A DNA stretch of 64,000 nt, from positions 1 through 64,000 of the forward strand of contig JAAZZQ010000060.1 in the NCBI GenBank assembly GCA_014239155.1, in the 5' to 3' direction. The position numbers were made by a program, and so were the translations under genes. Below are positions 1 to 64,000 of the stretch, piece after piece (position 1 is the first letter of the stretch; each line of letters starts with the position of its first letter). This stretch comes from Lachnospiraceae bacterium. GTDB lineage: Bacteria; Bacillota; Clostridia; Lachnospirales; Lachnospiraceae. The notes beneath the pieces were generated by a model. It ran no database searches and was not told the origin of the DNA. It was given only the letters and a program-made list of their open reading frames with translations.

Positions 1-1
1 C

Positions 2-49
2 GTTAGTCGGGAATTTAAGCCTTTGGAGTGTCATACCAAACGTGAGTAG
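2..49 (+). CDS. C-terminal tail of an upstream gene (partial)
   Basis: The frame beginning at base 2 is open to a TAG at 47-49 and would encode the tail VSREFKPLECHTKRE. The other two forward frames are closed within the first 18 bases. The fragment is too short to identify. In related genomes a flagellar hook-length-control-like or cell-envelope gene often lies before the FlhB-like gene, but nothing here proves that. It could also be non-coding. Confidence 0.3.
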   Translation, partial: VSREFKPLECHTKRE

Positions 50-141
50 ATTATGTCTTGTCATTTCAAAAACGGACACGTTGAACAAGGAATGAAACAT
101 AAAAGTTTTATTTATAACTTTTTATAAGTTTTCAGTAACGG

Positions 142-456
142 ATGGAATTGATGGCGGCAGATAAAAACCAAAAAGTAAAACAGGCAGTAGCGCTGGAATA
201 TGACCCAGCAGACAGTGCCCCAAGAGTGATTGCAATGGGGCGCGGTGCACTGGCAGATAAAATTATAGAACAGGCAAAACAGGCAGATGTGCCAGTTCAT
301 AAGGATGATAAACTGGCAAATACGCTGTCGAAACTGCAGATTGGCGACATGATACCACCAGAACTTTATGAGGTTGTGGCAGAGATTCTTATGTTTGTGG
401 ATAGCATGGATAAAATCAAGGCAAAGGTAACTGATTATCAAAAGAATAAGGAATGA
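142..456 (+). CDS. Stand-alone FlhB/YscU C-terminal-domain protein
   Basis: About 104 residues matching only the cytoplasmic C-terminal domain of the FlhB/EscU/YscU export-apparatus switch family, in particular the stretch PRVIAMGRGALADKIIEQA and the following segment with IPPELYEVVAEIL. The four membrane helices of full FlhB are absent, and so is the NPTH self-cleavage tetrapeptide; the equivalent position reads SAPR. Such short relatives are common in Clostridia, including non-motile ones. Their role is unknown; substrate gating with a separate FlhB has been proposed by analogy only. An in-frame stop at 136-138 limits the start to the ATG at 142 or the ATG at 151. The latter has a better-placed GGATGG. 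The stop codon overlaps the yraN start as ATGA, so the two genes are probably translationally coupled. Confidence 0.85.
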   Translation: MELMAADKNQKVKQAVALEYDPADSAPRVIAMGRGALADKIIEQAKQADVPVHKDDKLANTLSKLQIGDMIPPELYEVVAEILMFVDSMDKIKAKVTDYQKNKE

Positions 457-821
457 TACAAAAAGTGAATACAAGAGAAAAAGGCGCAAAATATGAACAG
501 ATTGCTGTAAGATATCTGCAAAGAAATTGTATTAAAATAATGGAGTGCAATTATAGAAATCGTCAAGGTGAGATTGATATTGTAGGAAAAGATGGAGAAT
601 ATATTGTATTTTTTGAGGTAAAGTACCGCAAAAATAATGCGAGCGGGCAGCCTGCAGAGGCGGTGGATTACAAAAAACAACGCAAAATTTGTAGGGTGGC
701 AGATTACTACCGAATGATACATCATATAGGGGAGTTTTCTCCAGTGCGCTATGATGTGATTGCAATCTGTGGAACAGAAATTACGTGGTATCGGAATGCG
801 TTTGCGCATATTTATACATAA
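453..821 (+). CDS. yraN: YraN family (UPF0102) nuclease-fold protein
   Basis: A 122-residue protein with the restriction-endonuclease-like core of the YraN/UPF0102 family. GEID lies at residues 39-42 and the EVKYR strand at 55-59, so the PD-(D/E)xK set is E40, D42, E55, K57. Conserved surface residues follow in the AVDYKKQRKI helix. Family length is about 115-125 residues, so it is complete. The cellular role is unsettled; relatives are linked to DNA uptake or recombination by context only. The start overlaps the upstream stop by four bases. A hairpin without a clear T run follows at 822-869. Confidence 0.93.
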   Translation: MIQKVNTREKGAKYEQIAVRYLQRNCIKIMECNYRNRQGEIDIVGKDGEYIVFFEVKYRKNNASGQPAEAVDYKKQRKICRVADYYRMIHHIGEFSPVRYDVIAICGTEITWYRNAFAHIYT

Positions 822-869
822 GGGACTGTAAATTATAGCTTGACAATCTTGCTATTTCTTTACAGTTCC
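822..869 (+). repeat. Inverted repeat between yraN and pgeF
   Basis: GGGACTGTAAA at 822-832 pairs with TTTACAGTTCC at 859-869 (one G-T pair). An inner ATAGC (835-839) pairs with GCTAT (851-855), leaving a loop of about 11 bases. No T tract follows, so it is a weak terminator candidate or a processing hairpin. The segment CTGTAAATTATAGCTT closely resembles, in reverse complement, part of the intergenic repeat at 13852 and 28851. Confidence 0.5.
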
Positions 870-908
870 AAAACAATTGTAGGAAAATAATTAGGATGGT
901 ACAGAATT

Positions 909-1826
909 ATGCAGAATAAAATAATTCGATATGGAAGTCGTGCAACATGTAGATTTGGATGTGATAAAGAGAACGCAGAGATGACATATTTTACATTTGC
1001 AGGGCTAGAGCAGACAGGGGTTGTGGAACATTTTTTCTCGACAAGAGATGGCGGTGTGAGCGGTGACTATTTATATTCTCTAAATTTTAGTTTTACGCAG
1101 GGTGATATTAAAGAAAATGTGATAGAAAATTTTAGAAGAGCCGCGGCACATATGGGCATGACATGCAATGATATTGTATGTACACAGCAGACACACACAA
1201 CAAATGTTCGCAAAGTGACTGCGGCTGACAAAGGAAAAGGTGTGGTCTGTGAGCGGGATTACACAGATATAGACGGGTTAATTACACAGGAGAAAGGAAT
1301 CATTTTGGCAGCTTTTTATGCGGATTGCGTTCCGCTGTTTATTGTGGATCCTGTAAATCGGGCAATCGGACTGGCGCACTCCGGCTGGCGTGGAACCGTT
1401 AAGAAAATGGGAAGAGTGATGCTAGAAAAAATGAGCGCAGAATATGGTACAAAACCGGAGGATGTGAGCGTTGCGATTGCGCCCTCCATCTGTCAAAGTT
1501 GTTATGAGGTAAGTGCAGATGTTGCCCTTGCTTTTGCGAAGGCTTTTGCAGAAGATAATGCAAAGGCGAAGGAATATCTTGCGCGATATCAGCAGGAGAT
1601 TACGCAGAGAGAGATTGACAACTGCCTAATGTATCAAAAAGGGAATGGTAAATATCAGTTAAATTTGTGGTATGCAAATTTTAGAGTTTTTCGTGATGCG
1701 GGCGTACCAGACGATAAGATTGAAGTGACAGATGTGTGTACCTGTTGCAATCCAGAATTGTTGTTTAGCCACAGAGCCAGCAAGGGAAAGCGCGGAAATC
1801 TAGGTGCGTTTTTAATGTTAAAATAA
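909..1826 (+). CDS. pgeF: PgeF/YfiH-type multicopper-oxidase-like protein
   Basis: A 305-residue member of the Cu-oxidase_4 (DUF152) family. Members are variously described as laccase-like polyphenol oxidases, purine nucleoside phosphorylase/adenosine deaminases, and the peptidoglycan editing factor PgeF. The metal and active-site signatures are all visible: QQTHT with H96, YADCVPL with D139-C140, and AHSGWRG with H157. A CTCC cluster near residue 278 is also typical. The N-terminus is about 25 residues longer than usual; an internal ATG at 981 (residue 25) is an alternative start. The annotated start has AGGATGG nine bases upstream. It stands alone after yraN. Confidence 0.9.
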   Translation: MQNKIIRYGSRATCRFGCDKENAEMTYFTFAGLEQTGVVEHFFSTRDGGVSGDYLYSLNFSFTQGDIKENVIENFRRAAAHMGMTCNDIVCTQQTHTTNVRKVTAADKGKGVVCERDYTDIDGLITQEKGIILAAFYADCVPLFIVDPVNRAIGLAHSGWRGTVKKMGRVMLEKMSAEYGTKPEDVSVAIAPSICQSCYEVSADVALAFAKAFAEDNAKAKEYLARYQQEITQREIDNCLMYQKGNGKYQLNLWYANFRVFRDAGVPDDKIEVTDVCTCCNPELLFSHRASKGKRGNLGAFLMLK

Positions 1827-2083
1827 AGATTAGTTTACAGGACTTTTATTACGGATAAACTTATTCAACTTAGGATAAAGGTGTTAATGTATTTGCCTTA
1901 TTGAATAGGGGGAATGTAGTGATTTTAAAAGGAAGGATGTTTAACCCGTGTACTAGCAGCAGTAAACTTTTTGGTTGCCTGTGCTGTATATTCATAAGGT
2001 AGGAAATTTAACTGGAAGATTCACTATTTTTTCGCCCTTGAATTTGTGGTGTACTAATAAAGAACAAAGGAGAGAGAACTACA

Positions 2084-2971
2084 ATGGGGATATTTTTGAT
2101 TGTTGTACTTCTTGTTATTGTTATATATATCATACAGAAAAAACAGTATGAAAAGACAGAATATTATCAACAAACCAAAAACTCCTATATGAGTGTTCAA
2201 TTTAACAAAGGGCTTTTGGGTGAATTCTACACATATAAATATTTAAAGTCACTTGCGGGATACAAAAAGTATTTATTTAATTTGTATATTCCCAAAAGCA
2301 ATGGTGAATCCACAGAAGTAGATGTTGTTCTTTTACATGAATCAGGTATTTATGTATTGGAATCCAAAAATTATAGTGGATGGATTTTTGGAACAGAATC
2401 TCAACAATATTGGACCCAAACATTGCCTGTTGGACAAGGGAGATCACAGAAAAATCAGTTTTATAACCCAATTTTACAGAATAAGGGTCACATAAAATGG
2501 CTCCAAATATTTCTTGATGATCAGACATTATCTTTTTATTCTTATATTGTATTTAGTGATCGCTGCACATTAAAAAATATTACTTTGACCAGCGGAAATC
2601 ATCATGTTGTTAATCGATATGATCTTCTTTCTGCGATTCAACAAAATGTTACAAAGGTAGGGATACAATTATCGCCAAACAAAATTGATAACTTATTTGA
2701 AAAATTATATCCTCTAACACAGATAGATGAAACTGAAAAAATGATACATATTAGAAATATTAGACAAAATATACAGAATAATTTTTCCCAGACCATTTCC
2801 ACTACTAATGTAACTCCAAATATTGAGAAAACAATATGCCCTCGTTGTGGCGGAAAGCTTGTTGTGCGTATTGCAACTAAAGGAGCGCGCAAAGGAAAGA
2901 AGTTTTTTGGGTGTTCTAACTATCCAAAATGCAAATATATAGAAAGTTTACCCGATGAAAAGAAGCATTAG
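2084..2971 (+). CDS. Membrane-anchored NERD nuclease-like protein with topoisomerase-type zinc ribbon
   Basis: A 295-residue protein with three visible parts. Residues 3-18 form one hydrophobic membrane segment. Residues about 38-150 form a NERD (nuclease-related) domain with a PD-(D/E)xK-like set: E47 in LLGEF, D80 in EVD and E93/K95 in ESKN. Residues 252-283 hold a zf-C4 topoisomerase-type ribbon with C252, C255, C277 and C283. The predicted location is the inner membrane with a cytosolic DNA-binding or DNA-cleaving head; the true substrate is unknown. GGAGAG lies nine bases before the start. It is flanked on both sides by 250-300 bases of non-coding sequence and looks more AT-rich than its neighbours, which hints at acquisition. 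Confidence is good for the domains and low for function. Confidence 0.85.
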   Translation: MGIFLIVVLLVIVIYIIQKKQYEKTEYYQQTKNSYMSVQFNKGLLGEFYTYKYLKSLAGYKKYLFNLYIPKSNGESTEVDVVLLHESGIYVLESKNYSGWIFGTESQQYWTQTLPVGQGRSQKNQFYNPILQNKGHIKWLQIFLDDQTLSFYSYIVFSDRCTLKNITLTSGNHHVVNRYDLLSAIQQNVTKVGIQLSPNKIDNLFEKLYPLTQIDETEKMIHIRNIRQNIQNNFSQTISTTNVTPNIEKTICPRCGGKLVVRIATKGARKGKKFFGCSNYPKCKYIESLPDEKKH

Positions 2972-3079
2972 ATATAGTTTTTATAATACAAGAAGAACAA
3001 TCTTAAAGTAAATGAGTGTGATCGGCTAAGCACTTTTAAAGATTGATTATTTTGCTCATCAATCCAAAGGAACAATAAA

Positions 3080-3128
3080 AACGGTTGAGGCAGAGAGTTA
3101 ACCCGTTTATTTTAGCCTAACCATTTTT
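3080..3128 (+). terminator. Possible terminator after the NERD gene
   Basis: GGTTGAGGC and GCCTAACC form a bulged stem followed by ATTTTTGTTG. The stem is weak and about 110 bases beyond the stop. The rest of the stretch from 2972 to 3265 shows no gene. Confidence 0.35.
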
Positions 3129-3265
3129 GTTGTCCTGCTGTTTTTTAAATATGGGCATTTTTTTGATTGCGTAGATAAATATATGACATTTTGCCCAAAA
3201 GTGATGCGAGGGATAGGAGATGAAGGATTTCGGATAAAATATCTGGTGCAGAGAAAATGTCTTCC

Positions 3266-4315
3266 CTACTCAATTTCTGCAATTAAGCTATTCATCTCAT
3301 AGTGAGTGAGAATTTCTTTTAAAGCTGTTTTGTCAATATGCAGTGCGAAATCTTCCAGAGATTGTTTGATTGGAATATCGTCCTTCATTTTTGCAAGCTG
3401 ATAACTTTGATAGACAGTCTCCTTATTTTCTTTTAATGCATTGAGCGGACTTCTGCCAATGCCAAGATGGCTTTTCCAGAAGTCTGAAAGTGCTTTTTCC
3501 TTTTTCTTGTTTCCCTCACAATCTTCAATTGCTGCGTAGATGGCGTCGAGAGAACCATATTCATTGATTAGTGGTCCGGCGGCTGAGGAGACGCCTTTAC
3601 AGCCGGGAATACCATCTCCTGGGTCTCCTGTAATAGACAATAGCGTGACAATGTGTTTAGGAAATACGCCTTCCTCCGCGTAGACGAGGTCTGAAGTATA
3701 TTCAAAGATTCCTGATGGGAGTGTGGTGTAGCCTTCTTTGCCAGCATAGAGTCCATAGCGTTGCTGCAAGTCTTTTACTTTTTCTTTGTCTGTGACACGC
3801 CAAAGTCTGGTATAGTCGCTTACAAGCTGGAAATAATCGTGATCTTTTGTGAGTACATAGGTATTAAGGTTCGGGGATTCAAATTTTTTGACAAGGGAGG
3901 CTGCAAAATCGTCCGCCTCATAATCCTTGTCCATAAGTACCTGACAACCTATTTTCTGCAACAAATTTTCCATAGCAATAAATTGTTCTTTGAGTGGCGC
4001 AGGAGCTTCCTTTCGATTTGCCTTGTAGGAATCTGCTCCAAGCTGAGTGCGCCGAAAAGTATCCCGGGATACATCGAAGGCGACCGCCACGTAGCCTGGC
4101 TTTACTTTTTTGTAGAGCGAAAACAATGTCCGAAGCATTGTAAAAAGGGCGTTTGTGTACTCTCCCTTGGAGGTGTGCAGGATTTCTGAAAAGTGTTTTT
4201 CTTTCTCTTCATCTGTCTTTGCAAAGAGCACAGACTTTGGCAAATTGCCATAGTAGGAGGTGCTTAACATTGAGGAGCCATCAATGATTAAAAATTTTTT
4301 CATTTTGCAAACCAT
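3266..4315 (-). CDS. 5'-3' exonuclease (PolA N-terminal-domain homologue)
   Basis: About 349 residues resembling the stand-alone FEN-like 5'-3' exonucleases related to the N-terminal domain of DNA polymerase I. The acidic metal ligands are visible: D12 in LIIDGSS, D81, the E133-A-D-D136 cluster in DYEADD, D158/D160 in TKDHD, and D231/D234 in GDPGDGIPG. The last run is the start of the helix-hairpin-helix that binds duplex DNA. The substrate-binding YKxNR element lies at 97-101. The expected role is removal of RNA primers or flaps in replication and repair. An ATG at 4303 (residue 5, MKKFLIIDG) matches the family N-terminus better; AAAGG lies too close to the first start and rather far from the second. 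The sequence has insertions relative to PolA, around residues 33-48 and 205-218. Confidence 0.88.
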   Translation of the reverse strand: MVCKMKKFLIIDGSSMLSTSYYGNLPKSVLFAKTDEEKEKHFSEILHTSKGEYTNALFTMLRTLFSLYKKVKPGYVAVAFDVSRDTFRRTQLGADSYKANRKEAPAPLKEQFIAMENLLQKIGCQVLMDKDYEADDFAASLVKKFESPNLNTYVLTKDHDYFQLVSDYTRLWRVTDKEKVKDLQQRYGLYAGKEGYTTLPSGIFEYTSDLVYAEEGVFPKHIVTLLSITGDPGDGIPGCKGVSSAAGPLINEYGSLDAIYAAIEDCEGNKKKEKALSDFWKSHLGIGRSPLNALKENKETVYQSYQLAKMKDDIPIKQSLEDFALHIDKTALKEILTHYEMNSLIAEIE

Positions 4316-4385
4316 GCCTTTCTATTTTCTAATACATAAGGTTATCTTCTATTATAAAATGTAAAATGTCAAGGGGATAGCTTTA

Positions 4386-6293
4386 TTAGGCTTCTGATAA
4401 TGCTTCCCATTTCGCATAGAGCACTTCGAGTTCGGCTTCAATATTTTCTTTTTCTTTTGCAATTTCCTGTAATCTTACAGAGTTTGTGGCAATTTCAGGC
4501 TTTGTCATTTCCTCGTCAAGCACGGCATTTTTGCGTTCGAGCAAGTCTATGGTTTCCTCGCACTTTTTTAAAGCATTTTCTTTTTTGCGCAAAGTGGACT
4601 GCGCTTCTTTTTGCTGTTTCCAATCGAGCTTTTGTGCGGAAGGTTCTTGTGTTTTAACATTTTCAACGGTATCAGACACAGGTGTTAAAAGTTCTTTTTT
4701 TTCAAGATAATAGTCATAATTTCCAATATAATTAATAAATTGTTGTTGTGTCAGTTCGAGGATCCGTGTTGCTGTCTTGTTAATAAAATATCGGTCATGC
4801 GATACATAGAGTACAGTTCCCTCATAGGCATTTAGCGCTGTCTCAAGAATTTCTTTGGAGGTGATATCAAGATGGTTTGTCGGCTCGTCAAGAATGAGGA
4901 AATTTGCCTCAGATAGCATAAGTTTTGCAAGTGACACACGTCCGCGTTCGCCGCCGCTTAACGCGCTAATTTTTTTGAAGACATCTTCTCCAGTAAACAA
5001 AAAGGCAGCAAGTGTATTTCTAATTTCTGTGTTAGTCAAATAAGGATAGTCATCACTAATTTCATCAAACAAAGTCTTGTCCATATGTAATACATGATGT
5101 TCCTGATCGTAATAACCAATTTCAACATTTGTTCCAAGGCGAATAATACCACTATCCATAGGAACAAGTTCATTAATTATTTTTAATAAAGTGGTTTTGC
5201 CTGTACCATTGTCTCCAATAATAGCAACATGTTCGCCGCGTTTAATTTCAAATGATACATTTTCAAAGAGCAGATGACTGTCAAACCGTTTGGAAAGTCC
5301 TTCAATCTGCATAACATCATTGCCGCTAGTTCTGTAGGGTGTGAGGGTTAGTTTCATGTCTGCTCGGACTTCGGTAGGTTTTTCAAGGCGCTCAATTTTA
5401 CCTAACATTTTCTCACGGCTTTCAGCGCGGCGTATGGATTTTTCGCGGTTAAATTGCTTTAGCTTGTCAATAACTTCTTCTTGGTGTTTAATTTCCCGCT
5501 GTTGGTTTAGATAGGCGTTCATCTGTTCCGTGCGCAAGCGTTCTTTTTGAATGGCGTAGTCTGAGTAGTTACCATGAAATGAGGAGACAATACCATTGTC
5601 AATCTCAATAATTTTTGTGGCAATTTTGTCCAGAAAATAACGGTCATGCGAGACAATTATAACAGCACCTTTGTAATTTAGCAGATAGGTTTCAAGCCAT
5701 GTGATGGAATTAAGGTCAAGGTGGTTTGTCGGCTCGTCGAGCATAATTAAATCTGGATTTTGTAACAGAAGTTTGCCGAGGGCTACGCGCGTTTTTTGTC
5801 CTCCAGAGAGTGTAGCGACTTTTTTGTCAAACTCGTTTTCCTGAAATCCTAGTCCCTTTAAAATGCCAGTAATTTCGCTTTTGTAGGCATAACCATTAAT
5901 ATCCTCAAAACGGTGTGTCATGTTTGCATATTTTTTGAGTAAAAGCTCTAGTTCTTCGCCGGAGACGTATTTCATTTCCGTTTCTGTCTGCCGCATAGAA
6001 GCTTCGAGATCAAGCACTTCCTGCTTGACCGTGAGTAGCTCTGTAAAAATTGTATTTTCGCTGTCTACTGCTTGGTGCTGTGCCAGATAACCAAAACTTT
6101 TGTCTTTGGCAAAGGTTACAACGCCTGAATCTGCGGGCAAATGCCCTGTGATAATTTTGAGCAGGGTGGACTTGCCTGCGCCGTTAATGCCAACAATAGC
6201 CGCTTTTTCATTATCCTCTATATGGAAAGAAGCGTTGTCGATGACATGATTGTCAATAAATGTTTTGTCTATATTACTACATGATAAAATCAT
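4386..6293 (-). CDS. ABC-F family ATPase
   Basis: A 635-residue soluble protein with two ABC cassettes and no membrane domain. The first cassette has Walker A GINGAGKS at 35-42, signature LSGGQ at 162-166 and Walker B with D186-E187. The second has GDNGTGKT at 360-367, LSGGE at 445-449 and LILDE ending at 470. Between them (about 245-310) lies the charged helical linker that reaches the ribosomal P-site tRNA in this family. A C-terminal coiled coil covers about 550-635. Layout and length match the YdiF/Uup-like group, so a ribosome-associated role is more likely than antibiotic resistance, though resistance cannot be excluded. AGGAGG sits six bases before the start. It is divergent from rex. 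Confidence 0.92.
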   Translation of the reverse strand: MILSCSNIDKTFIDNHVIDNASFHIEDNEKAAIVGINGAGKSTLLKIITGHLPADSGVVTFAKDKSFGYLAQHQAVDSENTIFTELLTVKQEVLDLEASMRQTETEMKYVSGEELELLLKKYANMTHRFEDINGYAYKSEITGILKGLGFQENEFDKKVATLSGGQKTRVALGKLLLQNPDLIMLDEPTNHLDLNSITWLETYLLNYKGAVIIVSHDRYFLDKIATKIIEIDNGIVSSFHGNYSDYAIQKERLRTEQMNAYLNQQREIKHQEEVIDKLKQFNREKSIRRAESREKMLGKIERLEKPTEVRADMKLTLTPYRTSGNDVMQIEGLSKRFDSHLLFENVSFEIKRGEHVAIIGDNGTGKTTLLKIINELVPMDSGIIRLGTNVEIGYYDQEHHVLHMDKTLFDEISDDYPYLTNTEIRNTLAAFLFTGEDVFKKISALSGGERGRVSLAKLMLSEANFLILDEPTNHLDITSKEILETALNAYEGTVLYVSHDRYFINKTATRILELTQQQFINYIGNYDYYLEKKELLTPVSDTVENVKTQEPSAQKLDWKQQKEAQSTLRKKENALKKCEETIDLLERKNAVLDEEMTKPEIATNSVRLQEIAKEKENIEAELEVLYAKWEALSEA

Positions 6294-6462
6294 GAGAACC
6301 TCCTTTTGTGTTATTCGTTACTGTTCACTTGTCCGTCAAAGTAGAAGGAATCATGCGCCAAATTGATGCCCTTTATCAATGTGTGTATAAATGTTATTTT
6401 TACATCAACGATATGCAAAATTGTGCAGAAATCTGACAAGGGTGTGAACGGTAACGGCTATT

Positions 6463-6546
6463 CAAGAATGCCATCGGAATTCTTGCTGCGGCGTGCGGGT
6501 CAGCTCTGCTGGCAGATTACGGATTCGCACCCCTGCAATAAATCAA
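6463..6546. repeat. Structured non-coding segment upstream of rex
   Basis: Within the 430-base gap between the ABC-F gene and rex lies a hairpin with arms CAAGAAT (6463-6469) and ATTCTTG (6479-6485). It is followed by a GC-rich stretch with CAG/CTG and GGGT/ACCC pairings up to about 6536. The GC content stands out from the AT-rich surroundings. It could be a leader RNA, a terminator remnant or a dispersed palindromic element. A 72-codon frame with a TTG start covers it, but it has no ribosome binding site and no recognisable protein. Confidence 0.35.
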
Positions 6547-6639
6547 TTCGCCTTTTACATTATAAAAGAGATTTACAATAAAAGCAATTGAAATCTATCT
6601 GTCACTGTTATGAAAACAAAGGGAACGATAACAAAAGAT

Positions 6640-6657
6640 TTGACAAGTATTTAACGA
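6640..6657 (+). promoter_or_regulatory. Candidate Rex operator overlapping the rex -35
   Basis: TTGACAAGTATTTAACGA matches the clostridial Rex consensus TTGTTAA-N4-TTAACAA at 11 of 14 defined positions by eye. It covers the -35 and part of the spacer, so binding would block the promoter. Rex autoregulation is known in other Firmicutes; this site is inferred. Confidence 0.5.
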
Positions 6658-6668
6658 TATTGTATAAT
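6640..6668 (+). promoter_or_regulatory. rex promoter
   Basis: TTGACA at 6640-6645 and TATAAT at 6663-6668 are separated by exactly 17 bases, a consensus vegetative promoter 55 bases before the rex start. Confidence 0.85.
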
Positions 6669-6723
6669 TATGCTATATATTTTGTTATTTTTTTAGCATA
6701 TATGTATATGGAGGTAGGCGTTC

Positions 6724-7350
6724 GTGGATGATAAAAATATATCACAAGCAGTTGTCGCAAGGCTTCCTAGATATTACCGATATCTTGGGGAGTTGCGAGA
6801 TAGTGGTATCGAAAGGATATCATCACAGGATTTGAGTAGCCTGATGAAAGTTACTGCGTCACAAATTCGACAGGATTTTAATAATTTTGGTGGTTTTGGG
6901 CAGCAGGGATATGGTTATAATGTGGAGTATTTGTACAACGAGATTGCAAAGATACTAGGGTTGGACAAAACACATAATCTTATTATTGTTGGCGCAGGCA
7001 ATCTTGGTCAGGCACTTGCAAATTATATGAATTTTGAGCGCAGAGGATTTCTTCTTAAAGGCTTATTTGACAAAAATCCAGCGCTGTATGGAAAGGAACT
7101 AAGAGGAATAGCAGTTCAGTCAGTGGAGAATATTGAATGTTTTGTCAGGGAGAATGATATTGATATTGCAGTGCTTACGATACCAAAAGATGGTGCAGTA
7201 AAAACTGCAGAGATACTTGTCAGATGTAATATCAAGGCTATTTGGAATTTTGCACATGTAGATTTGAATGTACCGGACAACATTGTTGTGGAGAATGTAC
7301 ATCTTTCTGATAGTCTTATGAAATTATCATACGGAATTGCAAACCAGTGA
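6724..7350 (+). CDS. rex: Redox-sensing transcriptional repressor Rex
   Basis: A 208-residue protein of normal Rex length. An N-terminal winged helix (about 10-75) includes the recognition-helix region MKVTASQIRQDFNNFGGFGQQG. A Rossmann domain follows with the dinucleotide loop VGAGNLGQA near residues 90-98. The C-terminal swapped helix ends in SYGIANQ. Rex represses fermentation and respiration genes when NADH/NAD+ is low and releases DNA when NADH binds. The start is GTG, with GGAGGT eight bases upstream; an ATG four bases later is out of frame. The gene has its own strong promoter with a candidate operator. Confidence 0.95.
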   Translation: MDDKNISQAVVARLPRYYRYLGELRDSGIERISSQDLSSLMKVTASQIRQDFNNFGGFGQQGYGYNVEYLYNEIAKILGLDKTHNLIIVGAGNLGQALANYMNFERRGFLLKGLFDKNPALYGKELRGIAVQSVENIECFVRENDIDIAVLTIPKDGAVKTAEILVRCNIKAIWNFAHVDLNVPDNIVVENVHLSDSLMKLSYGIANQ

Positions 7351-7402
7351 TTTTTTATAGTTCCTTAGCAACTGCTAAGAAATACGAAAAGAGGGAATGA
7401 GT

Positions 7403-8053
7403 ATGGAACAGGAGGATGAGGTCTTTCGTGAGGCATTGATTGGCAAAAAAATACCAATTTTGACACTTGATAATCAGTGGCATAGACTTTTTACGCAGAC
7501 AGGAGAAAATGAGGAGATACAGAGGCTTGAAGACAATCTCAATGAGATTTTAAAGCGGCAGGGAAAGCTTAACACTGAATTAAAGAGCCTTGCGGCATTC
7601 AAGAAGAAGCTTATGCAGGAGATTGTGTCGATTATGGAGCTTCCTGACAGTTCTGCCAAAGAGAAAAAGATGGCGGAAAATAAACGTAAGATTGAAGATG
7701 CAAATCAGAGAATGGACGATTACAGCGATGAGCTGATGGAGATTCCAAAGCAGATTGATGAGGCAAACTTTGCGTTAATGCTTGCAAGTATGCGGGTTTG
7801 CTATAGCAGACTTCAACAGAATGTCGAGGAAATTGATGCGATTAACAAATGGGTGTCTGAGTTTAAAGTACAGTTAAAGAGAAAGATTATCCTGAAACAA
7901 CAGAAAGAAATATGGAATGATGAGATGTACAATTATATGCATTCTATTTTTGGACCAGATGTCATTAATATGTTTGATATGAAATATAACCCTCAGAATG
8001 TATTGAATAAAGAAAAGGATTTGATAGGTGAAAAAACTCCCAAACAGGATTGA
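7403..8053 (+). CDS. Coiled-coil protein of unknown function
   Basis: A 216-residue charged protein, nearly all helical, with heptad-rich segments at about residues 25-60, 75-115 and 130-170. I recognise no catalytic motif, zinc ligand, signal peptide or membrane segment. The ATG at 7403 is preferred because GAGGG lies about eight bases upstream; the ATG at 7397 is too close to it. It sits 52 bases after rex, and its stop overlaps a TTG in the frame of the next gene, so it is probably cotranscribed with nnr. Function unknown. Confidence 0.8.
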   Translation: MEQEDEVFREALIGKKIPILTLDNQWHRLFTQTGENEEIQRLEDNLNEILKRQGKLNTELKSLAAFKKKLMQEIVSIMELPDSSAKEKKMAENKRKIEDANQRMDDYSDELMEIPKQIDEANFALMLASMRVCYSRLQQNVEEIDAINKWVSEFKVQLKRKIILKQQKEIWNDEMYNYMHSIFGPDVINMFDMKYNPQNVLNKEKDLIGEKTPKQD

Positions 8054-8094
8054 CTGTTTCGGAGTTCTTTTTACAGGAAAGGCTGGGATTGTTT

Positions 8095-9627
8095 ATGGAA
8101 TATGTGCTGACGTCTGCGGAAATGAAAGCCAGTGACAAGGCTGCAATTGAAACATATGGCATTCACTCTCTAGTATTGATGGAGCGCGCTGCGTTACAGA
8201 CTGTCAAAGTGATTACAGATAGATTTGGTGCGGAAGTTTATGTGGGCGTGATGGTAGGAACAGGCAACAATGGCGGTGATGGAATTGCCATAGCCAGAAT
8301 CCTTCAAGAGCAGGGGATTCGCGCAGAGATTAATATGATTGGGGATTTGTCAAAGTTGTCAGAGGAGACAACGATTCAATTACAAACAGTAAAGAAGCTG
8401 AATATTCCTATATACTATGGCGTGGAGCACACAGTATATGATGTGATTGTCGATGCAATATTTGGCATTGGTCTTACGCGGGAAATTGAGGGAGCATACA
8501 AGAAGGCAATTGAAACTATAAATGCGTCAAAGGCAAAGATTGTGGCAGTGGATATTCCTTCTGGTGTCAATGCCGATGATGGCAGCATTATGGGGTGTGC
8601 GGTCAAAGCTGACATTACAGTCACTTATGCATACAGGAAATTAGGATTGATGCTTTATCCGGGAGCTTCTTATTCAGGGGAAGTCATCTGTGCGCCAATT
8701 GGCATTCCAAAAGAGGTGACAAGTAATAAGAGAACAGGGGTTGTTACTTTTACAGATGCAAAAAAGGATTTGCAGTTTCCAGAGCGGGACCCAGCCGGAA
8801 ATAAAGGCACTTTTGGAAAAGTACTGCTGATTGCAGGAAGCAAAACAATGGGCGGAGCCTGTTTTTTATCTGCGCTGAGTGCTTATCGAACGGGTGCCGG
8901 AATGGTGCGTATTTTTACGGCAGGGGACAATCGGGAAAGTCTATTAAAAAAGCTTCCAGAAGCAATTGTGGACACTTATCAAGATGGAGAGTACAGTGCG
9001 GAAGGACTATCAATCTCACAGGAGGAATCCAACACACTTTTGTCTGGTGTGGAGTGGGCTGATGTGATAGCAATAGGACCAGGAATTTCTGTATCCACAA
9101 AGGCAAAAGCGATTTTGACAGTTGTTCTTGCAGTGTGTGATAAGCCAATGGTTTTGGATGCCGATGCGCTTAATATTTTGTCACAGAGCGAAGAACTGCT
9201 GCGGAATTTAGAGTATGGACGCAAAAAGTATAACAATGATTTGATTCTTACTCCGCACATTGGAGAATTTTCAAGATTGATGAAATATCCTGTGGAAATG
9301 ATAAAAAAGGATTTGCTTTGCTGCTGCAAAACATTTACCAAAAAATACGATGTCTCTCTTGTTTGCAAAGACGCAAGAACAATTGTGGCAAAAAGGGGAA
9401 AATTGACCTATCTAAATGCCAGTGGAAATGATGGGATGGCGACTGCTGGTTCAGGAGATGTGCTCACAGGAATTATTGCAGGATTTCTGGCACAGGGATG
9501 CAGCGGATTTGAGGCAGCCGTGATGGGAACTTACACACATGGTCTTGCAGGCGACTTGGCAAGGAAGAAAACATCAGCATATTATATTATGGCGCAGGAC
9601 ATTATCAAATCGCTTAAGGAATTATAG
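8095..9627 (+). CDS. nnr: Bifunctional NAD(P)H-hydrate epimerase / ADP-dependent dehydratase
   Basis: A 510-residue two-domain metabolite-repair enzyme. The N-terminal YjeF_N epimerase domain (about 1-215) carries GTGNNGGDG at 55-63 and the AVDIPSG loop. The C-terminal ribokinase-like dehydratase domain (about 225-505) carries KVLLIAGSKTMGGA, a VLDADALN segment and NASGNDGMATAGSGDVLTG. Together they re-epimerise and dehydrate damaged NADHX and NADPHX. The ATG at 8095 gives the length expected for the E. coli and B. subtilis fusions; a longer frame from a TTG at 8050 would overlap the previous stop. It is followed 30 bases later by alr, an arrangement common in Clostridia. Confidence 0.93.
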   Translation: MEYVLTSAEMKASDKAAIETYGIHSLVLMERAALQTVKVITDRFGAEVYVGVMVGTGNNGGDGIAIARILQEQGIRAEINMIGDLSKLSEETTIQLQTVKKLNIPIYYGVEHTVYDVIVDAIFGIGLTREIEGAYKKAIETINASKAKIVAVDIPSGVNADDGSIMGCAVKADITVTYAYRKLGLMLYPGASYSGEVICAPIGIPKEVTSNKRTGVVTFTDAKKDLQFPERDPAGNKGTFGKVLLIAGSKTMGGACFLSALSAYRTGAGMVRIFTAGDNRESLLKKLPEAIVDTYQDGEYSAEGLSISQEESNTLLSGVEWADVIAIGPGISVSTKAKAILTVVLAVCDKPMVLDADALNILSQSEELLRNLEYGRKKYNNDLILTPHIGEFSRLMKYPVEMIKKDLLCCCKTFTKKYDVSLVCKDARTIVAKRGKLTYLNASGNDGMATAGSGDVLTGIIAGFLAQGCSGFEAAVMGTYTHGLAGDLARKKTSAYYIMAQDIIKSLKEL

Positions 9628-9657
9628 AAAACATATGTGGAAAAGAGGATGGAGACC

Positions 9658-10818
9658 ATGAAGCATTATGACAGAGCATGGGCAGAGATTGATTTAGATG
9701 CGTTGCTTTTTAATATTGAAAGTATTCGGAAGAAAATAGGAAGGGATACAAAGATTATTGCAGTTATAAAGACAGATGGCTATGGGCATGGCGCAGAACA
9801 AATTGCGCGCGTTCTTGAAAATGAGCATCAGGTGTGGGGGTATGCGGTTGCAACCGCCGAGGAGGCATTTGCATTGCGGGATAACAAAATACAAAAACCA
9901 ATTTTGGTGTTGGGATATACATTTCCCTACAGCTATGGGCGCTTTATCAAAGAAGCGATACGCTCCACTGTATTCACGCTAGATACAGCCAAGGAATTGT
10001 CAGACATTGCGGTAAAAACTGGAAAAAGCTGCAAAATTCATCTAAAAATAGATACAGGTATGACAAGGATTGGCATTAATCCAGATGCACAGGGACTGGT
10101 GCTAATCCGACAGATTTGTGCGCTTCCCGGTTTGGAGATAGAAGGTATTTTCACACATTTTGCAACAGCGGATGAAATTGATAAAACGAAGACGTATCAT
10201 CAAATGGCACTTTTTCAGGAGTATGTAACACAAGTGGAGCATGAGACACAACAAAAAATTCCAATGAAGCATTGTTCTAACAGTGCAGGAATTGTACAGA
10301 TGCCAGAGGCAAATATGGATGCAGTACGGGCAGGCATTATTTTGTATGGATTGTGGCCGTCTGATGTAGTACATGCGGACAATCTGCTTCAATTAAAACC
10401 TATGCTTAACTTAAAATCAAGGGTTGTGTATGTTAAGACTGTTCCGAAAGGGCAGGAAATCAGTTATGGGGGCACTTATACAACGACGAGAGATACAAGG
10501 GTTGCAACAATTTGTATTGGCTATGGGGATGGGTATCCTAGAAGTCTGTCTAATGTTGGATCTGTACTTTTGCATGGACAGCGGGCGATGATTCTTGGGC
10601 GTATTTGTATGGATCAGTTTATGGTTGATGTCACAGATTTGGATTTTTCAGTGTGTGTTGGTGACACAGTGACTTTGATTGGAAAGGATGGCGACGCTTG
10701 CATTACAATGGAAGAGTTAGGTATGCTTTCTGGCAGATTTAACTATGAGCTTGCGTGCGATATTGGAAAAAGAATCCCTCGAATCTACAAGTTGGATGAT
10801 ACTTTAATCTGTGAATAA
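9658..10818 (+). CDS. alr: Alanine racemase
   Basis: A 386-residue PLP enzyme that makes D-alanine for peptidoglycan. The cofactor lysine is K38 in the signature AVIKTDGYGHGA. The substrate/PLP segments HCSNSAG, VRAGIILYG and GYGDGYPR are present, and the C-terminal beta domain holds GRICMDQFMVDVTD. The start at ATG 9658 (MKHYDRAW) matches the family. Upstream in-frame GTG 9637 and ATG 9649 are possible but have poorer spacing to GAGG. It lies directly upstream of mazF, the conserved Firmicute pair. Confidence 0.95.
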   Translation: MKHYDRAWAEIDLDALLFNIESIRKKIGRDTKIIAVIKTDGYGHGAEQIARVLENEHQVWGYAVATAEEAFALRDNKIQKPILVLGYTFPYSYGRFIKEAIRSTVFTLDTAKELSDIAVKTGKSCKIHLKIDTGMTRIGINPDAQGLVLIRQICALPGLEIEGIFTHFATADEIDKTKTYHQMALFQEYVTQVEHETQQKIPMKHCSNSAGIVQMPEANMDAVRAGIILYGLWPSDVVHADNLLQLKPMLNLKSRVVYVKTVPKGQEISYGGTYTTTRDTRVATICIGYGDGYPRSLSNVGSVLLHGQRAMILGRICMDQFMVDVTDLDFSVCVGDTVTLIGKDGDACITMEELGMLSGRFNYELACDIGKRIPRIYKLDDTLICE

Positions 10819-10924
10819 AATAGATTTTATTTTTAATGTACAAACTGTATAAAAATTTCACCAATGGAAAAAATAGTATTATAAAAATTTGAATACGAAA
10901 AGCAACAGACAGAGGTGAAAGAAG

Positions 10925-11266
10925 ATGAAACGAGGAGATATTTATTATGCAGATTTAAGACCAGTGGTAGGCTCAGAACAGGGCGGAGTAAGGCCAGTTT
11001 TGATTATTCAGAATGATGTGGGAAACAAGCACAGTCCGACCGTGATTTGTGCTGCAATCACTTCCAAGATGAACAAAGCCAATTTACCTACACATATTGA
11101 ACTGAATGCGGGAAATTACGATATGGTGAAAGACTCCGTGATTTTGCTTGAGCAGTTAAGGACAATCGATAAAAAACGTCTGAAGGATAAGGTGTGTCAT
11201 CTGGATTCTCCAATTATGCAGAGAGTCAACAGAGCCTTACAAATCAGTCTTGAGCTTGATACATAA
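10925..11266 (+). CDS. mazF: MazF/NdoA-type endoribonuclease, no MazE beside it
   Basis: A 113-residue PemK/MazF toxin-family mRNA interferase. Family segments are visible: [13 protein letters not shown] at the N-terminus, the catalytic-arginine region [12 protein letters not shown], and the conserved threonine/serine strand [14 protein letters not shown]. It is closest to B. subtilis NdoA (EndoA), which cleaves single-stranded RNA at U^ACAU. In B. subtilis the antitoxin NdoAI lies between alr and ndoA. Here the 106-base gap holds only an 18-codon frame with no ribbon-helix-helix character. The ribosome site AGAGGTGAA lies before the start. The toxin may be checked by an unlinked antitoxin or used as a housekeeping RNase. 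Confidence 0.93.
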
Positions 11267-11278
11267 GGGCTTTGGATA

Positions 11279-11307
11279 TTGACGTTTTACAATAGTAATG
11301 ATATATT
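11279..11307 (+). promoter_or_regulatory. Promoter of the CNNM/CorC gene
   Basis: TTGACG at 11279-11284, a 17-base spacer, and TATATT at 11302-11307. Confidence 0.65.
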
Positions 11308-11309
11308 AG

Positions 11310-11345
11310 AAAGGTGTAGCCCACAAAATAGTGGTTTACACCTTT
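11310..11345 (+). terminator. Strong hairpin just downstream of the promoter
   Basis: AAAGGTGTA (11310-11318) pairs with TACACCTTT (11337-11345), extended by CCAC and GTGG around the loop AAAATA. Only three T residues end the right arm. It begins three bases after the -10 of the preceding promoter, so it would form at the very 5' end of that transcript. It could be the mazF terminator, an mRNA stabiliser or a regulatory leader. Confidence 0.55.
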
Positions 11346-11412
11346 GCTGTATGCACAAAAATCGGTGCAGAGGAAAGATAGAACAATTCCAAAGAATAAA
11401 GGAGAGGAAAAA

Positions 11413-12789
11413 ATGGATGATGGAGGGGCTTCGGCCTGTAGTATGATAGTATTTCTGTTACTGCTTTTTGTTGAGGCGATATTGACCGGATTTAACAAGG
11501 CCATTGGTCTTATGAATGAGAAAGAGATTGAGCGCAGAGCGGAGGAAGAGAAAGACAAAAAATCAATTTTGCTCAGCCGCATTATTGAGCGCGCTACAAT
11601 CTATGTCAATTCGATTCAAATGATCACAACGTTGATTGAGTTAGTGATGGGATACTTCTTTCTGTCAAGATGGGCAGAGGGACTCCGAAAGGTTTTTGGG
11701 AACATATCATTTTTTCGGGAGTTCAATGAAATTGTGTTGGATTGGATGGCACTAATAGTCGCGGCGGTCCTTCTAATGTATGTACTGTTGACATTCGGAA
11801 TTTTACTGCCCAAGAAGATTGCACAGAAATATCCAGATGCGTGGGCATATCGGTTTATTCGTCAAATACAATTTCTTAGAACAGTGCTTTATCCGCTGAC
11901 ATGGATTATTGCGATTTCTGCAAATGGTCTGCTGTGGATTTTCGGTCTGCGCAATACAGAGGAGCAGGCGGATGTCACAGAGGAGGAGATTATCTCAATG
12001 GTCAATGAGGGGCATGAGCTTGGCGTTCTCGAAGCAGGTGAAGTTGAGATGATTACAAATATCTTTGAATTTGGGGATAAGAAAGCAAATGATATTATGA
12101 CACACAGAAATAATATTATGGCACTTGATAGCACAACACCATTCAAAGATGCCCTTGGCTATATGCTGAAGGAGAGCAACAGCAGATATCCCGTTTTTGA
12201 GGAAAATTTGGATCATGTGATTGGGGTATTGTACTTGAAAGATGCAATGAGAATACATACTTTAAATGAAAGTTTAAATCAGCCTATTGGAATAGTGGAA
12301 GGGCTTTTAAGAGAGGCAGTGTTTGTGCCGGAAACCAAAAATATTGACGATCTTTTTCGGAGTATGCAGTCACAAAAGAATCAGATGGTGATTGTTATGG
12401 ATGAGTATGGGCAGACATCGGGACTTGTGACAATGGAGGATATTCTTGAAGAAATTGTGGGAAATATTATGGATGAGTATGACCCAGAGGAAAATCATAT
12501 TGAGAAAAAGGGCGAGAATGAATATATGATTGAAGGAATGATGCGGCTTGAGGACTTGGAGGAGCGATTTGGAATTTCTTTTGGTGATACAGAGTTTGAG
12601 ACACTCAATGGATACTTGATATCCAAGTTGGACCGGATTCCAGATGAAGATGAGAACTCGGAGCTTGAGATTGAGGGATATACTTTTAAGATTGTGAAGG
12701 TGGAAAAGAATGTGATACAATCGGTGCTTGTCACAAAGTCTCAAAAAATAGAGGCGCACAATGTTGTCAAAGAGAACACGGAGCAATAA
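11413..12789 (+). CDS. CNNM/CorC-family membrane protein with CBS pair
   Basis: A 458-residue hemolysin-C/CorC family protein. Hydrophobic segments at the N-terminus (for example around residues 8-24 and 95-120) form the DUF21/CNNM membrane domain. A CBS pair follows at about 210-335, with EVEMITNIFEFGDKKANDIM and the MVIVMDEYGQTSGLVTMEDILE stretch. A CorC_HlyC transporter-associated domain lies at about 350-440. The family is linked to magnesium or other divalent-cation export. The ATG at 11413 has AGGAGAGG six bases upstream; a longer TTG frame from 11344 adds a non-hydrophobic lead and is rejected. Confidence 0.92.
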   Translation: MDDGGASACSMIVFLLLLFVEAILTGFNKAIGLMNEKEIERRAEEEKDKKSILLSRIIERATIYVNSIQMITTLIELVMGYFFLSRWAEGLRKVFGNISFFREFNEIVLDWMALIVAAVLLMYVLLTFGILLPKKIAQKYPDAWAYRFIRQIQFLRTVLYPLTWIIAISANGLLWIFGLRNTEEQADVTEEEIISMVNEGHELGVLEAGEVEMITNIFEFGDKKANDIMTHRNNIMALDSTTPFKDALGYMLKESNSRYPVFEENLDHVIGVLYLKDAMRIHTLNESLNQPIGIVEGLLREAVFVPETKNIDDLFRSMQSQKNQMVIVMDEYGQTSGLVTMEDILEEIVGNIMDEYDPEENHIEKKGENEYMIEGMMRLEDLEERFGISFGDTEFETLNGYLISKLDRIPDEDENSELEIEGYTFKIVKVEKNVIQSVLVTKSQKIEAHNVVKENTEQ

Positions 12790-12812
12790 TACATAAACAT
12801 CAAAGGCATTTG

Positions 12813-12854
12813 CACAAAAATAGCCGCCAAATTGGAAAAGGCGGAGGTTTTGTG
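12813..12854 (+). terminator. Terminator or attenuator between corC-type gene and yebC
   Basis: CACAAAA...GCCGCC pairs with GGCGG...TTTTGTG, giving a long interrupted stem around AAATTGGAAAA. The T residues are inside the right arm. Confidence 0.5.
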
Positions 12855-12895
12855 AAATTATAGAAAAGCGATAGAGATAAAGGAGAGTTAAAAAC

Positions 12896-13624
12896 ATGTC
12901 AGGACATTCAAAATTTGCAAACATTAAACACAAAAAGGAAAAAAATGATGCGGCGAAGGGAAAAATTTTTACCATTATTGGTCGTGAAATTGCAGTGGCA
13001 GTAAAAGAGGGCGGACCAGACCCTTCCAACAATTTTAAATTGGCGCAGGTTATTGCAAAGGCAAAAGCCAATAATATGCCAAATGATACCATTGACCGTG
13101 GTATTAAGAAAGCTGCCGGTGATGGAAATGCAGTAAATTATGAACATGTTACATATGAGGGATATGGTCCAAATGGAATTGCGATTATAGTTGAGGCGTT
13201 GACAGACAATAAGAATAGAACTGCTGCAAATGTTAGAAGTGCGTTTACCAAAGGCAATGGAAGTATTGGAACACAGGGGTGCGTCTCTTTTATGTTTGAT
13301 GAAAAGGGACAGATTATTATTGACAAAGAAGAGTGTAGCATGAGTGCAGATGATCTAATGATGACTGCGCTTGACGTCGGCGCAGAAGATTTTTCAGAGG
13401 AAGAGGACAGCTTTGAGATTTTGACTGCACCGGAAGACTTTGATGCGGTTTACAAGGCAATGCAAGAGAATAAGATTGAGATGGCAAGTGCTGAGGTTAC
13501 AATGATTCCGCAAAATTATGTAACACTTACAGATGAAACTGCAATTAAGAATTTAAATAGAACGTTGGATATGCTAGACGAGGATGATGATGTACAAGCA
13601 GTGTATCACAATTGGGAAGAATAA
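12896..13624 (+). CDS. yebC: YebC/PmpR family protein
   Basis: A 242-residue YebC/PmpR protein with the invariant N-terminus SGHSKFANIKHKK and the core YEGYGPNGIAIIVE. Family members act as transcription regulators in some bacteria, and recent work links YebC-type proteins to translation of proline-rich stretches. The length is normal. AAGGAGAG precedes the start. It is a single-gene unit with its own terminator at 13644. Confidence 0.95.
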   Translation: MSGHSKFANIKHKKEKNDAAKGKIFTIIGREIAVAVKEGGPDPSNNFKLAQVIAKAKANNMPNDTIDRGIKKAAGDGNAVNYEHVTYEGYGPNGIAIIVEALTDNKNRTAANVRSAFTKGNGSIGTQGCVSFMFDEKGQIIIDKEECSMSADDLMMTALDVGAEDFSEEEDSFEILTAPEDFDAVYKAMQENKIEMASAEVTMIPQNYVTLTDETAIKNLNRTLDMLDEDDDVQAVYHNWEE

Positions 13625-13643
13625 CGAGAGAATTATTTTAAAG

Positions 13644-13670
13644 TGCCAGAGAATATCTGGCATTTTTGTT
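13644..13670 (+). terminator. yebC terminator
   Basis: TGCCAGA and TCTGGCA arms with a five-base loop, followed by TTTTTG and further T residues. Confidence 0.85.
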
Positions 13671-13673
13671 TTT

Positions 13674-13780
13674 ATGCGTGGACTCGTGCATAATGTGAAA
13701 ACTATATCTGGCAGTTTTCACATGGAAATAAATATCTATGTGGCGCATGGGTCGCGCGGCGGGTAGGAAAGATAAGACTT
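13674..13780. repeat. Palindromic repeat family A, copy 1
   Basis: Left arm ATGCGTGGACTCGTGCA (13674-13690) faces TGGCGCATGGGTCGCGC (13741-13757), then a conserved tail GGCGGGTAGGAAAG. Between the arms is a second hairpin, TGTGAAAACT with AGTTTTCACA. Arms and tail match copy 2 at 34279-34343; the insert differs. Both copies follow a T-rich terminator directly. Confidence 0.65.
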
Positions 13781-13805
13781 GCCTAGATTCAGCCTTGACT
13801 TTGTG

Positions 13806-13920
13806 TTATAGGCATCAAGCTATGTAAGACAAGTTCCTGGTATAAAAGCCGCTACATAATTTTATGTGACTTATAAAGCCATAATTTGTAGTAAATGCAA
13901 AGTTCTAAACGAAACTGTAA
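13806..13920. repeat. Intergenic repeat family B, copy 1
   Basis: The core 13852-13920 aligns without gaps to 28851-28919 (about 60 of 69 bases identical by eye). The segment 13806-13824 aligns to 28778-28796 (16 of 19). No open frame is shared. Function unknown. Confidence 0.7.
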
Positions 13921-13959
13921 TAAAATTTTCTGCATTTTATATATTTTTTGGTGGTTTTA

Positions 13960-13968
13960 TGCTATAAT
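13960..13968 (+). promoter_or_regulatory. Extended -10 promoter for the thioesterase gene
   Basis: TGC followed by TATAAT at 13963-13968 forms an extended -10 motif 52 bases before the gene. No good -35 is visible. Confidence 0.5.
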
Positions 13969-14019
13969 ACTGTTTGGATTTAATGATTTGTTTAGATATA
14001 GTTTTTATAAAGGGGAATT

Positions 14020-14454
14020 ATGCAGAAGATGAGTATAAAAAATCACATTGCGCCATATATACACCATGCAAAATATTATGAGACAGATCAGATGGGGATT
14101 ATTCATCACTCCAATTATATTCGATGGATGGAGGAGGCCCGAATGGACGCCATGAGTCAATTTGGAATATCGTACAGCAATATGGAAAAAAATGGCATTA
14201 TCAGTCCAGTTGTCTCGGTATCTTGTGAATATAAAAGCATGGTGCATTTTGACGATATTGTGCAGATTCAAGTAAATGTCACAAAATATAATGGTGTGCG
14301 GCTAGACTTAGCATATAAGATAACAGACAATAGAACTGGGGAGCTGCGCACAAAAGGGACAAGCACACATTGTTTTCTGGATAAGGCAGGGCATGTTATT
14401 TCACTAAAACACGATTATCCTGAGATTGATGAGCGATTTCGACAGATGTTGTAA
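14020..14454 (+). CDS. Hotdog-fold acyl-CoA thioesterase (YbgC/FadM type)
   Basis: A 144-residue 4-hydroxybenzoyl-CoA-thioesterase-like protein. The catalytic segment YETDQMGIIHHSNYIRWMEEAR places the nucleophile/base D23 in the usual position, with H30 and Y33 following. The family hydrolyses short to medium acyl-CoA esters; the true substrate here cannot be read from sequence. GGGG lies six bases upstream of the first ATG; a second in-frame ATG is at codon 4. It is a monocistronic gene directly before the SWIM/MoxR/ClpA cluster and may not belong to it. Confidence 0.9.
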   Translation: MQKMSIKNHIAPYIHHAKYYETDQMGIIHHSNYIRWMEEARMDAMSQFGISYSNMEKNGIISPVVSVSCEYKSMVHFDDIVQIQVNVTKYNGVRLDLAYKITDNRTGELRTKGTSTHCFLDKAGHVISLKHDYPEIDERFRQML

Positions 14455-14523
14455 TGTTGCGAAAAGAACTCTCGTAAGATTTTTTAATAAAACAACAATA
14501 TTGATAGAAAGGAATGAGATCAC

Positions 14524-16002
14524 ATGAGAGAGATAAACGAACAGCAAATTTTAGCGCTGGCACCAAATGCAGCAGCGGCCTCAAATGGCAAAAAAATTTC
14601 ACAGAAAGGCGGATTTGTTAAGCTTGAGCGGTCACAAGACGATACATTTTATATGGGAGAGTGTACTGGCAGTGGCAAGAGCAATTACATTACATCGGCA
14701 GATTACATAGATGAGAACAATCCAGTTTATCGCTGTTCTTGTCCAAGCAGGCAGTTTCCTTGCAAGCACAGTTTAGCGCTAATGTATGAGATGCTTGCAA
14801 AAAAGGAATTTAGCATTTGTGAAGTCCCAGAGGATATTCAGAAAAAGCGCGAGAAGAAGCAGGCAAAGGAAAATAAGGCAAATGAGGCAGCAAAGCCAGA
14901 GAGCGAAATGACCGAGGAAGAAAAGAAGAAGGCGGAAAAGAAAAAGGCAACTGCTGCAAGAACTGCGAAAAATGCAAGGGTGAAAAAAATAAAGACGCAG
15001 CTTGAAGGGCTGGATTTGGTTGAGAAAGTTGTTATGGAACTGATGTCGGCGGGGCTAGGAACAATAGGAGGCGCTTCTATTAAGACCTATCAAGAACTTG
15101 CAAAGCAGATGGGCGATTATTATCTTCCAGGACCGCAGAGACTGTGCAGCCAGTTATTAATTGAGATTACAGAATTTCAGAAAGACCAAAAGGAATCTCA
15201 TTACGATGCGGCAATTAGCGTGTTGGAAAAGCTTTGGAGCTTAATTAAAAAGTCGCGTCAGTATCTAAATGAAAAAATTGAAAAGGATGATGTGACGCTG
15301 GAGGATACGGTTCTGTATGAGGAATTGGGCGGCATCTGGAAACTGTCAGAGTTGGAGGAGCTAGGAAAAAATAAAAAGGATGCAAGTCTAATGCAGCTCT
15401 CTTTCTGGGTGATTTACGATGAGGCGCGAAAAGAGTATGTTGACACTGGTTGCTGGGCAGATTTGGACACTGGCGAAATTTATATGAATTACAATTATCG
15501 TCCAATAAAATCATTAAAATACGTTAAACAGGAAGACAGCATTTTTGGTGTGGCAAAAGTACCAAGCGCAGTGTTTTATCCCGGTGATGGGAATGTCAGG
15601 GTTCGCTGGGAAAATGCTCAGATACGCGAATATGAACAGGCAGATTACGAGGCAATCTTTGAACATGCTGTTACTTCTGTCAAACAGGAGGCAAAGGCTG
15701 TCAAAAATTTCCTTAAAAATGCAATGACACAGCCTTGGATGATCAAGCTGATTTCCTTTCATAAGATTGGAAAAATTGGCGAGGATTTTGTGTTGGCAGA
15801 CAATAATAACGACACCATTCTTTTAGGAGATATGCCAAATATGGAGGAGACGGTTGTGCGACTTTCCATGTTGCCAAATGCTTCTTTGCTTGAAAATCAG
15901 GTACTTTTGGGCGCATTTTATTACAATCAGGAAAACCGCAGACTTATGGTGCAGCCGCTCAGTATTATCACACATGACACAGTGGTGCGATTGTTATATT
16001 AA
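14524..16002 (+). CDS. SWIM zinc-finger protein, first gene of the MoxR/VWA/N-degron cluster
   Basis: A 492-residue protein with a SWIM zinc finger, pattern CxC...CxH, at C71, C73, C80, H82 (YRCSCPSRQFPCKHSLALM). A strongly charged K/E/A-rich helix at about 100-150 probably forms a coiled coil or flexible spacer. The remaining ~340 residues are a mixed domain seen with SWIM fingers in MoxR/VWA-associated cassettes. SWIM fingers bind DNA or protein; here protein contact within a complex is plausible. A purine-rich AAAGGAATGAG site precedes the start. Next gene 139 bases downstream, same strand. The finger is clear; the function is unknown. Confidence 0.85.
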   Translation: MREINEQQILALAPNAAAASNGKKISQKGGFVKLERSQDDTFYMGECTGSGKSNYITSADYIDENNPVYRCSCPSRQFPCKHSLALMYEMLAKKEFSICEVPEDIQKKREKKQAKENKANEAAKPESEMTEEEKKKAEKKKATAARTAKNARVKKIKTQLEGLDLVEKVVMELMSAGLGTIGGASIKTYQELAKQMGDYYLPGPQRLCSQLLIEITEFQKDQKESHYDAAISVLEKLWSLIKKSRQYLNEKIEKDDVTLEDTVLYEELGGIWKLSELEELGKNKKDASLMQLSFWVIYDEARKEYVDTGCWADLDTGEIYMNYNYRPIKSLKYVKQEDSIFGVAKVPSAVFYPGDGNVRVRWENAQIREYEQADYEAIFEHAVTSVKQEAKAVKNFLKNAMTQPWMIKLISFHKIGKIGEDFVLADNNNDTILLGDMPNMEETVVRLSMLPNASLLENQVLLGAFYYNQENRRLMVQPLSIITHDTVVRLLY

Positions 16003-16141
16003 TTGGTAAAAAAGTCAAGAAGATTTTGACAAAGGTGTCTTAAAATGAGGCGCAGATTGGCGTAAAAAAATTCAGGTTTGCGGAAAGACAATTGTGGAAG
16101 CGGTTGTCTAAGGAATTGTAAAGAAAATAGGAGGGATAGAT

Positions 16142-18133
16142 ATGGATACAACACCGATTTATGAGCTGCGGGCACGCTTGCGCGCAGCAGGGATTGCAGG
16201 AACAAGTTTGCTTTCGGAGGATTTTCGATTAAAACGTGCCTATGAGGCATTTAAACCACTTGAGGCGGCTTCGCCTGTCTTTGCAAAATTGGGACAGTTG
16301 ACCACGCAGTTGTTAGCACCGGATTGCCCGAATTTGCAAGGGGCGCTGTTGGATACAATAACGCTTGCAGACGCTGTGATTTGCACATTGGGAACCGTGG
16401 ATATAAAAGGGGAAGTTGCAGCGCTTGATATTGTTGATACAGAGAGAAATACAGGCAGTATTATTGTCAATGCGCCATATTCTACATTAAAAGAGCTTTT
16501 GGAAGCGCTGACAACATCGGGAAGTGGTCATTATGCTTATGTGTGTGATGTGCGCGAAAACCGCCCAGAATTGTTTCGGGATTATCGCGTGAGATATGCT
16601 TTGGTGCAGGCGTTGGGCGCTCCTTATGCAGAGCTTGCAAAGGATATTAAGCAATGGATGAAAGAAGACCAAGATAAGACCTTACTGCCGCTTTTATACA
16701 AGGACTTTGACCCAAAAGGCAAGAAGGACATGGTGCGTCGCGTGACAGTAATTGATGCCATTGCGGGGGCAGAAGCAAATGATTTTTATCTTGAGATGCT
16801 TGCCAATGCACAGAAAGATGTTCGTCTGGCACTGCTCAATGCATTGCGCCATAATTTAGAAAATGTTACATTGCTTTTGGATTTGGTAAAGAAAGAGAAA
16901 GGGAAAAACAAAGAGAAAGTTTTGGAGTTACTCGCGGAAATGAACGACACTAGAGCATGTGACTTCTATCAAGAAATGATGAAGAAAAATCCACAAAATG
17001 CGTTGCAAAATTTGAAAAATACAACGACGGAGTGGTCAGCACAATTGGTTGCGAATTATTGTAATGAGATGCTGGAACAAATTGATTCGCTAAATATTAT
17101 GTCAGAAGAAAAAAAATTGGAAGTATCTGAGAGACTGCAAAAAGTAATTCGCGCATTGTTTGGAAAGGGAGGAACTGCAATCTGTGAATGTTATCGCAGC
17201 CTGCTTGCAAGAAAAGATAACATTAATTCTCTGTTGAAAGAAACATGGAAAGTTGACAAAAAAAATAATAACAATAATACGGATGTATTGCGATATGGAG
17301 TGCTTGAGACAATAGATGAATTTTCTACGATTTCATTTGCTGCAAATGTTAGAAGAATTGAAATTGCATTGGGAAAGATCTTGCATCATTCTTTAATTGT
17401 CAATCCAGATGTTGCATTACAGGAACTTGCATTGGAATTATATACAGCAAATGTAAAATTTGTTCCAGCAAATATAAAATTTCTTCCAGCCGCTATCACA
17501 GCAAAACTGATTCGGGAGGAAGCGTGTGCAGAGTGGCTTGCGGCGTTGATACCAAAGCAGTCCAAGGAGCATATGGTGGCAGTTCTTGAAGCGGCAGCCT
17601 ATATTAAATGGGATCAAAAACAGGGAGGCTATGAATTTGTTGGCAATTATATAGATACTTATGCAGACAGTTATGAGAGTGAGTATTACAATCCATTCAA
17701 AATGGTGGAAGTGCCTGTTGAACTGTCTCACGCAAAGGAAGTAATGGATTGGCTGAGACAGTATGAAACAAAAGCAGCGGATGACATTTTAGGAAATTGG
17801 GTAGTATTAAATGATAAAGAGCAATGTCAGGAGATGGGAGAGTATTTTTATAATAGGGCACTGGTTTCTCGGGACAATAACAATTGTATTTATTTTATGA
17901 ATGAGTGTGGTTGGACAGTTTGTAAGGGACTGGGAATCAAACATGCACAGAATAATCCAAATATTTCGTCATGGTCTTTGTACTATTGGCTAATAGATTT
18001 GTCAAAGGATAAAGACGCTGTGATGGAAGAGGCAAAAGCAATCTGCGATAAGGTAAAAAGCGGCGAACTTAAAATGAAGAATTTTAAGGAGCAAGACTTT
18101 GAAAGATATATGAACAACTGGTATGGAGGCTGA
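16142..18133 (+). CDS. HEAT-like repeat protein, paralogue 1
   Basis: A 663-residue mostly helical protein with no signal peptide or membrane segment. Repeated helical pairs such as ANDFYLEMLANAQKDVRLALLNALR resemble HEAT/armadillo repeats. The conserved block GTSLLSEDFRLKRAYEAF lies near residues 20-37, and PLLYKDFDPKGKKDMVRRV near 180-200. It is clearly paralogous to the next gene over its whole length. In SWIM/MoxR/DUF5682/VWA cassettes of other phyla this place is taken by a helical-repeat protein (DUF5691-type); equivalence is inferred. AGGAGGG precedes the ATG. A scaffold role is a guess from the repeat architecture. Confidence 0.85.
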   Translation: MDTTPIYELRARLRAAGIAGTSLLSEDFRLKRAYEAFKPLEAASPVFAKLGQLTTQLLAPDCPNLQGALLDTITLADAVICTLGTVDIKGEVAALDIVDTERNTGSIIVNAPYSTLKELLEALTTSGSGHYAYVCDVRENRPELFRDYRVRYALVQALGAPYAELAKDIKQWMKEDQDKTLLPLLYKDFDPKGKKDMVRRVTVIDAIAGAEANDFYLEMLANAQKDVRLALLNALRHNLENVTLLLDLVKKEKGKNKEKVLELLAEMNDTRACDFYQEMMKKNPQNALQNLKNTTTEWSAQLVANYCNEMLEQIDSLNIMSEEKKLEVSERLQKVIRALFGKGGTAICECYRSLLARKDNINSLLKETWKVDKKNNNNNTDVLRYGVLETIDEFSTISFAANVRRIEIALGKILHHSLIVNPDVALQELALELYTANVKFVPANIKFLPAAITAKLIREEACAEWLAALIPKQSKEHMVAVLEAAAYIKWDQKQGGYEFVGNYIDTYADSYESEYYNPFKMVEVPVELSHAKEVMDWLRQYETKAADDILGNWVVLNDKEQCQEMGEYFYNRALVSRDNNNCIYFMNECGWTVCKGLGIKHAQNNPNISSWSLYYWLIDLSKDKDAVMEEAKAICDKVKSGELKMKNFKEQDFERYMNNWYGG

Positions 18134-18158
18134 TAAAACCAGCAAAAGAGGTGATATA

Positions 18159-20114
18159 ATGGATATAACACCAATTTATGAGTTGCGGGCGCGTATGCGC
18201 GTGGCGGGTATCGCCGGAACAAGTCTGTTGTCGGAAGATTTTCGGTTGAAACGCGCTTATGAAGCGTTTCAACCACTGGAAGCGATTTCACCTATCTTTG
18301 AAAAATTAGGGCAGTTGACAGCACAGCTATTTTCGCCGGACTGTTCTAATTTGCAAGGTGCGCTTTTGGATGCTATCACATTGGCTGATGCTGTGATTTG
18401 TACGCTGGGAGCAGTAGACATACAAGGAGAAGTTGAATCGTTTGAGATCACAGAACTGGAAACAAGCACAGACAGCATTGTGGTGAGTGCACCATATTCT
18501 GTGTTAAAAAAGTTGCTTGATGCGCTGACAACATCAGATGGTGGACACTATAGATATGTGTGTGAACTGTATGAGCGTCACCCAGAATTTTTTCGGGACT
18601 ATCGTGTTAGATATACATTGGTTGGGGCATTGGGGACTACCTATATAGCGGACAAAGTGGAAGAGTGGCTAAGAGAAGATAATGATAAGACAATTTTACC
18701 GCTTTTATATAAAGATTTTGATCCAAAAGGGAAAAAGGAAATGGTGCGCCGTGTAAGGCTAATCAGTGCGCTTGCCGGTGCAGAGGCAAACGATTTTTAT
18801 ATTGAAATGTTAAAGGAAGCGCAAAAAGATGTGCGCACAGAACTCATTGATGCACTTCGTCATGCGCCTGAAAATCTGTCGTTGTTGCTTGCATTAGCAA
18901 AGACAGAAAAAGGAAAAAATAAAGATAAAGTTTTTGAGCTGCTTGTGGAGATTGAAGAAGAACGAGTCAGCCAATTTTTTCGGGAGTTGGCAGAGAAAAG
19001 GACAGATACGGTTCTAATGTATCTTAAAAATTCAATAACGGATTGGTCTGCAAAAATAGTAGCAGATGTTTGTAATACATTTTTGGAAGAGCTAAAAACG
19101 ATAGACAATGCTGATGACGAAGAAAAACAATATTTTTCAGAGAGACTGCAGCTTATGGTAAGGGCTTTTTTTGGCAAGGGCGGAGCTCAAATCTGTGAAT
19201 GTTATAAAAAACTTCTTATAAACAGCGAAAAAATAGATGCGCTTCTGAAAAAAACATGTAAAAAATCGCAGAATGTATATGAAAATACTGTATTGCAGTA
19301 TGGAGTGTTAAAATCTTATCAATGTTGGCACAAAACGAATTTGTGGGATATTCAGATGATATTGGGCAGAGTTTTACATCATTCTCTGCTTGTGAATCCA
19401 GATCCGGAATTGCAGTCGCTTGCGTTTGCGCTGTATCAAGATGAAAACTCCAAAAAGACAAATCTAAAATTTTTGCCAGCAGCGGTTACAGTGCAGTTTT
19501 CTAAGGATGAGAATTGCATCGAATGGCTTGAACAACAAGTGAAAGACACAGTCCTTATTGTGCCAAAGCTTTCCAAGGAACGTATGAATGTGGTTACGAA
19601 GGTAGCGGCATATATAAAATGGAACGCGACAGAAAACAGTTATGAATTTTTTGGATATTATATGGACACTCATTCGCTAGGACATAGAAGCGTTGCAAGA
19701 CCAATTAAGTTATCCCATGCAAAAGAGATTATAGAGTGGTTTCAGGAGCATTCTTCAAAGTTGGTTGATGAGATGTTGACGAATTGGGTTCCATTGAATG
19801 ATGCGTGTATGTGTAGTATGATGGGAGAATATTTTTATAAGAAGGCGCTGACGACTGGTGATAATATGTATCTGTCAAGTATGAAGGCGTGTGGCTGGAC
19901 TGTTTGTGAGGATCTTGCTGTACAGTATTGTAAGAGTAAAGAAAAACGAATTGAAGAGTGGGAATTGCAGCATTATTTGGAAGAAATGCCAGGGGACTTG
20001 GAGGCGAGACGCGCGGAGGCACAGAACCTTAAAGAACGGATAAAGACAGGGAAACTTCGTCCAAGAAAAATTGATTTTTCTAGTCTGGAAGCGTGGATTG
20101 AGAAAAATTTATAA
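18159..20114 (+). CDS. HEAT-like repeat protein, paralogue 2
   Basis: A 651-residue paralogue of the preceding protein. The first ~110 residues and the PLLYKDFDPKGKKEMVRRV block are nearly identical, while the middle (about 270-480) has diverged and carries different insertions. The ATG at 18159 has AGAGGTGA five bases upstream and aligns exactly with the start of paralogue 1; a frame from 18123 adds 12 unmatched residues. The gap to paralogue 1 is 25 bases. Retention of two intact diverged copies suggests a heteromeric scaffold or two client surfaces rather than a recent accidental duplication. Confidence 0.87.
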   Translation: MDITPIYELRARMRVAGIAGTSLLSEDFRLKRAYEAFQPLEAISPIFEKLGQLTAQLFSPDCSNLQGALLDAITLADAVICTLGAVDIQGEVESFEITELETSTDSIVVSAPYSVLKKLLDALTTSDGGHYRYVCELYERHPEFFRDYRVRYTLVGALGTTYIADKVEEWLREDNDKTILPLLYKDFDPKGKKEMVRRVRLISALAGAEANDFYIEMLKEAQKDVRTELIDALRHAPENLSLLLALAKTEKGKNKDKVFELLVEIEEERVSQFFRELAEKRTDTVLMYLKNSITDWSAKIVADVCNTFLEELKTIDNADDEEKQYFSERLQLMVRAFFGKGGAQICECYKKLLINSEKIDALLKKTCKKSQNVYENTVLQYGVLKSYQCWHKTNLWDIQMILGRVLHHSLLVNPDPELQSLAFALYQDENSKKTNLKFLPAAVTVQFSKDENCIEWLEQQVKDTVLIVPKLSKERMNVVTKVAAYIKWNATENSYEFFGYYMDTHSLGHRSVARPIKLSHAKEIIEWFQEHSSKLVDEMLTNWVPLNDACMCSMMGEYFYKKALTTGDNMYLSSMKACGWTVCEDLAVQYCKSKEKRIEEWELQHYLEEMPGDLEARRAEAQNLKERIKTGKLRPRKIDFSSLEAWIEKNL

Positions 20115-20148
20115 AAAGAAATTTATTTGAGAAAGGAAAGTATATAAA

Positions 20149-21234
20149 ATGAGTGAAGAATTATTGAGACTGCCAGCAGAACAGTTATTTCAGAAGGAAA
20201 TTGACGCATTGATTGCAGCGGAGAAAAATCCAGTTCCGACAGGTTGGCGGATGTCTCCGCAGTCAGTAAAGACTTATATCTGTGGCGGAAAGGTTGGAAA
20301 AACTGAGATTACACCAAAGTACATAGGGCATGAGCGCCTAGTGGAGATTGCAATTTCCACACTTGTCACAGACAGGGCGCTGTTGTTAATTGGTGAACCA
20401 GGTACAGCAAAGAGCTGGCTTTCTGAGCATTTGACGGCTGCCATTAACGGTGATTCTACAAAAGTAATTCAGGGAACAGCAGGAACCACAGAGGAGCAGA
20501 TTAAATATTCTTGGAATTATGCAATGTTGATTGCGCAGGGACCATCGCACGAGGCAATGCTTAAGAGTCCTGTTTTTAATGCAATGGAAACGGGAACGAT
20601 TGCGCGTGTTGAGGAAATTTCCCGTTGTGCCTCTGAGGTGCAAGATGCATTAATTTCGATTTTATCAGAAAAGAGAATCTCTGTTCCAGAACTTGCAATT
20701 GAAGTGGCAGCAAAAAAAGGTTTTTCTGTAATTGCAACAGCAAACACAAGGGATAAAGGCGTGAATGAAATGTCTGCTGCGCTAAAGCGCCGTTTTAATA
20801 TTGTTGTGCTTCCAGCGCCAGCAAATTTAAGTTCTGAGATGGAAATTGTCAGGACAAGAGTGACACAACTGTCGCAAAATCTTGATTTGAATGCAACCCA
20901 GCCCACAGACAATGTTATAGAGAAAGTATGTACAATATTCCGGGAACTTCGCTGCGGAGAAACACTTGACCGCGCGCAGAAGGTGAAAGGTACATCGGGC
21001 GTTCTCTCTACTGCGGAAGCAATTTCTTTGCTGTGCAACAGCATGGCGCTGGCAGGAAGTTTTGGAAATGGGACAATAACAAATGAGGATTTGGCAGCAG
21101 CGCTGCAAGGTGCGGTGATTAAAGACGAGGACAAAGACAAGGTAGCGTGGAAAGAATATTTGGAAAATGTTATGAAAAAACGCGGTTCGGAGTGGTCAGG
21201 GCTGTATCGGGCGTGCAAGGAACTGACAGTTTAG
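20149..21234 (+). CDS. MoxR-type AAA+ ATPase
   Basis: A 361-residue single-domain AAA+ protein of the MoxR/AAA_5-like group. Walker A GEPGTAKS lies at 82-89 with K88. The Walker B strand reads TIARVEEIS with E155-E156, so the usual aspartate is replaced by glutamate. Sensor-1 region IATANT is at 195-200, followed by LKRRFN with R214-R215 as candidate arginine fingers. MoxR ATPases act as chaperones with VWA-domain partners, inserting cofactors or remodelling complexes. The VWA protein is two genes downstream. GAAAGGAAAG precedes the start; it lies 34 bases after paralogue 2. Confidence 0.93.
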   Translation: MSEELLRLPAEQLFQKEIDALIAAEKNPVPTGWRMSPQSVKTYICGGKVGKTEITPKYIGHERLVEIAISTLVTDRALLLIGEPGTAKSWLSEHLTAAINGDSTKVIQGTAGTTEEQIKYSWNYAMLIAQGPSHEAMLKSPVFNAMETGTIARVEEISRCASEVQDALISILSEKRISVPELAIEVAAKKGFSVIATANTRDKGVNEMSAALKRRFNIVVLPAPANLSSEMEIVRTRVTQLSQNLDLNATQPTDNVIEKVCTIFRELRCGETLDRAQKVKGTSGVLSTAEAISLLCNSMALAGSFGNGTITNEDLAAALQGAVIKDEDKDKVAWKEYLENVMKKRGSEWSGLYRACKELTV

Positions 21235-21264
21235 TACCAGTTTAGGAAGGTAAGGAAGAGATAG

Positions 21265-23514
21265 ATGAAAAATCCAAATTTTTTCGGAATACGGCATTTA
21301 TCGCCTGCCGGTGCGTATTATCTGCGCGGGTTTCTTGACGAGAAGAAACCAAAGCTAGTGCTGGTTGAAGGGCCAAGCGATTTTGAGGATATGCTGTCTG
21401 ATATGGTACGCAAGGAGACAAAACCGCCAATTGCGGTACTTGCATACACAAAGGAAGCACCCGTGAAAACCATATTGTATCCGTTTGCAGAATATTCGCC
21501 AGAATATCAAGCAATACAGTGGTGCCACAAAAATCACGTGCCATGTCATTTTATTGATTTGCCATCGGAAACTTTTCTGGCAATACCAGAGTGTGGTATG
21601 CAAGATGCAGAAGGGGAAGAGGGTAGAATCAATGTCTATGAACAGCTTGACCAGCAGAGCGGCGAGGATAGCCATGATACATTTTGGGAGCGTGTTATGG
21701 AGCGGTCTGGCAGCATTGAAGCCTATCATTTGGGAGCAAACAGTTTTGGTGCCAACATTAGAAGCCTTACGGAAGGAAAAGATAATGATTGGGCGGAGAC
21801 CGTACTTCGTGAGGCATATATGCGCCAGCAGATTAAAAAATCTGTAGATTCTGGCATTGACCCGGAAAACATTGTTGTGGTGACAGGTTCCTATCATGTA
21901 GAAGGGCTAAAAAATTGGCAAGAAGCTGATGAAGACTTATCAAAGATGCCCAAGGTGGGGGCAAATCATACATTAATGCCATATTCGTATTACCGTCTTT
22001 CCACAAGATCCGGCTATGGTGCTGGAAACAAAGCGCCTGCATACTATGCGCTTTTGTGGGAGGGTTTAAAGAAAGGTGAACCAATGTATGCGGTTTACAG
22101 CTATCTGATAAAGCTTGCAAAATATCAGCGCGAAAAAGGAAATCCCATTTCGTCTGCCTCAGTGATTGAGGCGGTGTGTCTGGCAATGTCTTTGGCACAG
22201 CTTAGGGGTGGAACGATTGCCTCCCTTAGAGATTTGCGCGATGCAGCGCAGACCTGTATTGGTGAGGGGAGCGTGTCAAGCATTATTCATGCGACGGCTG
22301 ACACAGAGATTGGAACAGCGATTGGGGCGCTTCCTGACGGTGTGAGTCGCACCAGTATTCAAGAAGACTTTTACAGACAGCTAAAAGATTTAAAACTGGA
22401 AAAATACCGTGATATTGCTGCGCAAGATTTAATGCTGGATTTGCGGGAAAATAGACGTGTCAGCTCAGAAAAATCAGCGTTTATTGATTTGCATCGCTCT
22501 TTTTTCCTGCATCGACTTAGAGTGATTCATGTAAGTTTTGCTCAGCAGCAGTCTGTTAGTCAGGACAATGCAACGTGGTCAGAACACTGGGTTGTGCGGT
22601 GGACACCAGAGGCGGAGATAGAGCTGGTGGAATCTGCGTTAAAGGGTGATACCATCGATGGGGCGGCGTCTTTTGCCATGAAGGAACGTGTGGAAAATGC
22701 CGCAAATATGGGAGAGATTGCGCTTGTTATAGAAGATGCTTGCAGTTGTGGTATGGAAAAAGCAGTTGGCTATGCGACCGCAGCGCTACAAAGAATGGCG
22801 GTGGATGCAGCGTCGGTGGAGGATTTGGCAAAGACAGCGCAGAGACTTTCCGTGGTGGTGCAGTATGGCAATATCCGGCGCATTGACGCCAAACCGTTAG
22901 AGCCAATATTAAAGCAGCTATTTTATAGGGCATGTCTAATATTGGAGTCTGCCTGCGTGTGCGATGATACAGCAAGCAAGTCAATTCTCGCTGCGATGGA
23001 ACAGTTAAACAGTGTGGAGTTAGCACATGATTTTCTGGATCATGACGAGTGGATTAAAGTGCTGGATAGTATTTCAGAACGCGACGATTTGAATACCAAA
23101 TTGTCGGGATTTGCAGCGGCAATTTTGCTAGAGCGCGGCAATATGAGTACACAGCAGTTGCGCACAGAGGTGTCAAGACGCCTCTCAAAAGGAATCCCTG
23201 CGGACTTGGGGGCAGGGTGGTTTGAAGGGCTTGCCATGAAAAATAGATATGCACTCATTGCAAGGTTGTCTCTATGGGAGAGTTTAAACGATTATCTTGT
23301 CACACTAGATGATGAGGAGTTTAAGCGAGCACTTGTCTTTTTGCGGCGTGCTTTTGCAGACTTTTCTGCGGCGGAAAAAGACCAGATTGCAGAGAACCTA
23401 GGAGAGATATTAGGGTTGAATGGTCAGGAGGTCAGCGAGATTGTAAATGCTGTGCTTGACGAGAATGCACAGCAGATGATTGAAGGACTGGATGATTTTG
23501 ATTTTGACCTTTAA
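21265..23514 (+). CDS. DUF5682 family protein, possible TIKI/EreA-ChaN-like hydrolase
   Basis: A 749-residue protein matching the DUF5682 group that accompanies MoxR/VWA pairs. The N-terminal ~220 residues show a pattern like the TIKI/TraB/EreA-ChaN superfamily: GIRHLSPAG (R10, H11), LVLVEGPSD (E35), the REAYM element (R182-E183, M186), and VVTGSYHVEGL (H211). In that superfamily such H and E residues bind metal and act on peptides or esters. The rest (about 230-749) is helical with no motif I know. The start has GGAAG upstream, 30 bases after the MoxR stop. DUF5682 assignment is fairly sure; the hydrolase idea is inference. Confidence 0.85.
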   Translation: MKNPNFFGIRHLSPAGAYYLRGFLDEKKPKLVLVEGPSDFEDMLSDMVRKETKPPIAVLAYTKEAPVKTILYPFAEYSPEYQAIQWCHKNHVPCHFIDLPSETFLAIPECGMQDAEGEEGRINVYEQLDQQSGEDSHDTFWERVMERSGSIEAYHLGANSFGANIRSLTEGKDNDWAETVLREAYMRQQIKKSVDSGIDPENIVVVTGSYHVEGLKNWQEADEDLSKMPKVGANHTLMPYSYYRLSTRSGYGAGNKAPAYYALLWEGLKKGEPMYAVYSYLIKLAKYQREKGNPISSASVIEAVCLAMSLAQLRGGTIASLRDLRDAAQTCIGEGSVSSIIHATADTEIGTAIGALPDGVSRTSIQEDFYRQLKDLKLEKYRDIAAQDLMLDLRENRRVSSEKSAFIDLHRSFFLHRLRVIHVSFAQQQSVSQDNATWSEHWVVRWTPEAEIELVESALKGDTIDGAASFAMKERVENAANMGEIALVIEDACSCGMEKAVGYATAALQRMAVDAASVEDLAKTAQRLSVVVQYGNIRRIDAKPLEPILKQLFYRACLILESACVCDDTASKSILAAMEQLNSVELAHDFLDHDEWIKVLDSISERDDLNTKLSGFAAAILLERGNMSTQQLRTEVSRRLSKGIPADLGAGWFEGLAMKNRYALIARLSLWESLNDYLVTLDDEEFKRALVFLRRAFADFSAAEKDQIAENLGEILGLNGQEVSEIVNAVLDENAQQMIEGLDDFDFDL

Positions 23515-23537
23515 TCCTTTTAATATGGAGGTTCAAT

Positions 23538-24719
23538 ATGGAAGTAAAAGAACAAATTAGTCGTTGGCGTTTAATTTTGGGACAGGAGAGTGATAAGCGT
23601 CTGTCAACAATGACAGACTTGACGCTGACGCAAGAGCAGGATTTGATGGACCAGGCGCTTGCTTCTATCTATAATCGGACAGAGCTTGGAGGATTTGGTG
23701 GGTCAGGCGGTTCAGGCAGAGGTGCAGGAAAGGGACCATCAAATCCACAGATTAGCCGCTGGCTTGGCGATGTGCGGACACTGTTTGACAAGGAATTAGT
23801 GACTGTTATCCAAAATGATGCGGTGACGCGCTGCGGTCTAAAACAGTTGTTATTTGAGCCAGAGCTATTGGAAAATATGGAGCCAGACATTGGGCTTGCC
23901 TCCACAATTTTAATGTTAAAAGATCAGATTCCAAAGCGCTCGAAGGAGAGTGTTCGAGAGTTTATTAAAAAGATTGTAGAGGAAATAAATAAGTTGCTTG
24001 AGCAGGATATTCGGCGTGCTATCACTGCTGCGGTCAATAAGAGAAAGCACTCACCTATTCCATCTGCGTCGGCAATGGATTTTAAAATGACAATCAATCG
24101 CAATTTAAAACATTATAATCCTGATTTAAAGACAATTGTGCCTGAACATTTTTATTTCTTTGACCGGACAAGTACAACGGCAGCAAATAAATGGACCATT
24201 ATACTAGATATTGACCAGAGTGGATCAATGGGGGAATCTGTTATTTATTCCTCAATTATCAGTTGTATTTTGGCAAGCATGGCAAGTATTAAGACACGAA
24301 TTGTTGCATTTGATACAAATATTGTGGACTTGACAGAAAAAAGTGATGATCCAGTTGATTTGTTGTTTGGGTTTCAGCTTGGAGGTGGTACGGATATTAA
24401 CAAATCAATCGCTTACTGTGAGCAGTTTATTGAAAATCCGGCAAAGACATTATTTTTCTTAATTTCTGATTTGGATGAGTTTGGAAATCGTGCAGGAATG
24501 CTTAGACGCATTAGCGACATGAAGGAATCCGGCGTGACAGTTGTCAGCCTGCTTGCAATTGCCGATGGCGGAAGACCTTACTATGATGCGCAGATGGCAC
24601 AGAAGCTTGCAGGGCTTGGAGTTCCATGCTTTGCCTGTACCCCTGAGCTTTTGCCGGCATTGCTTGAGAAGGCGCTAAAAGGACAGGATTTGTCTCAGTT
24701 TGGGAAAAAAGCAAAGTGA
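23538..24719 (+). CDS. VWA-domain protein, MoxR partner
   Basis: A 393-residue protein with a C-terminal von Willebrand A domain (about 215-385). The MIDAS metal site is complete: D226-x-S228-x-S230 in DIDQSGSMG, T285 in GGGTD, and D311 in ISDLDE. A glycine-rich linker at 51-67 joins an N-terminal helical segment to a helical middle (about 70-170). VWA proteins with an intact MIDAS typically deliver substrates to MoxR ATPases. GGAGG lies nine bases before the ATG. It is 23 bases after the DUF5682 gene and 25 bases before clpS. Confidence 0.93.
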   Translation: MEVKEQISRWRLILGQESDKRLSTMTDLTLTQEQDLMDQALASIYNRTELGGFGGSGGSGRGAGKGPSNPQISRWLGDVRTLFDKELVTVIQNDAVTRCGLKQLLFEPELLENMEPDIGLASTILMLKDQIPKRSKESVREFIKKIVEEINKLLEQDIRRAITAAVNKRKHSPIPSASAMDFKMTINRNLKHYNPDLKTIVPEHFYFFDRTSTTAANKWTIILDIDQSGSMGESVIYSSIISCILASMASIKTRIVAFDTNIVDLTEKSDDPVDLLFGFQLGGGTDINKSIAYCEQFIENPAKTLFFLISDLDEFGNRAGMLRRISDMKESGVTVVSLLAIADGGRPYYDAQMAQKLAGLGVPCFACTPELLPALLEKALKGQDLSQFGKKAK

Positions 24720-24744
24720 TGAACGATTAAAGAGGGAATACAAA

Positions 24745-25038
24745 ATGGCAATACAAGGAGAAACAAGGCAAAATACACGTATCAAAATACGAGAGCCAAA
24801 ACAATATAAAGTGATTATGCACAATGATGATTTTACCACAATGGATTTTGTGGTGGATATTCTGCGAGAGTTTTTTCATAAAAATGAAATAGAAGCCGAA
24901 CGACTGATGTTGTTGGTGCATGAGACGGGGAAAGCCGTTGTGGGGACATATCCCTATGATATTGCTGTCTCAAAGGTACAATCTGCGTCGGCAAGGGCGC
25001 GGGAAGAAGGATTTCCATTTCGTATGACAATTGAGTAA
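24745..25038 (+). CDS. clpS: ClpS N-degron adaptor
   Basis: A 97-residue ClpS. Relative to the E. coli numbering every N-degron pocket residue is present at a constant offset of seven: N27, D28, D29, T31, M33, V36, M55, V58 and H59, corresponding to N34, D35, D36, T38, M40, V43, M62, V65 and H66. It should therefore bind proteins with N-terminal Leu, Phe, Tyr or Trp and hand them to the ClpA N-domain. The disordered N-terminal ~17 residues needed for delivery are also present. The ATG at 24745 has GAGGG eight bases upstream; an ATG at 24700 lies inside the VWA gene and lacks a site. ClpS is uncommon in Firmicutes. Confidence 0.96.
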   Translation: MAIQGETRQNTRIKIREPKQYKVIMHNDDFTTMDFVVDILREFFHKNEIEAERLMLLVHETGKAVVGTYPYDIAVSKVQSASARAREEGFPFRMTIE

Positions 25039-25055
25039 TATATGGAGGAAGAAAG

Positions 25056-27383
25056 ATGCAGGTATCAAGAGAGGTGGCAGAAATCATCAATTTGGTAGTT
25101 GTTATGGCAAGAGAACGGCATTATGAGCTTGTGACACCAGAGTTGCTCTTGTTTGTGCTTTGTGGCAATCAAATATTTGCGGAGGCATTTGAGGATTGTG
25201 GTGGTGATGTTGCAGAGCTTTCAGACCAATTGGAGGGATATTTTAATCAATATTTGTTGGATGGCAATTCGGCGGATTCCTTTGCGCAAGACTCTGAATC
25301 AAACCCAGAGTTTTCAGCGGGAATGGCAAGTTTGTTGTCTTATGCAAGGCAATCAGCACAGGGAAGCGGGCGGAAAGTTGTGGGATTAATGCATATTGTC
25401 CATGCAATGTTTGAGTTGGAGGAGAGCTATGCAGTCTACTATATGCAACTTCAAGGAATTGAACATGCGGAACTGTTGCAACAGATGACAATGTTGTATG
25501 AAGAACTGTCTGCGGGGAGACAAAAGAACAATCGAGAGTTTATTGAGGAAGATACAAATCAAGCACAGGAGGATGGACCATCAGAGAAAGTATGGCAGCA
25601 GTTTGCGGTTTGTCTAAATGATGTGCTTGATGGGGTGAATCCCCTGATTGGAAGGGAAGAAGAACTAGAGCGCACAATGCAGATTTTATGCCGCAAGGAC
25701 AAAAACAATCCGCTTCATATAGGGGAGCCAGGCGTTGGAAAGACTGCAATTACGTATGCTCTTGCCCGTTTGATTGAGGAAGAACAAGTTCCAGAACCGT
25801 TAAAAGACGCCAAAATTTTTTCGCTTGATCTTGGAAGCCTAATTGCAGGAACACAGTTTCGCGGTGATTTTGAGAAGCGATTTAAGCGGGTGATGGACAG
25901 CATTTGCCGCGAGGAAAAACCAATTGTCTATATTGATGAGATTCATAATATTGTGGGTGCTGGCGCTGTGAATGGAGGTGCATTTGACATTTCCAATATG
26001 CTAAAACCATATCTGGCAGCGGGAACAGTTCGTTTTATTGGGGCAACTACTTACGAAGAGTACAAGAAACATTTTGAGAAAAGTAAAAGTCTGGTAAGAC
26101 GTTTTCAGAATATTGATATTAAAGAGCCGGATATAGAAGATGCCACACATATTTTGGAGGGATTGAAAGAGAGTTATGAGCAGTTTCATGGGGTGACTTA
26201 CGCGACAGATGTGATTGCATATGCGGTGAATATGAGTGCGAAATATGTGAATGAGCGTTATTTGCCTGACAAGGCGATTGATTTGATTGACGAAGCGGGT
26301 GCTTACCGTCGGCTGCATCCGCTAAAACAGAAGACGCAATCAGTGGACACAGATTTAATTGATGAAATTTTGTCAAAAACTTGTCAAATTCCAAAGCAAG
26401 TTGTAGAGCAAGATGAAATTGAGACACTTGCAACGCTAGAAACACGGCTGGCAAGTCGTGTGTTTGGACAGAATGAAGCGATTGCGCAGGTGGTCAACGC
26501 TGTTAAATTTTCAAGGGCAGGGCTTCTTGAGGAAGGAAAACCGCTGGCGAGTTTATTGTTTGTAGGACCTACAGGTGTTGGTAAGACAGAGATTGCAAGA
26601 AGTTTGGCAGAGGAACTTGGCGTTCGTTTGATTCGCTTTGATATGAGTGAGTACGAGGAAAAACATGCGGTTGCAAAGCTGATTGGTTCTCCGGCTGGAT
26701 ATGTGGGCTACGAAGAGGGTGGACTTTTGACAGAGGAGATTCGCAAACATCCACATGCGGTACTGTTGTTGGATGAGATTGAAAAAGCGCACCCTGACAT
26801 CTATAATATTCTTTTGCAGGTAATGGATTATGCGACGCTCACAGACAATCAAGGCAGAAAGGCGGATTTTCGCAATGTAATTGTAATTATGACTTCCAAC
26901 GCAGGTGCAAGTCGAGTTGGAAAACATGGTATTGGTTTTACAGGACAGGATGTTAAGTCAGATGTGATTTTAGAGGAAGTAAAGCGCATTTTTCAACCAG
27001 AGTTTCGCAATCGTCTGAACAAAATTGTTGTTTTTCATGGCATGGATAATAAGATGGCAGCGCAGATTACAGAGAAAAAACTTGGAGAGCTGCAAAAAAT
27101 GTTGCTCTTGAAAAAAGTGGAGCTTTCTGTTGATACAGAGGCAAAAACTCTTTTGAAAAAGAAGGGCATTACGACAGAATTTGGTGCGCGGGAGATTGAC
27201 CGTGTGATTCAAAGTGAAGTGAAACCACTCCTAGTAGATGAAATCTTGTTTGGAAAACTAAAAAAAGGTGGTAAATGTAAACTGACAGTGACAGAGAATC
27301 ATTTTGCGTTGGAATATTCACAGGAAAAAACAAAGAATCCTAGAAAAAACATGAAAAGAAAAGTGCTTGCAGATACAGAATAA
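25056..27383 (+). CDS. clpA: ClpA-type AAA+ unfoldase
   Basis: A 775-residue Hsp100 protein. A Clp N-domain (about 1-145) would dock ClpS. AAA module 1 has GEPGVGKT at 223-230 and YIDE with D294-E295. AAA module 2 has GPTGVGKT at 504-511 and LLDE with D573-E574. The ClpP-docking loop carries IGF at 626-628, so it should work with a ClpP peptidase encoded elsewhere. The coiled-coil M-domain of ClpC/ClpB and the zinc finger of ClpE/ClpX are missing, so it is ClpA-like and not the ClpC usual for Firmicutes. GGAGGAAG precedes the ATG, 17 bases after clpS. Confidence 0.95.
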   Translation: MQVSREVAEIINLVVVMARERHYELVTPELLLFVLCGNQIFAEAFEDCGGDVAELSDQLEGYFNQYLLDGNSADSFAQDSESNPEFSAGMASLLSYARQSAQGSGRKVVGLMHIVHAMFELEESYAVYYMQLQGIEHAELLQQMTMLYEELSAGRQKNNREFIEEDTNQAQEDGPSEKVWQQFAVCLNDVLDGVNPLIGREEELERTMQILCRKDKNNPLHIGEPGVGKTAITYALARLIEEEQVPEPLKDAKIFSLDLGSLIAGTQFRGDFEKRFKRVMDSICREEKPIVYIDEIHNIVGAGAVNGGAFDISNMLKPYLAAGTVRFIGATTYEEYKKHFEKSKSLVRRFQNIDIKEPDIEDATHILEGLKESYEQFHGVTYATDVIAYAVNMSAKYVNERYLPDKAIDLIDEAGAYRRLHPLKQKTQSVDTDLIDEILSKTCQIPKQVVEQDEIETLATLETRLASRVFGQNEAIAQVVNAVKFSRAGLLEEGKPLASLLFVGPTGVGKTEIARSLAEELGVRLIRFDMSEYEEKHAVAKLIGSPAGYVGYEEGGLLTEEIRKHPHAVLLLDEIEKAHPDIYNILLQVMDYATLTDNQGRKADFRNVIVIMTSNAGASRVGKHGIGFTGQDVKSDVILEEVKRIFQPEFRNRLNKIVVFHGMDNKMAAQITEKKLGELQKMLLLKKVELSVDTEAKTLLKKKGITTEFGAREIDRVIQSEVKPLLVDEILFGKLKKGGKCKLTVTENHFALEYSQEKTKNPRKNMKRKVLADTE

Positions 27384-27425
27384 AAGAAAGGTAACTTTTA
27401 GAATCACAACAGAGGGGGAGGGCAT

Positions 27426-28079
27426 ATGCCAGTATTTCGTATTGATAAAAAACAATTATCATTTCCACACCCAACGCTTGCAAGGGAGGATGGACTGCTT
27501 GCAGTCGGCGGAGATTTGTGTGTCGAGCGACTTTTGCTAGCCTACACAAATGGCATTTTTCCGTGGTATAACCCAGGAGAAGAAATTTTATGGTGGTGTC
27601 CCAAAAAACGTTTTGTGATATTTCCCAGTGAAATTCATATCTCGCACTCTATGAAAAAATATATGAAAAAACATACGTTTCGTATTGCGTTAAATAAAAA
27701 TTTTGCGGATACAATGCACCGATGTCGCTTAAAGAGAGAATTTAATGAGGGAACGTGGATTTCTGATGAGATGGAGGAGGCATATTGCCGCCTGCATGAG
27801 CAAGGGTATGCTGTCAGTGTGGAAGTTTTTGAGGATGAGGAGCTAGCAGGTGGCTTTTATGGTGTTTCTATTGGAAAATGTTTTTTTGGTGAGAGTATGT
27901 TTTCTGAGAAGGAAAATGGCTCGAAAACTGCGCTGATTGCCTTTGCACAACTTTTGGAGCAACAAAATTTTTTGTTTATTGACTGCCAATTTCACACAGA
28001 ACATCTTGAGCGTATGGGCGGCAGATATATTTCGTGGGAAACGTATGTGGAATTATTGCAGAAAGGGTTACAGAGATAA
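27426..28079 (+). CDS. aat: Leucyl/phenylalanyl-tRNA-protein transferase
   Basis: A 217-residue Aat of normal length. Hallmarks are GLLAVGGDLCVERLLLAY, GIFPWYNPGEEILWWCP, the EGTWISDEMEEAY stretch, and GKCFFGESMFSEKENGSK. Aat transfers Leu or Phe from aminoacyl-tRNA to proteins with N-terminal Lys or Arg, creating primary N-degrons that ClpS reads. It lies 42 bases after clpA on the same strand, behind GAGGGGGAGG, so the three enzymes of the bacterial N-end rule pathway are adjacent. The pathway is characteristic of Proteobacteria, which makes its presence here notable. Confidence 0.96.
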   Translation: MPVFRIDKKQLSFPHPTLAREDGLLAVGGDLCVERLLLAYTNGIFPWYNPGEEILWWCPKKRFVIFPSEIHISHSMKKYMKKHTFRIALNKNFADTMHRCRLKREFNEGTWISDEMEEAYCRLHEQGYAVSVEVFEDEELAGGFYGVSIGKCFFGESMFSEKENGSKTALIAFAQLLEQQNFLFIDCQFHTEHLERMGGRYISWETYVELLQKGLQR

Positions 28080-28197
28080 CTTTTCGCTTTATCTTTTTTT
28101 CATATATTTTATAAATACTTTGGTGGCAACCTGTTTTTGGGAATGATAGAATAAAGGTAACTTATTAATGAGGAAGAGGAAAACAGGAGGAAAAAGA

Positions 28198-28716
28198 ATG
28201 GATTTTTTTGATAGGACTACCAAAGTAGTAAGAGAAATTGGAAATGCGACGCGGGAGCAGACAGAGCTTGCAAATCTCAAGATTCAGAAGGCGGCAATTG
28301 AGAAGAAACTAGAAAGTCAATATGCAGAGATTGGCAAGCGATATGTCGCTTATATTGCAGATACGTTTCGGACAGAACCATTTGATGTGACAGATATTCT
28401 TGATGTAATCAATCCTGATTTGGACAAGATTGCTGAGATTATGGATCAGGTGGAACAGAAAGAACAACAGTTTAGACAGCATTCTATTGAGAAGGATAGA
28501 AAAAAGGCGCTAGAGCAGTTTGAAAGTGAAAAGCGCAAGTTGGATAAGGCAAGAGATTTGGATATTATTTCTGAGTTGGAATATGATGAGAAGCTGGCGA
28601 AGGCACGTAAAAGATATGACAATTTTGAGATGTTAAAAAAGATTCAGATGCAGTTTGAGATGGACATTATCACTAGAGAAGAGTACGAGGAGAAGGTTCG
28701 GAATATTTTACAGTAA
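28198..28716 (+). CDS. Coiled-coil protein of unknown function
   Basis: A 172-residue cytosolic protein, almost entirely helical and charged, with a long coiled coil from about residue 10 to 145. It ends in a short domain containing the segment RDLDIISELEYDEKLAKARKRY followed by TREEYEEKVRNIL. The two I(S/T)xxEYxEK motifs look like short SHOCT-type helices, an uncertain resemblance. AGGAGG lies seven bases before ATG 28198; an earlier frame start at 28168 has no site. The gene ends at a very strong terminator. It is probably not part of the clp-aat unit, since a 118-base gap precedes it. Confidence 0.82.
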   Translation: MDFFDRTTKVVREIGNATREQTELANLKIQKAAIEKKLESQYAEIGKRYVAYIADTFRTEPFDVTDILDVINPDLDKIAEIMDQVEQKEQQFRQHSIEKDRKKALEQFESEKRKLDKARDLDIISELEYDEKLAKARKRYDNFEMLKKIQMQFEMDIITREEYEEKVRNILQ

Positions 28717-28721
28717 TTTTT

Positions 28722-28756
28722 GTGACAAAAAGGGCGGTTTCCGCCCTTTTTGTCAC
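28722..28756 (+). terminator. Strong terminator
   Basis: A perfect 16-base stem (28722-28737 with 28741-28756) and a three-base loop, with the T tract inside the right arm (CCGCCCTTTTTGTCAC). Confidence 0.92.
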
Positions 28757-28777
28757 AGTTTAGCCTTTGGCTTTCTA

Positions 28778-28919
28778 TTATAAGCATCAAACCATGCAAA
28801 ACCGCTTGGGGGTGTCAAAGCCACGTTCCGTGGCCTGATGTATCTCTCCACTACACAATTTTATGTGGCTTATAAAGCTATAATTTGCAGTAAATGTAAA
28901 GTCCTAGACTAAATTGTAA
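28778..28919. repeat. Intergenic repeat family B, copy 2
   Basis: Matches copy 1 at 13806-13920 in two blocks: 28778-28796 and 28851-28919. About 27 extra bases lie between the blocks and include the small hairpin CCACG-TTC-CGTGG. It fills most of the gap before the acyltransferase gene. Confidence 0.7.
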
Positions 28920-29016
28920 CCCCTTTTTGCATTACAGACCATATTTTTCTTGATACAGTCAGAATTTGAGCGTATACTGGAAATAGGGATAATGATTGAT
29001 AGAAATGGAGCTGTAT

Positions 29017-30375
29017 ATGAAGAAAAAGTCAACAGATTCCACACAGAAGATAGAAAAACAGAAACGGGAAGACCAATATGCTAGACTGATGAAGGCCGCG
29101 AGCACAACAAGAGAAATCCGATGGGACAAGCTGGATAACACGGCACATCTTTTTCCAGTAATTGCAGGGGAGAGTATGAGCAATGTGTATCGTATTAGTG
29201 TGACATTGACAGAGCAAATTGACGCTGAACTTTTGCAGCAGGCACTAGATATTGTGCTGCCCAAATTTGACGGATTTAATCTGAGGCTTAGACAGGGGGT
29301 ATTTTGGTATTATTTTGAGGAGAATGGAAAACCTGCGCCTAAAGTTAGAGAGGAGGCTGCGTTTCCATGCAGGTATATTCATCCGAATCGGAATAACAGT
29401 TATTTGTTCCGCGTCACTTATTATAGATATCGCATTAACCTTGAAGTGTTTCATGTGTTGACAGATGGTATGGGGGGCATTAATTTTCTAAAAGAATTGA
29501 CCTATCAATATCTAAGACTTGTGCATCCGGAATTAAAAGGGGACAAAGGAGATTTGCTTGCCAGCAGCACTTCCCTAAACAGAGAGGATAGTTTTCTAAA
29601 AAATTATCGCAAAAGTTCGGAGAAAGGGTATCAGACCAAAAAGGCATATTTAGTAAAAGGCGAGCATTTAAGCCCAGGTGAATTTGGAATGATGCATGGT
29701 TATATGCAGGTGCCGCAACTCAAGGAAGTTTGTCATCGATATGGAGCAAGTATTAATGAGTATTTGGTGACTGTATTTATCTGGAGTGTTTATAGAGAAT
29801 GTATGCATGGTATGCCGTCCGACAGGCCAATTAGAGTGGCGGTTCCAGTAAACCTCAGACCTTTTTTTAATTCTATTACGACCAAAAATTTTTTTGCGAT
29901 GGTGTCAGCGGAGTTTCATCCAGTCAATGAGGAATATACATTCGAGGAGGTTCTTGAGATTGTAAAGAGCAGTCTCAAACGACAGATAAACAAGGAAAAT
30001 TTAGAGCGTCTTTTCTCTTACAATGTATCAAATGAGAAGGTTTTGGCGGCGAGAGCTGTGCCGCTATTGTTCAAAAATATTGCCATGCGAGTTGTATACA
30101 CACAGTCGGCACTTGCAAATACATCTACAATTACCAATATTGGCAATATTACAGTTGACGAAATGTACCGGCCCTATGTGGAAATGTTTCATTCATGTCT
30201 TGCCATGTCCAAGGGACAGCATATAAAAGGAAATATTTGTTCTTATGGATCAACGCTGGTGTTTAGCTTTAGTTATGACTTGTCTGACCCGTCTATACAG
30301 CGCGGATTTTTCCGAAAGATTGCCGCAGATGGCGTCAATATTGAGATTGAAAGTAATGGGGTGAATTATGAGTAA
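29017..30375 (+). CDS. Alcohol-acetyltransferase/condensation-like acyltransferase
   Basis: About 452 residues with the chloramphenicol-acetyltransferase-like fold shared by condensation domains and alcohol acetyltransferases. The catalytic HxxxDG motif is seen as FHVLTDGMGG, and the second signature region reads VPVNLRPFF. The acceptor is unknown; lipid or alcohol acylation would fit. ATG 29017 has GGAG six bases upstream; ATG 29005 and TTG 28996 are in-frame alternatives. The end overlaps the next gene by eight bases, indicating coupling with the DUF6320 membrane protein. Confidence 0.83.
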   Translation: MKKKSTDSTQKIEKQKREDQYARLMKAASTTREIRWDKLDNTAHLFPVIAGESMSNVYRISVTLTEQIDAELLQQALDIVLPKFDGFNLRLRQGVFWYYFEENGKPAPKVREEAAFPCRYIHPNRNNSYLFRVTYYRYRINLEVFHVLTDGMGGINFLKELTYQYLRLVHPELKGDKGDLLASSTSLNREDSFLKNYRKSSEKGYQTKKAYLVKGEHLSPGEFGMMHGYMQVPQLKEVCHRYGASINEYLVTVFIWSVYRECMHGMPSDRPIRVAVPVNLRPFFNSITTKNFFAMVSAEFHPVNEEYTFEEVLEIVKSSLKRQINKENLERLFSYNVSNEKVLAARAVPLLFKNIAMRVVYTQSALANTSTITNIGNITVDEMYRPYVEMFHSCLAMSKGQHIKGNICSYGSTLVFSFSYDLSDPSIQRGFFRKIAADGVNIEIESNGVNYE

Positions 30376-31030
30376 GTGCAGACAATGTAATATAGAAGTG
30401 CTTGATGAGACGCAGCGCTGCCCGCTGTGTGGCAATGTGTTGGAACCGACAGTGGAAGTGGAAAATATGTACCCAAACATTCGATTGAAATCACGAAAAT
30501 TGGTGTTTATCTCACGGTTGTATCTGTTTACTGCGATTGCGATTGAGATTTTTCTTGTAAATTTATGTATGCTCACGGAGGTACAGTCACTGGTATATAT
30601 AATAAGCGGACTGGTGCTTTTATTTGGATATATTGTGATTCGCTATGCAATTTTAGGAACGAGCGGGTATATTGCAAAAACGGTAGTGCTCACAATTATA
30701 GCAATTATTATGCTGGTGGCAATTGACTTTTCAGTGGGCTACAATGGCTGGTCGGTCAACTATGCATTTCCGGCAGGAATTTTGCTGATTGATGTAGGGA
30801 CGTTGGTGTTGATGGCAATTAACAATAAAAATTGGCAGAGCTATCTAATGTTGCAGATTTTTATGGTGCTTTGTAGCATTGTAGCGATTATTCTAAATTT
30901 AGTGCATATTGTCACCAATCCGATTGTTTCTATTGTGGCGTTAAATGTCTCTGTAATTTTGCTGCTTGGCACAGTGATTCTCGGGGGCAGGAGAGCACGT
31001 GTAGAATTAAAGAGACGATTTCATATCTAA
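30368..31030 (+). CDS. DUF6320 membrane protein with zinc ribbon
   Basis: A 220-residue protein with an N-terminal zinc ribbon (C4, C7, C18, C21) and then six hydrophobic segments at about 38-58, 68-88, 98-120, 131-152, 159-182 and 188-208. The architecture fits the DUF6320 group, which I know as a common Lachnospiraceae partner of the acyltransferase upstream. The function is unknown. A role as membrane platform or regulator for the acyltransferase is inference from the eight-base gene overlap. Confidence 0.82.
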   Translation: MSKCRQCNIEVLDETQRCPLCGNVLEPTVEVENMYPNIRLKSRKLVFISRLYLFTAIAIEIFLVNLCMLTEVQSLVYIISGLVLLFGYIVIRYAILGTSGYIAKTVVLTIIAIIMLVAIDFSVGYNGWSVNYAFPAGILLIDVGTLVLMAINNKNWQSYLMLQIFMVLCSIVAIILNLVHIVTNPIVSIVALNVSVILLLGTVILGGRRARVELKRRFHI

Positions 31031-31140
31031 AAATGTGCTGTGAAGACTGGTTTGGAATATTGTGGTCGCAGCCCCATTCGTTTTAGATGATGGGGAGAGA
31101 CCACAAAATAGATAGTTGCCACGGCATAAATTTTTGCTCT

Positions 31141-32394
31141 TTAGTGTGCGAGCATATCCTCAATAAAGATTCCATATCCTTTGGTGCTATCTTGTACAAG
31201 CACATGTGTGACAGCACCTACAAACTTTCCATTTTGTATAATGGGTGCACCGCTCATACCCTGTACAATTCCTCCTGTCAGTGAGAGGAGTTCTGCGTCT
31301 GTGACTTCTAGTGAGATTTGGCGGTTTACAGCATCTTTTCCCGGAGTAAGCTTTGTGAGTTCTATATCATAGTATTTTGCTTCCCCGTTAATTGTGCATA
31401 AGATTTGCGCGGCACCGGTTGTCACTTCTGGTTTGAGTGCGATAGGAAGAGGTGTGTTGCCCATTGTGTATTCGGACAGGAGTTCTGTATTTGCCACGCC
31501 GTAAATTCCTTGAATGGTATTGTCTACAATCACGCCGGAAACCTGATCTGGTTTGTATTCGATGACGCCAGTTAGTTCTCCGGGATTTCCCCGCTCTCCA
31601 CGTTTGACGGCGACAATTTCTGTGTGGTATAGTAGTCCGCTTCCAAGCTTTAACAGCTCGCCAGTATCCATATCATTGATGCCATGTCCAAGTGCTCCAA
31701 AACGATTCTGGTTGTCAATATAGGTCATTGTGCCAATGCCCTGTGCACTGTCTCTAAGCCAAGCTCCCATTTTATAGACATTATTTTCGTCTGCTTCTGG
31801 TTTTATTTTCACTTGAATCAGTTCTTCTTTTCGGGATACCTGAAAAATAATTTCTGCTCCATTTCCATTTTCTACATATTCTCGAATCTGTTTTTTGTCA
31901 TTGATTGCCACACCATCCATTGCGGTTAAATAATCTCCTGATTGCAGCTTATACTCGGAGGGCGCGTGTTTGTCGCCACCTGCGCCTACGAAACTGCCAG
32001 TGTCCACGACAAGAACGCCCTGTGTCTTAACATAGATGCCGATCGGGCGTCCTACAGGAGTCAAAGTGGTGTTTTCTATCACTTGTATGTCCACATCTTT
32101 GAGCGGTAACAGACCAAAAAGTTTTAGCTGCATTTGATAGGAGTTTGTCGTCTCGCCCGCCACAATTGTCAATGGATGATTGAGTGCCAATACAGTCTCT
32201 GAATCCGTGCTGAGAACACCAGATGCCGGAATGCGCAGATTAATCTCCTCACTGGTTCCTGCTTTGATACTGATTGTACTTGGCACACTGCTCTGATAAT
32301 AGGCATATGTCGCCCAGCAGAACAGTCCGATTGCAAATCCCAGAAAAACATATAAAAATAAAAGATATCTCTGTCTGATTTTCTCTGTTTTCAT
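31141..32394 (-). CDS. spoIVB: SpoIVB sporulation signalling peptidase
   Basis: A 417-residue S55-family serine peptidase. Parts are an N-terminal membrane anchor (about 11-33), a PDZ domain (about 115-200) containing GDYLTAMDGVAI, and the peptidase domain with H237 in GALGHGI and S381 in VQGMSGAPI. D366 is a candidate third member of the triad. These fall at nearly the same positions as the B. subtilis catalytic residues. SpoIVB is secreted by the forespore and triggers SpoIVFB-dependent sigma-K activation, so its presence argues for a spore former. AAGGTAG precedes the start. It is divergent from the citrate synthase gene. Confidence 0.95.
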   Translation of the reverse strand: MKTEKIRQRYLLFLYVFLGFAIGLFCWATYAYYQSSVPSTISIKAGTSEEINLRIPASGVLSTDSETVLALNHPLTIVAGETTNSYQMQLKLFGLLPLKDVDIQVIENTTLTPVGRPIGIYVKTQGVLVVDTGSFVGAGGDKHAPSEYKLQSGDYLTAMDGVAINDKKQIREYVENGNGAEIIFQVSRKEELIQVKIKPEADENNVYKMGAWLRDSAQGIGTMTYIDNQNRFGALGHGINDMDTGELLKLGSGLLYHTEIVAVKRGERGNPGELTGVIEYKPDQVSGVIVDNTIQGIYGVANTELLSEYTMGNTPLPIALKPEVTTGAAQILCTINGEAKYYDIELTKLTPGKDAVNRQISLEVTDAELLSLTGGIVQGMSGAPIIQNGKFVGAVTHVLVQDSTKGYGIFIEDMLAH

Positions 32395-32523
32395 CTATTC
32401 ACTACCTTACTTCGCGCTATTGTACGAAAAGTAGTATATGGATTTTTTTATAAAATAAACTTGTCTTAAATTTTTTCATAAAAAATAAATTAGAAAATTC
32501 ATTGTTTTTTAACGTTTATGCGC

Positions 32524-32552
32524 TTGTTATGCCACAAAAATTAAAGTATAAT
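32524..32552 (+). promoter_or_regulatory. Citrate synthase promoter
   Basis: TTGTTA at 32524-32529, a 17-base spacer, TATAAT at 32547-32552, 55 bases upstream of the start. Confidence 0.7.
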
Positions 32553-32606
32553 GTAATATGAGACAAGTATAATATGAGAAATAATATAAAAGAAAGGGTG
32601 TTGTGA

Positions 32607-34025
32607 ATGGGATTAAAGAGTGACGAGAGTATAAAGGAGTTTACGCAGAAATATACAAAAGTATGTGTGGACAACAACGCCATTGATCCAGATTTGTTTG
32701 ATGAGTACGGCGTAAAGAGAGGCCTGCGTGACAAAAATGGAAAAGGAGTGCTTTCCGGTCTGACCAATATTTCACTGATAAAATCATCAGAGGAAATTGA
32801 TGGAAAAAGTGTTCCGTGTGATGGGCAGCTTTACTACAGAGGATACAATATTTTTGATTTGGTAAGAGGATTCCAGAGTGAAAATCGATTTGGTTTTGAT
32901 GAGTGTGCATATCTGTTATTGTTTGGAAATTTGCCAACTACAAACGAATTGATAGAATTTAAAAAGACATTGGGATATAGCATGACACTCCCTACCAACT
33001 TTGTGCGAGATGTCATTATGAAGGCGCCAAGCCATGATATTATGAACTCCCTGACCAAAAGTGTCCTGACGCTTGCTTCCTATGACGAGAGTGTGGCAGA
33101 TATGTCGCTGGACAATGTGCTGCGTCAGAGTTTAATGTTGATCAGTGTGTTTCCAATGCTTTCTGTATATGGTTATCATGCGTACAATCATTATGAGTGT
33201 GATGAGAGCTTGTATATACATCGGCCGGATCCAAGACTTTCCACAGCGGAGAATCTGCTGCGTATGCTGCGGCCGGATATGTCTTATACTCCGACAGAAG
33301 CTAAAGTTTTAGACGCTGCCCTTGTGCTTCATATGGAGCATGGCGGTGGAAATAATTCGACATTTACGACAAGAGTTGTAACCAGTGCTGGGTCTGATAC
33401 ATACTCGGTTATCGCGGCAGCGCTTTCCTCTTTGAAAGGACCAAAGCATGGCGGAGCCAATATTAAAGTGGTTCAAATGATGGAAGATTTGCGCAGAAAT
33501 GTGGATGATACAACCAACGAAAATCAAGTGCGAGAATATCTGTATCGTCTGTTAAACAAAGAGGCCTTTGACAGAAGTGGTTTGATTTATGGTATGGGAC
33601 ATGCTGTTTATTCTATTTCGGACCCTAGAGCTTTGGTGTTCAAATCATTTGTGGAACGGCTTGCCAATGAGAAGAAACATCGCAAAGAGTTTGAATTGTA
33701 CTCGATGATTGAACGGCTGGCGCCAGAAGTAATTGCTGAGAAGTGCAGAATTTATAAGGGTGTCAGTGCAAATGTGGACTTTTACAGTGGATTTGTGTAC
33801 AGTATGCTTGATATTCCAATGGAATTGTTTACCCCAATTTTTGCCATTGCGCGCATTGTCGGGTGGAGCGCGCATCGCATGGAAGAGCTAATCAATGTGG
33901 ACAAGATTATTAGACCTGCATACAAGAGCATTGCAGAACTAAAAACCTATCAGACGCTAAAAGACAGATCAACACCGAAATTGGATGGTCAAGACCAGAA
34001 GATATATAAACTTCCTATGAATTAA
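32607..34025 (+). CDS. gltA: Citrate synthase
   Basis: A 472-residue citrate/2-methylcitrate synthase family enzyme condensing acetyl-CoA with oxaloacetate. Active-site regions are LHMEHGGGNNSTF, GPKHGGAN and GMGHAVYSISDPRA, carrying the two histidines and the aspartate. The second motif reads HAVY where most enzymes have HRVY, a change near the substrate carboxylate. The N-terminus is longer than in classical GltA, as usual for this clostridial group. In a fermentative anaerobe it probably serves glutamate synthesis. AAAGGGTG precedes the ATG. The gene is monocistronic. Confidence 0.92.
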   Translation: MGLKSDESIKEFTQKYTKVCVDNNAIDPDLFDEYGVKRGLRDKNGKGVLSGLTNISLIKSSEEIDGKSVPCDGQLYYRGYNIFDLVRGFQSENRFGFDECAYLLLFGNLPTTNELIEFKKTLGYSMTLPTNFVRDVIMKAPSHDIMNSLTKSVLTLASYDESVADMSLDNVLRQSLMLISVFPMLSVYGYHAYNHYECDESLYIHRPDPRLSTAENLLRMLRPDMSYTPTEAKVLDAALVLHMEHGGGNNSTFTTRVVTSAGSDTYSVIAAALSSLKGPKHGGANIKVVQMMEDLRRNVDDTTNENQVREYLYRLLNKEAFDRSGLIYGMGHAVYSISDPRALVFKSFVERLANEKKHRKEFELYSMIERLAPEVIAEKCRIYKGVSANVDFYSGFVYSMLDIPMELFTPIFAIARIVGWSAHRMEELINVDKIIRPAYKSIAELKTYQTLKDRSTPKLDGQDQKIYKLPMN

Positions 34026-34027
34026 AA

Positions 34028-34161
34028 GGTAACAGTTCAGACAGGACTTTGCACTGAGCTGCAAAGTCCGTAGAAAGCATAGTGGTTGAGATGCAACAAG
34101 TCATCGCACAGCGATTTTGCATGGCTTGTTGCGTTACACTTCGGCAAGGCTGAACTGTAAC
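34028..34161. repeat. Structured element family C, copy 1, with terminal inverted repeats
   Basis: The ends GGTAACAGTTCAG (34028-34040) and CTGAACTGTAAC (34150-34161) are inverted and match the ends of the element at 54148-54333. Inside are a perfect 10-base stem GGACTTTGCA/TGCAAAGTCC (34044-34053 with 34060-34069) and a 12-base stem GCAACAAGTCAT/ATGGCTTGTTGC (34093-34104 with 34121-34132). No coding frame is present. Size and ends suggest a small non-autonomous repeat or a structured RNA. Confidence 0.6.
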
Positions 34162-34245
34162 TTAAAAGGAAAAAAATTCTAAAAATATGTTGCAATTTGT
34201 GTGATATGGTGTTAAACTGATTATGTAAAATGAATGCTAGATGAT

Positions 34246-34277
34246 AAAGAGTGGGCTTGTAAGTCCACTCTTTTGTT
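34246..34277 (+). terminator. Terminator-like hairpin ahead of rimP
   Basis: AGAGTGGGCTTG pairs with the following TAAGTCCACTCT, then TTTTGTTT. It lies 220 bases after the citrate synthase stop and about 115 bases before rimP, so it could be an attenuator of the rimP-nusA operon if the promoter lies upstream. Confidence 0.65.
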
Positions 34278-34278
34278 T

Positions 34279-34343
34279 GATGCGCAGACCCGTGCAGAGG
34301 AAAAAAGCCACTAAAGTGGCGCACGGGTCGCGCGGCGAGTAGG
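34279..34343. repeat. Palindromic repeat family A, copy 2
   Basis: ATGCGCAGACCCGTGCA (34279-34295) faces TGGCGCACGGGTCGCGC (34316-34332), then GGCGAGTAGGG. The short insert carries CCACT/AGTGG. Same arms and tail as copy 1 at 13674. Confidence 0.65.
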
Positions 34344-34391
34344 GAAGCTTTATCTTCTCTACTTGATTGTGCACGATTATGGGGTGATCGA

Positions 34392-34868
34392 ATGGCGAAA
34401 AAAGATTTGTATGAAGAACGTGCAGAGGCATTGTTAGTGCCAATTGTAGCGGCAAACAACTGCGAGATTTATGATGTGGAGTATGTAAAAGAAGGAAGTG
34501 ACTGGTATCTGAGAGCATATATTGATAAGCCAGAAGGTGTGAGCATTGTGGACTGTGAGAATGTCAGCCGCGCTTTTTCAGATAAACTAGATGAGGTGGA
34601 TTTGATACCAGACGCCTATATTTTGGAAGTGTCAAGTCCGGGGTTAGGCAGAGCACTGAAAAAAGATAGACATCTTGAAAAAAGTCTTGGCGAGGAAGTC
34701 GAAGTAAAAACCTATAAGCCAATTGCGTTGCAGAAGGAATTTATTGGTATCCTAAAAGCTTATGACAAGGATACAATCACAATAGAAATGGAAAATGGTT
34801 CAGAGACAAAGGATATGGTCTTTGCCAAATCTGATATAGCAATCATAAGATTGGTGCTAGACTTTTAG
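34392..34868 (+). CDS. rimP: Ribosome maturation factor RimP
   Basis: A 158-residue RimP assisting 30S subunit assembly. Family features are the N-terminal alpha/beta domain ending in DAYILEVSSPGLGRALKKDRH and the C-terminal SH3-like beta barrel with the DTITIEMENG stretch. GGGGTGATC precedes the ATG. First gene of the conserved rimP-nusA-rnpM-ylxQ-infB-rbfA order. Confidence 0.95.
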   Translation: MAKKDLYEERAEALLVPIVAANNCEIYDVEYVKEGSDWYLRAYIDKPEGVSIVDCENVSRAFSDKLDEVDLIPDAYILEVSSPGLGRALKKDRHLEKSLGEEVEVKTYKPIALQKEFIGILKAYDKDTITIEMENGSETKDMVFAKSDIAIIRLVLDF

Positions 34869-34945
34869 ACTGGTGGTCAAAAAGACTGGCCACTTGGGGA
34901 TCGAATGATTGAAACTGAATTTAAGTTTAGGAGGGTAAAGGAAAA

Positions 34946-36151
34946 ATGAATAAAGAATTAATGGAAGCGCTAAATAATCTTGAGAAGGAGAAGGAGATTA
35001 GCAAAGAGACTCTTTTTGAGGCGATTGAAAATTCTCTTTTGACAGCCTGCAAGAATCATTTTGGCAAAGCGGACAATATCACTGTTCAGATTGATAGAGA
35101 AACTTGCGATTTTATCGTATATGCCACAAAGGATATTGTTGCATCTTATGACGAGGTTGAGGATGATGTTACCCAGATTTGTATTGATGATGCCATTCAG
35201 ATTTCAAAGAATGCCGTGATTGGTGGCACAATTAATATAGAAATTAAGTCAAAGGAGTTTGGGCGGATTGCGACACAGAATGCAAAGAATGTGATTTTGC
35301 AGAAGATTCGTGAGGAAGAGCGCAGTGTTGTCTATAATCAGTTCTTTGAGAAAGAGAAGGATGTAGTCACAGGAATCGTACAGCGTTATATTGGTAGAAA
35401 CATCAGTATCAATCTAGGCAAAGCAGACGCAATGCTCAATGAGGCGGAACAGGTAAGAGGAGAGGAGTTCAAACCAACAGAGCGCATTAAAGTGTATATT
35501 TTGGAAGTAAAAAATACACCAAAAGGACCTAGAATCCTTGTCAGCAGAACGCACCCAGAACTTGTAAAGCGCCTATTTGAATCGGAAGTGACAGAAATTA
35601 AAGATGGAACCGTTGAGATTATGAGTATTGCGCGAGAAGCTGGAAGTCGTACAAAGCTTGCAGTTAGGACAAATAATCCAAATGTGGATGCGGTGGGGGC
35701 GTGTGTTGGTATGAATGGTGCGCGTGTCAATGCAATAGTAGAGGAACTACGAGGAGAAAAAATCGACATTGTAAACTGGGATGAAAATCCCGGAAACTTT
35801 ATTCAAAATGCACTGTCTCCCGCCAAGATTGTTGCCGTGTTTGCTGATCCTGACGAGAAGACGGCGAAGGTGGTTGTTCCAGATTATCAGTTGTCTCTTG
35901 CAATTGGAAAGGAAGGGCAGAATGCACGACTTGCCGCCAGACTGACAGGGTATAAGATTGATATTAAGTCGGAGACGCAGGCCAAAGATGCGGAGGGGTT
36001 CCGGTACGAAGATTATATGTTTGACGAGGACGGGGATGTTTACTACGAAGAAGAATACGAAGAGGCAGCGTCCGACGCAAAAGATTTGGTGATGGAAGAG
36101 GCGGAAGTTCCCGGAGAAGAAGGATTTGACGAGGAGGGGACTGAGGCGTAA
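34946..36151 (+). CDS. nusA: Transcription termination/antitermination factor NusA
   Basis: A 401-residue NusA with the N-terminal RNA-polymerase-binding domain (about 1-125), an S1 domain (about 135-200) and two KH domains (about 205-345), including [18 protein letters not shown] and [18 protein letters not shown]. The C-terminal ~50 residues are an acidic E/D/Y-rich tail with no family repeats. It modulates pausing, termination and antitermination. AGGAGGG precedes the ATG. The next start codon follows the stop directly. Confidence 0.96.
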
Positions 36152-36418
36152 ATGGCAAAAAAAATTCCATTAAGACAGTGTATTGGCTGCGGTGAGATGA
36201 AGAGCAAAAAAGAAATGCTTCGGATACTGAGAACAGAGGACCAAAATATTATTTTGGATACGACAGGCAGAAAGAATGGCAGAGGCGCTTACATATGCCC
36301 TAACTCAGAGTGTATGAGGAGAGCGAGAAAGTCAAAGGGATTGGAGAGAGCGTTTAAAATGCCAATACCTGATGAAATATATGACAGTTTGACAAAGGAG
36401 ATTGAAGTGTTTGAATAA
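36152..36418 (+). CDS. rnpM: RnpM (YlxR), RNase P modulator
   Basis: An 88-residue YlxR/DUF448 protein with RQCIGCGEMKSKKEML and the GRGAYICPNSECMRRA stretch typical of the family. B. subtilis YlxR binds and modulates RNase P and has been renamed RnpM. The ATG abuts the nusA stop, so translation is probably coupled. Confidence 0.94.
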   Translation: MAKKIPLRQCIGCGEMKSKKEMLRILRTEDQNIILDTTGRKNGRGAYICPNSECMRRARKSKGLERAFKMPIPDEIYDSLTKEIEVFE

Positions 36419-36737
36419 GGTGTATTCCATGCTGGGGCTTGCCATGAAGGCAGGCAAAGTAGTAAGTGGAGAGTTTGCAACTGACAAGAGCGTTAAGAGT
36501 GGCAAGGCATGGCTTGTTATTGTCTCGGAAGATGCATCGAATAATACGAAGAAGATGTTTTCCAATATGTGTGAGTTTTATAAGGTTCCAAGATATTTCT
36601 ATGGAACAAAGGAAAAACTTGGACATACAATTGGTAAGGCTATGCGTTCATCTCTTGCAATTACAGATGAAAACTTTGCAAAATCAATCATGAAGCATCT
36701 TGAGGAATCTGTTAATCGTGAGGGTGAGGAGGAGTAA
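36411..36737 (+). CDS. ylxQ: YlxQ, L7Ae/L30e-like RNA-binding protein
   Basis: A 108-residue L7Ae/L30e/Gadd45-fold protein with [17 protein letters not shown] and the [18 protein letters not shown] strand. It binds kink-turn-like RNA in related bacteria and is non-essential in B. subtilis. The start is uncertain: TTG 36411 has AAGGAG at the right distance and overlaps the rnpM end, TTG 36402 is too close to that site, and ATG 36429 would lose family residues. Confidence 0.9.
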
Positions 36738-36738
36738 T

Positions 36739-39700
36739 ATGGCAAAAATAAAAGTGTATGAATTAGCACAGGAGATTGGCGTAAAGAGCGCAGAGATTCT
36801 TGCATTATTAAAAAATAAAGGTATAGAGGTAAAAAGCCACATGAGTGTATTAGAAGACGGACAGGTAGAAGATGTAAGGAAGACATTAAAAAAAGTACCT
36901 GCCAAGTCAGAAGAGGCACCTAAGACAACAGAGAAAACAGAGGCAGCAGAAGAGACAAAGGCGCCTGCCAAGACTGGTGAGGGAACGATGAAGAAGAAAA
37001 AAAGCATTATATTTGTGAGCAATCCTCACAACTCAAAGATGCCAGGGGGAGCACAAATTCCCAGAAAAGCCGCGCATTCAGACAAAAAGGCTGCACCGCA
37101 GGCTAAACAGTCAGAGAACACAGAAGGGAAAAAGGCTGTTGTGCAGACAAAAGCTGAGAGTAAAGAGGCAAAAGATGCAGTTAAAACAACAGAGAAAACA
37201 GGAACAACTGCTGAAAAGCCAGCACAGAAGACTATACCAGAAACAGTGAGTGTGCAACCTGTAAAGACAGAGCCTGTCAAGAGTGAAGAACCGGTAAAAA
37301 CACAGGTTCAAGACAAGGCGCAGGTGTCGGAAAATACAGAAAAACCAATTAAAATAGAGACACCAAAGCCAATACAAAAAGAAGACAACAAAGAGAGCCG
37401 CAATCACCGCGAAAACCGAAGTGATGGACAGCGTTTTGATAACAGAGAGAATCGTGACAACAGAGAAAATCGAGAGAATCGTGACAATAAAGAAAACCGC
37501 GAAAATCGAAATGATAACCAGCGTTTTGAGAATCGCGATAACAGAGAGAGCCGCGACAACAGAGAAAATCGAGAGAACCGCGACAATCGAAAGGATGGGC
37601 AGCGCCGTGACGGGCAACGCCGCGAAAATCGAAACGATAATCAGCGCTTTGAGAACCGTGAGAATCGAGAGAATCGAAATGATGGACAGCGCCGCGATGG
37701 ACAGCGTTTTGAAAATCGAGAGAACCGTGACAATCGAGGTGATGGTCAACGGCGTGACAGCCAACGTCGTGACGGGCAGCGTCAGGGCGCAAGACAAGGG
37801 CAATTTGGCGGAGGCCGTGACAATAATGACCGCGGAGGTTGGGACAACAGAGGCGGATTTGGCAGCAAAAGTGCAAATAAGGGTGGGTTTATGCCGGAGA
37901 GTCCCATCAAGGATGCAGAGAAGCACAGAGATGAAGAAAAGCGCAGAATTAGTCAGGAAAAAGATAAGCGAAACCGCAAAGATTTAATGTATGAAGAGGA
38001 TGGAGACAACCTCAAGAATATAAAAGGCAAAAATAAACCGGGAAAATTTATTAAGCCTGAGAAGAAGGCCGTGGAGGCTGTCGAAGAGCAGATTAAGGTT
38101 ATCACTCTTCCAGAGACAATCACAATCAAGGATCTTGCTGACAAGATGAAGATACAACCGTCAGTTATTGTCAAGAAATTGTTTCTTCAAGGTCAAATTG
38201 TGACTGTCAATCAGGAGATAACCTATGAGACAGCGGAGAATATTGCAATCGAGTATGATATTATCTGTGAGCAAGAAGTTAAGGTGGATGTAATTGAGGA
38301 ACTTCTAAAAGAGGAGGATGAAAACCAGCAGGATATGATTCCAAGATCGCCTGTAATCTGCGTTATGGGTCATGTCGACCACGGTAAAACTTCGCTGTTG
38401 GATGCGATTAGAAAGACGAATGTCACGGACAAAGAGGCAGGAGGCATCACACAGCATATTGGTGCATACACCGTAAATGTCAATGGACAACGGATTACCT
38501 TCCTAGACACGCCAGGACATGAGGCATTTACTGCAATGCGTATGCGCGGGGCAAATTCTACGGATATTGCAATTCTTGTGGTGGCAGCAGATGACGGCGT
38601 TATGCCACAGACAGTGGAAGCCATCAGCCACGCAAAAGCGGCAGGGATTGAGATTATTGTCGCTGTCAATAAGATTGATAAGCCGGGTGCGAATATTGAA
38701 CGAGTGAAACAGGAGCTTACAGAGTATGGACTGATTGCCGAGGATTGGGGCGGAAGCACAGTGTTTGTGCCAGTGTCAGCAAAGAGTGGTGAAGGGATTG
38801 AACTGTTGCTTGAGATGATTTTATTGACTGCAGAAGTTCTTGAATTAAAAGCGAATCCAAACAGACGTGCGAGAGGCCTTGTAATTGAGGCAGAGTTGGA
38901 TAAAGGTCGTGGACCAGTCGCTACGATTTTGGTACAAAAAGGCACTTTAAATGTTGGTGATTTTGTGTCAGCGGGAGCAGCGAGCGGCAAAGTTCGTGCT
39001 ATGGTAGATGACAAGGGAAGGCGTGTGAAGGAAGCAGGACCATCTACTCCTGTGGAAATATTGGGGCTGAGTGATGTGCCAAATGCTGGAGAGATTTTTA
39101 TTGCACATGAAAATGATAAGGAAGCAAAATATTATGCGGAGACGTTTGTGGCACAGAATAAAGAAAAACTTCTTGAGGATACTAAAGCTAAGATGTCTCT
39201 CGATGACCTGTTTTCACAGATCCAGGCAGGAAATCTCAAAGAGCTCAATCTGATTATCAAAGCCGATGTCCAGGGTAGTGTGGAGGCAGTGAAGCAAAGT
39301 CTAATGAAACTTTCTAATGAGGAGGTTGTTGTCAAGTGCATTCACGGTGGCGTCGGTGCAATCAATGAGTCTGATGTCAGTCTTGCATCTGCTTCCAAGG
39401 CGATTATTATTGGATTCAATGTGCGTCCGGACGCACAGGCAAAGGCGACAGCAGAGCGCGAAGGTGTGGATGTGCGGCTTTATAAAGTGATTTATCAGGC
39501 AATCGAGGATATTGAGGCGGCGATGAAGGGCATGCTTGACCCAGTATTTGAGGAGAAAGTTATCGGTCACGCAGAAGTTAGACAGATATTTAAGGCATCT
39601 GCTGTCGGCAATATTGCGGGTTCCTATGTCCTTGACGGTGTTTTCCAGAGAGGATGTAAGATACGTATTACGCGCGAGGGCAATCAGATTTATGAAGGTG

Positions 39701-39843
39701 AACTTGCGTCACTCAAGCGGTTTAAGGATGACGTCAAGGAAGTCAAAGCAGGGTTTGAGTGCGGTCTGGTATTTGAAGGGTTTGACAGTATGCAGGAACT
39801 GGATATTGTTGAGGCGTATATTATGGTTGAGGTGCCAAGATAA
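36739..39843 (+). CDS. infB: Translation initiation factor IF-2
   Basis: A 1034-residue IF-2. Order: N-terminal subdomain [15 protein letters not shown] (1-50), low-complexity K/E/A/T/P region, a very repetitive N/R/E/D/Q segment (about 216-354), IF2_N at about 455-505, GTPase domain from about 540 with [12 protein letters not shown] near 545, DTPGH and NKID, then beta-barrel and C-terminal domains binding fMet-tRNA. It is longer than most IF-2 proteins because of the repeats. The ATG at 36739 follows GAGGAGG and starts one base after the ylxQ stop; a frame from 36700 lies inside ylxQ. Confidence 0.96.
37384..37790 (+). repeat. Degenerate tandem repeats encoding RENRDN-type units in infB
   Basis: Many near copies of units such as GAGAATCGTGACAACAGAGA encode runs of [15 protein letters not shown] and DGQRRDGQR. 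They vary at third positions and create long false open frames on the opposite strand. Confidence 0.9.
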
Positions 39844-39848
39844 GAAGT

Positions 39849-39889
39849 TGTAGAAAAATAAGTGATATCGATTATTTCCTACAGTTTTT
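39849..39889 (+). terminator. Hairpin between infB and rbfA
   Basis: TGTAG-AAAATAA pairs with TTATTT-CTACA, followed by GTTTTTAAT. Probably a partial terminator or processing site within the operon. Confidence 0.55.
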
Positions 39890-39909
39890 AATATAGGAGT
39901 AAAAGTGAA

Positions 39910-40275
39910 ATGAGAAAGAACAGTGTAAAAAATACCCGTGTGAATGGGGAAGTTCATCGTGTTTTGGCAGAGGTTATTCGAAGTGACATAAAAGATCCAA
40001 GAATCAATCCTATGACCTCTGTTGTAACGGTGGAAGTGGCGCCCGATTTAAAGACCTGTAAGGCATGGATTAGTGTCTTGGGCGATGAGGATTCCCAGAA
40101 AGAGACGCTGGAAGGGTTAAGAAGTGCGGAGGGATATATTAGAAGCCTTCTTGCGAAAAAAATCAATCTTAGGAATACACCAGAAATCCGGTTTATTCTT
40201 GACCAGTCAATCGCCTATGGCGTGTCGATGTCCAAAAAGATTGATGAAATCAATCATGTAGCGAACAATGAATAA
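39910..40275 (+). CDS. rbfA: Ribosome-binding factor A
   Basis: A 121-residue RbfA with the KH-like fold needed for late 30S maturation and cold growth. Typical segments are NGEVHRVLAEVIRSDIKDPR and the LRNTPEIRFILDQS strand. AGGAG lies ten bases before the start. It ends at a clear terminator (40288), so nrnA has its own promoter region. Confidence 0.95.
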   Translation: MRKNSVKNTRVNGEVHRVLAEVIRSDIKDPRINPMTSVVTVEVAPDLKTCKAWISVLGDEDSQKETLEGLRSAEGYIRSLLAKKINLRNTPEIRFILDQSIAYGVSMSKKIDEINHVANNE

Positions 40276-40287
40276 AAAGTTAAAAGT

Positions 40288-40320
40288 ATCTGGGAATATT
40301 TGACTTCCCAGATATTTTTG
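40288..40320 (+). terminator. rbfA terminator
   Basis: ATCTGGGAA and TTCCCAGAT arms, then ATTTTTG. Confidence 0.88.
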
Positions 40321-40389
40321 TGTATGATGTACACAGGTGTATAAGAATATTACACCAAAATAAAGGGATTAAATGAGGGTAGTAAAGTT

Positions 40390-41373
40390 ATGGAAAAAAT
40401 TTATTTATTAGAGGAATGTAAGGACGCAAAATATATTTTGATATCGGGACATGTTAGACCAGACGGTGATTGTACAAGTTCGTGTCTGGCAATGTATTTG
40501 TATCTGAAGAAAGCATTGCCGGCTGCGAAGGTTCAACTTTGCCTTGAGGAGCCTCCTATAGTATTTCAGTGTATTCAGGATTTTGATAAGATTGACAGTA
40601 CGTATACTGTAGATGGAGAGGTTGATGTGTTTATCGCACTTGACTGTGAGAAATCCAGACTTGGAGAAGCAGAAGAAATTTTTGTAAAGGCAAAAAAACG
40701 CATTAATATCGATCATCACATTAGCAATAGCCAAGGATGCGGCGATATTAATTATGTGAATCCTGATAGTAGCTCGACGGCAGAATTGGTATATGAACTG
40801 ATGGATAAACAGTATATCAATCAGGAGATTGCCAAGGCGATTTACATAGGAATGATTCATGATACAGGAATATTCCAGTATTCTAACACGTCGCCAAATA
40901 CACTTCGGACAGCAGCGGAATTGATAGAATATGGTTTTGATTTTTCTAGTTTGATTGATGAAACCTTTTATGAGAAGACATATACACAGAATCAACTTCT
41001 TGGGCGGGCATTGCTTGAGAGTATCATATTTATGCATGGAAAGTGTATTGTCAGTGCGATTGATAAAAAAACGTTGGAGTTTTATAATGCAACAGCAAAA
41101 GATTTGGATGGAATTGTAAATCAACTTCGCATTACAAAAGGGGTTGAGTGTGCTATTTTTATGTACGCGACAGGTAATTTGGAATATAAGGTTAGTTTGC
41201 GTTCTTGCAAGTATGTAGATGTGAGCAAGATTGCAGCGTTCTTTGGCGGCGGCGGTCATATAAGAGCTGCTGGCTGCACCATCAATGGAACTTTTTATGA
41301 TGTGGTCAATAATATTTCCAAACAGATTGCACTTCAGATGAAAGCGTATGAAGAGAAGATGATGCTGAAATAA
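40390..41373 (+). CDS. nrnA: DHH/DHHA1 phosphoesterase NrnA (nanoRNase / pAp phosphatase)
   Basis: A 327-residue bifunctional oligoribonuclease and pAp phosphatase. The metal-binding DHH set is H21/D25/D27 (HVRPDGD), D85 (ALDCE) and D108-H109-H110 (NIDHH). The DHHA1 domain ends with GGGGHIRAAG near 291-300. It degrades 2-5-nt RNAs and recycles pAp from sulfur or acyl-carrier metabolism. GAGGG lies about ten bases before the ATG. It is followed 14 bases later by truB, as in many Clostridia. Confidence 0.93.
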   Translation: MEKIYLLEECKDAKYILISGHVRPDGDCTSSCLAMYLYLKKALPAAKVQLCLEEPPIVFQCIQDFDKIDSTYTVDGEVDVFIALDCEKSRLGEAEEIFVKAKKRINIDHHISNSQGCGDINYVNPDSSSTAELVYELMDKQYINQEIAKAIYIGMIHDTGIFQYSNTSPNTLRTAAELIEYGFDFSSLIDETFYEKTYTQNQLLGRALLESIIFMHGKCIVSAIDKKTLEFYNATAKDLDGIVNQLRITKGVECAIFMYATGNLEYKVSLRSCKYVDVSKIAAFFGGGGHIRAAGCTINGTFYDVVNNISKQIALQMKAYEEKMMLK

Positions 41374-41387
41374 ATGGCGGTGAAACA

Positions 41388-42290
41388 TTGATAAATGGAA
41401 TGATGAATATTTATAAGGAGGCTGGCTATACGTCTCATGATGTGGTGGCAAAGCTCCGCGGGATTGTAAAACAGAAAAAGATAGGGCATACTGGAACGCT
41501 TGATCCAGATGCAGTTGGCGTTCTTCCTGTGTGCTTTGGCAATGCGACGAAGTTGTGTGATATGTTGACAGACAAGAGCAAGGAATATGAGACAATTATG
41601 AGACTAGGTATGACTACAGACACACAGGATTTGAGTGGTAGGATTCTAACGGAGGCAAAGGTGCATGTAAGTGAGGCGGAAGTGGAACAGGCTGTAATGT
41701 ATTTTGTCGGTGGATATGAACAGACTCCTCCTATGTATTCTGCCCTGAAAGTTCACGGCAAGAAACTTTACGAGCTTGCGAGAGCGGGTAAAGAAATAGA
41801 GCGACAATCAAGACCTGTTGAGATTTTTTCAATTCAGATATTGGAGATTCGTCTGCCAGAAGTGCGGTTTGTGGTAAGCTGTTCTAAGGGCACTTATATT
41901 AGAACATTGTGTGCAGATATTGGAGAGAGACTTGGATGCGGTGGTGTTATGGCAAGTTTGGTTCGCACTAGAGTTGGAAATTTTCGCATTGCAGATTCCA
42001 TTACACTTGCCAAAGTGGAAGAATTGATACGACAGGGGACATATAGTGATTATGTGATTGCGCCTGACAGTGTATTTATGGAGTATGAGGGGGCGACAGT
42101 AAAATGGGAAGCGGAAAGTGCCCTTGCAAATGGAAATAAACTTTATCCGCATCAGTTGGATTTCGACCATCATAAATCTTTTGCAAATGGAGACCAGCTT
42201 CGCGTGTACAATGCGAAGCGTGAATTTCGTGCGATATATATCTTTGCGGAAAATGAAGGTGTGTTTAAACCATGCAAGATGTTTTTATGA
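41388..42290 (+). CDS. truB: tRNA pseudouridine-55 synthase TruB
   Basis: A 300-residue TruB. The catalytic aspartate is D39 in GHTGTLDPDAVGVLP. Family segments KLYELAREGK-like (KKLYELARAGKEIERQ) and SCSKGTYIRTLCADIG are present. It modifies U55 in the T-loop of tRNAs. The start is TTG 41388 with GGCGGTGA five bases upstream; MINGMMNIYKEAGYTSHD fits the family N-terminus, so later ATG codons are less likely. Confidence 0.94.
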   Translation: MINGMMNIYKEAGYTSHDVVAKLRGIVKQKKIGHTGTLDPDAVGVLPVCFGNATKLCDMLTDKSKEYETIMRLGMTTDTQDLSGRILTEAKVHVSEAEVEQAVMYFVGGYEQTPPMYSALKVHGKKLYELARAGKEIERQSRPVEIFSIQILEIRLPEVRFVVSCSKGTYIRTLCADIGERLGCGGVMASLVRTRVGNFRIADSITLAKVEELIRQGTYSDYVIAPDSVFMEYEGATVKWEAESALANGNKLYPHQLDFDHHKSFANGDQLRVYNAKREFRAIYIFAENEGVFKPCKMFL

Positions 42291-42315
42291 CAGTAGGTTC
42301 TAGGATAGGTGGAAA

Positions 42316-43263
42316 ATGAAAATTATTGAGAATACGACAGAGTTTTATATTGAGGAAAATACAGTTGTGGCAATCGGTAAGTTTGATGGGTTCCACAGAG
42401 GGCATCAAAAGTTGCTGGGATATTTGAGACAACAGCAGGAAAAAGGGCTAAAATCAGTAGTATTTACCTTCGTCCCCTCCCCCGCAGTATTTTTTAGCAA
42501 AGAGCCAGTTAGAGAATTATCTACAGTGGAGGAAAAACGCCGTATTTTTGAAAATGCAGGAGTTGATTACCTGATAGAGTATCCTTTTAATCAGAAGATT
42601 GCAGATATGGATCCAAAGATCTATATCAAGGAAGTACTTGTCAATAGAATTCGTGCGAAATGTGTGGTTGCGGGGGAAGACATCTCATATGGAAAGCAAG
42701 GTTCCGGAGATTATCAGTTGCTTCAGGATATGGCAGTAGAATGCGGGTATGAAGTGATATTGGTTGAAAAAGTGCAATATCAAGGGAAGGAAGTAAGTTC
42801 CACTTATGTGCGGGAAGAAGTCAGTCAGGGAAATATGGAATTGGTTAAAGAGCTTTTAGGAACCCCATACCATGTAGCGGGCAAGATTGTACATGGACGA
42901 AGATTGGGGCGTGTACTTGGCATGCCGACAGTGAACCTTTTGCCATCAGAGGAAAAGCTGCTTCCGCCCAAAGGAGTGTATTATTCTTATGTGTCCTTGC
43001 ATAGTGATTTAGGTGTGATGCCATATGATGGCAAACATTTTGCAGCGATTACGAATATTGGAACAAAACCTACGGTGGATGACCGTTCTGTCATGGGTGT
43101 GGAAACGTATATTTATAATTTTGACAAAGATGTGTATGGGGAGGAGATGGAAGTATATCTGCTGCGTCATAAAAGACCAGAGATGCGATTTGAAGGCGTG
43201 GAGGCTTTGAAGGCGCAGATGGCGATAGACATTGCAGATGGCAGAAAGTATCATAGATTATAG
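42316..43263 (+). CDS. ribF: Bifunctional riboflavin kinase / FAD synthetase
   Basis: A 315-residue RibF (RibCF). The N-terminal nucleotidyltransferase domain has GKFDGFHRGHQKLL and the STYVREEVSQG segment. The C-terminal flavokinase domain has GRRLGRVLGMPTVNL and the NIGTKPTVDDRSVMGVETYI run. It makes FMN and FAD from riboflavin. Start ATG follows AGGATAGGTGG, 25 bases after truB. Confidence 0.95.
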   Translation: MKIIENTTEFYIEENTVVAIGKFDGFHRGHQKLLGYLRQQQEKGLKSVVFTFVPSPAVFFSKEPVRELSTVEEKRRIFENAGVDYLIEYPFNQKIADMDPKIYIKEVLVNRIRAKCVVAGEDISYGKQGSGDYQLLQDMAVECGYEVILVEKVQYQGKEVSSTYVREEVSQGNMELVKELLGTPYHVAGKIVHGRRLGRVLGMPTVNLLPSEEKLLPPKGVYYSYVSLHSDLGVMPYDGKHFAAITNIGTKPTVDDRSVMGVETYIYNFDKDVYGEEMEVYLLRHKRPEMRFEGVEALKAQMAIDIADGRKYHRL

Positions 43264-43330
43264 ACACAATAAGTTTTATAAGAACTTTTTGTTTTGGAAG
43301 GAAATGACAATGGAATAGAAAGATTTGTTG

Positions 43331-43359
43331 TTGACAGATTGAGGATTCGGTGATATATT
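43331..43359 (+). promoter_or_regulatory. Promoter of the NlpC/P60 gene
   Basis: TTGACA at 43331-43336, a 17-base spacer, TATATT at 43354-43359. Confidence 0.8.
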
Positions 43360-43431
43360 AATTCTGTAATTTATATGTAACAAATTTGTAATATTAATTG
43401 GGTATACAATGAAAAGGAATTGATTGGAAAA

Positions 43432-44805
43432 ATGAACAGGAGAAATAGATGGAAGTATACAGGGGCGGTCGCAGGAGCAGGACTTGCAGTTGTGTTGTTT
43501 AGCAGCGGAGTATACGCAAACACCAGTCCAAAAAAAGAAGAGGAAATTCGGGTTATTTCATTTGATGATTCAGAAAGTAACAGTGAGGAAACTGCAGAGA
43601 CAGAGACTCTTTCTACCGAGGAAAGTTCGGAGTCCTTCTCTAGCGAGGAGTTTTTGACACAAGGCACAGAGACTGTGCCAGAAAGTAGTATAGAAGATAG
43701 TGCACAGGAAAATCCTGGCTTGTCGGCAGGGGCAGGAGAAGTACTTGACAACACAGAAGAGACAGAGATAGAAGAGACAACAATAGATTTGGGACTGTCG
43801 GCGGGGGCAGGAGAAGTACTTGACAACACAGAAGAGACAGAAGCGATGACAGAGGATTTAGGGCTGTCAGCGGGGGCAGGAGAAGTGCTTGACAATGTGG
43901 ATGAACAGGCAAGAAGCGTGGAGGTATCACAGGAGCCGCAATCACAGGAATCCAAAGATTATTGGGGATATACCAACCTTGGGATTGCGCATGTAGACAA
44001 TCATTTGAATATTCGACAGGAGCCAAGCGAAAGTGGCAAATTAATTGGAAAACTGCCAAAAGATGCAGCGTGTGAGATTTTGGATATTGATGAGAATGGA
44101 TGGGCACATATCAAGTCTGGAAAGGTAGAGGGATATTGCAGTACTGAATTTCTCTACACAGGTGAGCAAGCGATTGCACGGGGAAGCGAGGTTGCTTCTA
44201 TGATTGCAGTGGTAAATACACAGACGCTCAAAGTAAGAGAGGAACCAAACACAGATTCTATTGTAATTACATTGATTCCACAAGAGGAGGAATTGGAAGT
44301 AGTTGAGATTATGGACAATGGCTGGGTAAAATTTCTACTCGATGACGAAGAGGCATATGTATCTGGGGATTATGTTGATGTGGAGGAACGACTTGAGAAG
44401 GCAGTTACTCTTACAGAGCTAATGTATGGTCAGGGAGTTTCCAATGTGCGTGTAGACTTAGTACAGTATGCAAAACAGTTTGTTGGAAATCCTTATGTCT
44501 GGGGAGGAACAAGCCTGACGAAAGGTGCAGATTGCTCTGGTTTTACACTGAGCATCTATAAAAAATATGGTGTGAGTCTTCCACATCATGCGGCATCGCA
44601 AGCGCAGATGGGGACGAAAGTGGATTACAGCTCCGCACAGCCGGGAGACTTAGTGTTTTACGCAAAGAATGGTCGGATAAATCATGTGGCAATCTACATA
44701 GGTAATGGACAGGTGATTCATGCCTCCAGCCCAAAGACAGGAATTAAGATTTCAAGCTGGAATTATCGTACTCCGGCAGGAATCAGAAGATATCTGCCAA
44801 ATTAA
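43432..44805 (+). CDS. Exported NlpC/P60 peptidoglycan hydrolase with two SH3 domains
   Basis: A 457-residue wall hydrolase. A signal peptide (1 to about 29) is followed by an acidic Ser/Thr/Glu-rich linker with three copies of GLSAGAGEVLDN beginning at residues 96, 121 and 144. Two bacterial SH3 domains follow (about 180-235 and 255-315). The C-terminal NlpC/P60 cysteine peptidase has C368 in GADCSGF and H418 in INHVAIY. Such enzymes cut D-gamma-glutamyl-diaminopimelate links. ATG 43432 is preferred; a TTG at 43420 adds MIGK. Its own promoter is at 43331. Confidence 0.93.
   Translation: MNRRNRWKYTGAVAGAGLAVVLFSSGVYANTSPKKEEEIRVISFDDSESNSEETAETETLSTEESSESFSSEEFLTQGTETVPESSIEDSAQENPGLSAGAGEVLDNTEETEIEETTIDLGLSAGAGEVLDNTEETEAMTEDLGLSAGAGEVLDNVDEQARSVEVSQEPQSQESKDYWGYTNLGIAHVDNHLNIRQEPSESGKLIGKLPKDAACEILDIDENGWAHIKSGKVEGYCSTEFLYTGEQAIARGSEVASMIAVVNTQTLKVREEPNTDSIVITLIPQEEELEVVEIMDNGWVKFLLDDEEAYVSGDYVDVEERLEKAVTLTELMYGQGVSNVRVDLVQYAKQFVGNPYVWGGTSLTKGADCSGFTLSIYKKYGVSLPHHAASQAQMGTKVDYSSAQPGDLVFYAKNGRINHVAIYIGNGQVIHASSPKTGIKISSWNYRTPAGIRRYLPN
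43717..43896 (+). repeat. Three-copy coding repeat in the NlpC/P60 linker
   Basis: Copies start at 43717, 43792 and 43861 (spacing 75 and 69 bases), each encoding GLSAGAGEVLDN. The first two also share NTEETE. Confidence 0.9.
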
Positions 44806-44856
44806 TTTCTAAATGATACCGCTAGAACATGTTTGAAAAATCCATATAAAATTGTA

Positions 44857-44885
44857 TTGCATAATCAAAGCTCCTGTGATATACT
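44857..44885 (+). promoter_or_regulatory. rpsO promoter
   Basis: TTGCAT at 44857-44862, a 17-base spacer, TATACT at 44880-44885. Confidence 0.7.
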
Positions 44886-44888
44886 GAT

Positions 44889-44978
44889 TGAGTGTGCTGT
44901 TGGTGCAGTACACTCAAATAAGCTGATGCCCAGTGTCGGGATACTCCAACCCAGACTTGGTGTCTAGTGATTATAATA
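44889..44978 (+). promoter_or_regulatory. Structured rpsO leader, candidate S15 autoregulatory RNA
   Basis: The ~110-base leader contains GAGTGT-G-CTG pairing with CAG-T-ACACTC around a small loop, then CCAGTGTCGGG and CCCAGACTTGG segments able to pair. S15 represses its own mRNA through leader structures in several bacteria. I cannot confirm the binding fold from sequence alone. Confidence 0.4.
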
Positions 44979-45006
44979 GATTGATTTATTATGGAGGATT
45001 TTTAAA

Positions 45007-45273
45007 ATGATTTCTAAGGAAAAAAAGCAGGCGATTATTGCTGAGTATGGCAGAAAGCCGGGTGACACAGGTTCGCCTGAAGTACAAATTGCCATTCTGA
45101 CGGCAAGGATTCAGGAGTTGACAGAGCATTTGAAGGACAATCAGAAAGACCATCATTCAAGACGTGGTCTTTTAAAGATGGTTGGTCAGAGACGTGGTTT
45201 GCTTGACTATTTAAAGGGCGTTGATATAGAAGGATATCGTGCTCTTATTGAGAAGCTTGGTATCAGAAAGTAA
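45007..45273 (+). CDS. rpsO: 30S ribosomal protein S15
   Basis: An 88-residue S15 with [38 protein letters not shown] and the terminal EKLGIRK. It binds the 16S central domain as a primary assembly protein. ATGGAGGATTT precedes the start. It has its own promoter and leader and a strong terminator. Confidence 0.98.
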
Positions 45274-45297
45274 TTTTTGAATACTTATGCATTTGGA

Positions 45298-45321
45298 GGA
45301 GCGGAATTGTCCGCTCCTTTA
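45298..45321 (+). terminator. rpsO terminator
   Basis: GGAGCGGA and TCCGCTCC arms around a short loop, then TTTAT. Confidence 0.82.
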
Positions 45322-45398
45322 TGTGATAGTGAAGCGAGGAGTTGAACTGTTATTATTCAATCTATGTGTAGTTTAGATAGGAGCTTGTTTCGAGACCG

Positions 45399-45432
45399 CT
45401 GAAAAGTTTATGAATCTTTGTAGATTTTTCAG
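45399..45432. repeat. Nested hairpin in the rpsO-pnp gap
   Basis: CTGAAAA (45399-45405) pairs with TTTTCAG (45426-45432), enclosing AATCT-TTGT-AGATT. It is flanked by direct copies of GTTTCGA. The rest of the 330-base gap shows no gene; it may be the pnp leader, which in other bacteria is RNase III- and PNPase-controlled. Confidence 0.45.
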
Positions 45433-45603
45433 TAGTTTCGACAGAGTTATTGTTCGTGCCTCTGTGAAAGTAGTGAAAATTATACGCCAACAATACCTAA
45501 AATTTTGTTAAAAACGAATGGGCGTGAATAGGAACTCAGCAGGTTCTATCTGACAGGAAGCAAAAATGTTTTGTAGAGAAAAGAAAAGGAGAATTGAAAT
45601 TGT

Positions 45604-47730
45604 ATGGAATACATGACATTCAGTGAGAAGAAGGACAAATCTTATAAGTCTTACAGTATGGACCTGGCAGGGCGTACATTGACCATTGATATTGGAAGAG
45701 TGGCGGCACAGGCAAATGGAGCAGCGTTGATGCACTATGGAGATACTACAGTTTTGTGTACTGCAACTGCGTCAGACAAACCGAGAGACGGCATTGATTT
45801 TTTTCCGCTTTCTGTGGAATTTGAAGAGAAACTTTACTCGGTAGGTAAGATTCCAGGAGGCTTTAATAAGAGAGAAGGGAAAGCAAGCGAGAACGCAATT
45901 CTTACAAGCCGTGTTATTGACAGACCAATGCGTCCCTTGTTTCCAAAGGATTACAGAAATGATGTCACCTTAAACAATATGGTTATGAGTGTTGACCCTG
46001 ATTGTCGCCCAGAGTTAGTTGCTATGATTGGCTCTGCGATTGTCACTTCAATATCAGATATTCCTTTTGATGGTCCATGTGCGACAACGCAGATGGGGCT
46101 TGTTGATGGGGAGTTTGTAGTAAATCCAAATCAGGAACAATGGAAAAATGGGGATTTGCAGCTTACAGTGGCTTCCACAAGCCAGAAGGTGATTATGATT
46201 GAGGCTGGTGCGAATGAAGTGCCAGAGGACAAGATGATTGAGGCAATTTATAAGTGCCATGAGATTAATCAAACAATCATTGCATTTATCAATCAGATAG
46301 TGGCGGAAGTTGGCAAAGTAAAGCATGAATATACAAGCTGTGCGATTCCAGAGGAAATGTTTGCAAGGATTAAGGAGATTGTTCCTCCGGAGGAGATGGA
46401 GGTTGCGGTCTTTACAGATGAAAAGCAGGTAAGAGAGGAGAATATCCGAAAGATTACTGAAAAACTTGAAGAGGCTTTTGCAGATAATGAAGAGTGGCTT
46501 GCTATTTTAGGGGAAGCGATATATCAGTATCAGAAAAAGACTGTCCGCAAGATGATTTTGAAAGACCATAAGCGTCCTGATGGCCGTGCAATTACACAGA
46601 TTCGTCCACTTGCTGCTGAGGTTGACATTATTCCAAGAGTGCATGGATCGGCAATGTTTACACGTGGGCAGACACAGATTTGTACTGTTACAACTTTGGC
46701 GCCGTTATCGGAAGTACAAAAAATTGATGGGCTTGACGAGAATGAGACAGCAAAAAGATATATGCATCATTATAATTTTCCATCTTATTCAGTGGGTGAG
46801 ACAAAGCCGTCAAGAGGACCAGGAAGACGTGAGATTGGTCATGGCGCGCTGGCTGAGAAAGCGCTCGTACCTGTAATTCCGTCAGAGGAAGAATTTCCAT
46901 ATGCAATCCGCACAGTATCTGAGACCTTTGAGTCAAATGGTTCTACATCACAAGGTTCTATCTGTGCTTCTACGATGTCGTTGATGGCAGCAGGTGTACC
47001 AATTAAAAAGCCAGTGGCAGGTATTTCTTGTGGTCTGGTAACAGGAGAGACAGATGACGATTATATTGTGCTAACTGACATTCAGGGGCTTGAGGATTTC
47101 TTTGGTGATATGGATTTTAAGGTTGCTGGAACAAAAGATGGCATTACAGCAATTCAGATGGATATCAAGATTCATGGTTTGACCAGACCGATTGTTGAGG
47201 AGGCTATTGCAAAGACAAGAGATGCCAGAATGTACATTCTAAACGAGATTATGCTTCCATGTATCAGTCAGCCCAGACCAACTGTTGGCGAGTATGCGCC
47301 AAAGATTATTCAGACGAAAATTGACCCGGAGAAGATTGGCGATGTAGTTGGGCAGAGAGGCAAGACCATTAATACCATTATTGAGCAGACTGGTGTAAAG
47401 ATTGATATTTCTGATGATGGTTTTGTCAGCATATGTGGTACGGATCAGAAGATGATGGATAAGGCGTGTGAGATGATTAAGATTATTACGACAGATTTTG
47501 AGGCTGGTCAAGTGTTTAAGGGTAAGGTAGTCAGCATTAAAGAGTTTGGCGCATTTCTTGAGTTTGCACCCGGAAAAGAAGGCATGGTTCATATTTCTAA
47601 AATTGCAAAGGAGCGCATAAACCATGTTGAAGATGTGCTGACGCTCGGCGATGTTGTTACTGTAGTATGTCTTGGCAGAGACAAAATGGGGCGTATTAGC
47701 TTTTCAATGAAGGACGTAGCACAACAGTAA
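45604..47730 (+). CDS. pnp: Polynucleotide phosphorylase
   Basis: A 708-residue PNPase with two RNase PH domains (about 12-215 and 320-545), the helical linker, a KH domain with VVGQRGKTINTIIEQTGVKI (about 580) and an S1 domain (about 625-695). The catalytic core stretch MDIKIHGLT is present. It degrades RNA 3' to 5' using phosphate and is a degradosome component. An in-frame ATG at 45613 is an alternative start; AAAGGAG lies 12 bases before the first ATG. Confidence 0.97.
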   Translation: MEYMTFSEKKDKSYKSYSMDLAGRTLTIDIGRVAAQANGAALMHYGDTTVLCTATASDKPRDGIDFFPLSVEFEEKLYSVGKIPGGFNKREGKASENAILTSRVIDRPMRPLFPKDYRNDVTLNNMVMSVDPDCRPELVAMIGSAIVTSISDIPFDGPCATTQMGLVDGEFVVNPNQEQWKNGDLQLTVASTSQKVIMIEAGANEVPEDKMIEAIYKCHEINQTIIAFINQIVAEVGKVKHEYTSCAIPEEMFARIKEIVPPEEMEVAVFTDEKQVREENIRKITEKLEEAFADNEEWLAILGEAIYQYQKKTVRKMILKDHKRPDGRAITQIRPLAAEVDIIPRVHGSAMFTRGQTQICTVTTLAPLSEVQKIDGLDENETAKRYMHHYNFPSYSVGETKPSRGPGRREIGHGALAEKALVPVIPSEEEFPYAIRTVSETFESNGSTSQGSICASTMSLMAAGVPIKKPVAGISCGLVTGETDDDYIVLTDIQGLEDFFGDMDFKVAGTKDGITAIQMDIKIHGLTRPIVEEAIAKTRDARMYILNEIMLPCISQPRPTVGEYAPKIIQTKIDPEKIGDVVGQRGKTINTIIEQTGVKIDISDDGFVSICGTDQKMMDKACEMIKIITTDFEAGQVFKGKVVSIKEFGAFLEFAPGKEGMVHISKIAKERINHVEDVLTLGDVVTVVCLGRDKMGRISFSMKDVAQQ

Positions 47731-47753
47731 TATATAATAGGACTGCTGTATTA

Positions 47754-47785
47754 GGGAGACACTTTTAAAAGAGGGTCTCCTTTTT
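47754..47785 (+). terminator. pnp terminator
   Basis: GGGAGAC-CTTTT pairs with AGAG-GTCTCC, followed by TTTTTG. Confidence 0.9.
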
Positions 47786-47845
47786 GATAAAAAGGTTTGG
47801 GAAAAGGAAATTTTATCAAAAATATAGCGTGTGTGGAGGTAAAAT

Positions 47846-48343
47846 ATGACGGATCAGTTGTTTGGTGAATTAGACAAAGATTATTATGGATGGGAAGGCG
47901 CATCAACCTTGGATTTTGGTGGAAATGCATATCCTGTAGAACTATGTGTCAAAGTGAAAAATAATAGTGAGATTATGCCAATCCAGAGAGAGGCGTATCA
48001 GCGTTTTATAGAGAGCTGGCCAGTATTGCAAGAGAAATTGATAGAAGAATTAATCAAATACTATAATGAGGAAGAGCGCTTTAGCTATGGTCCAGATGAC
48101 GAGGAAGAATTGGCAGAATGGTGGCCTGAAATTACAACAAAGGAAGCACTTCTGAAGGCAGTCACATTAGAGAAAATTGTGATTCCACAGGATTTTATAA
48201 TGGAAGTGGTTAGAAAGGGAAGGTGCATTTATTTGTTATTTTCGAGAACTTGGGGCGGCGAGGATTGGGATGACAATGGAATTGGCGTCTGCTGCGTAAA
48301 TGAGGAAGTTGACGAAATCGCATATAAAGATATTGCATATTAA
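47846..48343 (+). CDS. DUF6985-like protein, possible immunity-type domain
   Basis: A 165-residue acidic cytosolic protein. It opens with LFGELDKDYYGWEGASTLDFGGNAYPVEL and contains an AYQRFIESWPVLQEKLIEELIKYY helix, a pattern I associate with DUF6985 proteins, which often occur as solitary accessory or immunity-like genes. No catalytic motif is evident. GGAGG lies eight bases before the ATG. No toxin gene is adjacent, so an immunity role is only a possibility. A weak hairpin with CTCTTTG follows at 48345. Confidence 0.7.
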   Translation: MTDQLFGELDKDYYGWEGASTLDFGGNAYPVELCVKVKNNSEIMPIQREAYQRFIESWPVLQEKLIEELIKYYNEEERFSYGPDDEEELAEWWPEITTKEALLKAVTLEKIVIPQDFIMEVVRKGRCIYLLFSRTWGGEDWDDNGIGVCCVNEEVDEIAYKDIAY

Positions 48344-48344
48344 G

Positions 48345-48374
48345 GAGCTGTAAGGGTATTTCTTTGCAGCTCTT
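48345..48374 (+). terminator. Terminator-like hairpin
   Basis: GAGCTG at 48345-48350 pairs with CAGCTC at 48366-48371, followed by TTTG. Confidence 0.55.
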
Positions 48375-48537
48375 TGCGGATTTTTCGTATAAATTTATTG
48401 AAACTTCTGTGATTCCTGTTACCCTATATCAGTGAAGGGAATTGAAAATCCCTAATCCGGTACAATATAGTGCCACGGATATCCAAAGGGCAACTTTTTT
48501 GAATGGTTGTCAATGTTACAATACCGGAGGAAACATA

Positions 48538-49581
48538 ATGAAACAGGAAGAACTGGAATTTTATATTGATACATATGGCAAAGACTTATACTCGTTTTGT
48601 CGTTGTGTAACGCGCAGTTGTCAAGAAGCGGATGATTTGTATCAGGATACATTTGCATTGCGGAAAGCATTTTTGAGTAAGGATGCAATCTTAGTGAACG
48701 AGACACAAGAGAGTGGGGGATACAAGGTTACACTTTTGGGAAGTGTTGCTGGCAAGAGTATTAGTAACTTTATGGAAACCAATGATTATGGAGAGGTTTT
48801 GGATAACAGAATTTATACTGTAGTGGCAATTGAGCGTGCTGACGGAACACCGATGCCAGATACAAGTTCTGATGATTATGGAAAAGAGGAATTTTATGTA
48901 TCGCATTATATTTGTGGATTAGATCCCAATGTTTACAGTTTGATGTGCATGGGTGGCGGGTATACAGCATTTGTCAAGAACGGTGTACAATATCGGATTT
49001 TAGATATGGACAATATTGAGATGTTCGCGGATAAGGGGATTTATGTAGGTGTCAGCACAGGGACATTTTATGATACAAATGCTTATATCTATCATGCGGA
49101 GACAGGAGAAATGAGCTGCAATGAAAGTTATTCTGGTGTAAATGCACTGTTTCAACTTCCAATCGACAAGAACAAGGCAGACCCTGCAGCGGCAGCGGCT
49201 TATTTAAAAGCGTTTGAGGAAGCTATGAATCAACTAGCAGAACCAATTGAGAAAGACTCTGTGGATTTGAGTGTGGATGCATTTATGGAAAACTTGACAC
49301 CTGAGAATATTGACGAGTATGCAATGCCAGTGGAATCAACAAGACAGATATGCACGATTGATGAGAAAAGAATGGTTCACTATTCCTATAAAATGAATGA
49401 TACTGAGGGAAATGGAGCAGTGCCATTTGATACATTGTTTCCGGATAACAAGACAGGAATAAGCCCTACTTTCAATTATGATTATTCAGAAAATGGACTT
49501 GCAGATTTGTGTATTGATGTGTTTATGCGAAATGATGATGGCACAGTTACTTATGTGGTTTATCAGCCAAAGAATGTATAA
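48538..49581 (+). pseudogene. In-frame chimera: ECF sigma N-terminus fused to DUF4179 anti-sigma outer domain
   Basis: A 347-residue open frame with GGAGG seven bases before ATG 48538. Residues 1-39 (MKQEELEFYIDTYGKDLYSF onward to DDLYQDTF) are the start of region 2 of a Lachnospiraceae ECF sigma factor. From about residue 41 the sequence is the extracytoplasmic domain of a DUF4179 anti-sigma protein: SGGYKVTLLGSVAGKSIS, VVAIERADGTPMPDTSSD and onward to the end. Sigma regions 2.3-4 and the anti-sigma cytoplasmic and membrane parts are missing. The simplest reading is one deletion joining the two genes of a sigma/anti-sigma operon in frame near 48655-48680. With neither DNA-binding parts nor a membrane anchor, the product is unlikely to work as either parent. 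It is still open, so the deletion is recent or the product is kept. Confidence 0.8.
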
Positions 49582-49594
49582 TTTTTTAAAAACT

Positions 49595-49609
49595 TGACAT
49601 AAGATGTCA
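49595..49609. promoter_or_regulatory. Palindrome upstream of the ClbS-like gene
   Basis: TGACA-TAAGA-TGTCA is a perfect 5+5 palindrome overlapping a TTGACA. A TATAAT follows at 49622 but at 22-base spacing, so the promoter call is weak while the palindrome could be an operator. Confidence 0.4.
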
Positions 49610-49625
49610 TATTTTAACGCATATA

Positions 49626-49705
49626 ATGTAGTTATTCAGTAAAATGATTTATGAGCAAATTTTATGTATAATATTTGTTCATTTATAGGAACTGGATAAC
49701 TACAT
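49626..49705 (+). repeat. Long inverted repeat in the leader of the ClbS-like gene
   Basis: ATGTAGTTATTCAGT (49626-49640) and ACTGGATAACTACAT (49691-49705) are complementary at 14 of 15 positions around a 50-base AT-rich loop containing another TATAAT (49667). The right arm ends 23 bases before the start codon. Confidence 0.6.
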
Positions 49706-49727
49706 TTTTTTAAAGGAGAATGAAATT

Positions 49728-50273
49728 ATGGCAAGACCAACAACAAAAACAGATTTAATTGAGGCTTCAAACAATGGGTATGAAAGTCTGATGGCATTTA
49801 TTGATTCTATGGCAGAACAGGAGTTGACAACACCTTTTGATTTTTCACAGGATGAGAAGAAAAAGGAGGCACATTGGCAGCGTGACAAAAATCTCCGTGA
49901 TATTTTGATACATCTGTATGAGTGGCATAACCTAACTTTGGATTGGGTATCGTCAAATCAAAAGGGTGAGGAAAAACCGCTTCTGCCAAAACCATATACT
50001 TGGCGAACTTATGGGCAAATGAACATGTTTTTCTGGAAAAAGCATCAAGGGACCTCCTTGGAAGAATCAAAGAAAATGCTAGAGCAGTCGCACCGGGAAA
50101 TTATGCAGCTAGTGGAATGCTTTTCAAATGAACAGTTATTCTTAAAAGGAGTTTTTGATTGGGTGGGAAACAGCCCGCTTGGCTCTTATTTTGTGAGCAA
50201 TACATCCAGCCATTATGTGTGGGCACTAAAAAAGCTCAAGGCGCATCGGAAAGTATGCTCCAATCTCTTATAG
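49728..50273 (+). CDS. ClbS/DfsB family four-helix protein
   Basis: A 181-residue DUF1706/ClbS/DfsB-type protein with the DinB-like four-helix fold. The conserved segments are RDKNLRDILIHLYEWHNL and the WRTYGQMN region. E. coli ClbS is a cyclopropane hydrolase protecting against colibactin, but the family is wide and most members have no known toxin. No biosynthetic cluster is nearby. AAAGGAG precedes the ATG. The leader carries a palindrome and a long inverted repeat, suggesting regulated expression. Confidence 0.88.
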   Translation: MARPTTKTDLIEASNNGYESLMAFIDSMAEQELTTPFDFSQDEKKKEAHWQRDKNLRDILIHLYEWHNLTLDWVSSNQKGEEKPLLPKPYTWRTYGQMNMFFWKKHQGTSLEESKKMLEQSHREIMQLVECFSNEQLFLKGVFDWVGNSPLGSYFVSNTSSHYVWALKKLKAHRKVCSNLL

Positions 50274-50344
50274 TGCGTTTGTGCTTCGTAGCAAAGGCTT
50301 TGCTTTGATAGCAATCATTCAACATTAAAGTTTTGATAAAATAA

Positions 50345-50373
50345 TTGACGTATTATTGATGTTAACCTATAAT
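50345..50373 (+). promoter_or_regulatory. bioB promoter
   Basis: TTGACG at 50345-50350, exactly 17 bases, then TATAAT at 50368-50373. Confidence 0.85.
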
Positions 50374-50391
50374 AAATAAATAAGTTAACAT
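50359..50391 (+). promoter_or_regulatory. BirA-type operator overlapping the bioB promoter
   Basis: ATGTTAAC (50359-50366) and GTTAACAT (50384-50391) are inverted half sites with 17 bases between the GTTAAC cores. That matches the known BirA operator, where the GTTAACC and GGTTAAC halves are separated by about 15. It covers the -10, so biotin-bound BirA would repress the gene. Confidence 0.85.
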
Positions 50392-50406
50392 TTGGAGGTA
50401 ATACGC

Positions 50407-51372
50407 ATGAGCATTATAGAGGAATGCAGACAAAAAATATATGGAGGCGAAAATATAACGCGGCAGGAGGCGATTGCGCTTGCAAAGGAACCATTGGAGA
50501 AGCTAACGGCGGTGGCAGATGAAATCCGAAAACACATGTGCGGAAATCGGTTTGATATGTGTACCATTGTAAATGGCAAGTGTGGAAAGTGTTCAGAGGA
50601 CTGTAAATATTGTGCGCAGAGTATACATTATAATACAGAATGTCAGGAAAGTTATCCGCTTTTGCAGACAGAGGAACTTTTGACAGGAGCGAAGCAGAAC
50701 GAAAAGCAAGGGGTGCTGCGATATTCGATTGTTACATCAGGAAAGCAATTGAGTGAGCGGGAGATTGCGCAGGTCTGCGACAGTATCTGCGTGATTCGCA
50801 GGCAGACAAATATTGAAATTTGTGTTTCTTTTGGGCTTTTAAATGAAAGGCAGTTTGTAAAACTTAAGGAAGCAGGTGTTTCAAGAGTGCACTGTAATTT
50901 GGAGTCATCAAAAAGATATTTTTCTGAAATTTGTACGACGCATACCTATGAAGAAAAAATAGCAACAATAAATGCAGCAAAAAGTGCGGGACTATCTGTG
51001 TGTTCTGGCGGAATTATGGGATTGGGTGAGACAATGGAGGACAGGATTGATATGGCGTTGGATTTGCGAAGGTTAGGAGTAAAATCCATACCAGTAAATC
51101 TTTTAAATCCAATAAAAGGAACTCCTTATGAGAAGAATTCTATTTTGGCAAATGATGAATTTTGCCGTATTATCGCTCTTTTTCGATTTATAATACCAGA
51201 GGGTGATATTAGGCTTGCCGGCGGGAGAGGGCTTTTGAAAGATAAAGGAAAGCGATGTTTTCAGAGTGGTGCCAATGCTGCAATATCGGGAGATATGCTT
51301 ACCACGGCAGGGATAACAGTATCTTCTGATAAAAAGATGTTACAGGAGCTAGCATTTTCCATAGGCAAATAA
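50407..51372 (+). CDS. bioB: Biotin synthase
   Basis: A 321-residue radical-SAM biotin synthase. The cluster cysteines are C62-x3-C66-x2-C69 (CSEDCKYCAQ). The substrate and second-cluster regions RVHCNLESS, CSGGIMGLGET and IRLAGGR are also present. It inserts sulfur into dethiobiotin. No other bio genes are adjacent, so the cell may import dethiobiotin or encode the rest elsewhere. ATG 50407 has GGAGGT eight bases upstream; a frame from 50392 starts within the operator and ribosome-site region. Confidence 0.95.
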   Translation: MSIIEECRQKIYGGENITRQEAIALAKEPLEKLTAVADEIRKHMCGNRFDMCTIVNGKCGKCSEDCKYCAQSIHYNTECQESYPLLQTEELLTGAKQNEKQGVLRYSIVTSGKQLSEREIAQVCDSICVIRRQTNIEICVSFGLLNERQFVKLKEAGVSRVHCNLESSKRYFSEICTTHTYEEKIATINAAKSAGLSVCSGGIMGLGETMEDRIDMALDLRRLGVKSIPVNLLNPIKGTPYEKNSILANDEFCRIIALFRFIIPEGDIRLAGGRGLLKDKGKRCFQSGANAAISGDMLTTAGITVSSDKKMLQELAFSIGK

Positions 51373-51573
51373 AAATTTATGAAAAAGAAAGAAATTTTAG
51401 AGAAATTTTAGAGGATTTTCGTGTATAATATTGTTGGTGAAAAAAATAAAAAAATTTGTAATGAGATGAAACCTTTTTAAGATTTAATACATCTAATATA
51501 TAGAGATAGATTCTCGCAGTTTATCATACGAATTTTTTTGAGAAAAAACAAGAAGACAATAGGGAGACACACT

Positions 51574-52641
51574 ATGGGGAATCAAGCACGTCAGAGTCAG
51601 GAGCTGGAGCTGTGGGAGGTTGTGCACTCCTCTGGAAATAGAAATTCATATTCTAGGCAGGCAAGAGCAAGAAGACAAAACATGCAAAACCAGAGGGACG
51701 ACAGAACACAGACAATTGATATTATACCTCAAAGAAGAATCCAAAATGGAAATACAAACAGAGCGAGAACAGTAAGACAAGCTACAGCAAGAGCAAGCTA
51801 CGATAACGTTGAAATGGTAAGACAAAATGTAGTACAGGCAGATATTGAGAGAGCGAGAACAGCAAGCAAGTATACAGCAAGAACAAGACAGCCGCAATTC
51901 AAATATCAGGAGCCAAGCAGAAGCAGGACAAGCTCCCAAAAGACCAAAAATAAAACAAAAAAAGCGAGGCATCGTGCCAGACTAAACCAATGCTTTGTCT
52001 TTTTATGGATTACAGCAATGTGTGCAGCGATTGCATTTATGGGAAAAACTTATTATCAAAATGTACATAATAGTACTGCTATCATAATGAGAACTGCAGA
52101 GGAACAATCTTTGCCAGAGGAAGTTCTTGTCGCAGAAGAGACAGAAAAAAAGCCGGATATTCAGGAAGATTTTCTGACGATTAGCGACTACAATCGTCCC
52201 GGGACAAAACTTGCGGAAGTCAATAATATATTTGTGCATTATACAGCAAATAAAGGAACGTCAGCAGCGCAGAATAGAAGCTATTTTGAAAATCTTGGTG
52301 TAACACACGAGCGGGCAGTAAGTGCACATTTTATCATTGGTTATGAAGGAGAGATTATTCAGTGCATTCCTTTGGAGGAGGAAGCCTATGCAGTGATAGG
52401 ACGAAATAAGGATTCGATTTCAATCGAGTGTTGTTTTACCGCAGCAGATGGTTCGTTTACACAGGAAACTTATGACTCCCTTGTGGAGATGCTGGCATGG
52501 CTGATTGACAAATATAATTTGAAACCACAGGATATTTTGCGTCACTATGATTGCGGTGGAAAGAAGTGTCCGATTTATTATGTAGATCATGAAGATGCGT
52601 GGCAAAAGTTGCTCTATGATGTGGAACATTATGTTTTATAA
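51574..52641 (+). CDS. Membrane-anchored N-acetylmuramoyl-L-alanine amidase with Arg/Gln-rich N-terminus
   Basis: A 355-residue protein. Residues 1-130 are disordered and rich in Arg, Gln, Asn and Thr with repeated ARTxRQ/TARA motifs. A membrane segment lies at about 140-160. Residues about 205-350 form an Amidase_2 (PGRP-like) domain with zinc ligands in IFVHYTANKGTS and HYDCGGKKCP and the catalytic SAHFIIG strand. The topology puts the basic tail in the cytosol and the amidase outside. ATG 51574 has AGGGAG eight bases upstream; a TTG at 51538 is poorer. Lysis or remodelling of wall peptides is expected. Confidence 0.9.
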   Translation: MGNQARQSQELELWEVVHSSGNRNSYSRQARARRQNMQNQRDDRTQTIDIIPQRRIQNGNTNRARTVRQATARASYDNVEMVRQNVVQADIERARTASKYTARTRQPQFKYQEPSRSRTSSQKTKNKTKKARHRARLNQCFVFLWITAMCAAIAFMGKTYYQNVHNSTAIIMRTAEEQSLPEEVLVAEETEKKPDIQEDFLTISDYNRPGTKLAEVNNIFVHYTANKGTSAAQNRSYFENLGVTHERAVSAHFIIGYEGEIIQCIPLEEEAYAVIGRNKDSISIECCFTAADGSFTQETYDSLVEMLAWLIDKYNLKPQDILRHYDCGGKKCPIYYVDHEDAWQKLLYDVEHYVL

Positions 52642-52684
52642 TAGCCTACAAGTTAAAATTCTCTATACATAACACACTTTTATT

Positions 52685-52727
52685 GCACCGAAACAATCAA
52701 ATAGATTGTTTCGGTGCAGCCTTTTTT
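52685..52727. terminator. Terminator between convergent genes
   Basis: GCACCGAAACAATC and GATTGTTTCGGTGC form a perfect 14-base stem with a five-base loop (52685-52698 with 52704-52717), followed by AGCCTTTTTT on the + strand. It serves the amidase gene and probably also the convergent REC/CheX gene. Confidence 0.9.
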
Positions 52728-54030
52728 AAAATTCGGAATTTTTGAGACCTTTGATAACCTCCTGTGCATTAAATGGTTTTGTAAAGAATAATTCTGCGCC
52801 TTCTCTTAGCGCATCCATAAGCTTATCTTTCTGACCGGCTGCAGAAATCATGGCAACCATTGCTTCCGGATTATGTTCTTTGATTTTTCTGAGTGCTGTC
52901 ACACCGTCCATTACAGGCATGGTAATATCGAGAGTGACAATATCAGGCATTAGTTCTTTGTACAGTTCAACGCCTTCTAAACCATTTGTTGCTTCACCTA
53001 CCACCTGATAACCATTTTCGTTAAGCAGCGTTATCAAAACTTTGCGGATAAGAGAGGAGTCGTCCACAACAAGTACGGTAGGAAGTGTACTGGAAGTGTC
53101 AGTGCATAGTTTTGTCTTTTTCAAATTTAGTGTGTGTGGGTTGTTCCCGGGGATAAAATCTGCATCTGCTGAAATAATAAGATCAAATTCAAAGTCATCA
53201 ATATACACAGGCATACAGTAAGCATTGCCCGACAGTTGCTGATTTAAGTATACTTCTGGCGGAACCATTTCGATAAAAATATCGTCATCGCTGAGTACAG
53301 AGTCAAAAAGTCCATTGTTTAGATTGGCAAATTCACAGACAGCATCATAAACTTCATCGCTGCTTGTGACAGCGACTGTCTTAGCATAATTTTTGGCAAG
53401 CCTAATAATGCCATCTAGTTCATTGGTAGCGCCGAAACCAAGAAAGATATTGTAGTCACCGACAGATTTTTGACCGGCGAGCATACTATAAGAGTATTCT
53501 GATGCTTTTTTCATTCGCCCAAAATAGAAATTGTTGGTGACAAATCGAGTGAGATTACGCATGACCAGACCTGCCAAATCTGTTATCATTGGATCGCGAA
53601 CGGTAGCAAAGAGTGGAATGATAGACTCAAAATCATCTTTTTTTACTGCTTCCAGCTCGTCATCTGTGAAACCATGCATTTTCTGAAAATTATGCAGGTG
53701 TTCTCTGACTGCTTCCATAGACAAATCAAGTGTGTCAATCAGCAATTGAAAGAATTTCATTGCCAAATCACCTTGCATGGACAGAAGTTCTGATACCTGA
53801 TTTTCTGTAAGGTATCCCAGTTCGATTGCAATGTCACCAAAACGGCGGTCTTGCTGTGTCTGCTGATGGTTAATTTCTTCTGCCTGTTCTTTTGTCAGAA
53901 GTCCTTGTGCAACAGCAATGGTTCCTAGTTTAACACGAGTCTTCTGAATTTCTTCCTGAAAGGAGTTTTTCTGTTCAATTGTAATAACTGACTGTCCGAC
54001 CAAATAGTTACTAAATAGTTGAATAAACAT
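52726..54030 (-). CDS. MshEN-like / CheX-like / REC three-domain signalling protein
   Basis: A 434-residue protein. Residues about 30-90 contain two motifs, KLGTIAVAQGLLTKEQAEE and RFGDIAIELGYLTENQVSEL, resembling the MshEN/GspE N-terminal units that bind c-di-GMP in other proteins. Residues about 165-300 look like CheX/CheC, with the ExxN phosphatase pattern E233-F-A-N236. Residues 317-434 are a receiver domain with D323-D324, phosphoacceptor D368, S396 and K418. It could accept phosphate and dephosphorylate a partner in response to a second messenger. The ATG at 54030 fits best; a GTG at 54042 is possible. The receiver and CheX calls are good; the first domain is tentative. Confidence 0.85.
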   Translation of the reverse strand: MFIQLFSNYLVGQSVITIEQKNSFQEEIQKTRVKLGTIAVAQGLLTKEQAEEINHQQTQQDRRFGDIAIELGYLTENQVSELLSMQGDLAMKFFQLLIDTLDLSMEAVREHLHNFQKMHGFTDDELEAVKKDDFESIIPLFATVRDPMITDLAGLVMRNLTRFVTNNFYFGRMKKASEYSYSMLAGQKSVGDYNIFLGFGATNELDGIIRLAKNYAKTVAVTSSDEVYDAVCEFANLNNGLFDSVLSDDDIFIEMVPPEVYLNQQLSGNAYCMPVYIDDFEFDLIISADADFIPGNNPHTLNLKKTKLCTDTSSTLPTVLVVDDSSLIRKVLITLLNENGYQVVGEATNGLEGVELYKELMPDIVTLDITMPVMDGVTALRKIKEHNPEAMVAMISAAGQKDKLMDALREGAELFFTKPFNAQEVIKGLKNSEF

Positions 54031-54147
54031 AACAATCCGCACCTTTCTTTGTTGTGTTGTCCGTGATGTCAGAAAAATCTACTTTATTATTGTATAAAAA
54101 AAAAGCCAAATAGACAACTATTATTTTGAAAAATATTGCTGTTTGCG

Positions 54148-54333
54148 TAAGAGTTCAGCCATGCAGAATTGATTGTGCGAATTGTACACAGGAGATTGCT
54201 CACTAAGGACAATTTGTACAATTAATTCTATAGGGCAGACGCCCATCATGAAATAAGTCGCCAACAAAAACCGAATATTATTTGTGAAAATATACACCCT
54301 GGCGACTTGTGAATGACATGGCTGAACTGTTAC
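54148..54333. repeat. Structured element family C, copy 2, with terminal inverted repeats
   Basis: Ends GTAAGAGTTCAGCCATG (54148-54164) and CATGGCTGAACTGTTAC (54317-54333) are inverted at 16 of 17 positions and match the ends of the 34028 element. Inside are AGAATTGATTGT with ACAATTAATTCT and GTCGCCA with TGGCGAC. It fills most of the 409-base gap and shows no open frame. Confidence 0.65.
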
Positions 54334-54451
54334 CTGTTTGCAACAGCTATATTTAGTATTATTTTGATGAATAATAATTATATATAGAAAAGAGTATTGT
54401 TTTTTTAGAAAAGACTGTTAATATGAATATATTATCAAGGAGGTTGAAATA

Positions 54452-54922
54452 ATGGATGAACAACAAAACAGACAGAAAGGGCATCAAGCCAATGAATTGA
54501 CAAAGAGCACAGAGTTGGTATCAGGACAAGTACTAAAGAAGTTTCGCTGGGAGATGGCAATAACTAGGTTGATGTGCGCAATTACATCAATACTTATCGT
54601 TTGTTTGCTTGCGGGAGGCGTATATGTGTTGCGACGGGTACAGCCTGTTTTGGACCAGGTTGCGGCAGTCGATATGGAAAACGTTAATGAGACGCTCAGT
54701 CAAGTAAAGTATACTTTGGAGAATGTGGATTTGCAGAAGGCGGCAGAGACAATGCAGCAGGCTGTAGATACAATGGAGTCAGTGGATCTGGAGGCATGGA
54801 ACAGCGCGATTGATGGACTGGATACCGCAGAACTTTCCAAGACGCTGGCAAATTTAAACGAGGCAACAGAGTCTTTGCGTCGCGTGGAAACTTCAATAAA
54901 TTCAATATTTGGCAGAAGGTAG
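54452..54922 (+). CDS. Single-pass membrane protein with coiled-coil tail, unknown function
   Basis: A 156-residue protein: cytosolic N-terminus (about 1-35), one membrane segment (about 38-60) and an extracytoplasmic helical tail. The tail contains near-periodic units NVNETLSQVKYTLENVDL, KAAETMQQAVDTMESVDL and WNSAIDGLDTAELSKTL, resembling DUF948-like or chemoreceptor-like coiled coils. No enzymatic motif. AGGAGG precedes the ATG. Function unknown. Confidence 0.82.
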   Translation: MDEQQNRQKGHQANELTKSTELVSGQVLKKFRWEMAITRLMCAITSILIVCLLAGGVYVLRRVQPVLDQVAAVDMENVNETLSQVKYTLENVDLQKAAETMQQAVDTMESVDLEAWNSAIDGLDTAELSKTLANLNEATESLRRVETSINSIFGRR

Positions 54923-54939
54923 TTATTTAGAAATAAAAT

Positions 54940-54968
54940 TTGACACAGCGCAATAGGATACGTATAAT
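54940..54968 (+). promoter_or_regulatory. Consensus promoter upstream of the 82-aa gene and hisS
   Basis: TTGACA at 54940-54945, 17 bases, TATAAT at 54963-54968. Confidence 0.88.
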
Positions 54969-55019
54969 ACTCTATAGATACGCAAGAGATTATGGATAAA
55001 AGCAAAAGGAGGGGATTGT

Positions 55020-55268
55020 ATGGCAGTATTTAGCGGTTTAGAGGATATGGATGAACTTATGGCGAAAAAAGAGCACCAGCATGAGCAGGAAATTGATGAT
55101 ATTATTCATATGTTAGACAGCAAGACCAAGAGTGGTGTAAGCCGAATAAAAGTAAATGTGTCTGATGAGCAGCAGGAGGGAACCGTAAATACACAGTATC
55201 ATCATGGGCGTTGTGATGTGGGCAGTCCTTGGTCTAAAGGAACTGTTAGAAATTTTGGATGCGATTAG
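55020..55268 (+). CDS. Small conserved-looking protein upstream of hisS, unknown function
   Basis: An 82-residue acidic protein with an N-terminal helix rich in Asp, Glu and His. It ends with a His/Cys-containing tail (QYHHGRCDVGSPWSKGTVRNFGCD) that could bind metal. AGGAGGGG and a consensus promoter precede it. It lies 31 bases before hisS and is probably cotranscribed with it. I do not recognise a family. Confidence 0.75.
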   Translation: MAVFSGLEDMDELMAKKEHQHEQEIDDIIHMLDSKTKSGVSRIKVNVSDEQQEGTVNTQYHHGRCDVGSPWSKGTVRNFGCD

Positions 55269-55299
55269 AGAGTGTTTGAAAAAGAAATGAGGTACAATT

Positions 55300-56562
55300 A
55301 TGGCACTGAATAAGAAGCCTGTTCATGGCATGAAGGATATTATGCCAGAAGAAATGCAAATACGTGATTACGTGATGCGTGTAATCAAAGAGACCTATGG
55401 AAAATTTGGCTTTGCGCCAATGGAAACACCTTGTATGGAGAATATTGAGAATTTGAGTAGTAGGCAAGGGGGGGAGAATGAAAAATTAATTTTTAAAATA
55501 TTGAAAAGAGGGGCACAGCTTAATTTGGAAACAGCAAAGACAGATGCAGATGTCGTTGATTTTGGGATGCGCTACGATCTGACTGTGCCGCTAGTTAGAT
55601 ATTATTCTAACCATATAAATGAGCTTCCATCACCTTTTAAGGCATTACAGATAGGAAATGTATGGAGAGCTGACCGACCGCAGAGAGGCAGATATCGCCA
55701 GTTTATGCAGTGTGATATTGATATTCTTGGCGAGGAATCCAACCTTGCAGAAATTGAGTTGATTCTTGCGACAACGACAACGCTAGGCAGACTTGGTTTT
55801 CAAAATTTTCAGATTCGTATCAATGATAGAAGAATCCTAAAAGCGATGGCTTCTTATAGTGGATTTGATGAGAAGGATTATGATAATATATTTATCACAC
55901 TTGACAAGATGGACAAGATTGGAGTGGAAGGCGTAAAACACGAATTGCTTGAATCGGGATATGGCATCGAAGCTGTTGAGAAATATCTCGTGCTCTTTAA
56001 AGGGATGGATGCGTCGAAGGACGCACTGGCATTTATGAAAGAAAAGCTGGCAGGAATCCTTGACGAAGATGTTCAGACAGGATTTCAAGAAATTATAGAG
56101 AGTGTAAATGCCACCAAGGGAGAATATTTCAAACTTGTGTTTGATCCTACCCTAGTGCGCGGAATGTCTTATTATACAGGAACAATTTTTGAGGTTGCAA
56201 TGCCAGAGTTTGGCGGAAGTTGCGGAGGCGGTGGACGTTATGATAAGATGGTGGGAAGGTTTACCGGAAAAGATGTTCCGGCGTGTGGATTTTCTATAGG
56301 ATTTGAACGCATTATATTACTCTTGCTGGAAAGTGGCTTTAAGGTGCCAAACCAAAATAAAAAGGTAGCATATTTAATTGAAAAAGGGGTATCGGGAAAG
56401 GCACTCTGCGATATTATTGCAAAGGCGCAAAAGGAGAGACAAAATGGTACACAGGTGCTGGTTACCCGCATGAATAAAAATAAAAAATTCCAGAAAGAAC
56501 AGCTTCTGGCAGATGGTTATGAGGAGATAAGACAATTCTATAAAGAAGGATTGAAAAATTAG
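55300..56562 (+). CDS. hisS: Histidyl-tRNA synthetase
   Basis: A 420-residue class II synthetase. Motif 2 is seen as NVWRADRPQRGRYRQFMQCD, the histidine-specific loop as LVRGMSYYTGTIFEV, and motif 3 as GFSIGFERI, with GGSCGGGGRYD before it. The C-terminal anticodon-binding domain (about 330-420) is short. The loop reads GMSYYTG where most enzymes have GLDYYTR. HisZ was considered because of this, but the intact motif 2 arginines and lack of hisG nearby favour HisS; a second, conventional HisS elsewhere is possible. Confidence 0.88.
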   Translation: MALNKKPVHGMKDIMPEEMQIRDYVMRVIKETYGKFGFAPMETPCMENIENLSSRQGGENEKLIFKILKRGAQLNLETAKTDADVVDFGMRYDLTVPLVRYYSNHINELPSPFKALQIGNVWRADRPQRGRYRQFMQCDIDILGEESNLAEIELILATTTTLGRLGFQNFQIRINDRRILKAMASYSGFDEKDYDNIFITLDKMDKIGVEGVKHELLESGYGIEAVEKYLVLFKGMDASKDALAFMKEKLAGILDEDVQTGFQEIIESVNATKGEYFKLVFDPTLVRGMSYYTGTIFEVAMPEFGGSCGGGGRYDKMVGRFTGKDVPACGFSIGFERIILLLLESGFKVPNQNKKVAYLIEKGVSGKALCDIIAKAQKERQNGTQVLVTRMNKNKKFQKEQLLADGYEEIRQFYKEGLKN

Positions 56563-56569
56563 GCAGAAT

Positions 56570-57241
56570 ATGGGAACAAAAGTAAAAAAAGTCAGAATAA
56601 AAAATCTGAAGAAGAAAAGGGCGCTTGCTCTTGAGATAATTGAGCGTCTAAAGAAAGCATATCCCGATTCGGACTGTACACTCAACTACAATGAAGCGTG
56701 GAAATTGTTGGTGAGTGTACGTCTGGCAGCGCAGTGTACCGACGCGAGAGTCAATGTGGTGGTAGAAGGACTTTATGAAAAGTTTCCGACGATAGAGGCG
56801 CTTGCGGACGCGGAGGTTTCAGCGATTGAGCGCATTGTGAGACCATGCGGATTAGGGCATAGTAAAGCGCGGGATATCAATGCTTGCATGAAGATGCTTC
56901 GAGACGAGTTTGACGGTAAGGTGCCAGATGATTTTAAGGCACTTTTAAGCCTTCCGGGAGTTGGAAGAAAGAGTGCAAATCTTATTATGGGTGATGTGTT
57001 TGGGAAACCAGCAATTGTGACAGATACACACTGTATTCGACTCACAAACAGGATGGGACTGGTTGATAATGTAAAAGAGCCAAAGAAGGTAGAGATGATT
57101 TTATGGGAGCTTATTCCGCCGGAAGAAGGCAATCAGTTTTGTCATAGACTTGTAGATCATGGGCGTGAGATTTGTACTGCTAGAACCAAGCCATATTGTG
57201 ACAGATGTTGTTTGGCAGATATCTGCAAGAAACAGATATAG
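56570..57241 (+). CDS. nth: Endonuclease III
   Basis: A 223-residue HhH-GPD DNA glycosylase/AP lyase. The helix-hairpin-helix LPGVGRKSANLIMG carries catalytic K134, with D152 in TDTHC. A C-terminal [4Fe-4S] motif is read in CTARTKPYCDRCCLADIC. It removes oxidised pyrimidines. It begins eight bases after hisS and is probably in the same transcript. Confidence 0.95.
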   Translation: MGTKVKKVRIKNLKKKRALALEIIERLKKAYPDSDCTLNYNEAWKLLVSVRLAAQCTDARVNVVVEGLYEKFPTIEALADAEVSAIERIVRPCGLGHSKARDINACMKMLRDEFDGKVPDDFKALLSLPGVGRKSANLIMGDVFGKPAIVTDTHCIRLTNRMGLVDNVKEPKKVEMILWELIPPEEGNQFCHRLVDHGREICTARTKPYCDRCCLADICKKQI

Positions 57242-57316
57242 AGGCATGTGCAAAAATGTTGCTGTTTATGCTAAGAAGTCAATAATTATGAAAAAATAAA
57301 GCAGGATGGAAATTTT

Positions 57317-59113
57317 ATGCCAGAACAGGAAAAACTTATTTTTCACACAATTTCACTCGATGACAGGAATTGGATAAACGATAAACTAAAAGAAGATCAT
57401 TTAGAGGTCTGTGAATATACGTTTGCCAATAATTTTGTCTGGTCAAAAGTATACAATGTGCAAGTTGGCAGTGCTTATGGATGCGGTGTGATTCGATACA
57501 GAGGACAGGAGAATTATCAGTACTCTTTTCCGTTTGGAAATGGAGATAAAAGAGCGATGATAGAGCACTTGAGAAAAATATGTGCGGTGCATGGACACAA
57601 GCTAGATTTTTATCCACTTACAGAAAAATGCAGGCGCAAACTGATGGACTGGTTTCCGGGAATGTTTGAAATTTGCTCGAATAGAGATAAATTTGATTAT
57701 GTGTATACAGTGGAGAAACTTTCCACGTTAAAAGGAAAAAAACTGCATGGAAAGCGAAATCATATTGCGCGCTTTATGGATGATGGCGACTGGCATTATG
57801 AACCACTCACAGAAAAAAATATAGATGAGTGTCGCCAAATGGCTAAAGACTGGACCTCTCTGCGCACTGAGAAATGGAATGAGGAGATGGCTTTGGAAAT
57901 CAGCGTATTGGAAGTGGCATGTTCTAATTTTAATGCGCTTGGACTCCGCGGAGGTGTGTTGTATAAGGGGGATAAAATTGTTGCATTTACAATTGGAGAA
58001 CAGTTGAATACAGATACCTTTGTGGTTCATTTCGAGAAGGCATTTCCTGATTTGCAGGGTGCATATCCTATGATTAATCAACAGTTTGTATTGCATGAGG
58101 CACAAAGTTATCAATATGTAAATCGAGAAGAGGATACAGGAGATTTGGGACTGCGCAAAGCAAAACTTTCCTACTATCCTGATTTTTTGGTGAAAAAATA
58201 CACTGCTGTGGAGAGTGGTGTTGTCTTTGCGGATGAAAGGCAAAAGGAGTATCTTATAGAACTGTGGAATCAATGTTTTGGTGATGATAGGCAGTATATC
58301 GAACTGTATTTGGAAAATCGTTTTGAGACAGAAAATATGTTTGTAATCTATGAGGATAATCGTCCTGTCTCAATGGCAAGCCTGCTGCCAGTGCAGATTA
58401 CAATCAATGGAAACAAAGAAAATGCCCGCTATGTCTATGCGGTGGCGACACTTCCGGCATATCGCAATAAAGGCTATGCGTCAAAACTTATAAGACATGC
58501 TGCAGAAAGGGTGAAAGAACCTTTGATTTTGCAGCCAGCAGACAGAGATTTGCAGGAATATTACGAAAAACATGGTTTTGTAGATGCCTTTGGTGAAAGC
58601 CCCTGCTGGATTTATGCTGGTAAATGTACGGAGACAGCCAGCGTTCCATCAATTGGTGAAAATGATTTAAGAGCTGCGGAGACAGTTTCTGAGCAAGATG
58701 AGTTGGATGAACTTGGCAATTGGTCGGTTGCAGATGCAAGTGAGAAAGAATATAAGCTAGTTCGTGATAAAGCGTTTGAGAAGGAAGGCTATGTGGAATG
58801 GGACGAACAAGCCATTGCATATGCTATCAAAGAGAATTTATTTTGTGGAGGAAGGACGCTTTTGCTGACCAATATGACAAATGACAAGGAAGCGCAGCGT
58901 GCAGTGTTGATGTATCGCGTAGAAAAGGATAGTCTTCATATTGTTGAGACAACTCTTAATGACAAGGAATTGCATGAGATTCTACCTGAGTTGCTTTTGC
59001 ACACAGGCACGACGTGGGCATTTGAGCGAAATATGGGGGGGATGATACTACTGCCAGAACATATTTCCGATTGGGATTATAAGGAAGGATATCTGGGATT
59101 AACATTAGGATAA
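57317..59113 (+). CDS. DUF2156-GNAT multidomain acyltransferase-like protein
   Basis: A 598-residue protein with three GNAT-fold parts. Residues about 1-295 are DUF2156-like, related to the catalytic domain of phosphatidylglycerol lysyltransferases, with LHGKRNHIARF and YPMINQQF segments. Residues about 305-425 are a clear GNAT domain with YVYAVATLPAYRNKGYASKL, the acetyl-CoA loop. Residues about 470-598 are a divergent partner domain. There is no membrane segment. It could aminoacylate or acetylate a small molecule or peptide; the substrate is unknown. Confidence 0.85.
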   Translation: MPEQEKLIFHTISLDDRNWINDKLKEDHLEVCEYTFANNFVWSKVYNVQVGSAYGCGVIRYRGQENYQYSFPFGNGDKRAMIEHLRKICAVHGHKLDFYPLTEKCRRKLMDWFPGMFEICSNRDKFDYVYTVEKLSTLKGKKLHGKRNHIARFMDDGDWHYEPLTEKNIDECRQMAKDWTSLRTEKWNEEMALEISVLEVACSNFNALGLRGGVLYKGDKIVAFTIGEQLNTDTFVVHFEKAFPDLQGAYPMINQQFVLHEAQSYQYVNREEDTGDLGLRKAKLSYYPDFLVKKYTAVESGVVFADERQKEYLIELWNQCFGDDRQYIELYLENRFETENMFVIYEDNRPVSMASLLPVQITINGNKENARYVYAVATLPAYRNKGYASKLIRHAAERVKEPLILQPADRDLQEYYEKHGFVDAFGESPCWIYAGKCTETASVPSIGENDLRAAETVSEQDELDELGNWSVADASEKEYKLVRDKAFEKEGYVEWDEQAIAYAIKENLFCGGRTLLLTNMTNDKEAQRAVLMYRVEKDSLHIVETTLNDKELHEILPELLLHTGTTWAFERNMGGMILLPEHISDWDYKEGYLGLTLG

Positions 59114-59196
59114 GATATTTTAGATAAAAATAGACAAAAAATATCAATAAAAATGATTGATTTTAACAATTCCAAAATGGGAAAATGTATGTTATG

Positions 59197-59495
59197 ATAG
59201 AAAAAAGCAATGAAGAGAAATAGTAATCATATGAAACACTTCAGAGAGCTGTCGATTGGTGCGAGACAGTATGGGAAGTATGGTGAACTCGTCTTGGAGC
59301 TGTGTGCTTGAAACAGCATTGAGAGTAGGGTGCAACGGAAGACCTGCCGTTATCAGGGGAAGGCATAATAGTGCTGAATGAGTGCATACTTTTATTTTGT
59401 ATAAAAGTGTGAAGTAGAGTGGTACCGCGAGAGATTATAGGAGAGTCTTTCGTCTCTACAACGGTAATGTTGTGGAGTCGAAAGGCTTTTTCATC
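59197..59495 (+). promoter_or_regulatory. Leucine T-box riboswitch ahead of leuA
   Basis: Stem I runs from about 59206, with the specifier GAACTC at 59285-59290 whose CTC (59288-59290) is a leucine codon. The conserved T-box AGAGTGGTACCGCG is at 59416-59429. The terminator TCTCTACAAC-loop-GTTGTGGAG with outer CTTTCG/CGAAAG ends in CTTTTT near 59491. Uncharged tRNA-Leu should stabilise the antiterminator and turn leuA on. Confidence 0.94.
59446..59491 (+). terminator. T-box terminator
   Basis: Long stem CTTTCG-TCTC-ACAAC with GTTGT-GAG-CGAAAG, followed by GCTTTTT; mutually exclusive with the T-box antiterminator. Confidence 0.88.
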
Positions 59496-59541
59496 GTTAC
59501 CAGACAAAAAAAGTTTGAGAATAAAAATGGAGGAATGAGAC

Positions 59542-61533
59542 ATGGAACATGCAAACAAGTACGAAAAATCCTATTTTTTACCGCCAGTCTGTACATATGA
59601 CTGGGTGAAGAAAGACGCGGTTACAGCACCGCCAATCTGGTGTTCAGTTGATTTAAGAGATGGGAATCAGGCATTGATTGAGCCAATGAGTCTGGATGAG
59701 AAATTACATTTTTTTGAAATGCTTGTAGATATCGGTTTTAAGGAGATTGAAGTAGGGTTTCCTGCGGCGTCAGAGACAGAATATGAGTTTATGCGCGCTT
59801 TGATAGAACGCAATATGATACCAGATGATGTGACTGTGCAGGTATTGACTCAGGCGCGGGAACATATTATTAAAAAGACTTTTGAGGCAGTCAAGGGAGC
59901 GCCTCATGCAGTGATTCATCTCTACAACTCAACATCGGTGGCACAGCGCGAACAGGTATTTAAAAAGAGCAAGGAAGAGATTAAGAAAATAGCGACAGAT
60001 GGCGCTGAGCTTTTAAAGAAACTTGCAGAGGAAACAGATGGTAATTTCTCTTTTGAGTACAGTCCTGAGAGTTTTCATGGCACAGAGGTGGACTATGCAG
60101 TGGAAGTGTGCAATGCGGTGTTGGATATTTGGCAACCAACAAAGGACAAAAAGGCAATTATAAATATTCCGACTACAGTTGAGAATGCAATGCCGCATGT
60201 GTTTGCTACACAAGTAGAATACATTCATAAAAATCTGAAATACAGAGATGCTGTTGTGCTTTCTGTGCACCCACACAATGACCGTGGCTGTGGCGTGTGT
60301 GATGCAGAGTTTAGCATTCTTGCAGGGGCGGACCGCGTAGAAGGAACTCTTTTTGGAAATGGAGAGCGGACGGGTAATGTCGATCTTATCACTGTGGCGA
60401 TGAACATGTATTCACATGGCGTTGACCCCAAACTGGATTTTTCTAATATGCCAGAAATTAGAGAGAATTATGAGCTTTTTACACGCATGAGAGTGCATGA
60501 GAGACAGCCATATTCTGGCGATTTGGTATTTACCGCATTTTCAGGTTCTCATCAGGATGCAATTGCAAAGGGAATGCAGTGGCGGGAGGAGAGACAGACA
60601 GATCAGTGGCTTGTGCCTTATCTGCCGGTTGATCCAAAAGATGTAGGTAGAAATTATGACGCGGATGTGATTCGTATTAACAGTCAGTCAGGAAAGGGTG
60701 GCGTTAATTATATTCTGAAACAAAACTATGGAATTTCACTTCCGTATGCAATGCGCGAGGAAGTGGGATATCTGGTCAAAGATGTCTCTGATCAGGAACA
60801 TAAAGTTCTTTCACCGCAGTGGGTTTATGATATTTTTTGTGAGAATTATGTGGATAATATGCCATTGTTCCAGATTTGTGAGTGCCACTTTGAACAAGTG
60901 GACGGCATTATGGCAGAGGCAACAATTGTTTGTGGCGATAGAAAGACACCTGTGAAGGCGAATGGCAATGGTCGCCTTGATGCGGTGAGCAATACGATCA
61001 AACAATATTTTAGAGTCAGCTATCAACTTTCAGATTACGAGGAGCACGCGCTTACAAAGGGCTCGTCTTCCAAGGCGATTGCATATGTGAGTGTCACCTG
61101 TAACGGTGAGAAATTCTGGGGTGTTGGCATGGATGACGATATTATCAAGGCATCGATTCACGCGCTTTGTGTCAGTGTCAATAAACTGCCACAGATACAG
61201 AACAATGAGGCTTGTCAGGACGAGCGTATGATAGAGATTTTAAATTATATTCAGGCAAACTATCAGGCAATTGCACTTAGCGATGTCGCAGAGCATTTTC
61301 ATTTGTCAGAGCCATATCTGAGCAAGTATATCCATGAGAAATCGGGTAAGACGTTCGGTGATATTTTAATGAATATTCGTCTGAAAAAAGCAAAGACATT
61401 GCTTCGGAATGGAAATATGACTGTTGAGAATGTTGCGATGGCGGTCGGATATCCAAACGTGGAACACTTTAATCGTATTTTTAAGAAAAGGATGGGGATG
61501 ACACCCGTTCAGTGCAGAAAAGGAAGCCAATAA
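59542..61533 (+). CDS. leuA: 2-isopropylmalate synthase fused to an AraC-type DNA-binding domain
   Basis: A 663-residue protein. Residues 1 to about 430 are a LeuA catalytic TIM barrel of the long (yeast-like) type: R39-D40 in LRDGNQA, H243/H245 in VHPHNDRG, and FGNGERTGN at 271-279. Residues about 440-552 are the leucine-binding LeuA dimer domain ([20 protein letters not shown]). Residues 563-663 are a complete AraC-family double [23 protein letters not shown], then [20 protein letters not shown] and [13 protein letters not shown]. Ordinary LeuA of this type stops near 555. GGAGG precedes the ATG. A leucine T-box controls it. The fusion suggests that the enzyme also binds DNA, perhaps in a leucine-dependent way. 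Confidence 0.94.
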
Positions 61534-61536
61534 TTC

Positions 61537-62376
61537 ATGCAGGAAGACATTAGAAATATGCTTGCACAGTATGCAGATGAGCAGTATAGGGAATTTTCAG
61601 CAGGTCTAATTCCAAAAGCGAAACCCTTAATAGGAGTTCGCCTGCCGCAGATAAGACAGATTGCAAAGAGCATTGTAAATGATAAAAATAACAGGGAAAG
61701 GTGGCGGCAGGAAACTGCCGCCTGCAATGATATCTATGCGGATTTCTTTTTTGAGGAGACAATGCTTCGCGGTATCCTTATCGGTTATGGAACAGCAAAA
61801 AAAGAGATATCCTGTGAGGAAGGTCTTGCCGCTCTAAAAGCTTTTATTCCATATATTGACAATTGGTCTGTGTGTGACTCTTTCTGTAATTCCTTTACTT
61901 TTGCAAATAGATATCGTGACGCAGTTTGGACATTTTTACAGTCCTATTTGTATTCGGAGCAGGAATTTGAAGTTCGGGTGGCACTGATTTTGCTTTTAAG
62001 TCAGTATTTGAAGTATGATGTGGACAATAAAAAAATTTCAAGAAATAGAAATATATGTATGGCAGATATTGTGCAGACACAGGAAAATGAAGCGCATTCT
62101 AGGCAGACAAAGGCGCAATATCCTTATTTGGAAAAGATTCTTATAGTATTGAATCGGGCATTTTCACAGGGGTATTATGCGCGGATGGCAGCAGCGTGGT
62201 TAATGGCTGAGACTTTTGTGTGTTTTCCATACGAAGCGAATAAGATTCTTGCAGATAATTGTCAGATGGATACATGGACTTACAATAAAGCTTTACAGAA
62301 AATACGAGAATCTTTAAATCCAGACAGGGAAGTGAAAGAATATGTGAAAAGTCTCAAAAGAAGAGATAAATCTTGA
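61537..62376 (+). CDS. AlkD-like DNA alkylation repair protein
   Basis: A 279-residue DNA_alkylation (AlkC/AlkD) family HEAT-repeat protein. The diagnostic block YIDNWSVCDSFCNSF lies at about 109-123. Compared with typical ~230-residue members it has an insertion around residues 165-200, between DVDNKKISRN and YPYLEKIL. The family includes 7-methylguanine glycosylases and inactive scaffold relatives; activity cannot be decided here. The start is three bases after the leuA stop, so translation is probably coupled, although no metabolic link is evident. Confidence 0.85.
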   Translation: MQEDIRNMLAQYADEQYREFSAGLIPKAKPLIGVRLPQIRQIAKSIVNDKNNRERWRQETAACNDIYADFFFEETMLRGILIGYGTAKKEISCEEGLAALKAFIPYIDNWSVCDSFCNSFTFANRYRDAVWTFLQSYLYSEQEFEVRVALILLLSQYLKYDVDNKKISRNRNICMADIVQTQENEAHSRQTKAQYPYLEKILIVLNRAFSQGYYARMAAAWLMAETFVCFPYEANKILADNCQMDTWTYNKALQKIRESLNPDREVKEYVKSLKRRDKS

Positions 62377-62459
62377 AATATCATAGGATATTTGATAGAA
62401 TAACATAGGTACATAAAAATACAGAAAAAGAAATAGAAGGACAGGCAGCAATCAGAACT

Positions 62460-63947
62460 ATGAGGCATTTTATGAAACATTCTATCAAACAGGAAATTGC
62501 CTTGATTTTTATGGCAGTCATGGTGGGAACGGTTGTTCTTTGTTGGATTGTCAACAACAGTTTTCTGGAAAATTTTTATATACAGAACAAAAAGAATGCC
62601 ATCAAAGATGCGTATTCCAGAATTAATGAAGTGGTGATGATAGGGGATATTTCCTCGGAGTCGTTTGATGTTGAGCTGCGGAAAATCTGTGATATGTACA
62701 ATATTAGTCTGTTGGTAATTGACGCTGGTTCTAATATTGTGAAATCTAGTACCAGAGATGTCAATAAGCTATTGCACAGGCTGTATGATAATTTTTTTAA
62801 TCCCGATAAGGATTTTGTCTATTTTGATGAAAATGACAATTATTATATGGGGATGGCTATAGATAAGTCTACCAACACAGAATATTTGGAAATGTGGGGG
62901 ATCCTAAATAATGGAAATCTGTTTTTGATTCGTTCTCCGCTTGAGAGCATACGTGATAGTGTAAAACTGTCCAATCGTTTTTTGGCGTATGTGGGGATTA
63001 TGGCAACTGTAATTAGCACAGTGCTAATCTGGTTTATTACAACAAGAGTGACCAGACCGATTATGGAGTTGAAAAATATCTCAGAGGAGATGACAAAGCT
63101 TAATTTTGAGTCAAAATATGAGAGTCGCGGGCAGAATGAAATTGATTTGCTTGGAGAACATATGAATGCTCTTTCTGCCACTTTGGAAAAGACAATCTCT
63201 GAACTCAAGACTGCAAATAATGAACTGCTGCGGGATATTGAGAAAAAAGAGCAGATTGATGAGATGCGCAAAGAATTTCTATCTAATGTTTCCCATGAGT
63301 TGAAGACTCCGATTGCACTCATACAAGGATATGCAGAGGGGTTGAAAGAGTGTATCAATGATGATACAGAGAGCAGAGACTTTTACTGTGATGTCATTAT
63401 GGATGAGGCTGGAAAGATGAACACAATGGTGAGAAAGCTGCTCGATTTAAATCAGCTTGAATCTGGAAATGATGTGATTGCTATGGAGCGATTTGACATC
63501 ACAGCACTTATCACTAATTTTATTGTGTCCGCAGACATTCTGATTAGTCAGAATGGGGTGCACCTGCGTATGGAGGATTCTGCGCCCATTTATGTGTGGG
63601 CAGATGAGTTTAAGACAGAGGAGATTGTAAGAAATTTTTTTAGCAATGCGATGAATCATGTCAATGGAGAAAAGATTATTGAAATCAAATATAGGCTGAT
63701 TGAGGAACAAGATAAGAGTAAGGTGAGAATCAGCATATTTAATACAGGAGAACCAATACCAGAAGAATCGTTGTCACACATTTGGGAGAAATTCTACAAG
63801 GTGGATAAAGCGAGGACACGAGAGTATGGCGGCAGTGGAGTGGGATTATCTATCGTAAAGGCGATTATGGAATCCATGAATCAACAGTACGGTGTTATCA
63901 ATTATACCAATGGTGTAGAGTTCTGGTTTGAACTTGAAACCAAGTAA
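62460..63947 (+). CDS. Sensor histidine kinase
   Basis: A 495-residue membrane kinase. Two membrane segments (about 12-32 and 173-195) bracket an extracytoplasmic sensor domain. HAMP lies at about 196-250, then HisKA with H279 in NVSHELKTP, and HATPase with the N box FFSNAMNH (N396), NTG at 428-430, and GGSGVGLSIV at 457-466. All catalytic boxes are intact. No response regulator is visible within the window on either side; the upstream neighbour is the AlkD-like gene. A following gene starts 14 bases later. Confidence 0.94.
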   Translation: MRHFMKHSIKQEIALIFMAVMVGTVVLCWIVNNSFLENFYIQNKKNAIKDAYSRINEVVMIGDISSESFDVELRKICDMYNISLLVIDAGSNIVKSSTRDVNKLLHRLYDNFFNPDKDFVYFDENDNYYMGMAIDKSTNTEYLEMWGILNNGNLFLIRSPLESIRDSVKLSNRFLAYVGIMATVISTVLIWFITTRVTRPIMELKNISEEMTKLNFESKYESRGQNEIDLLGEHMNALSATLEKTISELKTANNELLRDIEKKEQIDEMRKEFLSNVSHELKTPIALIQGYAEGLKECINDDTESRDFYCDVIMDEAGKMNTMVRKLLDLNQLESGNDVIAMERFDITALITNFIVSADILISQNGVHLRMEDSAPIYVWADEFKTEEIVRNFFSNAMNHVNGEKIIEIKYRLIEEQDKSKVRISIFNTGEPIPEESLSHIWEKFYKVDKARTREYGGSGVGLSIVKAIMESMNQQYGVINYTNGVEFWFELETK

Positions 63948-63961
63948 ATGGAGGTGTTTGT

Positions 63962-64000
63962 TTGAAGAAGGGGAAAGTGTTAGGGCTGATTGCCCTGTCC
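63962..64000 (+). CDS. Start of an exported protein (partial)
   Basis: TTG start with GGAGG seven bases upstream, encoding MKKGKVLGLIALS before the window ends. This looks like the beginning of a signal peptide or lipoprotein leader, probably cotranscribed with the sensor kinase. Confidence 0.6.
   Translation, partial: MKKGKVLGLIALS

Follow-up and report, generated by a model that had tools for sequence, protein, structure and literature searches.

Seven named subfamilies of MoxR proteins, YehL being one of them, are distinguished in PMC3893208. The E. coli yehL-yehM-yehP-yehQ cluster encodes a MoxR ATPase, a DUF5682 protein, a VWA protein and a SWIM protein (YehQ). No HEAT-like gene is annotated between them, and in strain K-12 the cluster lies 1.28 Mb from clpS. 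On a plasmid of Deinococcus taeanensis the order SWIM-DUF5691-AAA-DUF5682-VWA is annotated throughout, with a small hypothetical gene before the DUF5682 gene. The same SWIM-to-VWA order occurs on plasmids of Rhizobium sp. Kim5, Methylosinus trichosporium OB3b and Hymenobacter radiodurans, where four of the genes are named and the fifth was located by tblastn; the VWA gene is in pieces in the Methylosinus cluster and the DUF5682 gene in the Hymenobacter cluster. ClpS, ClpA and Aat were all absent from the fetched 18-kb stretches of these four plasmid clusters. The literature searched contained no mention of DUF5682, of DUF5691, or of 'SWIM zinc finger' together with MoxR. The degradation genes described below belong to the same three families as E. 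coli clpS-clpA and aat. There, about 1.2 kb separates clpA from aat, which is on the opposite strand beyond serW and infA, and no MoxR cassette is nearby. YehL-type cassettes occur in several phyla and are little understood, and a natural operon that ties one of them to a well-understood degradation pathway would offer a concrete entry to their function.

In the window, i.e. the entire stretch of 64,000 nucleotides that was analyzed, both sets of genes stand in one block. Nine open reading frames were confirmed on the + strand from 14524 to 28079, in the order SWIM, HEATa, HEATb, MoxR, DUF5682, VWA, ClpS, ClpA and Aat. The block begins with a SWIM zinc-finger protein of 492 aa (14524..16002; PF04434 at 23.6 bits, above the cut-off of 19.6), followed by the HEAT-like repeat proteins a (663 aa, 16142..18133), which has no Pfam match of its own, and b (651 aa, 18159..20114), two paralogues that are 52% identical to each other. 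Next come a YehL-like MoxR AAA+ ATPase of 361 aa (20149..21234; AAA_5, E 1e-37), a DUF5682 protein of the YehM family with 749 aa (21265..23514; PF18934, E 1e-148) and a YehP-like, CoxE-like VWA protein of 393 aa with a MIDAS (23538..24719; PF05762, VWA_CoxE, E 1e-42). The degradation part comprises a ClpS adaptor of 97 aa (24745..25038; PF02617, E 3e-32), a ClpA unfoldase of 775 aa (25056..27383) and Aat, a leucyl/phenylalanyl-tRNA-protein transferase of 217 aa (27426..28079; PF03588, Leu_Phe_trans, E 2e-71). Within the cassette part, the intergenic gaps measure 139 (SWIM-HEATa), 25 (HEATa-HEATb), 34 (HEATb-MoxR), 30 (MoxR-DUF5682) and 23 bases (DUF5682-VWA). They are followed by gaps of 25 (VWA-ClpS), 17 (ClpS-ClpA) and 42 bases (ClpA-Aat), the first of which depends on reading the ClpS start as the ATG at 24745. 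The first-pass annotation had described nine same-strand genes of these identities over this span, separated mostly by 15-45 bases, with 139 bases after the SWIM gene and 42 bases between clpA and aat. Open reading frame coordinates and family scans agree with it, with measured gaps of 17-42 bases plus the one of 139. A terminator scan returned 15 sites, where shuffled sequence would give 10.8. Its strongest stem lies at 13640, 5' of the block, and stems within the block have only 5-7 pairs. Just 5' of the block is a 4HBT thioesterase-like gene (14020..14454, +; Pfam 4HBT_2, E 1e-16). The next gene 3' of aat, here and usually elsewhere, encodes a short protein that matches SHOCT weakly and below the cut-off (28168..28716, +; E 0.0081). 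Further along the window, positions 36001-38000 show an AT skew of 0.375, far above that of the remainder.

Judged by homology and gene order, the six-gene SWIM-to-VWA part is a cassette of known kind. The MoxR protein is 38% identical to E. coli YehL over 362 aligned positions (E 1e-80), the DUF5682 protein 26% identical to YehM (E 1e-39) and the VWA protein 34% identical to YehP (E 3e-73), and these three genes stand in the same order in E. coli. The VWA MIDAS, reported as intact, is so in the alignment, its DxSxS agreeing with the E. coli sequence. The SWIM gene is last in the E. coli cluster, whereas it is first here, and YehQ was not aligned with the SWIM protein of the window by blastp. 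The order of the Deinococcus plasmid matches that of the window, except that in the four plasmid clusters DUF5691 stands where the HEAT-like genes stand here. It had been proposed that MoxR/VWA cassettes with SWIM and DUF5682 proteins exist in other phyla, and the E. coli, Deinococcus, Rhizobium, Methylosinus and Hymenobacter clusters bear this out. The label 'HEAT' itself derives from a single sub-cut-off match of protein b (HEAT_2, E 0.0015). Since the HEAT-like proteins occupy the position of DUF5691, they were considered as its homologues. This was unsupported, as comparison of their profile with four DUF5691 proteins by hhalign gave no detectable homology (E 0.43, no better than controls). 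A profile search with the repeat protein against solved structures likewise returned nothing (best E 0.23).

Further cassettes were sought in phage and plasmid collections. In the plasmid search, 25 of 36 matching records were listed, and eight of these plus one E. coli record were opened. Among the matches listed, the closest DUF5682 protein (49%) is that of Fusobacterium vincentii NZ_CP084075.1, which carries SWIM-HEAT-MoxR-DUF5682-VWA; the record is termed a plasmid, and its length of 2.1 Mb suggests a chromosome. PHROG matches of the DUF5682 and VWA proteins prompted the idea of a phage origin, which was dropped because the only match in the phage collection is an unverified 14-kb scaffold. 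This 'Bacteriophage sp.' record (MT835988.1) holds MoxR-DUF5682-VWA among open reading frames that look bacterial by eye and is probably mislabelled. A second, YehLMPQ-like cassette is present in the genome of the window itself (contig C41, 308000-327999; 6764-15723 of the fetched stretch L092). It encodes MoxR, DUF5682, an ADP-ribosylglycohydrolase, VWA and SWIM proteins, with no ClpS nearby.

The MoxR-vWA ternary conflict systems described in PMC7159879 share a MoxR ATPase and a VWA partner with the block. SWIM does not occur in that article, and its single mention of ClpS concerns an L12/ClpS-like domain insertion rather than an adaptor gene. No VMAP, beta-propeller or effector domain was matched in the nine proteins by Pfam and PADLOC scans. 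The bpMoxR model covered only 54 residues of the MoxR protein (29 bits vs a cut-off of 27), and ClpA was the sole match of the PADLOC scan, through its AAA domains. The locus was therefore rejected as a system of this type.

The degradation part is complete. The NDD and VH stretches of ClpS, the residues that bind the N-degron, are identical to those of E. coli in the alignment, and the protein, queried without its first residue, matches solved ClpS structures. All NCBIfam ClpS models match as well, each under its own cut-off. A search of the genome found a single ClpS, that of the block. ClpA and Aat align with their E. coli counterparts over most of their length. For ClpA the best NCBIfam match is TIGR02639, with 979 bits slightly below the cut-off of 993; Aat exceeds the cut-off of TIGR00667 (193.1 vs 143.55) and matches a solved structure at E 1e-56. 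Elsewhere in the genome there are four matches of the ClpP family, two of them with E below 1e-70. The tag-writer, the reader and the unfoldase announced by the first-pass annotation are thus all encoded, a ClpP partner is present, and N-degron-dependent degradation is predicted for this organism. This documents ClpS, ClpA and Aat as a set in Lachnospiraceae; most of the relatives searched (75 of 98) show no Aat match.

The distribution of the arrangement was followed by censuses of DUF5682, ClpS and Aat in 98 relatives, the window genome included. DUF5682 proteins with E below 1e-130 were counted as cassette class, and a weaker second class reached about 1e-101 at best. One Lachnospiraceae genus is represented by 38 genomes, 18 of which have cassette-class DUF5682. 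The VWA gene leads into clpS on the same contig in 16 of them (joined genomes hereafter), directly in 13 and with one gene between in three, so that the linkage goes beyond an accident of one genome. Of the remaining two, G012 has its ClpS on a different contig, and in G019 ClpS was not found. The VWA-ClpS gap measures 6-107 bases in 13 joined genomes and 1986 bases in G002, G005 and G013, where the intervening gene encodes a same-strand DUF6020 protein (10544-12451 of stretch L114 in G013). Two of these three genomes have ClpS-ClpA gaps of 196 and 246 bases. In G018, G003 and G015 the sequence between VWA and clpS folds into stems of -35, -21 and -17 kcal/mol, respectively; a run of five T occurs only in G003, at the start of the stem. 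The insertion, the wide ClpS-ClpA gaps and these stems speak against a common transcript. All joined genomes except one (15 of 16) yielded Aat, which in G002, G034 and G037 lies on another contig beside a contig end; the miss (G008) is a 66% complete genome whose contig ends inside clpA. The thioesterase gene adjoins the SWIM or a HEAT-like gene in all 10 other joined genomes whose contig extends that far. Among the 12 that allowed a check at the other end, 11 have the SHOCT-like gene after aat, G031 being the exception. As the aat-SHOCT gaps span 88-728 bases (nine measured), the latter gene is possibly a separate transcript. Beyond the thioesterase gene, YebC and CBS genes were found in only two of nine checked joined genomes (G016 and G022). 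Of the seven genomes in which they were missed, six extend for 11 kb or more on that side and G013 for only 1.8 kb. The outer flanks have mostly changed while the inner block was kept, which indicates that the block is retained as its surroundings change.

As joined genomes are by definition those with the join, the clade was delimited by an outside marker, citrate synthase. Sixteen genomes have a citrate synthase at least 91% identical, and 15 of these are joined; the remaining one, G007, is without DUF5682, ClpS and Aat, and in none of the 16 do cassette and ClpS stand apart. G008 is joined and, having no citrate synthase match, falls outside the marker set. In a ClpA tree, in which G002 is represented by its second contig and the G037 row fills 40% of the columns, a branch (93/99) separates the 15 joined rows from all others, G012 included; G034 is in neither this tree nor that of DUF5682. 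The arrangement is real, inherited and restricted to one clade, and its confinement to one genus points to one evolutionary event.

The proteins of the cassette have diverged at different rates within this clade. MoxR is 93-100% identical to the window protein in the other joined genomes (85% in G034, over a 40-residue end piece), whereas identities of the HEAT-like proteins are mostly 38-59% in joined genomes outside G016 and G022. Joined species carry from one to at least four HEAT-like copies, which diverge far faster than the remaining cassette. Such fast divergence would fit a role in client recognition.

The reading that we prefer, with a probability of roughly 0.6, is that two known modules were joined once in the ancestor of a gut Lachnospiraceae clade and have been kept since, probably as one transcription unit, the likely coupling between them being one of shared expression. 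In the first module, a YehL-type remodelling cassette, the fast-changing HEAT-like and SWIM proteins would select a client for the ring of MoxR and its VWA partner to pull at or remodel, and DUF5682 would act on the selected client, perhaps as a metal-dependent hydrolase. In the second, Aat would add Leu or Phe to N-termini, ClpS would read them, and ClpA with ClpP would unfold and degrade the protein. Any benefit would lie in producing the two modules together, with no obligatory hand-over between them. Alternatively, the modules may have become neighbors by a chance rearrangement and not yet have separated, shared regulation being irrelevant. That a single event in one genus accounts for the join and that the modules are apart elsewhere agree with this alternative, as do the tolerated insertion between VWA and clpS in three genomes and the G012 group, in which a related cassette lies apart from clpS. 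However, the upstream flanks differ from those of the window in seven of nine checked joined genomes and yet the block is kept, the two parts are never separated where both occur within the citrate synthase clade, and in 13 of 16 joined genomes the VWA-ClpS gap does not reach 110 bases. We therefore consider mere neighborhood a possible but doubtful explanation.

The separability of the two modules, as preferred here, is supported by genomes in which cassette and clpS are apart. Cassette-class DUF5682 is unlinked to ClpS in 13 genomes (G012, G019, G053, G083, G164, G238, G463, L135, L139, L141, L142, L146 and L147). ClpS was not detectable in nine of them, including G019, G164, G238 and G463, and is located elsewhere in the other four; in total, nine of the 29 genomes with cassette-class DUF5682 have no detectable ClpS. 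G164, G238 and G463 are 99-100% complete, and their cassette is known from DUF5682 alone. The six genomes with L numbers are MAGs of unstated completeness that were searched for ClpS only. Seven L genomes were searched for ClpS, one of which (L136) is G012 again, and five were without it; several of the ClpS-less genomes, being MAGs, may be incomplete. A class-wide census of 391 genomes, conducted for DUF5682 only, gave six matches, four of them over the cut-off and one of these the window genome. The three new matches of this census, together with G053, G083, G050 and G078, were then searched for ClpS and Aat (seven genomes). No ClpS stood beside the cassettes outside the joined set in the fetched stretches. 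Conversely, G004, G010 and G028 possess clpS-clpA-aat without any DUF5682 match. In five of six related genomes inspected (G004, G010, G012, G028 and G032, not G027) clpS follows the same neighbors, a YitT/NUDIX/acyltransferase group and an unassigned gene, and this locus differs from the joined block. Outside the joined clade the two parts are thus at unrelated loci, an outcome that the first-pass annotation had named as a sign of accidental linkage.

In a DUF5682 tree, which includes a partial sequence from G019, the cassettes of G012, L135, L139 and L147 nest among the joined rows (98/98). Holding the joined rows together was rejected by the AU test (p 0.0125), run without the three long-branch rows (G083, G053 and Fusobacterium) and with the group fixed beforehand from synteny. 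Most simply, the cassette would have moved out of the joined block, in the line of G012 at least; loss of clpS-clpA-aat is an alternative for L135, L139 and L147.

These distributions bear on a stronger proposal, namely an obligate relay in which the cassette exposes or cuts its clients, the new N-termini are tagged by Aat or read directly by ClpS, and ClpAP degrades the product. Its appeal lies in the tight clade-wide linkage of cassette and clpS, in the joint presence of ClpS, ClpA, Aat and ClpP, in the DUF5682 motifs described below and in G007, which is without DUF5682, ClpS and Aat together. Against it stand the nine cassette genomes without detectable ClpS, the distant clpS of E. coli K-12, ten further phage- and plasmid-collection records with no ClpS, ClpA or Aat near the cassette in the fetched stretch, the three genomes with clpS-clpA-aat and no DUF5682 match, and a TIKI link under the Pfam cut-off. 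The persistence of the cassette does not need a pathway shared with the N-degron genes. Because the cassette also lives without ClpS, ClpA and Aat, a dedicated shared pathway is unsupported, and the single functional pathway first envisaged appears unlikely.

The hydrolase role given to DUF5682 in either scheme was examined through residue conservation. Across 17 aligned DUF5682 proteins, a diverse set that includes YehM and the second class, R10, H11, E35, G36, P37, R182, E183, M186, G208 and H211 are invariant and make up the motifs RH, EGP, RE..M and G..H. This layout resembles that of TraB/TIKI-type enzymes, whose family features are GxxH, E and a late GxxH. There was no significant TIKI, TraB or ChaN match for the window protein, the ChaN model reaching 17.1 bits, under the Pfam cut-off of 27.7. 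This model matched 10 of 17 aligned close relatives, the window protein included, at E up to 1 (best 1.8e-4), and did not match YehM, the second-class paralogue B or the G083 protein. In hhalign comparisons of the DUF5682 profile with five TraB-family proteins the last motifs were in register (p 0.042), vs p 0.13-0.55 for six controls, which were single sequences rather than alignments. An unrelated pair, the HEAT-like profile and citrate synthase, gave p 0.054, close to the TraB value. A profile search against solved structures found nothing (best E 1). The motifs suggest a TIKI-type hydrolase role as a lead. The boldest scheme built on it, a self-contained cut-tag-degrade operon in which DUF5682 would be a TIKI-type metallohydrolase that is loaded by MoxR/VWA and cuts clients to give N-termini for tagging by Aat and degradation by ClpS-ClpAP, is highly improbable.

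Outside the genus, clpS of G083, a member of another family, comes immediately after the genes of an alanine racemase and MazF (8-1740 of stretch L166). The same racemase/MazF pair is also present in the window at 9637-11266, 13-15 kb 5' of clpS, and this may hint at an older clp neighborhood.
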